A stretch of 33,737 nt of DNA, from positions 1-33,737 of the forward strand of contig NZ_JACXWX010000054.1 of the NCBI RefSeq assembly GCF_014764505.1. Direction: 5' to 3'. Every line of letters begins with the position of its first letter. The first letter of the stretch is position 1. The stretch is from Phormidium tenue FACHB-886. Its GTDB lineage: Bacteria; Cyanobacteriota; Cyanobacteriia; Elainellales; Elainellaceae. The notes beneath the pieces are model-generated. The model was given only the letters and a program-made list of their open reading frames with translations, did not search any database and was not told where the DNA came from. Of this stretch, positions 1 through 33,737 are shown piece after piece. Position numbers and translations under genes: made by a program.

Positions 1-126
1 CAAGGTTTGTTACTCAGTTGAAGTTCAAAGCAACGGTAGCTTGAGCAGCTATGCTTCTGTCTCATTTGAGACGCCAACTTGTCAAAAACCAATTAATCGA
101 GGTGCCCCAAGGATGAACAGCGACGA

Positions 127-753
127 ATGGGCGGCGGTGCAGGTCGTGCAGCCTTGCAAGGCGGGGGCTCATATCACGGACAAGGAGCTGATCGCGAAAA
201 CGTTAAGGAAGATTTGCTGCAATATTTCCTGTTAGTAGATAAAGGGCTGCACGACTTTTTCCGCAACCGCCGATCGCCGCTTGTCCTGGCTGGCGTTAGC
301 TATTTGCTACCGATTTATCACGAGGCAAATACCTACAATTTCATTGTGGAAGAAGGAATTCAACACAACACAAAGCAGCAAACGGCGGAAGAACTTCATG
401 CAGAAGCTTGGGCAATCGTGGAGCCGCTATTTGAAGCAGACCAGCAAAAATCGATCGATTACTATCATGAGTCAATTGCTGCTGGCAAAGGATCAAACAA
501 ATTAGACGAAGTGATTCAAGGCGCATTTTATGGTCGTGTAGAACAGCTTTTCGTTCCGGTTGGTGTACAAAAATGGGGACATTTTGATCCAGGCTCAATG
601 CAGCTTGAAATGCACAACGACGCTCAACCTGGGGATGAAGATTTGCTGAATGCAGCAGCAATTCAAACGATCTTTCACGGTGGTACAGTATATGCTGTTG
701 AACCGGAAAAAGTGCCAGATGATGCACCTATCGCGGCAGTATTTCGCTACTAA
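127..753 (+). CDS. baeRF family 7-like protein, C-terminal part (5'-truncated)
   Basis: The 208-residue product resembles, from memory, the C-terminal half of cyanobacterial proteins related to archaeo-eukaryotic release factor 1 (baeRF family 7). Family-like segments are KEDLLQYF near residue 27, PLVLAGVSYLLPIY near 50, GRVEQLFVPVGVQKWG near 136, and the ending PGDEDLLNAAAIQT followed by GGTVYAVEPEKVPDDAP and a terminal AVFRY. Family members are usually close to twice this length. Upstream the same frame is closed by TAA at 94-96, and the other two frames carry only patches of plausible protein. The ATG at 127 has no clear ribosome binding site. The 5' half is therefore frameshifted, deleted or outside the window. 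Molecular function is not established for this family. The C-terminal fold assignment is fairly sure; whether the product is functional is doubtful. Confidence 0.6.
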   Translation: MGGGAGRAALQGGGSYHGQGADRENVKEDLLQYFLLVDKGLHDFFRNRRSPLVLAGVSYLLPIYHEANTYNFIVEEGIQHNTKQQTAEELHAEAWAIVEPLFEADQQKSIDYYHESIAAGKGSNKLDEVIQGAFYGRVEQLFVPVGVQKWGHFDPGSMQLEMHNDAQPGDEDLLNAAAIQTIFHGGTVYAVEPEKVPDDAPIAAVFRY

Positions 754-966
754 TTTTGATAAGGGAAGCTGTCCCTGTTTGGTCACTTTAGGGAGAGGAA
801 TTTAGAGTAGGAATGGAGAGTTTGAGGATACTCCATTATCCATGTCTGCTTCAAGAGAGGCTGGTTGTGTCGCAAAAAGCTGTTTAGTAAAGTGACAAAC
901 GATCGATATCGTTTATGTTGCTCAGTCCTGGCAGCTTCGGAGGTAGTTATCAACAGGATAGGCACA

Positions 967-1005
967 AAGCCAAAGATCTTGAGGAAACCCCAAGATCTTT
1001 GGCTT
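967..1005. repeat. Perfect 15-bp inverted repeat, terminator-like
   Basis: Arms 967-981 and 991-1005 are perfectly complementary around a 9-nt loop, with AGCCAAAGATCTTG as the core of the left arm. It lies just after the stop of the minus-strand gene fragment at 1013-1213, so it may be that unit's terminator. There is no long T run on either side. The rest of 754-1012 shows nothing convincing. Confidence 0.5.
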
Positions 1006-1012
1006 GAATAGA

Positions 1013-1213
1013 TCACGAACCATTAATGACTGATCGTCTAGGGTTGTCCTCGGGTAGATTGCGATCTACTACCGCTGCATCATGCTTTAGGAAAGCGTCA
1101 AGAAAGGTAGCGTCTAGCCCAAGAATAATACGTTCCTCAGTTGCTCTATCAATCCACGTAGAACCATTCTTAAACAAAACTAAGCCACACGAATGCAGGT
1201 CAGTTTGGAGTCC
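1013..1213 (-). pseudogene. Unidentified gene fragment (minus strand)
   Basis: A 66-codon open stretch on the minus strand ends at a TGA at 1013-1015. It has protein-like composition, with segments such as DLHSCGLVLFKNGSTWIDRA and LGLDATFLDAFLKHDAAVVD. There is no start codon. A TAG at 1214-1216 interrupts it, and the frame beyond that stop still looks coding (QYGSFDDDL), which suggests a decayed gene. It sits about 80 bp downstream of the RHH gene on the same strand, so the two may once have been an operon. I do not recognise the family. The opposite-strand open frame over 1026-1244 looks like a shadow of it. Confidence 0.35.
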
Positions 1214-1294
1214 CTATAGATCGTCATCAAAGCTACCGTATTGATTAATCTAATTCCAACTCTAGGCAATTGCGGTTGCATCTACTGGAAAGCC

Positions 1295-1657
1295 TTATGA
1301 ATCTGAGCGGTCTATCAGTACAGATCCATCAAACCCATTACGAGTCGTGCATAAAGGTTTCACTAGAGCAACAGCTTGCTCCAAAGTATTGAGCCGTTGG
1401 GCAAGTAGCCCACCGGCGTCTACTGTTTGGCGCAGTTCATCAACCTGTTCTGAGAGCTGGGTCACAGCATCTTCTAGCTGATTCAATTGTTTCGATAGAG
1501 TCTCAGTAGTTATGGAAGGCTGCAAAGATGGAAGACCAAAAGCTTGGAATAATGCTTCAACAACAATAGCAGTTCTGTCTTTTCCGCTTGCGTTAGCGCG
1601 AGAAATGATTTCCTCAACCAGTTCGGGCGGAAATCGAAATGTCATTATTTTCGGCAT
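1295..1657 (-). CDS. Ribbon-helix-helix DNA-binding protein with coiled-coil tail
   Basis: Small protein of 120 residues. Residues 1-40 (MPKIMTFRFPPELVEEI then SGKDRTAIVVEALFQAF) match a CopG/Arc-type ribbon-helix-helix: a short beta strand (TFRFP) followed by two helices. Residues 55-105 are heptad-like with many Leu, Glu and Gln, which predicts a coiled coil. RHH proteins of this size are usually dimeric repressors, antitoxins or plasmid-type regulators. No toxin partner is intact next to it; the gene that follows on the same strand is the fragment at 1013-1213. I chose the ATG at 1657 because the family typically begins MPK; a GTG four codons upstream is possible. A tandem 8-bp palindrome about 190 bp upstream is a candidate operator. 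The fold is likely; the biological role is unknown. Confidence 0.7.
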   Translation of the reverse strand: MPKIMTFRFPPELVEEIISRANASGKDRTAIVVEALFQAFGLPSLQPSITTETLSKQLNQLEDAVTQLSEQVDELRQTVDAGGLLAQRLNTLEQAVALVKPLCTTRNGFDGSVLIDRSDS

Positions 1658-2108
1658 TGCTACTATCACTCTAGTCTAAGCTTGGGCAAAGTCCACCCTA
1701 AAGAAGGTTTGAGAAGGGAATGGAAAGCGAATTTAGAACGGCTATGGCAGATAGACACTGCTATTGCTAATTTTTTATCTGTAGCATCTATTTTTGTCTG
1801 TGTTGGTTTCACCTCCAACTTTTTAGGCGTCCTTACCTACATTACATAACTATAGTTACTATAGTCGCAATTTTGCACGGCTTATGCTCGTCTAAATTTC
1901 ATAAACCAACAGAACATTTACATAAGGTTTAATTTTAGAAGCCATAACTCATCAAGATAAGCCTTGATGTTGCAAATTACACCAAATCAAAAACGCTTGA
2001 TCCGGCAGCAATTTTTAGCTAATGGCATGGAACTAGGGCTGAGAAATACTGTCGCCTAGTTAATATAGTCTTGTCTTCTTGGAAAAGTAGCATTGAGAGC
2101 GATCACTT
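1658..2108. other. Non-coding stretch upstream of the RHH gene
   Basis: No convincing gene was seen. The notable element is the tandem ACTATAGT palindrome pair at 1849-1865. A 31-codon plus-strand open frame starting at the ATG at 1967 is too short to support. Confidence 0.4.
1849..1865. promoter_or_regulatory. Tandem 8-bp palindromes, candidate RHH operator
   Basis: ACTATAGT occurs twice, at 1849-1856 and 1858-1865, separated by one T. Each copy is its own reverse complement. Tandem short palindromes are the usual operator layout for RHH repressors such as MetJ, which binds repeated 8-bp boxes, and the pair lies upstream of the RHH gene transcribed away from it. The assignment rests on this analogy and on position only. 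Confidence 0.3.
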
Positions 2109-2297
2109 CTAAAGGCAAGGGGAATTTTGCTTCGGCTCTAGAGCCTTTAGCTGCTCAGCTTCGTGCCAAAACTCCTTGAACGAACCCTGGCTATTGATCA
2201 GGTAAGTGCCATAGCTCCAAGTAGCAGTTTCGGGGTAGGAGTCAAGTCCAACAACAATTCCTGTGTTGCCCTCTAAAGCTTTACCCTCTGAATAGAG
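2109..2297 (-). pseudogene. Unidentified 3' gene fragment
   Basis: Minus-strand open stretch of 62 codons ending at a TAG (2109-2111). It has convincing protein composition: ALEGNTGIVVGLDSYPETA, then TWSYGTYLINSQGSFKEFW and HEAEQLKALEPK. No start codon is present, and a TAA closes the frame just upstream at 2298-2300. It looks like the C-terminal end of a lost gene. I do not recognise the family. The flanks hold IS remnants, so truncation by transposition is plausible. Confidence 0.35.
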
Positions 2298-2499
2298 TTA
2301 AATTTTAGTTGTGTAAATTGACACATATCATGAAGCATCTTAGCCTGCATGAGTTATATTCCGCGGTAATTAAAGCTGTTTGAATAGTGAATACCATTCT
2401 AGTGTACTGTCATCCGTAAAAAGATATATCTTTTGTCACCTAATAAATATTCTACTAATCGGGAGACCTGAGAGGGAAATTAAGTCTGCTGCTACTTAC

Positions 2500-2905
2500 C
2501 GTTGAGTTCAAGCACTTGAGCCGTGCCTTAGCACGGTCCCCCTGTGGTTGCTAACTTATGGCTTTGCGCTTCTGACGCTTGCCAATCACCTGGTCTACAG
2601 CTTTCTCTATCCGGCTACTGCCAATCGGTTGCCAATTCTACGACGCTTGTCATAGCTGATGACCTCACACTGATGTTTCTCCAGATAGTCACACAACTCG
2701 TGAAATTTGTCGGCATTTCTCACCTTCACCTGCGTTTTCAAATATGTCAATGCCTGCTCCACTTGTCCCTGCCAGAAGTGGAACAACAGCACCTTATAGA
2801 TGCGCTTGTTTCTCCGTCTTGTTGATAGTAATCATCACTATTAATTGATGCTCCTTTTGGCACAGGTGATACCAATTCAAAATCGTGCCCACAGAAACAA
2901 CCGAA
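2500..2905 (-). mobile_element. ISKra4-like transposase remnant, multiply frameshifted
   Basis: Three minus-strand frames together read as the C-terminal half of an ISKra4-type transposase. The segments in order are ILNWYHLCQKEHQL (about 2840-2890), LFHFWQGQVEQALTYLK then FHELCDYLEKHQCEVISYDK (about 2640-2790), and IGSSRIEKAVDQVIGKRQK with KAIS (about 2551-2628). The last segment corresponds to the family's conserved IGSGRxEKxVDxVVGxRQK block. At least two frameshifts separate the segments, and a TAG at 2551-2553 stands where a Trp codon is expected. No terminal inverted repeats or target duplications were identified. The element is dead. Confidence 0.6.
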
Positions 2906-3002
2906 CCCGAAGAGGATGCAGGTTTATGCGATCGGGATAAATTGTTCTGTTTTGCTTGCCATTGTCAGTGTTTAGTTTAGGCTTTGACTCCAATCCTATC
3001 CT

Positions 3003-3027
3003 CAAACAGAAAAGATTCTTCTGTTTG
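3003..3027. repeat. 9-bp inverted repeat
   Basis: CAAACAGAA (3003-3011) pairs with TTCTGTTTG (3019-3027) around a 7-nt loop. It lies between two transposase remnants. It could be a weak terminator or part of an IS end. Confidence 0.3.
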
Positions 3028-3040
3028 TTTATCGTATAAA

Positions 3041-3323
3041 TCAACGTCTGTTTGGATGGCTACTAACGTCTTTTACTGAATTCCCACGATCGTTTTCAAG
3101 TGCTGCAACATCAAACTCTTCCAATTCTGACTGCTCTAGTTTCCTGATGCCAGCATGAATTGTGGTTCGAGATAGTCCGGTTGTACGAGAAACGCTTATG
3201 ATACCGCCATGTCCTAAATTCAATGCTTCGACTGCTCCGCATCCGTATGCTGGTTTCGTTGAGATAAGGAGCAAGTTGTTCGGACTTGGCTTGGATTATT
3301 GCTTCAACTTCAGAATTGAGCAT
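3041..3323 (-). mobile_element. ISAzo13-type transposase N-terminal remnant
   Basis: Two overlapping minus-strand frames make up the start of an ISAzo13-family transposase. The first, starting at the ATG at 3323, gives MLNSEVEAIIQAKSEQLAP and then YLNE. A frameshift near 3240-3255 leads to AVEALNLGHGGIISVSRTTG and LSRTTIHAGIRKLEQSE. The block (A/S)xALxLGHGGIxxVSRxTGxSRTTIxxGI is the family's recognisable N-terminal helix-turn-helix region. Only about 90 of the usual 400 or so residues remain, and the catalytic DDE part is absent. Confidence 0.6.
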
Positions 3324-3885
3324 GGCACCAGAACTACTATTAGAATATTTTCACGGTAGCTCTCCCCTCTGCAAAAGTTCAACTTATTTCTTCTAGTTTC
3401 CTTTCATGGGTACAGCAACCTGGCTGCTGCCATGCACAATTCTAATGACTCACCGATCTGATGACTCACCGATCTATAGCGCTATGTACATACATCAGGA
3501 CAAGTTCTTGTGTAAAAGAGTTCGATCTATACGCGGAGCGCCATGATGGCTCAGATCATCAGAACTCTAGCCATTCCAGCACCTGCTAGGTCTGTAATCA
3601 GTTCGAACTTCAATGAGTTACTGCCTGTATTCAGTACAAGTATATTGACCGTTCTACGGATGTTCTACTGTACTCACTGCTAAGGAAAACCAATGTTAGG
3701 CTAGATACAAGCAGCAATTGCTTCTAAATCAACGCTAGACAGCCTGTCAGCGCAAAACGTCCTTCTATAGAGGGGTTTGTTGCGCTGTTAGAGCTGGTAG
3801 AACAAAGGCAGAACCCGCCAGCAAGAGCTTGAATTGATCACGGATTGAAGTTTGGCTCGTCTGCACATCAACGCCTTTAAAGCTT
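3324..3885. other. Non-coding stretch upstream of phosphoketolase
   Basis: No gene is supported here. It contains a two-copy direct repeat at 3445-3475 and presumably the phosphoketolase promoter, but I could not identify convincing -35/-10 boxes. Confidence 0.4.
3445..3475. repeat. Tandem direct repeat, two 16-bp units
   Basis: The unit ATGACTCACCGATCTG at 3445-3460 is followed directly by a copy matching it over 15 bases. This is a short local duplication about 410 bp upstream of the phosphoketolase start, with no obvious function. Confidence 0.5.
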
Positions 3886-6384
3886 ATGACTATAAAAACT
3901 CCAGCTAAGCAGCAACCCCTCAGCACCGATGAACTCCGGAGAATCCATGCCTACTGGTGTGCGGCAAACTATCTCTCCGTAGGGCAGATCTATCTACTTG
4001 ATAATCCGCTGCTCCAAGAACCCTTGAAGCTGGAACACGTTAAGCCGAGGCTTTTAGGGCATTGGGGAACAACACCGGGACTCAATTTCATCTATGCTCA
4101 TCTTAACCGGGTCATCAAAGCTCAAGATCTAAACGTGATCTACATTGCAGGTCCGGGGCATGGTGGTCCTGGTATGGTTGCAAACACTTACCTGGAAGGG
4201 ACATACAGCGAACTCTACCCGAACATTCCCCAGAGCGCCGAGGGAATGAAGCATTTGTTCAAGCAGTTTTCCTTTCCAGGTGGTATTCCCAGCCATGCGG
4301 CTCCCGAAACTCCTGGATCGATCCACGAGGGGGGAGAGCTGGGCTATGCACTGGTCCATGCTTACGGCGCTGCATTTGATAATCCTGACTTGATCGTGGC
4401 TTGTGTTGTTGGGGATGGTGAAGCTGAAACGGGACCATTGGCAACGAGCTGGCATTCTAATAAGTTTCTGAATCCGGCTCGTGATGGTGCAGTGCTGCCT
4501 ATTTTGCATCTAAATGGGTACAAAATTGCTAACCCAACGGTGCTGGCTCGGTTGCCTAAACAGGAATTGGAGAGCCTGTTTGTGGGATATGGCTATAAGC
4601 CTTATTTTGTTGAAGGGTCTGATCCCCAAGAGATGCACCAGCTCATGGCAAGTACGATGGATACTGTGACCGCCGAGATCAAGAGTATTCAGCGAGAAGC
4701 GCGAGTGCATGGATATCAGCAGCGATCGCCCTTCCCAATGATTATCCTCAGATCCCCCAAAGGCTGGACAGGACCTAAAGAAGTAGACGGCAAGAAAACT
4801 GAAGACTACTGGCGATCGCACCAGGTTCCCCTGTCAGAATTGGCAAGCCGTCCAGAGCATATGCAGCTCTTAGAAGCCTGGATGAAAAGCTACAAGCCAG
4901 AAGAACTTTTTGATGAACAAGGGAAGCTAATTCCCGAACTGGCAGAACTCGCACCCAAGGGTGAGCGTCGGATGGGGGCAAACCCGCATGCCAATGGTGG
5001 TGTACTGCTCAAAGACCTAAACATGCCAGATTTCCGCAGCTATGCCGTTGAGGTGACCAAACCTGGAACCGAAATGGCAGAAACTACTCGCGTCCTGGGG
5101 CAATTCCTACGGGATGTGATGAAGGAAAATCAGGAGAACCGTAACTTCCGGATGATGAGTCCGGATGAAAACAACTCCAATCGGCTTGGCGCTGTACTAG
5201 ATGTTACCGATCGCGTATCTACGGCTGAAATCTTACCGACCGATGATCACATCGATCCGTCAGGACGAGTGATGGAAGTATTAAGTGAACACATGTGTCA
5301 GGGCTGGCTGGAGGGCTATCTGCTAACAGGGCGGCATGGTTTCTTCTCCTGCTACGAAGCGTTTATCCACATTGTCGATTCCATGTTTAACCAACATGCC
5401 AAGTGGTTAGAAAGCTGTATTGATATCCCTTGGCGCAGACCGATCGCCTCCCTCAACTATCTGCTAACCTCGCACGTTTGGCGGCAAGACCACAATGGTT
5501 TTAGCCACCAAGATCCTGGCTTCATTGATGTGGTCGCGAATAAGAAAGCAACGGTAGTGAGAGTGTATCTGCCGCCCGATGCTAATACGCTCCTCTCGGT
5601 TGCCGATCACTGCCTCCGCAGCCGCCAGTATGTCAACGTGATTGTGGCAGGTAAACAGCCCGAACTGCAATGGCTTGATATGGATGCCGCTGTTAAACAC
5701 TGCACCGCAGGTCTGGGCATCTGGGAATGGGCGAGCAATGACCAAGGGGGTGAACCTGATGTAGTAATGGCATGTGCGGGCGACGTGCCTACCCTAGAGA
5801 CTTTGGCAGCAGTTGATTTCTTAAGAGCAAATTTTGCCGATCTCAAAATTCGGGTTATCAATGTTGTAGACCTGATGACCCTTCAGCCTCAGAGTGAACA
5901 CCCACACGGTCTGTCTGACTGGGACTTCGACTCTATCTTCACGCCAGATAAACCGATTATCTTTGCCTTTCACGGCTATCCCTGGCTTATTCATCGGTTG
6001 ACCTATCGACGGGCAAACCACCAGAATCTGCATGTACGGGGATATAAAGAAGAAGGAACGACAACGACACCGTTTGATATGGTGGTACTGAATGATCTTG
6101 ATCGCTTCCATCTCGCACAAGATGTGATCGATCGGGTTCCCAAGCTGAGCAGGATTGGAGCCTACGTCAAACAAAGCATCCGCAACAAACTGATCGAGCA
6201 CAAACAATACATTACGACCTATGGCAAAGACCTACCAGAGGTTGAAGACTGGACATGGCAGTACTACAGCGGGGATACCAACAGTAATACACCTACAGCC
6301 GCACGCGCGAGCGGCTTAGATACAAGCAGCGACGAAGCGCCTTCTCAGGAAGGGGCCGAAGGAACTGCGAATTCGCGGACATAG
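3886..6384 (+). CDS. xfp: Xylulose-5-phosphate/fructose-6-phosphate phosphoketolase
   Basis: This cytosolic thiamine-diphosphate enzyme cleaves xylulose 5-phosphate (and often fructose 6-phosphate) with phosphate to acetyl phosphate plus glyceraldehyde 3-phosphate (or erythrose 4-phosphate). Visible motifs in the 832-residue product are GHWGTTPG at 58-65, GPGHGGPG at 89-96, the phosphoketolase signature [11 protein letters not shown] at 146-156, and the ThDP/Mg motif GDGEAETGP at 176-184. Later come [18 protein letters not shown] in the pyrimidine-binding domain and [14 protein letters not shown] in the C-terminal domain. The family is usually about 790-810 residues. The extra length is a Ser/Thr/Ala/Glu-rich tail over the last 35 residues. 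No acetate kinase gene is adjacent. A hairpin terminator follows at 6397. In cyanobacteria the enzyme offers a carbon-saving bypass in dark or mixotrophic metabolism. Confidence 0.95.
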
Positions 6385-6396
6385 CTGGGTAGATCG

Positions 6397-6424
6397 AACG
6401 AGCATGTTTGACTCGTTGCTTTTT
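6397..6424 (+). terminator. Putative rho-independent terminator of phosphoketolase
   Basis: AACGAG (6397-6402) pairs with CTCGTT (6412-6417) around a 9-nt loop, followed by GC and five T residues. It begins 12 bp after the phosphoketolase stop codon. Confidence 0.5.
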
Positions 6425-6510
6425 GCGCCTTAGGTTGCTGATTTCCCTAATCCTCTGGACAAAAGGAAGGAACCGTTCGCGTAGCGTACGCAGAGCCTCT
6501 TCCCATTAAA

Positions 6511-6553
6511 ATCCCCCTTCTCTGAGCTTTACCTTCTCGAAGAGTAGGGGGAT
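6511..6553. repeat. Near-perfect 13-bp inverted repeat
   Basis: ATCCCCCTTCTCT (6511-6523) and AGAGTAGGGGGAT (6541-6553) pair with one mismatch around a 17-nt loop. Just before it lies the GC-rich partial palindrome GTTCGCGTAGCGTACGCAGA (about 6476-6495), which resembles interspersed repeats common in filamentous cyanobacteria. It sits between the convergent phosphoketolase and receiver genes and could serve as a bidirectional terminator. Confidence 0.45.
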
Positions 6554-6599
6554 TTAGGGGAATCGAACCACACAGCGGTAAAAAAGATTCTTCAAACAG

Positions 6600-6968
6600 C
6601 TAATGTAGAATTTTTGCAATCTGATCTGCTAGCGTTAGTGGATCATAAGGTTTTGTAATAATGGCGGCGATCTCCAGCTGAGTATAGCGGCGATGATCGG
6701 CAGGCTGCGCTTTTGCGGTTAGCAAAATGACCGGGATGTGACGTGTGATTGGGTTTGCCTGCATTTGCTCAAAGGTTGCCAAGCCATCCACATCTGGCAT
6801 CATTACGTCTAGCAGCACTGCATCAGGTTGTTCAGCAACAGCCTTTGCCAACCCCTCATTGCTAGAGCCAGCGGTTAACACCTCCCACCCTTTCACAACC
6901 TCCAAACAAACTTGCGTTGCTTCTCGGATATCAGGTTCATCGTCAATAATCAAGATGCGCTTATTCAT
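6600..6968 (-). CDS. Single-domain response regulator (receiver)
   Basis: A 122-residue CheY-like receiver with no output domain. The acidic pocket is DDE (9-11), the phosphoacceptor is Asp54 in LLDVMMPDVDG, the conserved Thr is T84 in LLTAK, and the Lys is K106 in TKPYDP. All key residues are present, so it should be phosphorylatable. Its start codon overlaps the 3' end of the upstream histidine kinase by 8 bp on the same strand, which points to translational coupling and to the kinase as its partner. With no effector domain it probably acts by protein contact or as a phosphorelay intermediate, for example towards the Hpt domain of the regulator encoded first in this operon. Confidence 0.9.
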   Translation of the reverse strand: MNKRILIIDDEPDIREATQVCLEVVKGWEVLTAGSSNEGLAKAVAEQPDAVLLDVMMPDVDGLATFEQMQANPITRHIPVILLTAKAQPADHRRYTQLEIAAIITKPYDPLTLADQIAKILH

Positions 6969-9555
6969 AGGACACCAAAGGCAACGTGAGGTAAAAGCGG
7001 CTTCCCTGCCCCAGCTGGCTCTCTACCCAGATTTGCCCGTCGTGCTGCTGCACAATTCCTCGGCAGATAGTTAGCCCCAGTCCGGTACCTCCCTGGCTGC
7101 GAGAGCTAGAAGCATTGACCTGTTGAAAGCGATCGAAGATAGTTTCTAGTTTGTCCGCTGGGATACCGATGCCTTCGTCCTGGACGCAGAAGCGAATCTG
7201 AGGAGGGTGGGATGGAGAAGTAATTTGTTCAGCAGTGAGCTGAACACTAGAGTGGGGTGGAGAAAATTTGATCGCGTTGCTAAGCAGATTGGTGAAGGTC
7301 TGAATAATTCGATCAGGATCGACCCAAAGGGTGGCAGAGAAGGGAGTGATGCAAAGATTAACTTCAGCTTTTTCTGCCATTGCCCGCATTGCATCAACGG
7401 ATTGCAGCATCAGGTCAGCAGCGTTGCAAAGCTGCTTCTCCAGGGTGTCCTTGCCAAATTTGATTCGTTCTACATCTAGGACATCATTGATTAAACGAAC
7501 AAGCCGATTGGTGTTTGAGAAGGCAATTTCTAGCATCCGCTGGCTTTTCTCTAGATCGCTATTGAGCCAGCCGCTTGCCAGTAACCCTAATGTACTGCGG
7601 ATGGAGGTAAGCGGAGTTCTGAGTTCATGACTAACCATCGACACAAACTCATCCTTCAGCTGTTCCATCTGCTGACGCACTGTAATATCTTTAAACAGCA
7701 CAACCGCACCGACAATGTTGTCTTGCTCTTGGATCGGGCTGCTGATATATTCCACCGGAAAGCTCGATCCATCTCGCCGGTAGAATCGATCGTCGTTGCC
7801 AGCATAGATATTGCCCGTCTGTAGGGTTAACTGAATCGGGTTTTCTGCCAGCAAGTAGAGAGATTGATCGGCTCTAGTGTGCTGCAGCACCTCATGCATC
7901 CATTGTCCAACTAGCTCGCTCACCTCATAACCCAGCATCTTTGCTGCAGCCAGGTTGACGAATGTAATTTTGCCATAAGCATCCAAGCCATAAATACCCT
8001 CGCCTACAGCATTCAAAATCAGTTCGTTCTGTCGGCTTAATCGAGCCAGCGATGCCTCTGCCTGCTGCCGTTCGGTTAAGGCGCGTTCTCGCTCGGTGAT
8101 TTGCCAGCGTAGCTCCTGGTTTGCCTGCTGGAATTCGGCTGTGCGTTCCAGCACGCGTTGTTCTAATTTGGCGTTGAGGGCAGAAAGTTTTTGCTCTGCT
8201 TGTTTGCGGCGCTGGATATCTCGCTCCAGGTTTTTATTGAGGGCACAGACCTGCAGATAGAGCGATCGCTGATGAATGGCAACTACAATGTGATGGCTCA
8301 AGGCGTGGGCTAGCTCAATTTCAGCAGTTGTCCAAGCCTGTGCCTGCCCCTGCTTCAGCTCCCGCCATGTTTCAAACGATTGACGCGGACGATGCTGCCG
8401 TGAGTCCTTGCGGTCAATGCGTCCTGCCCACACTCTTTCTACGTCAATTTCCCGACGAAAGACGCTGAGATAGCCCAGGGTTTGCTGCTGATATTGCAGC
8501 CGCAGAATCAAAATTCCTCGAATCTCTGCCGTAAGCAAGACAGCCACTAAGTCAGAGGGCATGACGGCGGAGTAGAGATCGGTGATTGCCCAAAGATTTT
8601 CGCGGGTGGGTTCTTCTAAGTCAAGCCAGGTTTGCCAGTGGGGATGGTGTTCGAGTGGGAGAGGCGAGACTTGGGCGGTGGCTCGCGGGGAATCGGCAGA
8701 TCTGGGAGGATCGAGTTTCCAGGTTTCGGGGCAGGTGGGCTGCCTGCCGTGGGTGAAAAGCTGCAGAGGTTGGTGAGAGCCTTGTGCGGACAGATAGAGG
8801 CGCCCGCCGCTGCCCTGTAGGGCAACAACGACCTGTTCAAGCGTTTGCTGAAGCTGCATCTCGGGGATAGTGTGTAGCAGCGTAGCAACGCGGTTAATCA
8901 AGGCTTCTTGGGTTGCCCGGAAGCGGGCTTGCTGGAGCAAGTTGGATTGGGCAATGGCAATCGCAAGCTGATCGGCGATCGCCTGCACGACCTGCAGTTC
9001 GCCTTCGGTAATTTGGTGAGGCTTGCTGTGATGCGAGACGAGTAGCCCCCAGAGGCGATCGGATTCGACAATTGGCACTACAACAGAAGACTGCACGCCC
9101 ATAGCGCTCAGGTACTCTGCGTGGCAAGGATCAAGTGCACGAACTTGTCGATCGTCCTGCATGTCGCTCCAGCCATCGGGTAGCGGGCTCATCCCAATCT
9201 GGCGTGCTGTCACATCCACAATGGATCGCTGCCGCGCCTTCAGAAAAAACTCTCTCACCTTTTGGGGAACGTCTTCTGCTGGAAAACTGTGCCCCAGCAG
9301 CACTGGCAGACGGCGATTGTAAATTGATTCGGCGATCACTTCACCGGTTCCATCTGGATGAAACTGATAGATCTTGACGCGATCGGTTTGCAAAAACCCC
9401 CGCACTTCAGCGACTGTTGCCGTCAGAATTTCGGGTAGCTCTAAAGATTGGCGAATCCGATTGGTCATCCGATGCAGCAACAGCGCAAAGGAATCTGCCT
9501 GATCTGCGGAGGATGAGGCAGCCGAATGAGGTGAATCTGACAATGAACGTGACAT
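6961..9555 (-). CDS. Phytochrome-like (knotless GAF-PHY) PAS histidine kinase
   Basis: 864 residues with no membrane segment, so a soluble cytoplasmic sensor. Residues 25-205 are a phytochrome-type GAF with the PASDIP-like motif SFPAEDVP (90-97), the DPCH bilin-attachment motif with Cys144-His145, and LWGLLVSHH. Residues 215-430 resemble a PHY domain: WAGR at 376-379 and the tongue motif PRQSF at 390-394. There is no N-terminal PAS domain, as in Cph2-type knotless phytochromes. A coiled coil follows (440-505), then a PAS domain (506-628), HisKA with His643 in MVSHELRTPL, and HATPase_c with N box NLLSNAIKF (756-764), DEGIGI (793-798) and GGTGLGL (822-828). It lies 58 bp after the multi-module regulator gene and overlaps the receiver gene, so the three form one operon. 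Binding of a bilin is inferred from motifs; the wavelengths sensed cannot be predicted. Confidence 0.85.
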   Translation of the reverse strand: MSRSLSDSPHSAASSSADQADSFALLLHRMTNRIRQSLELPEILTATVAEVRGFLQTDRVKIYQFHPDGTGEVIAESIYNRRLPVLLGHSFPAEDVPQKVREFFLKARQRSIVDVTARQIGMSPLPDGWSDMQDDRQVRALDPCHAEYLSAMGVQSSVVVPIVESDRLWGLLVSHHSKPHQITEGELQVVQAIADQLAIAIAQSNLLQQARFRATQEALINRVATLLHTIPEMQLQQTLEQVVVALQGSGGRLYLSAQGSHQPLQLFTHGRQPTCPETWKLDPPRSADSPRATAQVSPLPLEHHPHWQTWLDLEEPTRENLWAITDLYSAVMPSDLVAVLLTAEIRGILILRLQYQQQTLGYLSVFRREIDVERVWAGRIDRKDSRQHRPRQSFETWRELKQGQAQAWTTAEIELAHALSHHIVVAIHQRSLYLQVCALNKNLERDIQRRKQAEQKLSALNAKLEQRVLERTAEFQQANQELRWQITERERALTERQQAEASLARLSRQNELILNAVGEGIYGLDAYGKITFVNLAAAKMLGYEVSELVGQWMHEVLQHTRADQSLYLLAENPIQLTLQTGNIYAGNDDRFYRRDGSSFPVEYISSPIQEQDNIVGAVVLFKDITVRQQMEQLKDEFVSMVSHELRTPLTSIRSTLGLLASGWLNSDLEKSQRMLEIAFSNTNRLVRLINDVLDVERIKFGKDTLEKQLCNAADLMLQSVDAMRAMAEKAEVNLCITPFSATLWVDPDRIIQTFTNLLSNAIKFSPPHSSVQLTAEQITSPSHPPQIRFCVQDEGIGIPADKLETIFDRFQQVNASSSRSQGGTGLGLTICRGIVQQHDGQIWVESQLGQGSRFYLTLPLVSYE

Positions 9556-9613
9556 TAGCGACTTTAAAGAATAAATGGTTGTGAAACATATGCTGGAGGC
9601 TATGAGAGAAGCG

Positions 9614-11614
9614 CTAGGAAAGAAGCACTTGGGAAAGCTGCGATCGCTGAAATTCTCCTAAAATGCGACGGATGATTTCTGATTCGCGGATAGGTTTGCC
9701 GATCAGCGCATTTGCCCCTGCATTAATTGCTTGATATAAAGTGTTGGCATCGGTGTGAGCCGTCAAAAACCAAATTGGCAGATGCTTCCAGCCCGGAACA
9801 CTCCGCACTGCTTGACACAGCTCAATGCCGTTGAGGTCTGGCATTTCTACATCCAGAATTAGTAAATCTGGTGCATGAGCTTGCAGCGTTTCCCAAAGCT
9901 GCGGCGATCGCTCTAGCGCAATCAGATGCAGTCCCCAAGGTTCTAAAATCGCCCGCATTGCCGCCAGCAGTTGCGGATCGTCATCTACGATCAAAATCTG
10001 CTTGGGAGCCTCCGGAGTCGGCAATTGCAGCTTCTCTACAAGGCTCAACACTTGCTCTGGCAACAGCTGCGGCAACACAGCATCAACGCCTGCCTGTGCA
10101 AGTTTAGCTCGTAGAGTTAAATCAGCTCGATCGGTGAACACCAAGACGAATACAGGTGGAACTTGATGAGTGATCTCTTTAAGCAAGGCCAAATCAGATT
10201 CAGCGAGATCAGTTAGTGAAAGATCGAGGATAAACCGCTGTGCCAAAGATGCAGCATGTGGCTGAAGGGAGGCTGGTTTATTTGGACGGTGCTGAATTCC
10301 TTCTGCTAGCGCACGATAGGCGAAAGATAAGTTTAGCATTGGAACGATCGGATTTTGTGTCGCTCGGATAATTTCAGTCACTTGCTCAGCTGCATCGTCT
10401 AGGATCAGCAGCAGAGAGGCGCGAGTCAAAACCAATTCAGGCAGATCAGCTGAGATGGGCGACAAAGGAGTATCCGTGGGGGGAACTTCCAAAAGTATTG
10501 CTTTCAGCGTGTTGGTTAGCTCCATCAAGAACTCTAATTCTTGCGGATCGGGCATTTGTTTGGCCCTAAAGAACTGCTCTAGCTGCAATGCTAGTTGGGA
10601 GCCTTGCGAGCGTTGAAATACTCCCAATGCCCCTGCCAGCTTGTGGGCAGCAGACTGCGCCTGCTGCCACAGTTCGTCCCACATGTTGTCTGCTTGCATC
10701 GCGGCGATCGTCTGCTCCAAAATTTGTAGACGATCGCGGTTCTGCGGTTCGTATTTTTGCCAAACGGCTTGAAGCGCTGTGTGGATCCGTTGTTTGTGCC
10801 AGCTTTGTTCCAGTTCTACTGGCATAGATTGCGGATAGCCGAAGGGATGAAACGGGGGGGCAGCAGATGAGTTAGCAATCGGGCGATCGCGCAACGGCTG
10901 GCTTGTGGGTCCGGCTGCATCAATCGTTGCTTTGTCGCTGGAATTCTGTTTCAGCCGGTAGCCAATGCCATAGACCGTTTCAATAAAGCCTGCAGGCGCA
11001 CCCGCCTGTTTTAGCTTCTGCCGCAGCCCTTTAATATGGGCAGTAATTGTATCTTCAGCGGGTGCTTCTTCAGCTCCCCAGAGGTGTTCTAGAATTCGGC
11101 TGCGCGTGAACACATAGCGGGGATTGCGAAGAAACAGCTCTAACAGCCGATACTCTTTGGGGGTGAGATGCAAAGGACGATCGGCATAGGTGACTTGACA
11201 AGCAGTGGGATCAAGCTGCAACTGCTCCCAGGTTAAGACAGGCATCATAGGAGAACTGCTTCGCCGCAGCAAGACTCGCATCCGGGCAAACAGTTCTGGC
11301 AGCTCAAAGGGCTTCACCATATAATCATCGGCACCTGCATCCAAGCCGCTAACTCGATCGCTGCTGGAATCGCGAGCGGTCAGCAGCAAGATTGGAGTTT
11401 GGTAGTGATGCTCTCGAATTTGCCGACACAGCGTGATGCCATCGAGCTTGGGCAATATTACATCGAGCAAAATTAAGTCATAGGTGAAGGTTTCAATCAG
11501 TCGCCAGCCGAGTTCCCCGTCGGTTGCCACATCTACGGCATAGTTTTCTTTAACCAGCACTGTTTCTAAAAATTTAGCGATGTACTCGTCATCTTCAATT
11601 AATAAAACCCGCAT
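9614..11614 (-). CDS. Multi-module response regulator: REC-wHTH-Hpt-REC*-REC
   Basis: 666 residues. Residues 1-115 are an OmpR/PhoB receiver (Asp51 in LLDVILP, Lys101). Residues 125-223 are a winged helix ending in the characteristic IETVYGIGYRLK. Residues 270-375 look like an Hpt domain with His324 in SAAHKLAGALGVF. Residues 395-530 resemble a degenerate receiver with no Asp-X-X-X-P motif (LILDLSLTDLAES region). Residues 538-655 are a further receiver with acidic VDDD, Asp588 in LILDVEMPDLNG and Lys640. The protein could therefore accept phosphate, shuttle it through an internal His and bind DNA. It is first in an operon with the GAF-PHY kinase and a lone receiver, the likely partners. A similar layout (PhoB-like regulator with extra Hpt and REC) is known in other cyanobacteria, but the pairing here is inferred from position. 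Confidence 0.88.
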   Translation of the reverse strand: MRVLLIEDDEYIAKFLETVLVKENYAVDVATDGELGWRLIETFTYDLILLDVILPKLDGITLCRQIREHHYQTPILLLTARDSSSDRVSGLDAGADDYMVKPFELPELFARMRVLLRRSSSPMMPVLTWEQLQLDPTACQVTYADRPLHLTPKEYRLLELFLRNPRYVFTRSRILEHLWGAEEAPAEDTITAHIKGLRQKLKQAGAPAGFIETVYGIGYRLKQNSSDKATIDAAGPTSQPLRDRPIANSSAAPPFHPFGYPQSMPVELEQSWHKQRIHTALQAVWQKYEPQNRDRLQILEQTIAAMQADNMWDELWQQAQSAAHKLAGALGVFQRSQGSQLALQLEQFFRAKQMPDPQELEFLMELTNTLKAILLEVPPTDTPLSPISADLPELVLTRASLLLILDDAAEQVTEIIRATQNPIVPMLNLSFAYRALAEGIQHRPNKPASLQPHAASLAQRFILDLSLTDLAESDLALLKEITHQVPPVFVLVFTDRADLTLRAKLAQAGVDAVLPQLLPEQVLSLVEKLQLPTPEAPKQILIVDDDPQLLAAMRAILEPWGLHLIALERSPQLWETLQAHAPDLLILDVEMPDLNGIELCQAVRSVPGWKHLPIWFLTAHTDANTLYQAINAGANALIGKPIRESEIIRRILGEFQRSQLSQVLLS

Positions 11615-11983
11615 GTCATAATCCCTCTTTCTGGGCGGCGTTCTAGAACGGTTGAAGGTTCACCTCTCACCCGTGAATAGAGGCTTAGCAGGAGAATCAA
11701 TAGATGCAGAGAGATGAGCAAAACTGTATTTGCTTTACTTTATAAACAAAAAATTATCGTTTGTATTCATTAATTCTCAAAATTTAATTTCTGAAAAAAT
11801 TTCTTCACTAAAAGTGAGTGATTGCTTCTCACTGTTTCAGGCTTTCTGGGGCAGATTTATCGCCTCAAAAAGCCTGATTTGGCAATAGATTCAAGTCTTT
11901 TTGTATCAAACTCTGGTAGCAGAATTCGACACAAAAAGACTTATCTGAACAGACGCACCCAGCATACAAACCCTTTGCTCAAT
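11615..11983. other. Non-coding stretch between USP gene and signalling operon
   Basis: A 369-bp AT-rich gap that should contain the promoter of the minus-strand signalling operon. Besides the inverted repeat listed separately (11893-11942), CAGGCTTT (11838-11845) pairs with AAAGCCTG (11869-11876). No gene is supported. Confidence 0.4.
11893..11942. repeat. Perfect 12-bp inverted repeat downstream of USP gene
   Basis: AAGTCTTTTTGT (11893-11904) pairs perfectly with ACAAAAAGACTT (11931-11942) around a 26-nt loop. It begins about 40 bp past the stop of the minus-strand stress-protein gene. It could be an mRNA 3' stem or terminator, though the loop is long. Confidence 0.4.
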
Positions 11984-12487
11984 TCAATGAATCAACGTCA
12001 TTTGGCTGAGTTGAATGGTTGGCGAAAGTGGTGCGGCAGCCTCAGCAGGAGCTTGAGGCGGCAATGGCGCTTTAATGTGGTCGGGCACAATTAACAGCGA
12101 ACAAGGCGCGTGATCGAGCACATAGCGGCTAACGCTCTGAGTCAGGAGCTTATCTAGATTTGCCAGACTGCGATGCCCCATCAAAATCAAATCGGCGCCC
12201 CACTCCTGAGCAACCTGACAAATCTGTTGAGCAGGTGCGCCAGCTGGCAAGCGCAGATCTGCGATCGTCCCTGCTGCCAGTGCAGTTTCTCGATGCGATC
12301 GCAGGGTCTCTATATTGCACTGGTCTGGCTCTCCTTCGCCGAGGGTGCAAGCACTGGACTGTCCTGAAACGGAAACATGCAGCAGCAGCAGGCGTGCTTG
12401 TGTGAGGTGAGACAATGCAACTGCTTGATGCAACACCTGCTCGCTGAAGATCGATCCATCGATCGCAACTAAAATTCGTGTATACAT
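11984..12487 (-). CDS. Universal stress protein (UspA family)
   Basis: 167 residues. The N-terminus MYTRILVAIDGSIFSEQVL is the typical first strand and nucleotide-contacting Asp of the UspA fold. The C-terminal core ADLILMGHRSLANLDKLL then SVSRYVLDHAPCSLLIVPD is the usual phosphate-binding segment. The G-2X-G-9X-G(S/T) ATP motif is degenerate (the second Gly is Ser, the third Gln), so ATP binding is uncertain. A Pro/Ala-rich tail of about 30 residues extends past the normal end. The protein is probably cytosolic and dimeric. The gene is alone on the minus strand between intergenic gaps; the exact stress role cannot be read from the sequence. Confidence 0.85.
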   Translation of the reverse strand: MYTRILVAIDGSIFSEQVLHQAVALSHLTQARLLLLHVSVSGQSSACTLGEGEPDQCNIETLRSHRETALAAGTIADLRLPAGAPAQQICQVAQEWGADLILMGHRSLANLDKLLTQSVSRYVLDHAPCSLLIVPDHIKAPLPPQAPAEAAAPLSPTIQLSQMTLIH

Positions 12488-12672
12488 AAAATTTTTCCAA
12501 AAAGGGACTAAAGAGTTGAGGTTGCCTGTACGCTTCTAACTTGCAAAACTGTGTAGAGCAACGGAGCGCAAGCACTTGTTTTAATGCCAGACTGCCTTCA
12601 TTTAAATTGCTGTAGAGCTTGCACCGCTTTCCACAAAGGCACTCCCAGTGAGCAATGGAACGGGCAACGAAA

Positions 12673-13032
12673 TTAACAGGCTATGAACCATTCGCAGGAT
12701 TGTTCTGCAGAAGAAGATGCCGGCTGGGTTGCCGTTCGTCCTGATAGGTCTAATCTCTGCACAAGCTGCTGGATGCCCTGGCGGACAACCGCTTCAACTT
12801 GGAGATGCTCTTCTAGCGAGCTCGGATTCGATCGAAGGACAGCAACAGTTTGTTCGCTCTGGTCGATGCTGCGGTAGCGCCTCCGGACATGGTTCAGCGT
12901 GTAGGAGAGTAGCTTCTGACGCAAGTCTGGAATGGCGATTTGATATTGCGAATAGTAAGGTTCAGATTCTAAAACGTTTTCAATCTCTTCCAGGATGATT
13001 GGCATTGTTAAATTCATCAGCATCTTGGACAT
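12673..13032 (-). CDS. ComFB-domain protein, possible c-di-GMP receptor
   Basis: 119 residues. Residues 7-60 (LTMPIILEEIENVLESEPYY, then IPDLRQKLLSYTLNHVRRRY) match the late-competence ComFB-type domain found in many cyanobacteria. In cyanobacteria, members of this family (such as CdgR/ComFB) are reported to bind cyclic di-GMP and influence cell size or motility. That function is carried over from the family. The C-terminal half (LEEHLQVEAVVRQGIQQLVQ then a Ser/Thr-rich tail) is less conserved. An AGGAG ribosome binding site precedes the ATG. It has no close operon partner. Confidence 0.6.
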   Translation of the reverse strand: MSKMLMNLTMPIILEEIENVLESEPYYSQYQIAIPDLRQKLLSYTLNHVRRRYRSIDQSEQTVAVLRSNPSSLEEHLQVEAVVRQGIQQLVQRLDLSGRTATQPASSSAEQSCEWFIAC

Positions 13033-13329
13033 AGGAACTCCTGCGCTCGCTTAGGGCTTTTACTTCAATATGGTTGAGTCACCCTCACAGAGGCGATCGC
13101 GCCTATAGCAAGTACGTCCAGCTACAGGCTAGCCGCTCCACTGCTGCTCCTCTCAGCGATACAAGCTTTAGCTCAAGTAAAGCAAGTTCAAATAAAACAA
13201 CACGCGAGGGGAGCAATATGAAAGATAGTGAAAGAATCTGAAGAACTGGTAAAGAAACCCTTTGTTTTACAAAAGTTAAAGCGATCGCTGCTGCAGATTA
13301 CTGCCAACTGCTGTTAGTCCACGCAATTT

Positions 13330-13368
13330 TAGGCTGCCAATCTGAGCAATTGAGGGGTTGGCAGCCTA
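13330..13368. repeat. 11-bp inverted repeat
   Basis: TAGGCTGCCAA (13330-13340) pairs with TTGGCAGCCTA (13358-13368), 17-nt loop. A third related half, TTGGCAGC, follows at about 13372, so the unit looks repeated. Confidence 0.45.
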
Positions 13369-13611
13369 GAATTGGCAGCATGATTTTGCGGAAAAGATAA
13401 GAATGAATAAAGTTTTGTGAATATCCAATTTTTTAATTTGTATTCTTCAGGCTCATCTCTTGCTTACTCTTTTACACCGATCTTTTTACACCGATCTTGC
13501 ATTGGATGCATTACAGCTGTTTCCCAAAAGATAGCCAGGATTTAATCGAGCGCAAACCGTTCAAACTTCAGCTGCGATCGATCAAGGTTGGACTGTTTGA
13601 TTGCTTAAATC

Positions 13612-13653
13612 AATCTGCGGGCAAGTCTTGTAATTAAGACTTGCCCGCAGATT
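13612..13653 (-). terminator. Strong 18-bp hairpin, probable terminator of the SpoIIAA-like gene
   Basis: Arms 13612-13629 and 13636-13653 pair perfectly around a GTAATT loop (left arm begins AATCTGCGGGCAAG). It lies about 64 bp past the stop of the minus-strand gene at 13717. On the plus strand it is followed by a short T run, so it may work in both directions. Confidence 0.6.
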
Positions 13654-13716
13654 TTGCATTCCCAGCCACATCAAGCCTGGCAAAATTAACCCGCCTGATT
13701 CGTCAATACTGCCGTT

Positions 13717-14073
13717 TTATCCCTGCCTAACCCACACCCAAGCGTCAAGCGCCGATTGTGGGAAGTGTTTAACTTTGCCTTGGGCAACCAGATGAACTAG
13801 CTCACCCATCCACTGCTCAGGCGATCGCTCACCAATGATAGCTAGGCGTTCAACACTGCTTCTTCGATCAGCGTTGAGCTTGAGCCCTCGCCAAAGGGGA
13901 TCTAGTGTTTCGCCCTCAAACTCCTCCAAATGCCAAACCATTCGAGCCCTGCCGTGCTCTATGATAAAGGCTTCTATCAGCTGTATTAAGGTTTGATATT
14001 CAGCTTCGGTGAGGGTGCCGCTGAGCTTGATCCCAATTACACGACCTGAGCTTTCATCAAGAATTTGGTACAT
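13717..14073 (-). CDS. SpoIIAA-like (STAS-related) protein
   Basis: 118 residues resembling the SpoIIAA-like family (PF11964 type). It has an N-terminal beta hairpin VIGIKLSGTLTEAEYQTL, a central strand/helix MVWHLEEFEGETLDPLWRGL and the segment VERLAIIGERSPEQWM, ending in a short amphipathic region. STAS-like folds of this family act in protein interaction or in lipid and nucleotide contact; the partner is unknown. A GAGGAAG ribosome binding site precedes the ATG. The next upstream gene on the same strand (14139-14759) is 65 bp away, so the two may be cotranscribed and end at the 13612 hairpin. Confidence 0.7.
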   Translation of the reverse strand: MYQILDESSGRVIGIKLSGTLTEAEYQTLIQLIEAFIIEHGRARMVWHLEEFEGETLDPLWRGLKLNADRRSSVERLAIIGERSPEQWMGELVHLVAQGKVKHFPQSALDAWVWVRQG

Positions 14074-14138
14074 CGTCTTGCTTCCTCTTGCTGTAAACCG
14101 CTGAACAAAGGGTTCCTAGCGTTATTCTTGGCGTTAGC

Positions 14139-14759
14139 CTAGTTGAGAAAGACTCGACCATCCTCCTGGATTCTGAGAGCACCCTGATTGTTGCCAAAGT
14201 TTGTCGACTCACTTAATGAAATAGAGAGCACGCCTGTTTCAGCGGTCTCCACCGGAGTGACTTCTAGAAATCCGCCGTCTTCCCGAACCATTCTGATCGT
14301 CACGGGTGTCGGTAGCTGCAACACAACTTCTTCTTTGCCTGCAAGCAATCGCTGATCCGTGTGACCGATCGCCTCATAAGCAATGCTAGTGTTGGTATTG
14401 TTTCGCAATCTCACTGCAACAGTACCATTGGTTGTAATGGTAGCGATTGGCTCTTCCAGGGTTTCCGGCAGCGGCGGTTGGGCAGGAGCGCTCGTAGAAG
14501 GAATAGCCTCATTGGTAGGGGTAGGCTGGGGCGTCTCAGATCCCTGATCAATTAAGAGTTGAGTGGCTGCATTCGGTGGGCAACCTTGGGGAACTGCACG
14601 GGTACTGTTAAATGGCTCTTCATAGTAGATGCGAGGACAGGGATTGAGAGCGCCAGGAGCGGCGATCGCTGCAGTGGAAATCAAAGGGAACCCTATCAGC
14701 AAACCGCCGATCAATCTTCCTGTTCTTTTGATATTTTTCTTGCCCTGTCTACAAACCAT
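14139..14759 (-). CDS. Secreted hypothetical protein
   Basis: 206 residues. The N-terminus has a basic stretch (KKNIKRTGR), a hydrophobic core (LIGGLLIGFPLISTAAIA) and a likely signal-peptidase site after AIA near residue 33, so the protein is probably exported to the periplasm. Two Cys residues (in NPCPRIYYEE and PQGCPPN) could form a disulfide. A Pro/Thr-rich linker (about 73-100) leads to a beta-rich C-terminal domain (TNGTVAVRLRNNTNTSIAYE to LRIQEDGRVFLN). This ending recalls conserved cyanobacterial hypothetical proteins. An AGGAG ribosome binding site lies upstream of the ATG. The function is unknown. Confidence 0.75.
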   Translation of the reverse strand: MVCRQGKKNIKRTGRLIGGLLIGFPLISTAAIAAPGALNPCPRIYYEEPFNSTRAVPQGCPPNAATQLLIDQGSETPQPTPTNEAIPSTSAPAQPPLPETLEEPIATITTNGTVAVRLRNNTNTSIAYEAIGHTDQRLLAGKEEVVLQLPTPVTIRMVREDGGFLEVTPVETAETGVLSISLSESTNFGNNQGALRIQEDGRVFLN

Positions 14760-15006
14760 TTTATATTCTCCTGATACTACTTCTTCAATTTACTTTAAAT
14801 CTTGACTGAAGGCTTGAGTACGGCCTTAATTTAGCAACCAAAAATAAGGTTTTCTTCCAACCAATGAAGGAGTTATCAGCGACTGTTCTTCAAATCTTAG
14901 CCCAAAAGTTTGAGCAATTTCTAATGGCGTGAAATAGGCTTCTTTGTGGTGTGGCTTGCGGCAGGGACGGCACACAACAAAAAATCTCTCTTCATTTGAG
15001 TGAAAA

Positions 15007-15070
15007 GCCTCGTGTAATACTTTTTAGAAAACAGCCCAACGTTTTCCTACACTTTGCGAGGCATTGGGCT
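15007..15070 (+). ncRNA. Candidate structured RNA with nested stem and pseudoknot
   Basis: Outer stem: GCCTCG (15007-15012) with CGAGGC (15057-15062), plus TGTA with TACA inside it. Inner hairpin: GAAAAC (15027-15032) with GTTTTC (15041-15046), loop AGCCCAAC. Seven loop bases AGCCCAA can pair with TTGGGCT just after the outer stem (15064-15070), giving an H-type pseudoknot. All three helices fit together in one fold. No known RNA family was recognised and transcription is unproven. Confidence 0.3.
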
Positions 15071-15546
15071 AGTTATTGCACTTAATTAGCTGCAAGCTTC
15101 AGCCGACAGCAGTGTGATTATGAGGAACTTAATCTGCAACGATTACACTTTATTGGGCAAAGGTTGAAAAAGTGTGGAAGCAATCAGCAGAAACCGGTTT
15201 GTTCTATTTTTACTCCAAGCTATAGAAATTTCCGATTCAAAGTAAGGTGTAACCTCTCCTATTACCGGATTAATCGCTGTTTCAACTAAATTGCATGACG
15301 ATAGTCTTCATTACGCTGCCGTCTCTAGACGACCTAGAAGCCCTCTATGAACCATTTCACCACAGTGGCAATGCCGGCAGAATTAGTGGGACTAAGCGGG
15401 TTAGGCGTTGTAAAAACTGTTTAGAGCTGTAGGAAGGTAGATGTTGTGGGGGGCAAAGTTGGTACAGTACCTACTTATTAAGATTTATTAGAAAAAATTA
15501 GTTTAAAAAATATAGGAGCCCATAAATCGCCTGCTATCGCGAATGA

Positions 15547-15571
15547 GGGGCTTTTTCCTGGCAGCAGCCCC
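15547..15571 (+). terminator. Hairpin with T run
   Basis: GGGGCT (15547-15552) pairs with AGCCCC (15566-15571), 13-nt loop, followed by AGATATTTTT. This is a weak terminator candidate with no gene directly upstream. It would fit the end of a short transcript from this intergenic region. Confidence 0.3.
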
Positions 15572-15710
15572 AGATATTTTTATGATTCATGTCAATCATC
15601 ACAGCAGCTAGGACAAATATCTCTGTGCGATCGAGCGGAGCGTGCCCTCAAAAATAGCCCAAGCGTAATGGCGCTAGCTCTATCAATTTTGTTCAGTTTT
15701 GAGGTCTCGA

Positions 15711-15752
15711 TGTTAGTTGAGGGACTGAAGCTGTTAGTTGAGAAGCTGAAGC
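15711..15752. repeat. Direct repeat, two 21-bp units
   Basis: Units at 15711-15731 and 15732-15752 both begin TGTTAGTTGAG and end TGAAGC, matching at 18 of 21 positions. The pair lies about 120 bp upstream of the UrtA-like kinase gene and could be a regulator-binding iteron. Confidence 0.5.
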
Positions 15753-15780
15753 GGGAAAATTACCTAGGTGTCCTTTTCTA

Positions 15781-15804
15781 TGGACTGGGGCTTATACCAG
15801 TCCA
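15781..15804 (+). promoter_or_regulatory. 8-bp stem-loop just upstream of the UrtA-like kinase
   Basis: TGGACTGG (15781-15788) pairs perfectly with CCAGTCCA (15797-15804), loop GGCTTATA. It sits 66 bp before the chosen ATG, or 18 bp before the alternative TTG start. It could be an operator or leader hairpin. Confidence 0.35.
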
Positions 15805-15870
15805 CTAAAGGCGGGTGCATAGTTGGGAGATGTATCAGTCTATTCGCTAGAGACCTCTGTCAATTCAACA

Positions 15871-18552
15871 ATGTATACAACGATCGGATCTCAATCCCCA
15901 GAGCGCCCTATTAAAGTGGGAATTTTGCATTCTTTGGCAGGTGCCTGGGCAATTGGTGAAGTTGCCTTAAAAGATGCTGAACTGTTAGCGATCGCGGAGA
16001 TTAACCAAGCAGGCGGTGTTTTAGGTAGAGCGATCGAACCGATTGTAGAGGATGGCGCATCCGATCTGACCATTTTTAAGGCAAAAACCAGAAAACTGAT
16101 TTTAGAAGACCAAGTTGCCACAATCTTTGGCTGTTGGTTTTCCACGGTTCGTAAATCTGTCTTACCAATCTTAGAGCAGTTCAATGCGCTGCTTTGGTAT
16201 CCCGTTCAGTACGAAGGACTGGAATGTTCTAAAAACATTTTCTACACCGGAGTTTGTCCTAACCAGCAAATTGAGCCTGCTGTGGAGTGGTTGTTAAAGC
16301 ATCGGGGCAACAGGTTTTACCTGGTCGGCTCTGATATAGTTTTCTCACGGACTGCCCATAAAATTATTAAAGCTAAACTGAAGCGTCAAGGTGGCATTGT
16401 TCTGGGAGAAGACTACATTGCAGTTGGAGATCAGTCATTTAAAGCAACGATCGCCAGAATTAAGCAAACCCAGCCTGATGTCGTGTTTAGCACCGTTAAC
16501 ACCGACAGTAATTTGGGATTTTATTCCCAGTATAAAGAAGCGGGAATTCGGGCTGAAGATATTCCGATCTTGGCAGTCAGTGTGACTGAAGAAGAGATCC
16601 GTCAAATTGGCGGGGATGTAGCTGCGGGACACTACGCCGCTCACAACTATTTCCAAAGCTTAGACAATCCTGCTAATCGCACCTTTGTAAAGAACTTTCA
16701 AACGATGTATGGAGCCGATCGAGTTACCTGTGACTCTGTGGAAGCTGCATACACTCAAGTATATTTGTGGAAGCAGGCTGTTGAACATGCTCAGTCGTTT
16801 GAGGTCGATCGAGTGCGGGTTGCCGCCTATGGGCAAACGTTAGATACTCCTAGCGGAATCATTCAAGTTGAACAGAATCGACATCTTTGGAAGACCTGCC
16901 GCATTGGTAAAATCTTGCCGAACGGCCAGTTTGAGATTGTTAGCACAGAGGATAAGTTATTCAAGCCCCAGCCTTGGTTGGGTGTGGATGATGTTGAGTT
17001 CAATACGTCTGAGCTAGTGATGGATATGCTAGCTGAGGCAGCCCAAGCGATTCAGTATAGCTGCGAGCTAGAGCAAAAATCGCGAGAGCTGATGGAGGCA
17101 AATAATCGGCTTCAGGTATTGGCTCAACGGGTTGAGCTTCTAAAGCGAAATCTATCGAGCCAAATTCGTCGATCGCTTGATTTGAACACAATTCTAGGAA
17201 CGGCTGTTCGGGAAATTCAACAGGTGCTTCAGGTTGACCGATGCAAGTTTCTCTGGTATCAGCGAGAGCAGGATGCCATTGCGTTTCAAAGTCATGACTC
17301 TAACACTCCAGATTTGACGAATGCAGGCGATCATGACCTAATACAACACATTAAGCTGAACGGCAAAACGATCCTTACCCTTAACTTGCTGCAGATCGAT
17401 GATGTTCTCACAGATCCAAGACTAGATGCTGCTAGTCGTGAGTTGCTTAGAGACAGTCATTTGACAGCACTTCTGGCAGTCTCAATTCATACTCATTCAG
17501 GTCGCATCGGCGTGATCACCTGCGATCACAGGAGCAACGCTCGGTTCTGGAGCGATTACGAAGTTGAGCTGCTTCAGGATGTTGCCGATCAGCTCGCGAT
17601 CGCTGTTGACCAAGCAGAATTATATGCTCAGGCACAGACCACTGCGCTGAATGCGCAAACTCAGGCAGAACAGCTTCAGCAGGCATTGCACGACCTGCAA
17701 ACTACTCAGGCACAGCTTGTACAAACCGAAAAAATGTCAAGTTTGGGACAGTTAGTTGCAGGTCTTGCTCATGAAATCAATAATCCTGTTAATTTCATCT
17801 ACGGTAACCTTAACCCCACCTGCGACTATACTCAAGATCTGCTGAGATTGGTGCAACTTTACCAACAGCACTATCCTGATCCAGTACCAGAAATTCAGGC
17901 TGAAATAGAGGCGATCGACCTAGAATTCTTGGTTAAAGATTTTCCTAGGCTCTTGTCCTCAATGAAGGTAGGAGCAGATCGAATTCGTCAAATCATTCTG
18001 TCGTTGCGGAACTTCTCCCGTTTGGATGAGGCAGAAATGAAACTAGTAGATATCCATGAGGGAATTGATAGCACCCTATTAATTCTGCAGCATCGTTTGA
18101 AGGAGGAAGTAAAATATCCAGGAATCGAGATAATTAAAGAATACGGAGATCTACCGCTTGTAGAATGTTATCCTGGGCAAATCAATCAGGTATTTATGAA
18201 CATTCTGAGCAATGCGATTGATGCTTTAGAGGAATACAGTAGTGAGCTTGCTCAAAAAGAACAATGCAAGCATCCTGCCACTATCCGGATTTGTACAAAA
18301 ACGACAGATTCTGACTGGATCACTATCCACATCAGCGATAATGGCCCAGGCATTTCTGCTGATATTCAACAGCAACTGTTTGATCCGTTCTTTACCACTA
18401 AACCCGTAGGCAAGGGAACGGGTTTAGGCTTGGCGATCAGCCATCAAATTGTTGTAGATAAACACAACGGGCGGCTGTGTTGCCTGTCCAAACTTGGGCA
18501 AGGAACAGAATTTGTAATTAAAATTCCAGCTGAACAAAAAGCTTACAGCTGA
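15871..18552 (+). CDS. UrtA-like binding domain fused to GAF and histidine kinase
   Basis: 893 residues from the ATG at 15871; a TTG at 15823 would add 16. Residues 14-370 are a type I periplasmic-binding fold closely resembling the urea-transporter receptor UrtA and amide receptor AmiC: KVGILHSLAGAWAIGE, then LLWYPVQYEGLECSKNIFYT, PNQQIEPAVEWLL, and VFSTVNTDSNLGFYSQYKEA. There is no signal peptide or transmembrane helix, so this domain should be cytoplasmic, as AmiC is. A coiled coil (about 395-430) leads to a GAF domain (about 430-585), a second coiled coil, a HisKA-type helix with His634 in GLAHEINNP, and HATPase_c with NILSNAIDAL, DNGPGI (823-828) and GKGTGLGL (847-854). The protein probably senses urea, a short amide or an amino acid and signals to an unlinked regulator; no receiver is adjacent. 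The ligand is inferred only from domain similarity. Confidence 0.9.
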   Translation: MYTTIGSQSPERPIKVGILHSLAGAWAIGEVALKDAELLAIAEINQAGGVLGRAIEPIVEDGASDLTIFKAKTRKLILEDQVATIFGCWFSTVRKSVLPILEQFNALLWYPVQYEGLECSKNIFYTGVCPNQQIEPAVEWLLKHRGNRFYLVGSDIVFSRTAHKIIKAKLKRQGGIVLGEDYIAVGDQSFKATIARIKQTQPDVVFSTVNTDSNLGFYSQYKEAGIRAEDIPILAVSVTEEEIRQIGGDVAAGHYAAHNYFQSLDNPANRTFVKNFQTMYGADRVTCDSVEAAYTQVYLWKQAVEHAQSFEVDRVRVAAYGQTLDTPSGIIQVEQNRHLWKTCRIGKILPNGQFEIVSTEDKLFKPQPWLGVDDVEFNTSELVMDMLAEAAQAIQYSCELEQKSRELMEANNRLQVLAQRVELLKRNLSSQIRRSLDLNTILGTAVREIQQVLQVDRCKFLWYQREQDAIAFQSHDSNTPDLTNAGDHDLIQHIKLNGKTILTLNLLQIDDVLTDPRLDAASRELLRDSHLTALLAVSIHTHSGRIGVITCDHRSNARFWSDYEVELLQDVADQLAIAVDQAELYAQAQTTALNAQTQAEQLQQALHDLQTTQAQLVQTEKMSSLGQLVAGLAHEINNPVNFIYGNLNPTCDYTQDLLRLVQLYQQHYPDPVPEIQAEIEAIDLEFLVKDFPRLLSSMKVGADRIRQIILSLRNFSRLDEAEMKLVDIHEGIDSTLLILQHRLKEEVKYPGIEIIKEYGDLPLVECYPGQINQVFMNILSNAIDALEEYSSELAQKEQCKHPATIRICTKTTDSDWITIHISDNGPGISADIQQQLFDPFFTTKPVGKGTGLGLAISHQIVVDKHNGRLCCLSKLGQGTEFVIKIPAEQKAYS

Positions 18553-18696
18553 TTTCAGCTGAATAGCCCACATGAGTACAGCCAAAAGCATCATTCGGCA
18601 CTAATCTGGTTCAATGCTGCCGCGATCGCCACATAGAGGTTAGAGCAGATGTGTCAGTGCTCTCGCAGGTGCACCGGCTTCTTGTACACCACAGTC

Positions 18697-18718
18697 TATA
18701 GCTGGACGAACAGCTATA
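18697..18718. repeat. 8-bp stem-loop downstream of the UrtA-like kinase
   Basis: TATAGCTG (18697-18704) pairs with CAGCTATA (18711-18718), loop GACGAA. It is about 145 bp after the kinase stop and has no T run. The surrounding 18553-18828 shows no gene. Confidence 0.3.
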
Positions 18719-18828
18719 AGGTGAATAAACCTGACCGCAGGAGCCAGAGGAGTGATCTCACTGACGATCAGGATGTAGCCTCATGAATCGGAGCTGGCAA
18801 GGCAAAAGATGCACCTTTTGCGAACAAG

Positions 18829-19104
18829 TCAGCGCACCTCAACGCTGGGAGTTGAACGCCGCACCGGTCGCCCAGCAGGATCACCCTGTTGCTGGGAACG
18901 TTCACGACGGGGTGACGCTTGCGCAATATCAGGAGCATCACGGGTGGCAACCAGCAGGTAGACCCGATAGCCCTGCACTGTCCACAGGTTTTCAGCGCTA
19001 CACACAAATCCTTGCGTTTGCAGCTCTTCGATGCGAGCATCTCGACACTGGCGAGCATGAGCAGCATCTTCCCAATCATTTTCGAGAAACACTTCTTGGA
19101 GCAT
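18829..19104 (-). CDS. Small hypothetical protein
   Basis: 91 residues from the ATG at 19104. The N-terminal two thirds look like a compact domain: MLQEVFLENDWEDAAHARQ, CRDARIEELQTQGFVC, ENLWTVQGYRVYLLVATRD. The tail is Arg/Gln/Ser-rich and probably disordered. An open frame continues upstream to 19299, but that part has poor protein composition, so I start at the internal Met. No Shine-Dalgarno sequence is visible. Composition and helix pattern suggest a real small cyanobacterial protein. The family and function are not recognised. Confidence 0.5.
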   Translation of the reverse strand: MLQEVFLENDWEDAAHARQCRDARIEELQTQGFVCSAENLWTVQGYRVYLLVATRDAPDIAQASPRRERSQQQGDPAGRPVRRSTPSVEVR

Positions 19105-19402
19105 GGTGGCAAGGGGCGGTAGGTACAGTCGTTCTATTCTAGGACATCTGCTCAACTTTGGGCGATTCCGAGCACTGCTACAACGAGAAGAGCCACTGAT
19201 ATAGCGCTCCGCGCTTAGATTGAAATCCTTTTTTTGTAAAAGCCTTGTTATGCGGAGCTTTGACACAGAATTTGTCCTGACGCATATACCCAGCGCCATA
19301 ATTAATGCACTACCTAGCAGAACTGCTTCACCTCCTAGAAGCGGTACGATCTCTTCCTACAAAAGCAGATAGGTCTGATATTTGGTGTGGCTAACTTCTG
19401 GA
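19105..19402. other. Non-coding stretch
   Basis: About 300 bp. Nothing convincing was seen apart from the large hairpin immediately to the right. Confidence 0.3.
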
Positions 19403-19453
19403 ATAATTTTTGAGTGAGAGGGGCGCGGAGCGCCCCTCTCACTCAAAAATTAT
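19403..19453. repeat. Perfect 24-bp hairpin with 3-nt loop
   Basis: Arms 19403-19426 and 19430-19453 are perfectly complementary around the loop GGA. The left arm runs from ATAATTTTTGAG to GAGGGGCGC. Such a long uninterrupted palindrome is unlikely by chance and resembles the small palindromic or MITE-like elements dispersed in cyanobacterial genomes. It also has the shape of a terminator: GC-rich tip, A/T base. Confidence 0.75.
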
Positions 19454-19509
19454 CCCCCTGTTAAGCAATGCCTATATCAACTTACGCCAGTTCACTTCAG
19501 TTAATTTGA

Positions 19510-19833
19510 CGGGGCGCTCGCATTGCAGGATACACGCATGCTCCTTCACACGGTTTATTTGTAGACGATTCCGATCGCCTTCTAACCCAGGAAGAGAGCC
19601 TTTATATTGAAGCGTGTGAACGATTACTTAAAGAGTTTAATAATCAGTTTATACGAGTTTCAGACCCGCATAAAGCACAAGCGATCGCAGCAGTTGCTGA
19701 AAAATTTCACATTACTCAAACCGTTATTGGTGAAAGCCAGCGATCGCGTTGGAAAATTCTGCTGCAAGGCTCTTTGACTTAACAACTCCTAAAATCTCTC
19801 AGGCACATAGATATACCCATTATCGCGATTTAA
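19510..19833 (+). pseudogene. KdpD-like universal-stress-domain remnant with in-frame stop
   Basis: The plus-strand frame reads like the C-terminal part of the short cyanobacterial KdpD sensor (USP-like domain): ARIAGYTHAP, LTQEESLYIEACERLLKEF, IRVSDPHKAQAIAAVAEKF, HITQTVIGESQRSRWKILL, QGSLT. A TAA at 19780-19782 interrupts it, and the same frame then continues with QLLKSLRHIDIPIIAI to a final TAA at 19831-19833, exactly the expected family ending. The TAA could derive from CAA (Gln) by one change. The N-terminal KdpD domain and a start codon are missing, with a TGA at 19507-19509. No kdp genes are nearby. In intact systems KdpD senses potassium limitation or turgor. Confidence 0.65.
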
Positions 19834-19933
19834 AAAAACACATAAGATGTCTAAATTTGAAAGCGCAGAAGCAACTAAAAATCGCAGAGAAAATAACTAT
19901 GTCACCCTATCATTTTTGCGACACAACCACGTT

Positions 19934-19965
19934 ATAAGGCAAGGAGAGACAGCTCCTTGCCTTAT
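19934..19965. terminator. 13-bp perfect hairpin between convergent units
   Basis: ATAAGGCAAGGAG (19934-19946) pairs with CTCCTTGCCTTAT (19953-19965), 6-nt loop. It lies 31 bp past the stop of the minus-strand glycosyltransferase-like gene and about 100 bp after the KdpD remnant. It is placed like a bidirectional terminator, but without a strong T tract. Confidence 0.5.
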
Positions 19966-19996
19966 GTAAGCTATCTCAACTCATGAGCACCATTCC

Positions 19997-21163
19997 TTAG
20001 GGTGGGCTAAGTGGAGCCTCCAGAACAGGAACTAGTTCGCCTGCTAAACCCGATAGCTGGGCGGGCGCTGGTGGGTAAGTTAGCGTTATCTGCCCTAAAA
20101 GAATGCGTTTGATCGTGCGAAGAAATTCTCCCTGCTTGAAGTAAGCCTTATACACCTGTCGTGCATTTTGGACGATCTGCTGGGCTGCTTCGGGGTGCTC
20201 TAAATAATAGCGGCACTTTTCTTCAAGGTCTGAATAATCCCACTTGACAGGGACATAGGTTTCACCTGGAACATAGATATTGGGGTTCGTTTGAATGTGG
20301 TCAACATTGGGTTTGATGAGCAGTCCGCCAAAGCAAACCGCTTCATAATCTCGCCAAGTGCTTTCTCCCCAGCCAAATGGCGCAACAATAATGCGGCTGC
20401 GCTTAATTTCACTACGGTATTGCCGAGTCGAAATTGTTTTAGTTTCGTCAAATTCACCGCTCACCGCTAATGGGTAATCTGTCGCTAGAGGTTGCAAAGC
20501 TTGGACGGCTTCCATGCGCTGCCTGCCATACCACTCCAACTTGTTTTGTGACCCGTAGGACATGCGGCAAAACACTGCAATATCTTTCTTGCGAGAGTGC
20601 AGCATTTCGGGCATGAACAGGTTGGATTTGAAGCGACGGTTGATTGCGATATTCCAACCCGCAACGATCCGATGCTCATAACCTTTGGGCACTGCAGAGC
20701 CAACGTGCCACCCGTCTAAATCCCAGTTCCAACGGTGTGCTAAATAGTCCGTATACTGAGTGCCGCCAACAAACGGCTTATGATAGTCACTCACCTCCTT
20801 GAGGCGTTGATACTTAAGGAACCAACTAACGTAAGGCAGCACGCCAAAATAACGGCTTGAGGTTTGATCAAACGGATCTATGAAAACGATCGTCGTTTGC
20901 GGATTTTCTCGTCGAATCGCCCGCATGATGCGTTCTGCTTCCTGAGCATCTTCGCGCCATGTTGGGCGAATGAACATTACATCTACATCGGAATGCTGCT
21001 TGCAAGCTTGATAAATTTCTGAGAATTTCTCAGCTGAAGCAACTTTAAACTCTAAACCCAGTTCTTGTCGTAATCGTTGTCGATTGGCAAAAAATGGGTA
21101 AAGCTGTACTGCGGAAATCTTATCAATATGCTGGCAAGTCGTACCAACGATAAGGGCTTTCAT
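19997..21163 (-). CDS. Glycosyltransferase-like protein (GT-B / exostosin-like C-terminus)
   Basis: 388 residues from the ATG at 21163. A longer open frame reaches 21319, but its first 52 residues look non-coding. The N-terminal half has a Rossmann-like start (MKALIVGTTCQHIDKI) and a strand pattern with DVDVMFIRPTWREDAQEAER and TTIVFIDPFDQTS. The C-terminal half carries a nucleotide-sugar-type region: EIKRSRIIVAPFGWGESTWR, DYEAVCFGGLLIKPN, and ETYVPVKWDYSDLEEK followed by a helix (YLEHPEAAQQIVQNARQVYK). This arrangement (E-AxxxGGLLIKP, then per-segment helix YLxHPExxxxIxxNA) is shared by group-1 and exostosin-like glycosyltransferases and CgeB-like proteins. The donor and acceptor are unknown. 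A role in exopolysaccharide or protein glycosylation is possible. It is not in an operon. Confidence 0.65.
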   Translation of the reverse strand: MKALIVGTTCQHIDKISAVQLYPFFANRQRLRQELGLEFKVASAEKFSEIYQACKQHSDVDVMFIRPTWREDAQEAERIMRAIRRENPQTTIVFIDPFDQTSSRYFGVLPYVSWFLKYQRLKEVSDYHKPFVGGTQYTDYLAHRWNWDLDGWHVGSAVPKGYEHRIVAGWNIAINRRFKSNLFMPEMLHSRKKDIAVFCRMSYGSQNKLEWYGRQRMEAVQALQPLATDYPLAVSGEFDETKTISTRQYRSEIKRSRIIVAPFGWGESTWRDYEAVCFGGLLIKPNVDHIQTNPNIYVPGETYVPVKWDYSDLEEKCRYYLEHPEAAQQIVQNARQVYKAYFKQGEFLRTIKRILLGQITLTYPPAPAQLSGLAGELVPVLEAPLSPP

Positions 21164-21938
21164 TCTTGTTTTGACTCCATTAGAAGCTGATGAAATACTT
21201 AAATGCAGTAAACGCAGCACAAAGTTGGGGACTGATAAGCCGTCAAACCCCACTTGCGCCACCTGAAACTCAGTCAGAAGCAGCACAAACCACAGGATGT
21301 TGCCATCCTGTAAAGGCATGCAATTTTGGTGGATACAAACCTGATTCGCAGAAAAACTTTAGCTTTCGATGTTCAAGCGCTACATCTAAAACAAATCACT
21401 CCAGGAGCCTTACTCTAGAAACTCCTGATTGAATTGGGTAGAAATAGAGTTGAGCTAAAGCTTGAAAGAAGGCAAACGAACCTGCAGAGAATTGCACCTT
21501 TTTCTCTGCAATCTATGTCTCAAGTACGAAACTCTACTACTTCTCGCGTGAGTTGCAGTGAGGCGCAATTGGCTTAGATGTTTTCTTACATACTCTTCAC
21601 AAATTTTACATGCAATTGCAATTTGCATGAAGTAAATCTGAATTTTAGGCTCTTCGAGTCAGTAGGATTACTGACTACATTGTAAAATTTTCATTCAATT
21701 ACTCTAATCGACCTATAAATCAACCGTAACTGTAGCTAGAGTTGGCAATAGCCTACCGCCAATTTATTGCCAATAGCCTATTGCTCTTAAGAAGGCAGTT
21801 GAGCGGCTGCGTCTTTACTAATGAAATATTGTTCGTGAGGTTTGAGAAGGCAGTCTTAGCTGCTTTCAAACTCCTCCTTAAGACTGTAGGCGGGGTTATC
21901 CCTTGTGGCCTATGGTGATGCGAGCGATCGAAGTAGCA
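21164..21938. other. Non-coding stretch upstream of the XRE gene
   Basis: About 775 bp without a supportable gene. Repeated and palindromic pieces occur. GCAATAGCCTA and CCAATAGCCTA lie about 20 bp apart near 21745-21785. CAGTCTTA (21851-21858) pairs with TAAGACTG (21879-21886), about 50 bp upstream of the regulator gene; this could be a leader hairpin or operator. Confidence 0.4.
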
Positions 21939-22187
21939 ATGTCTCTGATAACAGTTCTGCCCATCTCAGACCTAGTCCGTCATCTGCGGCAGCATCTCAA
22001 CCTGTCTCAGGAGAAATTTGCGGCAAAATTAGGCGTTTTCTTCAAAACGGTGAATTGTTGGGAGAGGGGGTATGGCTTATCCTTATCCATGGCACTGAAA
22101 CTGACTGAAGAGTTATTGAAATCGCTGGATGACTCTGGGAAGAACTTGCTAAGGCAGTACTATTCAGAGGGAAAATTAGATGTCTGA
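21939..22187 (+). CDS. XRE-family helix-turn-helix regulator
   Basis: 82 residues from the ATG at 21939; in-frame ATGs at 21912 and 21918 are alternatives. The helix-turn-helix is LVRHLRQHLNLSQEKFAAKL then GVFFKTVNCWERGYG (about 11-45), followed by a helical tail ALKLTEELLKSLDDSGKNLL. It resembles the small cyanobacterial XRE proteins that usually end in such a tail. The usual Asn/Arg-Trp-Glu pattern is present as NCWERG, with Cys in place of the common Arg. The stop codon overlaps the start of the hybrid kinase (ATGTCTGA at 22180-22187), so the pair is translationally coupled. It may autoregulate the two-gene operon. Confidence 0.8.
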   Translation: MSLITVLPISDLVRHLRQHLNLSQEKFAAKLGVFFKTVNCWERGYGLSLSMALKLTEELLKSLDDSGKNLLRQYYSEGKLDV

Positions 22188-25100
22188 AGCACTGCCCCCT
22201 GCGCTGCCCTATGTAAGTTTAGACGACATTTTGATTACGCAAGCCCTAGCTGAGCGATCGCCTCGAACCCCCGACTTGCAGTCTGAAACTCAAGCGCTTC
22301 ATTTGCTAGCGCGGCAATTGGCGGAGCAATCTCAGACGATGCTCAAAACGCTGGTGACGGTAGCGAAAGATCTCTGTCAGGCAGGAGCCGCCGGAGTCAG
22401 CTTACTGGAAGTAAGTCCTAATGGAGAGGAACTCTTCCGTTGGGCTGCTTTGGCTGGAACATTAGCAAACTATGAAGGAAGGACGACGTCAAAGAGCTTT
22501 AGTCCCTGCGGCGTCTGTTTAGATCGTCAAGCGCCTCAACTGTATCTTTATCCTGATCGATATTTTACCTACCTTCAGCAAGCGAAACCGCCGATCGTTG
22601 AGGGTTTGGTGATTCCGTTAATGGGGGGAACTCAACTATTGGGCGCAGTCTGGGTGGTGTCGCATGATGAGGCACGGCGGTTTGATGCCGAAGATGTGCG
22701 GATCTTAACCAGCCTTGCCGACTTTACTGCTGCTGCCCTACAGAGTCTTCATCTGCGTCAAACGGCTGAAACAGCCTTGCAGCGTGAGCAAACTGCCCGT
22801 CAAGAAGCTGAGGCAAACCGTAAAGCGTTGGATGAATCAGCGCAACGAGCGATCGAGATTCTGGAAAGTATTACTGATGCCTTTGTGTGTGTTGACCACG
22901 ACTGGCGAATCACCTATGTCAATCAGGAGGCGGCTCGGTTAACCAAGCTGCAACCCGAAGACCTGATGGGGAAGACTTATCAGGAGATGCAGCCCCGGAC
23001 GATCGCTACGGTGATGGAACAAGCCTATCATCGAATAACGGCACAACTAGAGGCGACCCATTTCGAGGTGTTGGATGAATCCTCAAGGACGTGGCTAGAG
23101 ATTCACGCTTATCCCTGCAAGGTGGGTTTCAGTATTTATTTTCGAGATATTACTGGGCGCAAGCAAGATAGAACTAGACGCAAGCAAGCAGAAGCTGCCT
23201 TACATGAGAGTGAGTCTCGCTTTCGTCTAATTGTCGAGAGCGTGAAAGATTATGCCATCTTTACGCTCGACCTCGATGGTCACATCACCAGTTGGAACCC
23301 CGGAGCCGAACGGCTGTTAGGGTATACAGAGGCAGAGATTGTTGGTCAACTCAGTCACATCATCTTTACACCTGAAGACCGAGAGGCTCGACGAGCTGAG
23401 CAAGAACTTCAGACTGCACTGACTCAGGGACGAGCAAAGGATGAGCGTTGGCACCTCCGCAAAGACGGAAGCCGTTTTTTTGCCAGCGGCTTGATGATGC
23501 AACTGCGTGATGAAGCAGGCAATCTTCAGGGATTGGTCAAAATTCTGCGGGATATGACTGAAGCACATCAGGCAACAGAACGGGAGCAGTTTTTGTCAGA
23601 AGCGAGTGCTGTATTAGCCGGGACACTCGATTACAAAACTACCCTGTTTAACATTGCGCGGATGGCAGTACCGTTTTTGGCTGACTTCTGCTTCTTCGAT
23701 ATCCTCAACACCCCTCACCGGATCGAACGAGTGGCATGGCATCACGGTGATCCGACAAAGCGGAATTGGTTTGAGCGGTTACAGCGATATACACCTCCTC
23801 AAGTCCGTGAGAACCACCCCGTTGCAAGCGTTCTGATGACGGGTAATGCTAACCTTGTTTCTCACGTGACCGAGGAGTGGATGCAAGCATCATCGCTTGA
23901 TGCTGATTATTTGCAATTTATTCAGGCGTCTCAGGTGCGATCGCTCATCACCGTTCCCCTGATTGCCCATGGTCGGACGCTTGGAGCATTAACGGTTTGC
24001 TTAACCACAGACTCAAACCGCCACTACACCCAAACTGATTTGATGCTAGCAGAAGAATTAGGGCGACGGGCAGCGTTGGCACTCGATAACGCTCAGCTCT
24101 ATCAGCAGGCGCAGGAAGCCAACCGGATGAAGGATGAGTTTATGGCAGTCCTTTCGCATGAGTTGCGATCGCCACTCAACCCCATTCTGGGCTGGATTCA
24201 ACTGGCTCGTAAAGGCAATTTAACTGAAGCCCAAACTGCGAAAGCCTGGACAACGATTGAGCGCAATGCCAAATTGCAAGCCCAACTGGTTGAAGATCTG
24301 CTGGATGTCTCTTGCATTTTACGGGGAAAGCTAAGCCTAAATTCAGGTAGGGTTAGCCTGGAGGCAACGATCCAAGCGGCAATTGAAACCGTGCAGTTGG
24401 CAGCCCAAGCCAAATCAATTGAAATAGAAACGAAGGTTGATCCTGAAATCCCATCGGTTTTGGGAGATGCGACCCGCTTACAGCAAGTAGTTTGGAATCT
24501 TCTTTCCAATGCGGTTAAGTTCACACCCGAAGGAGGGCGAGTTGAAATAGATTTGTCATGGGTTACGGGTCATACTGCTTTGCATAAGCAAGCTATGTCA
24601 TTGGTGAACACCGAAGGGCAAGGGACTAATGGCAAAGCGCTCACGACAAAGTACGCTCAAATTAGGATAAGTGACACAGGTACCGGCATTCATCCCAACT
24701 TTTTGCCCTACGTGTTTGATTACTTTCGGCAAGCCGATGGCGCAACCACCCGCCGATTTGGAGGGCTGGGTTTGGGATTAGCAATTGTGCGTCAGCTCGT
24801 TGAAGCGCATGGGGGACATGTGGAGGCAGAAAGCCCCGGTGAAGGACAGGGAGCAACGTTTACGGTAAGATTACCGCTGATCTCTGACTCAGCCCTCAAG
24901 GAGCAAGATAGCAGCCCTTTAGAAGACGCTTCTAATTTAGAGGGTATTCAAGTTTTAGCGGTAGATAATGAGCCGGACTCGTTAGAGTTTATTACTTTTG
25001 TGCTGGAGCAAGTTGGAGCCAATGTGGTGACCGCTACTTCCGCAAACGAGGCATTGCAACTATTGACTCAATTGCAGCCTGATCTGCTGCTAAGTGATAT

Positions 25101-25350
25101 TGGCATGCCGGATCAGGATGGCTATATGCTGATGCAGCAGGTGCGACGCTTCGAGGCTGCGCAACGCAAATCGCTTCCACCCAAACAGGGCGGGCAAATT
25201 CCGGCGATCGCGCTAACGGCTTATGCAGGAGACATCAATTATCAGCAGGCGATCGCAGCAGGGTTTCAACGGCACCTTGCCAAACCTGTTGAGCCAGAGA
25301 CATTAATCAGAACCATTGCTGATGTAATCAGGCAGAACCCGCGTCAATGA
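22180..25350 (+). CDS. Hybrid histidine kinase GAF-PAS-PAS-GAF-HisKA-HATPase-REC
   Basis: 1056 residues, no transmembrane segment. The N-terminal GAF (about 50-192) contains SFSPCGVCLDR and a conserved tail LVIPLMGGTQLLGAVWVV. Two PAS domains follow (about 222-328 and 342-462, the latter with SWNPGAERLLGYTEAEIVG). A second GAF (about 468-640) contains SLITVPLIAHGRTLGALTV. HisKA has His660 in VLSHELRSPLNPILG. HATPase_c has NLLSNAVKFTPEGG (773-786), DTGTGI (832-837) and GGLGLGL (861-867). The C-terminal receiver has VDNEPDS, Asp973 in LLLSDIGMPDQDGY and Lys1035 in AKPVEP, so it can accept phosphate. It is cotranscribed with the XRE gene. Its 3' end overlaps by 7 bp the convergent minus-strand receiver gene that ends at 25344. 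Its receiver resembles the Glu-type receiver encoded at 26559-26987 (shared IPAIALT, GFxRHLxKP). The ligands are unknown. Confidence 0.93.
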   Translation: MSEALPPALPYVSLDDILITQALAERSPRTPDLQSETQALHLLARQLAEQSQTMLKTLVTVAKDLCQAGAAGVSLLEVSPNGEELFRWAALAGTLANYEGRTTSKSFSPCGVCLDRQAPQLYLYPDRYFTYLQQAKPPIVEGLVIPLMGGTQLLGAVWVVSHDEARRFDAEDVRILTSLADFTAAALQSLHLRQTAETALQREQTARQEAEANRKALDESAQRAIEILESITDAFVCVDHDWRITYVNQEAARLTKLQPEDLMGKTYQEMQPRTIATVMEQAYHRITAQLEATHFEVLDESSRTWLEIHAYPCKVGFSIYFRDITGRKQDRTRRKQAEAALHESESRFRLIVESVKDYAIFTLDLDGHITSWNPGAERLLGYTEAEIVGQLSHIIFTPEDREARRAEQELQTALTQGRAKDERWHLRKDGSRFFASGLMMQLRDEAGNLQGLVKILRDMTEAHQATEREQFLSEASAVLAGTLDYKTTLFNIARMAVPFLADFCFFDILNTPHRIERVAWHHGDPTKRNWFERLQRYTPPQVRENHPVASVLMTGNANLVSHVTEEWMQASSLDADYLQFIQASQVRSLITVPLIAHGRTLGALTVCLTTDSNRHYTQTDLMLAEELGRRAALALDNAQLYQQAQEANRMKDEFMAVLSHELRSPLNPILGWIQLARKGNLTEAQTAKAWTTIERNAKLQAQLVEDLLDVSCILRGKLSLNSGRVSLEATIQAAIETVQLAAQAKSIEIETKVDPEIPSVLGDATRLQQVVWNLLSNAVKFTPEGGRVEIDLSWVTGHTALHKQAMSLVNTEGQGTNGKALTTKYAQIRISDTGTGIHPNFLPYVFDYFRQADGATTRRFGGLGLGLAIVRQLVEAHGGHVEAESPGEGQGATFTVRLPLISDSALKEQDSSPLEDASNLEGIQVLAVDNEPDSLEFITFVLEQVGANVVTATSANEALQLLTQLQPDLLLSDIGMPDQDGYMLMQQVRRFEAAQRKSLPPKQGGQIPAIALTAYAGDINYQQAIAAGFQRHLAKPVEPETLIRTIADVIRQNPRQ

Positions 25351-25745
25351 ACCGGGCACAACCGCTGAAGAATATTCTTCAACTGCTCTCCGTCTTCCAG
25401 ATAAGTCACATATGCGTTGTCGCCTACCTGAATATCTTGCCCTTCGAGGTCTGGCCCGTAGCGTTCAGCGATGATAATAATCGGAGTGCGGCCGTCTAGT
25501 ACTGCATTTTGGCGAATCTGCTGCCCGATTGCAATCATTTTCTCAATGGATTGATTGCTTTGGTTAATCAAAATCAGGTCAAAGCGGTTGCGCCCGCCCT
25601 CGGTACGTTGAATGGCATCCTCTTCATCAAGGGCGATCACCACACGATAGCCCCAGGTTTGCAGGTTATACTTCAGCACGGGCCGAGTATCGTCATCTGG
25701 CTCAAGGGCAAAGATGCAAGGAGAAGTTGTGATTAGCTGATTCAT
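25344..25745 (-). CDS. Receiver-like protein, phosphoacceptor Asp replaced by Asn (cassette copy 1)
   Basis: 133 residues from the ATG at 25745 (AAAGAG just before); a GTG four codons upstream is possible. The fold is a stand-alone receiver (CIFALEPDDDTRPVLKYNLQ, RVVIALDEEDAIQ, FDLILINQSNQS, PIIIIAERYG). The residue at the phosphorylation site is Asn61 in LILINQSN, so it should not be phosphorylated. The C-terminal block DIQVGDNAYVTYLEDGEQLK is strongly conserved with its paralogue at 27182. It is last in a minus-strand unit after a Crp-like gene (48 bp) and a Glu-type receiver. It probably acts by protein contact. I recall similar Asn-type receivers in other cyanobacteria; the function is unknown. 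Confidence 0.8.
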   Translation of the reverse strand: MNQLITTSPCIFALEPDDDTRPVLKYNLQTWGYRVVIALDEEDAIQRTEGGRNRFDLILINQSNQSIEKMIAIGQQIRQNAVLDGRTPIIIIAERYGPDLEGQDIQVGDNAYVTYLEDGEQLKNILQRLCPVH

Positions 25746-25793
25746 CTCTTTGGTCACTAATGACAGAATGCGAACGAACTGGACGAATTGTTA

Positions 25794-26489
25794 TCACTCT
25801 TGTAGTAATCGCTCGTACTGAGCTTTAATCGTTTTGAAACATTCACAGCCGGTGGCTTCTAATCCAGTTTGGTTGAGAATTTGTACATTCCCACGACGGT
25901 ATTGAATCAATTTTCTTTCTTGCAGCTTTAGAGCCGTCTGCGTCACCCCTGCCCGACGAACGCCCAGCATTGTGGCGAGGAACTCTTGCGTCAAAGGCAG
26001 CTCGTTGGTGTTGAGTTGCCATTGTGCTTCAAGCAGCCAACGGGGCAGCCGTTGCTCTAGAGAGTGAAGGGCATTACAAGCAGCCGTTTGAGAAACCTGT
26101 GCCAGAAACGCTTGGGTATAGCGCAGCAGCACATCGCGCAGTTCGCTATTCCGCTCGAATTCTTGCCGCACGACTTGAGCATCAATCTTCATGGCACTAC
26201 CTGCAATCTGGACAGCGTAATCTGTCTGTGCGGCTTCGCGGCTACCCAGAAAGGCGCCAAGTCCCAGTACATCCCAAGGACCGACCATACCTACCTCTGC
26301 TACTGCACCATCTTCCATCGTGACCGTGACTGAGAAGAGGCAGTCGATCGGAAAATAGAGATGGGATATGGGATCACCAGGTCTACGGATGATGTCACCT
26401 CTTTCTAAGCTAACTTGATTAAGATGAGGTGCAAGCAGATCGAACGCCTGAGCAGAAAGAGCGGAGAGTATTTGATTTCCAACGATCAT
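25794..26489 (-). CDS. Crp/Fnr-type transcriptional regulator (cassette copy 1)
   Basis: 231 residues from the ATG at 26489, chosen because TTGAGG lies 7-12 bases upstream; an open frame extends to a TTG at 26552. The N-terminal cyclic-nucleotide-binding-like beta roll is about residues 10-125 (VSLERGDIIRRPGDPISHLY, DCLFSVTVTMEDGAVAEVG, VLGLGAFLGSREAAQTDYAV). It lacks the Arg-Ser phosphate cassette of cAMP-binding Crp, so the ligand is probably not cAMP. A dimerisation helix follows, then the winged helix-turn-helix LTQEFLATMLGVRRAGVTQT and QERKLIQYRRGNVQIL. The C-terminus has a CECF motif shared with the paralogue at 27618. It lies between a Glu-type and an Asn-type receiver and likely shares their transcript. 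Confidence 0.85.
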   Translation of the reverse strand: MIVGNQILSALSAQAFDLLAPHLNQVSLERGDIIRRPGDPISHLYFPIDCLFSVTVTMEDGAVAEVGMVGPWDVLGLGAFLGSREAAQTDYAVQIAGSAMKIDAQVVRQEFERNSELRDVLLRYTQAFLAQVSQTAACNALHSLEQRLPRWLLEAQWQLNTNELPLTQEFLATMLGVRRAGVTQTALKLQERKLIQYRRGNVQILNQTGLEATGCECFKTIKAQYERLLQE

Positions 26490-26558
26490 AAAAGCCTCAA
26501 GAGGGTGGCGCGAAAGGCTCTTTGTAGAATACATCTCAACATGAACGGTCAAAATTTT

Positions 26559-26987
26559 CTATTGACAAGCGTTTGCCGATATCGTTTGAGTCTGTCCGGT
26601 AAGGCAAGCTACGGTTGCAATTAGCTTTTCAATGTTCAACGGTTTCGGCAAGTGCCTACAAAACCCAGCCGCGAGGGCTTGAATTCGATCCCGATCTTCA
26701 CTACATACCGTTAATGCGATCGCTGGAATCTGGACGCTGTAAACCATTTCAAAGGTTTTAACCTGTTGGATGAGCGAGTAGCCATTCTCATAGGGCAGGA
26801 TGATCTCGCTAATTAAGAGGTCGGGTGGAGATTGTTGGATCTTTTCGATCGCTTCGCTGACACAACTGGCTGTGATCGTCTCAACCCCATGTTGGGCAAA
26901 GATGACCGCCAGTAGTTCACAAGAATCAAGCTGACTGTCTACGACAAGTACTCGTAGCCCGTTTCGCAGCGAAGTCAAATCACACAT
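26559..26987 (-). CDS. Receiver-like protein, phosphoacceptor Asp replaced by Glu (cassette copy 1)
   Basis: 142 residues, stand-alone receiver fold: VLVVDSQLDSCELLAVIFAQ, ETITASCVSEAIEKI, LLISEIILPYENGYSLIQQV, IPAIALT, FCRHLPKP. The site homologous to the phosphoacceptor is Glu61 (SEIILP where SDxxMP is expected). Thr93 and Lys115 are kept. Glu often mimics the phosphorylated state, so the protein may be permanently active. It resembles the receiver of the nearby hybrid kinase (SDIGMPDQDGY, IPAIALT, FQRHLAKP) and may derive from it. It lies 69 bp upstream of the Crp-like start on the same strand. A Gln/Thr-rich tail follows the domain. Confidence 0.82.
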   Translation of the reverse strand: MCDLTSLRNGLRVLVVDSQLDSCELLAVIFAQHGVETITASCVSEAIEKIQQSPPDLLISEIILPYENGYSLIQQVKTFEMVYSVQIPAIALTVCSEDRDRIQALAAGFCRHLPKPLNIEKLIATVACLTGQTQTISANACQ

Positions 26988-27181
26988 ATCCAGAAACAGT
27001 CAATCACACAAAAAGGTACTAAAGGACACAAAACGAGCGAAAATGCTCCTTTTAAGAGGAAAAATATAAATTAATGAGTTTTAACGATGGACTTAATCCA
27101 CGCTAGTCCTAATAGGAATAAAACTTCAGTACGCTTTCGTGCTTTATAAGAAAGTTCAATCCAACGAGGGGGAAAAACGCA

Positions 27182-27589
27182 TCAAACCCACTGGATCGGG
27201 CAAAGTTTGTACAGGAGATTTTTTAGCTGCTCCCCATCTTCTAGATAGGTGACGTACTCGCTTTCACCCAGTTGGATATCCTGCCCTTCTAACTCGACTC
27301 CATATTTCTCAGCCAAAATGACAATCGGAACCCAGCTAGCAACAGCTGCTTGTTGACGGATGTGCCGTCCGATGTCAATAAATTCCTCGATCGACTGCCC
27401 AAATTGATTCAGTAGAATCAAGTCAAAGAGGGCACCTCCATCTCTAGTTCGTTGGAGTGCATCTGCCGCATCCAGGGTGACAATTACAGCATATCCCCAA
27501 CGACGGAGGTTGTCCTTAAGAATGGGACGCACAGTGTCATCCGGCTCGACAAGCAAAATGGTTGTCAATCTCGGTGTTTCCTGGCTCAT
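27182..27589 (-). CDS. Receiver-like protein, phosphoacceptor Asp replaced by Asn (cassette copy 2)
   Basis: 135 residues, paralogue of the protein at 25344. It has the receiver fold TILLVEPDDTVRPILKDNLR, VIVTLDAADALQRT, FDLILLNQFGQS, WVPIVILAEKYG, then ESEYVTYLEDGEQLKNLLYK. Asn61 stands at the phosphorylation site, so it should not accept phosphate. The first acidic cluster is EPDD rather than DD. It is encoded 28 bp after the second Crp-like gene on the same strand, matching the order in copy 1. It probably acts as an adaptor for another protein; the partner is unknown. Confidence 0.8.
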   Translation of the reverse strand: MSQETPRLTTILLVEPDDTVRPILKDNLRRWGYAVIVTLDAADALQRTRDGGALFDLILLNQFGQSIEEFIDIGRHIRQQAAVASWVPIVILAEKYGVELEGQDIQLGESEYVTYLEDGEQLKNLLYKLCPIQWV

Positions 27590-27617
27590 CTCGCTCGCTT
27601 TGCCTTAGAACGGAACA

Positions 27618-28331
27618 CTACGGTAGGACTACGTGAGAAGCTCCCAGCAGACGATCGTATTCATCCCTGAGAACATGAAAACACTCACAGGCAGACGCTT
27701 CTAACCCAATGCGGTCGAGGATCTGGATATGCCCCCGCTGGTAACGAATCAGCTCCTTGTCCTGAAGCTGTTGGGCAGTTTGAGTCACCCCAGCACGGCG
27801 CACACCCAACATTTCTGACATAAGCTCCTGCGTCAGGTCTAGCTCGTCTCCTTCAACCCGGTCATGAACCTCCAATAACCAACGAGCCAATCGCTGATCT
27901 AGCTTATGGAGTCCGTTGCAGGCAGTCGTCTGAGACAGCTGAGCGATAAAGGCTTGTGTATAGCGCAACATGACGTTCCGCAGGTCTTTATTGCGATCGA
28001 ATTCATCTCGCAAAATCTGAGCGTCGATCTTCATAGCGCTACCGGCAACCTGCACAATGTAGGTAGTTTGCGTGGTTTCCCGACCGCCCATAAACGCATT
28101 AATGCCAATCACCTCACGCCTGCCAACCAATCCTGTTTCTGCCGTTGTGCCATCCTGCATGGCGATTGTGATAGAAAGAACACAATCTAGAGGAAAGTAG
28201 AAATCTCGGATCACTTCACCGGGTTCATGCAGACGATCGCCCCGCCGCAGCACTACTCGTTTGAGGTTAGGAGCAAGCTTTTCGGCTAGCGCCCGAGGCA
28301 TGGCATTAAGCAGGCGATTTTGCGTTGTCAT
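27618..28331 (-). CDS. Crp/Fnr-type transcriptional regulator (cassette copy 2)
   Basis: 237 residues. The effector-binding beta roll (VVLRRGDRLHEPGEVIRDFY, DCVLSITIAMQDGTTAETG, VIGINAFMGGRETTQTTYIV) is followed by the dimer helix region AGSAMKIDAQILRDEF. The winged helix-turn-helix is LTQELMSEMLGVRRAGVTQT with ELIRYQRGHIQIL. It is clearly paralogous to the protein at 25794 (shared AGSAMKIDAQ, RYTQAF, SQT-ACN, GVRRAGVTQTA, CECF). No cAMP phosphate cassette is seen. It precedes an Asn-type receiver by 28 bp. The upstream Glu-type receiver gene is 196 bp away, with a hairpin at its end, so that gene may be uncoupled from this one. Confidence 0.87.
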   Translation of the reverse strand: MTTQNRLLNAMPRALAEKLAPNLKRVVLRRGDRLHEPGEVIRDFYFPLDCVLSITIAMQDGTTAETGLVGRREVIGINAFMGGRETTQTTYIVQVAGSAMKIDAQILRDEFDRNKDLRNVMLRYTQAFIAQLSQTTACNGLHKLDQRLARWLLEVHDRVEGDELDLTQELMSEMLGVRRAGVTQTAQQLQDKELIRYQRGHIQILDRIGLEASACECFHVLRDEYDRLLGASHVVLP

Positions 28332-28505
28332 GGCGCCCCCACACTTTGTCTTAGCAGCTAGTTCTGCCTTAGCAGCTTACTTCAATAGTGGTAGAAAACA
28401 CCTCATGCACAAGTTAGAAATCTCGTTGTGGGCATAGCCTGATGCGGCGCGGTTAGCATCAGTTCAACAGGTGGGAAAGGCAATCGTTCACTTTAACCAT
28501 TCTAG

Positions 28506-28536
28506 CTAGTGTAGCCTGAAACTCACACTACACTAG
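28506..28536. repeat. 9-bp inverted repeat overlapping the stop of the Glu-type receiver gene
   Basis: CTAGTGTAG (28506-28514) pairs with CTACACTAG (28528-28536), 13-nt loop. The right arm contains the minus-strand stop codon of the gene at 28528. On the plus strand it is followed by ACTTTTTT. It could limit read-through between the receiver and Crp-like genes or stabilise an mRNA end. Confidence 0.45.
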
Positions 28537-29049
28537 ACTTTTTTCAGCTATGTGCTCTACTACTTCGCCCTCTACTTTGCACTCTGTGGCAGCTTTACTA
28601 CCTACCGCTTGCAGGCTAAGTGGCTGTGACATTTCTGGCAGAAGCATCAACTTCCAAACCTCATTACGAAATTGATCAAGGTCAATCGGCTTTATTTGAT
28701 ATGCCTCAACCTTGATCGCCAAATGCTTAGCAAGGCCCACAACAGAAAATGTTGAAGTCACAAAAATTGGAATTGCCTTATTCCTCATTTGTGCCACAGC
28801 TCTCATTTCTTGAATCAATGGATAAACACTTTCACCAAGAAACCTGGCTTCACAAATCAGAATATCAGGCACAAACCAATTTAGAAAATTTAAAGCTTCC
28901 TTGATTGATCCAGCCACCGTTACCACTACACCACAACGTTCAAGTAAAGCAGCATACAAAGCTGCGCTATCGCGATCGTTATCAACGATAAGAATCTGCA
29001 CATTGTTGAGTATGGACAAGTTAAAGAGAGAGCCATCTGTCGAAAGCAT
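28528..29049 (-). CDS. Receiver-like protein, phosphoacceptor Asp replaced by Glu (cassette copy 2)
   Basis: 173 residues, stand-alone receiver fold: VQILIVDNDRDSAALYAALL, VVVTVAGSIKEALNFL, PDILICEARFLGES, IPIFVTST, AYQIKPIDLDQF. The position homologous to the phosphoacceptor is Glu67 (ICEARF); Thr98 and Lys120 are kept, and one acidic pocket residue is Asn24. A 40-residue tail of low similarity follows. It is more diverged than the copy-1 Glu-type receiver but has the same position relative to a Crp-like and an Asn-type receiver gene. An AAGGAC sequence precedes the ATG. It probably acts as a phosphorylation-independent regulator. Confidence 0.75.
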   Translation of the reverse strand: MLSTDGSLFNLSILNNVQILIVDNDRDSAALYAALLERCGVVVTVAGSIKEALNFLNWFVPDILICEARFLGESVYPLIQEMRAVAQMRNKAIPIFVTSTFSVVGLAKHLAIKVEAYQIKPIDLDQFRNEVWKLMLLPEMSQPLSLQAVGSKAATECKVEGEVVEHIAEKSLV

Positions 29050-29119
29050 AATAATGTCCTTACTGGGCTAGCACTTCAAGTCGAGTGAGGCATTATTGCA
29101 ACACTAGTTGAAGCAGGAG

Positions 29120-29965
29120 TTATCGGGCAGTTGGCGGCAAAACAATTCTTTGCGCTAGACCCAGGTGCTTCAAACTCACAATCGCCCACCAGGTCATATC
29201 AATTTCCCACCATTTCCAACCCGCTTTTGCCACGTTGGGATAGGCATGATGGTTGTTGTGCCAGCCTTCTCCATATGTGAGAAGCGCTGCCCACCATAAG
29301 TTTCGAGAATTATCGTCTGAGTCATGGCTCCGGTAGCCGGTGATGTGACTTGCAGAGTTAATCAACCAAGTGCTATGCCAAAGCAAGACTGCTCTCAGAA
29401 AGAGCCCGTAGATAACGAACGACCACCCGCCAAGAAGGTACAACACGATTCCGAGAGGAATTTGCAACAGTAGATAGTAGCGATCGAGCCAACGGTAAAA
29501 CCCATCTTTTGCTAAATCCGGTGCAAATTTCCGATTCGATTCGTACTCAAAAAACTCTGGACGTTTGTAAAGCAGCCAGCCCATGTGGCTCCACCAAAAA
29601 CCCCGTTTTGCAGAGTAGGGATCTTTGTCAATGTCTTCGGTATAGGTGTGATGCCGCCGATGCCCTGCAACCCAAAAGATCGGGCCGCCCTGTAAGGCAA
29701 GGGAGCCAACGAGGGCGATCGCATATTCCAATCCTTTTGGAACGTGTAAGCTGCGATGCGTCAATAGTCGATGATATCCCAAGCAAATGCCAATGCTGCC
29801 AAATAACCAGTGTAGAAGGACGGCAGCTCCCAGGGCAGACCAGGAAAAGAACCACGGCGCTAGTAGGGAAAGAGCGTGAACTGCCGCAAAAAAGGTTACG
29901 CTCGTCCAATTGAATACGAGCGGCTGACCGTTTTTGTGGTCAGTGTCAACGATATTGAAGGTCAT
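29120..29965 (-). CDS. Acyl-lipid/acyl-CoA delta-9-type fatty acid desaturase
   Basis: 281 residues, integral membrane di-iron desaturase. Three His boxes are visible: HRLLTH at 65-70, HRRHH at 102-106 and HNNHH at 236-240. The hydrophobic stretches at about 20-60 and 160-200 are expected membrane segments. Conserved flanks are QGGPIFWVAGHRRHHTYTE, RGFWWSHMGWLLY and TYGEGWHNNHHAYP. The layout matches cyanobacterial DesC-like enzymes, which introduce a double bond at carbon 9 of acyl chains in membrane lipids using ferredoxin as electron donor. The gene name desC is not assigned because paralogues with other regiospecificity exist. AGGACTTTC precedes the ATG. It is transcribed with the same polarity as the upstream pentapeptide gene but separated by about 690 bp. 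Confidence 0.92.
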   Translation of the reverse strand: MTFNIVDTDHKNGQPLVFNWTSVTFFAAVHALSLLAPWFFSWSALGAAVLLHWLFGSIGICLGYHRLLTHRSLHVPKGLEYAIALVGSLALQGGPIFWVAGHRRHHTYTEDIDKDPYSAKRGFWWSHMGWLLYKRPEFFEYESNRKFAPDLAKDGFYRWLDRYYLLLQIPLGIVLYLLGGWSFVIYGLFLRAVLLWHSTWLINSASHITGYRSHDSDDNSRNLWWAALLTYGEGWHNNHHAYPNVAKAGWKWWEIDMTWWAIVSLKHLGLAQRIVLPPTAR

Positions 29966-30652
29966 GAAAGTCCTACTGTCTACTTCTTCAGCTTAACCGA
30001 TTCATGCACTTTCAGCTCAGTGAAAGCTTGCTAAAAAGCCAAATCTCCTGCTATTGCTAGATCCTATCCCTGAAATTCTCAAAGAATGCAAAGCCTTTAA
30101 CAGCGATCGGCGTAGTTTCAGAAGTTTCGAGGGGCTCAATATAGCTGTCGTCAAGTAGGGCGGGTATGGGGGCTGCGACCCCAGCTAAAAGTGAAACCCT
30201 GCACTCTTAATTGTTCACAAAACCATCCGCATTGAATAACTTCGTCTCAAGATTGAGCTATTCATTTTTATGATCGCATCATTCTTCGGGAGGAATGCAA
30301 ATTTGAAGTGCTTTGACCAATACTTATCGCGATAAAAAAACTTAGAATATTAGTCTTGATTACTGTTTCTATAAAGCTGATTTCTCAGTTAACGCAAGAT
30401 AGCGTTTTAGTTCTAAACATGCCTAACCAAAGCATAACCAGATAATATATCTGCTCATACTGCTTTCATATCCTAATTTGATATATTCAATTGGGAAGTT
30501 TATACTGGCGTTGTAACCACTATTATCAGGGAATGTCTGGTTGCATAGCGCTATCCGCACAGGTTCCATTTCACGATCGCAATAAACATAAAAAAAGCCC
30601 ACCTCTAGGTAAGCTTTTTATATTTTGACATTAAGTCAGAGAAACATTGAGA
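29966..30652. other. Non-coding stretch upstream of the desaturase
   Basis: 687 bp without a supportable gene. It presumably holds the desaturase promoter near 29966-30100; no clear boxes were identified. At its right end is the terminator of the pentapeptide gene (30592-30619). Confidence 0.45.
30592..30619 (-). terminator. Rho-independent terminator of the minus-strand pentapeptide unit
   Basis: Read on the minus strand: AAAAAGC, then ACCT/AGGT with a CT loop region, then GC followed by a run of seven T. The stem combines AAAAAGC with GCTTTTT and ACCT with AGGT across a CC/AA mismatch. It lies 34 bp after the stop of the gene at 30653. Confidence 0.7.
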
Positions 30653-30991
30653 TTAAGAAACTGTACCGGAATGTATGCCATCTGCTGTCAGGGCTCCACG
30701 CAGGTAAGCTTGACTTAGATTGGCATCAGCCAGGCTAGTGTCTGTTAAGTTAGCACCTTTCAGATTGGCTTGAGTCAAATTTGTTTCAGTTAAATTTGCC
30801 CCAGTCAGAATTGCCCCAGTGAGATTTGCACGACTCAAGTTTGTTCTAGTGAGATTTGCCTTCGTTAAATTGGCACCGCTGAGATTGGCACCCATTAAGT
30901 TCAAGTTTCTCAAATTTGCTGCCATCAGGTTTAGGTTTCTGAAATCCCTTTGTCCTGCTTCGTATCGGCTACAAAATTCCTTGATATTCAT
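30653..30991 (-). CDS. Pentapeptide-repeat protein
   Basis: 112 residues. After a short N-terminal helix (MNIKEFCSRYEAGQRDFRNL), about 14 tandem A(N/D)LxX-type repeats occur from residue 20 to 95 (for example ANLSGANLTKANLTRTNLSR), which should form a right-handed quadrilateral beta helix. A short tail ends DGIHSGTVS. AGGAGAAT precedes the ATG. It is downstream of rpsU on the same strand, about 55 bp from the rpsU stop, so it may be cotranscribed with rbp-rpsU and ends at the 30592 terminator. A second pentapeptide protein with a similar N-terminus lies divergently at 31912. The function of such proteins is generally unknown. Confidence 0.88.
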   Translation of the reverse strand: MNIKEFCSRYEAGQRDFRNLNLMAANLRNLNLMGANLSGANLTKANLTRTNLSRANLTGAILTGANLTETNLTQANLKGANLTDTSLADANLSQAYLRGALTADGIHSGTVS

Positions 30992-31045
30992 GGTTGAAAT
31001 TCTCCTAAAATGATGGATTTAATTCACTGAAAGAACTATCCCCAT

Positions 31046-31234
31046 TCAATATCGGAATTTCCTTCTGCGCTGTTTATGCTTAGCGATCTCTTTGCGCTTC
31101 TGTTTTTCGAGCGGCGTTTCAAAATGGCGATGTTTCTTCATATCTGGGAAAATTCCCGCTTTGGAAACCTGTCGCTTAAATCGACGTAACGCCGACTCAA
31201 TTCCTTCATTCTCTCCAAGAACAACTTGGGTCAT
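31046..31234 (-). CDS. rpsU: 30S ribosomal protein S21
   Basis: 62 residues, very basic: [39 protein letters not shown] and a Lys/Arg-rich end ([11 protein letters not shown]). This is the typical cyanobacterial S21 length and sequence. S21 sits near the 3' end of 16S rRNA and helps mRNA initiation. GGAGATTAA precedes the ATG. The gene follows an RRM protein gene by 231 bp on the same strand; the rbp-rpsU pairing is a known cyanobacterial arrangement. Two hairpins lie between the two genes. Confidence 0.95.
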
Positions 31235-31285
31235 TTAATCTCCAGACTAATAGAATAGGCTCACATCCCGCACTGGAGCGTGACC

Positions 31286-31338
31286 CATTGGACATCGCAA
31301 TCCAATGCAGATTTCAGCGACACGAAGCGCTGCTGAAA
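31286..31338 (-). promoter_or_regulatory. Two adjacent stem-loops between rbp and rpsU
   Basis: CATTGGA (31286-31292) pairs with TCCAATG (31301-31307), loop of 8. TTTCAGC (31312-31318) pairs with GCTGAAA (31332-31338), loop of 13. They are spaced by 4 bases. They lie in the intercistronic region or the rpsU leader, and could serve as partial terminator, processing site or stabiliser. Confidence 0.45.
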
Positions 31339-31465
31339 CCCGCCCAGTAGGCAAGATGTAAGTGTGGGTAGGCTAAAGCTGACAAGGCAAACCACTTATA
31401 GCGAAGCAGCTTCTTACCAGTCTCAACCTTCAGCGTTCAAGAAGTGCTCTTCTCAATCTCTGTGC

Positions 31466-31768
31466 TTAGTAACGTCGAGAAGAATCGCTTCTGTTTCCCC
31501 AACCACCGCCGGAGGAACCTCTTTCCTCACGAGGTTTCGCTTTATTAACCTTGAGATCACGTCCCATCCACTCTGCACCGTCTAGCGCTTCGATCGCGGC
31601 AGTTTCTTCTGCATCAGTTCCCATCTCGACAAAAGCAAATCCACGCACCCGACCTGTCTCCCGGTCTGTCGGTAACTGAACCCGCTTTACTGTGCCGTAT
31701 TCACCAAAAGTTTGAGTTAACCCATCCTGTGTTACGTCGTAGGATAGATTACCAACATAGATCGACAT
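31466..31768 (-). CDS. rbp: RRM-type RNA-binding protein (Rbp)
   Basis: 100 residues with one RRM. RNP2 is IYVGNL (3-8) and RNP1 is RGFAFVEM (about 42-49). The fold is completed by DGLTQTFGEYGTVKRVQLP and MGRDLKVNKAKPRE. A Gly/Ser/Arg-rich C-terminal tail (GSSGGGWGNRSDSSRRY) follows, as in the cyanobacterial Rbp family. Members bind U- or G-rich RNA, and many accumulate in the cold; this is family knowledge. GGAGAATCTCT precedes the ATG. It is upstream of rpsU on the same strand and divergent from a pentapeptide gene 143 bp away. Exact orthology to rbpA/B/C is not assigned. Confidence 0.93.
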   Translation of the reverse strand: MSIYVGNLSYDVTQDGLTQTFGEYGTVKRVQLPTDRETGRVRGFAFVEMGTDAEETAAIEALDGAEWMGRDLKVNKAKPREERGSSGGGWGNRSDSSRRY

Positions 31769-31911
31769 AGAGATTCTCCAAAATCGGAAGTGTAGAGAAT
31801 TAGATCCGGAGAAACGCTTTTAGAACGAATTACACGGCCGAAAATAAGCCTTCTCCAAGAGATTAGCATATAAGCAGTAAGAGTGGGGAAAGTTATGTTA
31901 GGGTTGATGAT

Positions 31912-32196
31912 ATGGATATAACTGAACTCCAAATGCTGCTTGCAGCAGGAGAAAAAGATTTTCAAAATGTCGACCTCAGTTCAGCCACTCTCAGCTGCGT
32001 GAATTTGAGAGGTACAAATCTCGTAAGAGCCAATTTACGCCGTGCAAATCTGCGGTGGGCGGATCTGAGCCATGCCAATTTGCAATGGGCAGATTTGCGG
32101 GGAGCAGATCTAAGCTGGGCAAAGTTAGAAGGAGCTGATTTGCGTTCAGCTAACTTAAAGGGGGCGAAGATGCCCGATGGAACGATACATGACTAA
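31912..32196 (+). CDS. Pentapeptide-repeat protein
   Basis: 94 residues. A short helical N-terminus (MDITELQMLLAAGEKDFQNV) is followed by about 11 A(N/D)L(R/Q/S)-type repeats (TNLVRANLRRANLRWADLSH, ANLQWADLRGADLSWAKLEG) and a closing GAKMPDGTIHD. Its repeats are richer in Arg and Trp than the Asn/Thr-rich repeats of the protein at 30653. The N-terminal pattern (short helix, then G-x-(K/R)-DF) is shared with that protein, so the two may be related. It is divergent from rbp. The function is unknown. Confidence 0.87.
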   Translation: MDITELQMLLAAGEKDFQNVDLSSATLSCVNLRGTNLVRANLRRANLRWADLSHANLQWADLRGADLSWAKLEGADLRSANLKGAKMPDGTIHD

Positions 32197-32488
32197 ATTA
32201 CTCCTTATTTAGGAGCCAGCCTTTGCAAGTACCTTGCTAAACCTTACCCATCGTTCGGTTCGTCTTTGGATAAAGACAACGGAGAGTTTAAGGATTTATA
32301 GAAACAATAAATAAATACAGATATTGCTTGTACTTGTTCATAAAATCAATATTGGAATTGCTAAATATCTTTATCGTTCCTGACATTTAGTCTCTGGCAT
32401 TCAGCTATGAGTATCATCCGATCGCTTGATGAAAAGTGATTGCATTAAATAATACTCAATCGCAAGTGGTCACAGGGAGTTTATGCTT

Positions 32489-32880
32489 TCAAATAGCAAC
32501 TGCTGTTGCTGACCTGTAAGAGCGCCAGCAATATTGCTTCCAGATTTTGCGTATCTTGCGCACACCGATAAAAAACGTAGACGTTGCCACCCCATTCGCA
32601 TAGCTACTCTCGATGTCATCTTGCACACGTGCCACATGTACCTGTCCTGCCAGCTCGCGTAAAAACTGAGACATCTTCAGAGCCAGTTGTGCTGCATACT
32701 GCACCAGATCGGCATCGTCTAGGTTCTGCTGATGTTCAAACAGAAGGTCCTACATCTGCCAAAACTTGCTCTGCGCTGCGGCTGCACTCTCTGCTGCCCG
32801 AAGCGACTGCGGACGATGGGGCTGTGGAAAATGGCGGAAAACATGGGAACGATTCGGCTCGAACGCCAGCTGTTTGTCTA
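32489..32880 (-). pseudogene. DsbA-family thioredoxin-fold pseudogene
   Basis: Minus-strand frame with the C-terminal part of a DsbA-like oxidoreductase: VFRHFPQPHRPQSLRAAESA, AQSKFWQM, DLLFEHQQNLDDADLVQYAA, LRELAGQVHVARVQDDIES, GVATSTFFIGVR. The TFFI segment corresponds to the cis-Pro loop, where TPTFFI is expected, so the Pro is lost. A TAG at 32750-32752 interrupts the frame directly after WQM, where H/Y-DLLFEHQ is usual. The N-terminal CxxC active site is missing, and the frame shifts again after FIGVR. This is a dead gene. Related domains occur alone or fused to NhaA antiporters. Confidence 0.6.
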
Positions 32881-32912
32881 GTCTTTCGCTGTAGCCAAAG
32901 AATGGGTTGATG

Positions 32913-32930
32913 CCTGTCTTTGAAGACAGG
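32913..32930 (-). terminator. Compact hairpin after the LuxR-type regulator gene
   Basis: CCTGTCT (32913-32919) pairs with AGACAGG (32924-32930), tetraloop TTGA. It lies about 19 bp past the minus-strand stop at 32949. There is no T tract after it, so termination is not certain. Confidence 0.45.
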
Positions 32931-32948
32931 AGGAATGCTAGCTTTTGT

Positions 32949-33584
32949 TCAGAGCGCCAAGCGAGCTAGCCCTCGCTTCAGGGCTTGGATGGCAGCTTGA
33001 GTGCGATCGCCCACACCCAGCTTATTAAACACGTTGTTGATGTGAAACTTAACTGTGTGCTCTGAGATTGACAAAACAGCGCCAATCTCAGCATTGCTTT
33101 TGCCGATCACCAATAGCTGAAGAACTTCTAATTCGCGATTGGTTAACTGCGTGCTGTTGAGCCGTTCTGCTAGCTTTAGTGCCACCTGAGGTGGAATGTA
33201 CTTGCCTCCCTGATGCACTTTGCGAATGGCATCGAGCATTTCTTCGGAGGTGGCGTCTTTCAGCATGTAGCCCCTTGCCCCTGCCTGCAGCCCACGATAG
33301 ATATCTTCGTCTCCATCGTAGGTAGTCAGAACGATAATACGAGCGTGGGCAAACTCAGCCCGAATTTGGGTGATGGCAGCAACGCCTTCCAAGATGGGCA
33401 TCCGCAGATCCATCAGCACGATATCGGGTTGATATTGGCGGTAGAGATCTACTGCCTGTTGCCCGTTTTCTGCCTGAGCGACGATCGCCATATCTTTTTC
33501 GTCTTTGATGATGGCAACCAACCCTTCTCGCACAACGGCATGATCTTCAGCGATCAAGAGTTGGATTAGTGGTGCAGATGTCAT
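32949..33584 (-). CDS. NarL/FixJ (LuxR)-type response regulator
   Basis: 211 residues from the ATG at 33584; an in-frame TTG at 33665 would add 27, but that extension is not family-like. The receiver has the acidic pair in LLIAEDHAVVREGL, Asp59 in VLMDLRMP, the conserved Thr in VLTTYD and Lys in YMLKDA. The C-terminal LuxR helix-turn-helix is LTNRELEVLQLLVIGKSNAE and ISEHTVKFHINNVFNKLGV. All phosphorylation residues are present, so it should be a phosphorylation-controlled transcription factor. The gene upstream runs off the window edge and is probably the partner kinase. A hairpin follows at 32913. Confidence 0.93.
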   Translation of the reverse strand: MTSAPLIQLLIAEDHAVVREGLVAIIKDEKDMAIVAQAENGQQAVDLYRQYQPDIVLMDLRMPILEGVAAITQIRAEFAHARIIVLTTYDGDEDIYRGLQAGARGYMLKDATSEEMLDAIRKVHQGGKYIPPQVALKLAERLNSTQLTNRELEVLQLLVIGKSNAEIGAVLSISEHTVKFHINNVFNKLGVGDRTQAAIQALKRGLARLAL

Positions 33585-33661
33585 AATGATTGGCTGAAAG
33601 ACTTGCTGTCGTTTCCAAAACTCTTTACTTAGGGTTTGTAAATAAGTAAGTTCATGCTTTT

Positions 33662-33737
33662 TCAAGGGTTTGGGTTCGAGGATGGAGAATGTAATTCCAG
33701 CGCGGACAAATCCTGCGATGAGTGAGCTTGAGTGCCG
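33662..33737 (-). CDS. Possible C-terminus of an upstream gene (partial)
   Basis: The minus-strand frame from the window edge reads GTQAHSSQDLSALELHSPSS then NPNP to a TGA at 33662-33664, 77 bp before the regulator start. The Ser/Pro-rich end would fit a kinase tail, but there is too little sequence to identify it, and another frame is also open here. Confidence 0.2.
   Translation of the reverse strand, partial: GTQAHSSQDLSALELHSPSSNPNP

Follow-up and report, generated by a model that had tools for sequence, protein, structure and literature searches.

What could a urea-receptor domain sense when it is joined directly to a histidine kinase and has no visible means of leaving the cell? The question is raised by one gene in the 33,737-nucleotide stretch of Phormidium tenue FACHB-886 DNA analysed here (the window). 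A preliminary description, made from the letters alone, had read its product as a cytoplasmic "UrtA/AmiC-like" sensor of urea, a short amide or an amino acid, coupled to a phosphorelay. We consider it fairly probable that the protein works as a soluble sensor histidine kinase in the cytoplasm, with a former UrtA, stripped of its export signal, as the input domain that reads a small nitrogen compound.

Gene structure and domain organization

The open reading frame extends from an ATG at 15871 to a stop at 18552 and encodes 893 amino acid residues, representing a complete gene. Its sole longer start is a TTG at 15823, located just 3' of an in-frame TAG, which adds 16 residues without a hydrophobic run. 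Pfam positions were originally counted from this TTG and are given below in ATG numbering, i.e., minus 16.

15871..18552, + strand: whole gene (893 aa), predicted cytoplasmic UrtA-like domain, linker, GAF and histidine kinase
15910..16983, + strand: UrtA-type (Peripla_BP_5) two-lobed binding domain, residues 14-371 (Pfam, E 2.8e-145)
16336..16338, + strand: codon of Ile156, counterpart of Tyr190 in P. marinus UrtA (alignments)
16984..17178, + strand: linker, residues 372-436, PWLG motif followed by a long helix (fusion-family-specific)
17179..17607, + strand: GAF domain, residues 437-579 (Pfam, E 1.5e-18)
17608..18177, + strand: helical connector with putative dimerisation/phosphoacceptor region (weak HisKA match, motif, helix 562-667 of a low-confidence model)
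17770-17772, + strand: codon of His634 in HEINNP (motif position)
18178..18534, + strand: HATPase_c catalytic domain (Pfam, E 5.2e-24)

In the kinase part, HATPase_c scored 85.3 bits against a Pfam cut-off of 26.4, and HisKA gave a weak match over 23 positions (E 4.8e-5, 23.8 bits, below the cut-off of 26.9). The motifs HEINNP (His634), NQVFMN (772), DNGPGIS (823), FDPFFTTKP (837) and GKGTGLGL (847) are all present, and those within HATPase_c we take to be the N, G1, F and G2 boxes. An AlphaFold2 model of residues 1-435, based on 47 aligned sequences, reached a mean pLDDT of 91.1 and contains a continuous helix (380-434) after the binding domain, the first part of which has a pLDDT of 60-66. 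The full-length model, built from eight sequences, was too poor to use (pLDDT 59.7, with a low-confidence helix at 562-667), and for this reason the passage of a signal through the protein is described below in conditional terms.

The binding domain is of the UrtA type

The input domain is of the UrtA type. Compared with solved structures, it scored 427 bits to the urea receptor 8tg1 and 348-350 bits to 7s6f, 7s6e and 8hic, which are cyanobacterial UrtA structures, versus 194 bits to AmiC of Pseudomonas aeruginosa (1pea, 1qnl, 1qo0), a cytoplasmic protein. The fold ranking of the 1-435 model agrees, with 8tg1, 8hic, 7s6e and 7s6f at the top (VIA Z 50.4-52.6) and AmiC next (Z 46.4-47.0). Descent of the domain from AmiC is rejected on these two grounds, and only the first half of the "UrtA/AmiC-like" label can be retained. 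AmiC also carries Tyr, Pro and Val at the positions of Trp120, Gln144 and Asn246 in the alignment. The NCBIfam UrtA model TIGR03407 gave 490.8 bits, just below its cut-off of 492.75, which four of the eight fusion relatives scanned did pass and which leaves these liable to be named as transport proteins.

Between the window protein and its counterpart in genome G017, identity is 75% in the binding domain, 74% in the linker, 73-77% in the helical regions, 60% in HATPase and 48% in GAF. Between G017 and G026 the binding domain shows a dN of 0.037 and a dS of 0.948; this low dN with high dS, together with the good identity, indicates that the domain is under purifying selection. Given this selection and the family matches reported below, the window gene is real and a chance fusion is ruled out. 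The GAF domain is the fastest-changing part of the protein (48% against 75% in the binding domain) and none was reported at E 1e-6 by Pfam in two relatives (loci L043 and L038), which makes it improbable as the site of a conserved signal; the suggestion that GAF integrates such a second signal is thus not favoured.

Cellular location

With neither start (ATG 15871 or TTG 15823) was a signal peptide found in the window protein, nor a membrane segment by hydropathy; the best 19-residue value was 1.22 in both cases, compared with 2.82 for the UrtB membrane control. The UrtA encoded in the same genome scores just 1.31 although its N-terminus is leader-like, so that hydropathy alone is a weak test here and the better argument comes from the short stretch ahead of the first strand, which counts about 14 residues from the ATG or about 30 from the TTG, against 57 ahead of the equivalent strand in that UrtA. 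A binding domain that begins at about residue 14 starts too early for a signal peptide. Hydropathy likewise gave no membrane segment in any of 25 fusion-family members, 24 of which are covered by the short-N-terminus argument, the N-terminus of the G044 protein being missing at a contig start.

Export by way of a signal or membrane segment of the alternative start is ruled out, there being no hydrophobic run with either start. That the protein might nonetheless be an envelope sensor with a missed signal or membrane segment is suggested by UrtA itself being an exported receptor, and is extremely improbable in view of the 14 or 30 residues before the first strand, the lack of membrane segments throughout the family and the need of the kinase for ATP, which places it in the cytoplasm. 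From the missing leader we infer a soluble, cytoplasmic protein. The domain order and the lack of signal peptide and membrane segment noted in the preliminary description were thus borne out by Pfam and hydropathy with both starts, and the export signal that a different start might have provided was sought and not found.

A family of predicted cytoplasmic fusions with four outputs

A search of 60 relatives returned two full-length orthologues, 68% and 67% identical over residues 12-889, and further large proteins matching the window protein through the binding domain only. A relative in Vasconcelosia minhoensis is 53% identical in its best segment, while a plasmid copy in Kovacikia minuta shows 70.5% identity in two pieces. 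Altogether, 25 cyanobacterial proteins combining a UrtA-like domain with a common linker were collected, the Kovacikia copy being a 26th. The linker follows the binding domain with PWLG and then a helix of leQKs-eL pattern, and is lacking in transport UrtA. The fusions end in four types of output:

histidine kinases with or without GAF, including those of Vasconcelosia minhoensis and Microseira wollei (Pfam)
SpoIIE-type PP2C phosphatases, including that of Nodosilinea nodulosa PCC 7104 (Pfam)
class III nucleotide cyclases, including that of an uncultured Coleofasciculus (Pfam)
diguanylate cyclases (GGDEF proteins), including that of Planktothrix rubescens PCC7821 (Pfam)

Outputs were named by Pfam in 18 of the 25 fusions (the window protein and 17 others) and by alignment or likeness in G017, G026, G045b, the G208 and G310 cyclases and the G310 GGDEF protein, with G222a left unnamed.

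A linker profile run on 386 cyanobacterial genomes, with up to 15 candidates scored in each, gave 27 matches, comprising 13 fusions that match along almost all of the profile, one partial match (G407) and 13 UrtA-length frames that match only to position 27, i.e., the end of the binding domain itself. With the larger profile A2, fusions were found in 10 of the 386 genomes sampled and in 6 of 143 genera, a patchy distribution, counted from up to 15 candidates scored per genome and pertaining to fusions with the PWLG-helix linker, the only ones that linker-based scans detect. In the order of the window organism, 6 of 36 genomes carry a fusion, one of them clipped by a contig end. A wide scan gave no linker in non-cyanobacterial loci among the best 80 of 587 loci, and among 72,556 plasmid records only the Kovacikia copy covers 80% of the query. 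This copy (L208:9968-12650, plasmid pA of K. minuta CCNUW1, 1.2 Mb) is the closest named orthologue and is read in two frames, so that the gene is broken or the record contains an error of sequencing.

A tree of 64 binding domains, calculated with the linker left out and without two G310 proteins that lie near others of the same genus, placed the 23 fusion domains in one clade (100/100). Its grouping with cyanobacterial UrtA was supported at 90/92, below the starred level, and the program warned of long branches meeting. Once 13 rows with long branches or divergent receptors had been taken out, one clade was formed by the fusions (SH-aLRT 100) and another by 27 cyanobacterial UrtA (99), the two placed side by side (90). 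Since the fusion clade stands beside cyanobacterial UrtA and not inside it, the fusions are not derived within the present-day cyanobacterial UrtA. The simplest reading of these trees would be one early capture of a UrtA domain, with later swaps of the output. The four output classes need four changes on the smaller tree, one above the minimum, so output swapping appears to be indicated, if not well resolved. The orthologues, linker matches and one-clade tree rule out a chance fusion or a singleton, the latter having been the earlier view of a protein that belongs to a family with four output types.

Genomic context

Pfam scanning of the 20 other open reading frames of the window revealed no receiver or urea-transport gene adjacent to the fusion gene, and no ANTAR partner among the window proteins scanned. 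The receivers present in the window lie further off:

9614-11614, - strand: gene with receiver, DNA-binding and Hpt domains (Pfam)
22180-25350, + strand: hybrid kinase with GAF, PAS and receiver domains (Pfam)
26559-26987 and 28528-29049, - strand: small receiver genes (Pfam), with a weak, below-cut-off one at 27182-27589

The nearest two being 3.6 and 4.3 kb away, and all receivers thus at least 3.6 kb distant, the kinase is an orphan by position. No partner or target gene emerged from the analysis. In this respect the preliminary description, with its intracellular input coupled to a histidine kinase and neither receiver nor urt genes adjacent, was accurate. Inspection by eye of neighbouring frames of at least 200 aa showed no conserved neighbour common to the window, while a gene of about 350 aa lies near the fusion in both G017 and G026. 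As for regulation, an exact NtcA-type site (GTA-N8-TAC) lies within 500 bases upstream of one of seven genes (G066), which is not the window gene; as the same pattern occurs seven times in the window, this match is uninformative.

Elsewhere in the genome of the window organism both urease and a canonical UrtA are present, the urtA gene lying on contig C1 with permease genes and ATPase genes, both named by a look at the sequence. A survey restricted to fusion genomes, which provides context and not proof, detected a separate receptor of the same Pfam family in 15 of 16 (E 1e-40; the exception is G330) and urease in 14 of 16, the two misses being G029 (69% complete) and G330, which combines a wrecked pocket with the lack of both separate receptor (E 1e-40) and urease. 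In G017, G026 and G058 the separate receptor is of a different-pocket kind only, with no canonical UrtA at E 1e-40. As G017 and G026 lack canonical UrtA, though they have urease, the fusions are not generally linked to the uptake of urea.

Other transport genes were seen near some fusions. An SsuA/TauA-like (nitrate/taurine-type) ABC transporter, below cut-offs, adjoins the fusion gene in G010 (L043:3118-6087) and Kovacikia (L208:5983-9237), and another SsuA-like one, also below cut-offs, lies about 6 kb from the G029 fusion; none is beside the window gene. Contig C227 of the window organism (L045:5219-17185) encodes a second UrtA-like receptor with a different pocket, in a cluster that looks by eye like amide uptake (permeases, ATPases, a peptidase-like gene, an oxidoreductase and an amidase).

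Further regulatory genes occur in the window itself. A phytochrome-like kinase (GAF, PHY, PAS, HisKA, HATPase) adjoins the receiver/DNA-binding/Hpt gene (6961-11614, - strand), the hybrid kinase shares a few bases at its start with the gene of a small HTH_3 (helix-turn-helix) protein (E 6.2e-8; 21903-25350, + strand), and two Crp-like regulators (25794-26552 and 27618-28331) alternate with the small receiver proteins (25794-29049, - strand). A phosphoketolase gene (XFP) is found at 3886-6384 (+ strand).

The urea pocket and its possible ligands

According to the available sections of PMC10392092, nine residues surround urea in P. marinus UrtA, which binds it with a Kd of about 140 nM; the Tyr190 hydroxyl forms a hydrogen bond with the urea oxygen, and the Y190A substitution significantly lowers or abolishes binding. 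These positions were transferred by counting on structure alignments and by sequence alignment. The window protein keeps eight of the nine (W120, S122, Y141, Q144, E146, F192, N246 and S274), and the ninth, Tyr190, is replaced by Ile156, as also in G017, G026 and the Kovacikia minuta plasmid copy, its three orthologues. Among 41 transport-type rows, 36 have the full nine-residue pocket, and Tyr occupies position 190 in all 36 canonical UrtA rows; many of these rows came from a search pattern containing Y141, Q144 and E146, so conservation there is partly by selection, Y190 lying outside the pattern. The remaining five keep the Tyr in an otherwise different pocket, fall outside on the tree and are taken for putative amide receptors.

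Of the 25 fusions, 12 retain the whole pocket (11 among the 23 used for the tree), and these are distributed over all four output classes. Others range from one change, as in the window clade or in G066 (Q144E), to loss of nearly all pocket residues. Because these 12 members, covering all four output types, retain every urea-contacting residue, urea was most likely the ancestral ligand of the family, and it is a likely ligand of the pocket-intact relatives. In the window protein urea is doubtful, since the Tyr that would hold its oxygen is Ile and Y190A impairs UrtA binding. Structure prediction and pocket comparison gave a confident UrtA fold with Z scores above those of AmiC, but with one of nine residues changed; sensing of urea, as first suggested, draws support from the eight retained residues and is called into question by the ninth. 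A comparison limited to 35 rows of canonical UrtA and to the 11 fusions with an intact pocket revealed 30 positions that are at least 90% conserved in the former and differ in each of the three members of the window clade. All 11 fusions keep three of the 30 (Tyr156, Pro159 and Gly211); Pro159 stands three residues past 156, and Gly211 adjoins the Asn246 equivalent, a nearness in sequence only.

For the window subclade, the alignments suggest that the protein either reads urea less tightly, as would fit concentrations within the cell, or responds to a related compound. The second option, a switch to substituted urea, a short amide or an amino acid that would still regulate the kinase, is a real possibility, if short of an even chance. 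It agrees with Ile being shared by the window protein and three orthologues, with clade-specific changes nearby in a domain under strong purifying selection, and with G017 and G026, which lack canonical UrtA and have only a receptor with a different pocket; the 30 positions, however, spread across the whole domain, so that much of the change is general divergence, and the other urea-bonding residues are retained. The same retention (Ser122, Gln144 and Asn246, the other hydrogen-bonding residues, in a pocket kept at 8 of 9 positions), together with urease and canonical UrtA in the genome of the window organism, speaks for the first option, in which urea would still be sensed at micromolar or weaker affinity and an internal pool read beside urease. 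We regard this option as tentative, as the Y190A effect in the consulted part of PMC10392092 weighs against it, as do the changes of Pro159 and Gly211 in the window protein, G017 and G026, within three residues of a pocket residue.

Binding of a small molecule may have been lost altogether in some members. In G045b, G222a, G393, G330 and G058 most pocket residues are gone and the fusion is kept, and G330 has neither another family receptor (E 1e-40) nor urease; such wrecked pockets leave room for a structural role, or for another ligand, in part of the modules. For the window protein a ligand-free platform for dimerisation or for docking of a protein partner is unlikely, its clade having a largely kept pocket in a domain that is among the best conserved parts. 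Both conditions occur side by side in G045 (L038:1-5803), where two UrtA-like fusions are in tandem, the first with the pocket and the second without nearly all of its residues.

Proposed mechanism and relation to known systems

For the window protein we retain the cytoplasmic sensor kinase as the preferred reading. An intracellular nitrogen compound, small and polar, would close the two lobes, the C-terminal lobe would move and the linker helix twist, and the strain could pass by way of GAF and the helix behind it to the region around His634 in a presumably dimeric kinase, changing its autophosphorylation; a putative unlinked response regulator would carry the signal onward. For the family as a whole, it is nearly an even matter whether a single capture, on the cyanobacterial side of the UrtA tree, brought a urea receptor into the cytoplasm, and its cassette of binding domain and transducer helix now drives four outputs as intracellular urea sensors, with the window's branch among those re-tuned to a new ligand.

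Flytrap (binding-protein) domains are the input of kinases such as BvgS and EvgS. A review reports PBP clan domains as prevalent in c-di-GMP enzymes and describes them as periplasmic (PMC8846402, in part), and the accessible portion of PMC8547431 names Peripla_BP_5 a single time among the ligand domains of chemoreceptors. The window protein resembles such PBP-clan signalling fusions in its flytrap input and differs from them in being, by prediction, all cytoplasmic and in having a UrtA-type domain. With UrtA (8hic, 7s6e, 7s6f; 8tg1) it has the whole binding domain in common (47-55% identity, Z 50-53, eight of nine urea contacts), and it differs in the lack of export signal and of adjacent urt genes, in the change of Tyr190 to Ile and in the fusion to GAF and kinase. 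The closest parallels in logic would be AmiC and NasS, and by analogy the best reading is that the window protein works like them. With AmiC, it shares a leaderless form and the fold of a regulator (Z 46-47); AmiC, by contrast, acts through a separate protein, AmiR, as whose ligand-binding partner it figures in the consulted part of PMC3795266. The same source portrays NasS as related to NrtA, the nitrate receptor, but leaderless, and as a predicted cytoplasmic nitrate sensor, likewise a relative of a transport receptor without signal sequence; it differs in being NrtA-related and in releasing NasT, instead of being fused to a kinase (PMC3795266, in part).

Cytoplasmic sensors derived from transport receptors and flytrap domains on kinases and cyclases are therefore already known. 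A cytoplasmic UrtA-derived sensor with a dedicated linker common to four output types was not found in our literature search, which covered few subscription journals and returned neither a report of such a fusion family nor a title announcing a direct bacterial sensor of intracellular urea. To our knowledge, direct sensing of intracellular urea has been shown for no bacterial protein. Should the members with an intact pocket bind urea, phosphorelays, cyclic nucleotides and c-di-GMP would all be connected to the internal pool of this nitrogen source in cyanobacteria. The cassette further provides a natural one-input, four-output set for studying how enzymes read flytrap closure, and a possible urea biosensor.

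Outside the cyanobacteria, a kinase-like membrane protein and an apparent response regulator, both recognized by eye, are encoded just upstream of urtA in Megamonas (L118:4678-9578) and Pectinatus (L127:5062-9914), and may be a membrane-bound counterpart for urea control.
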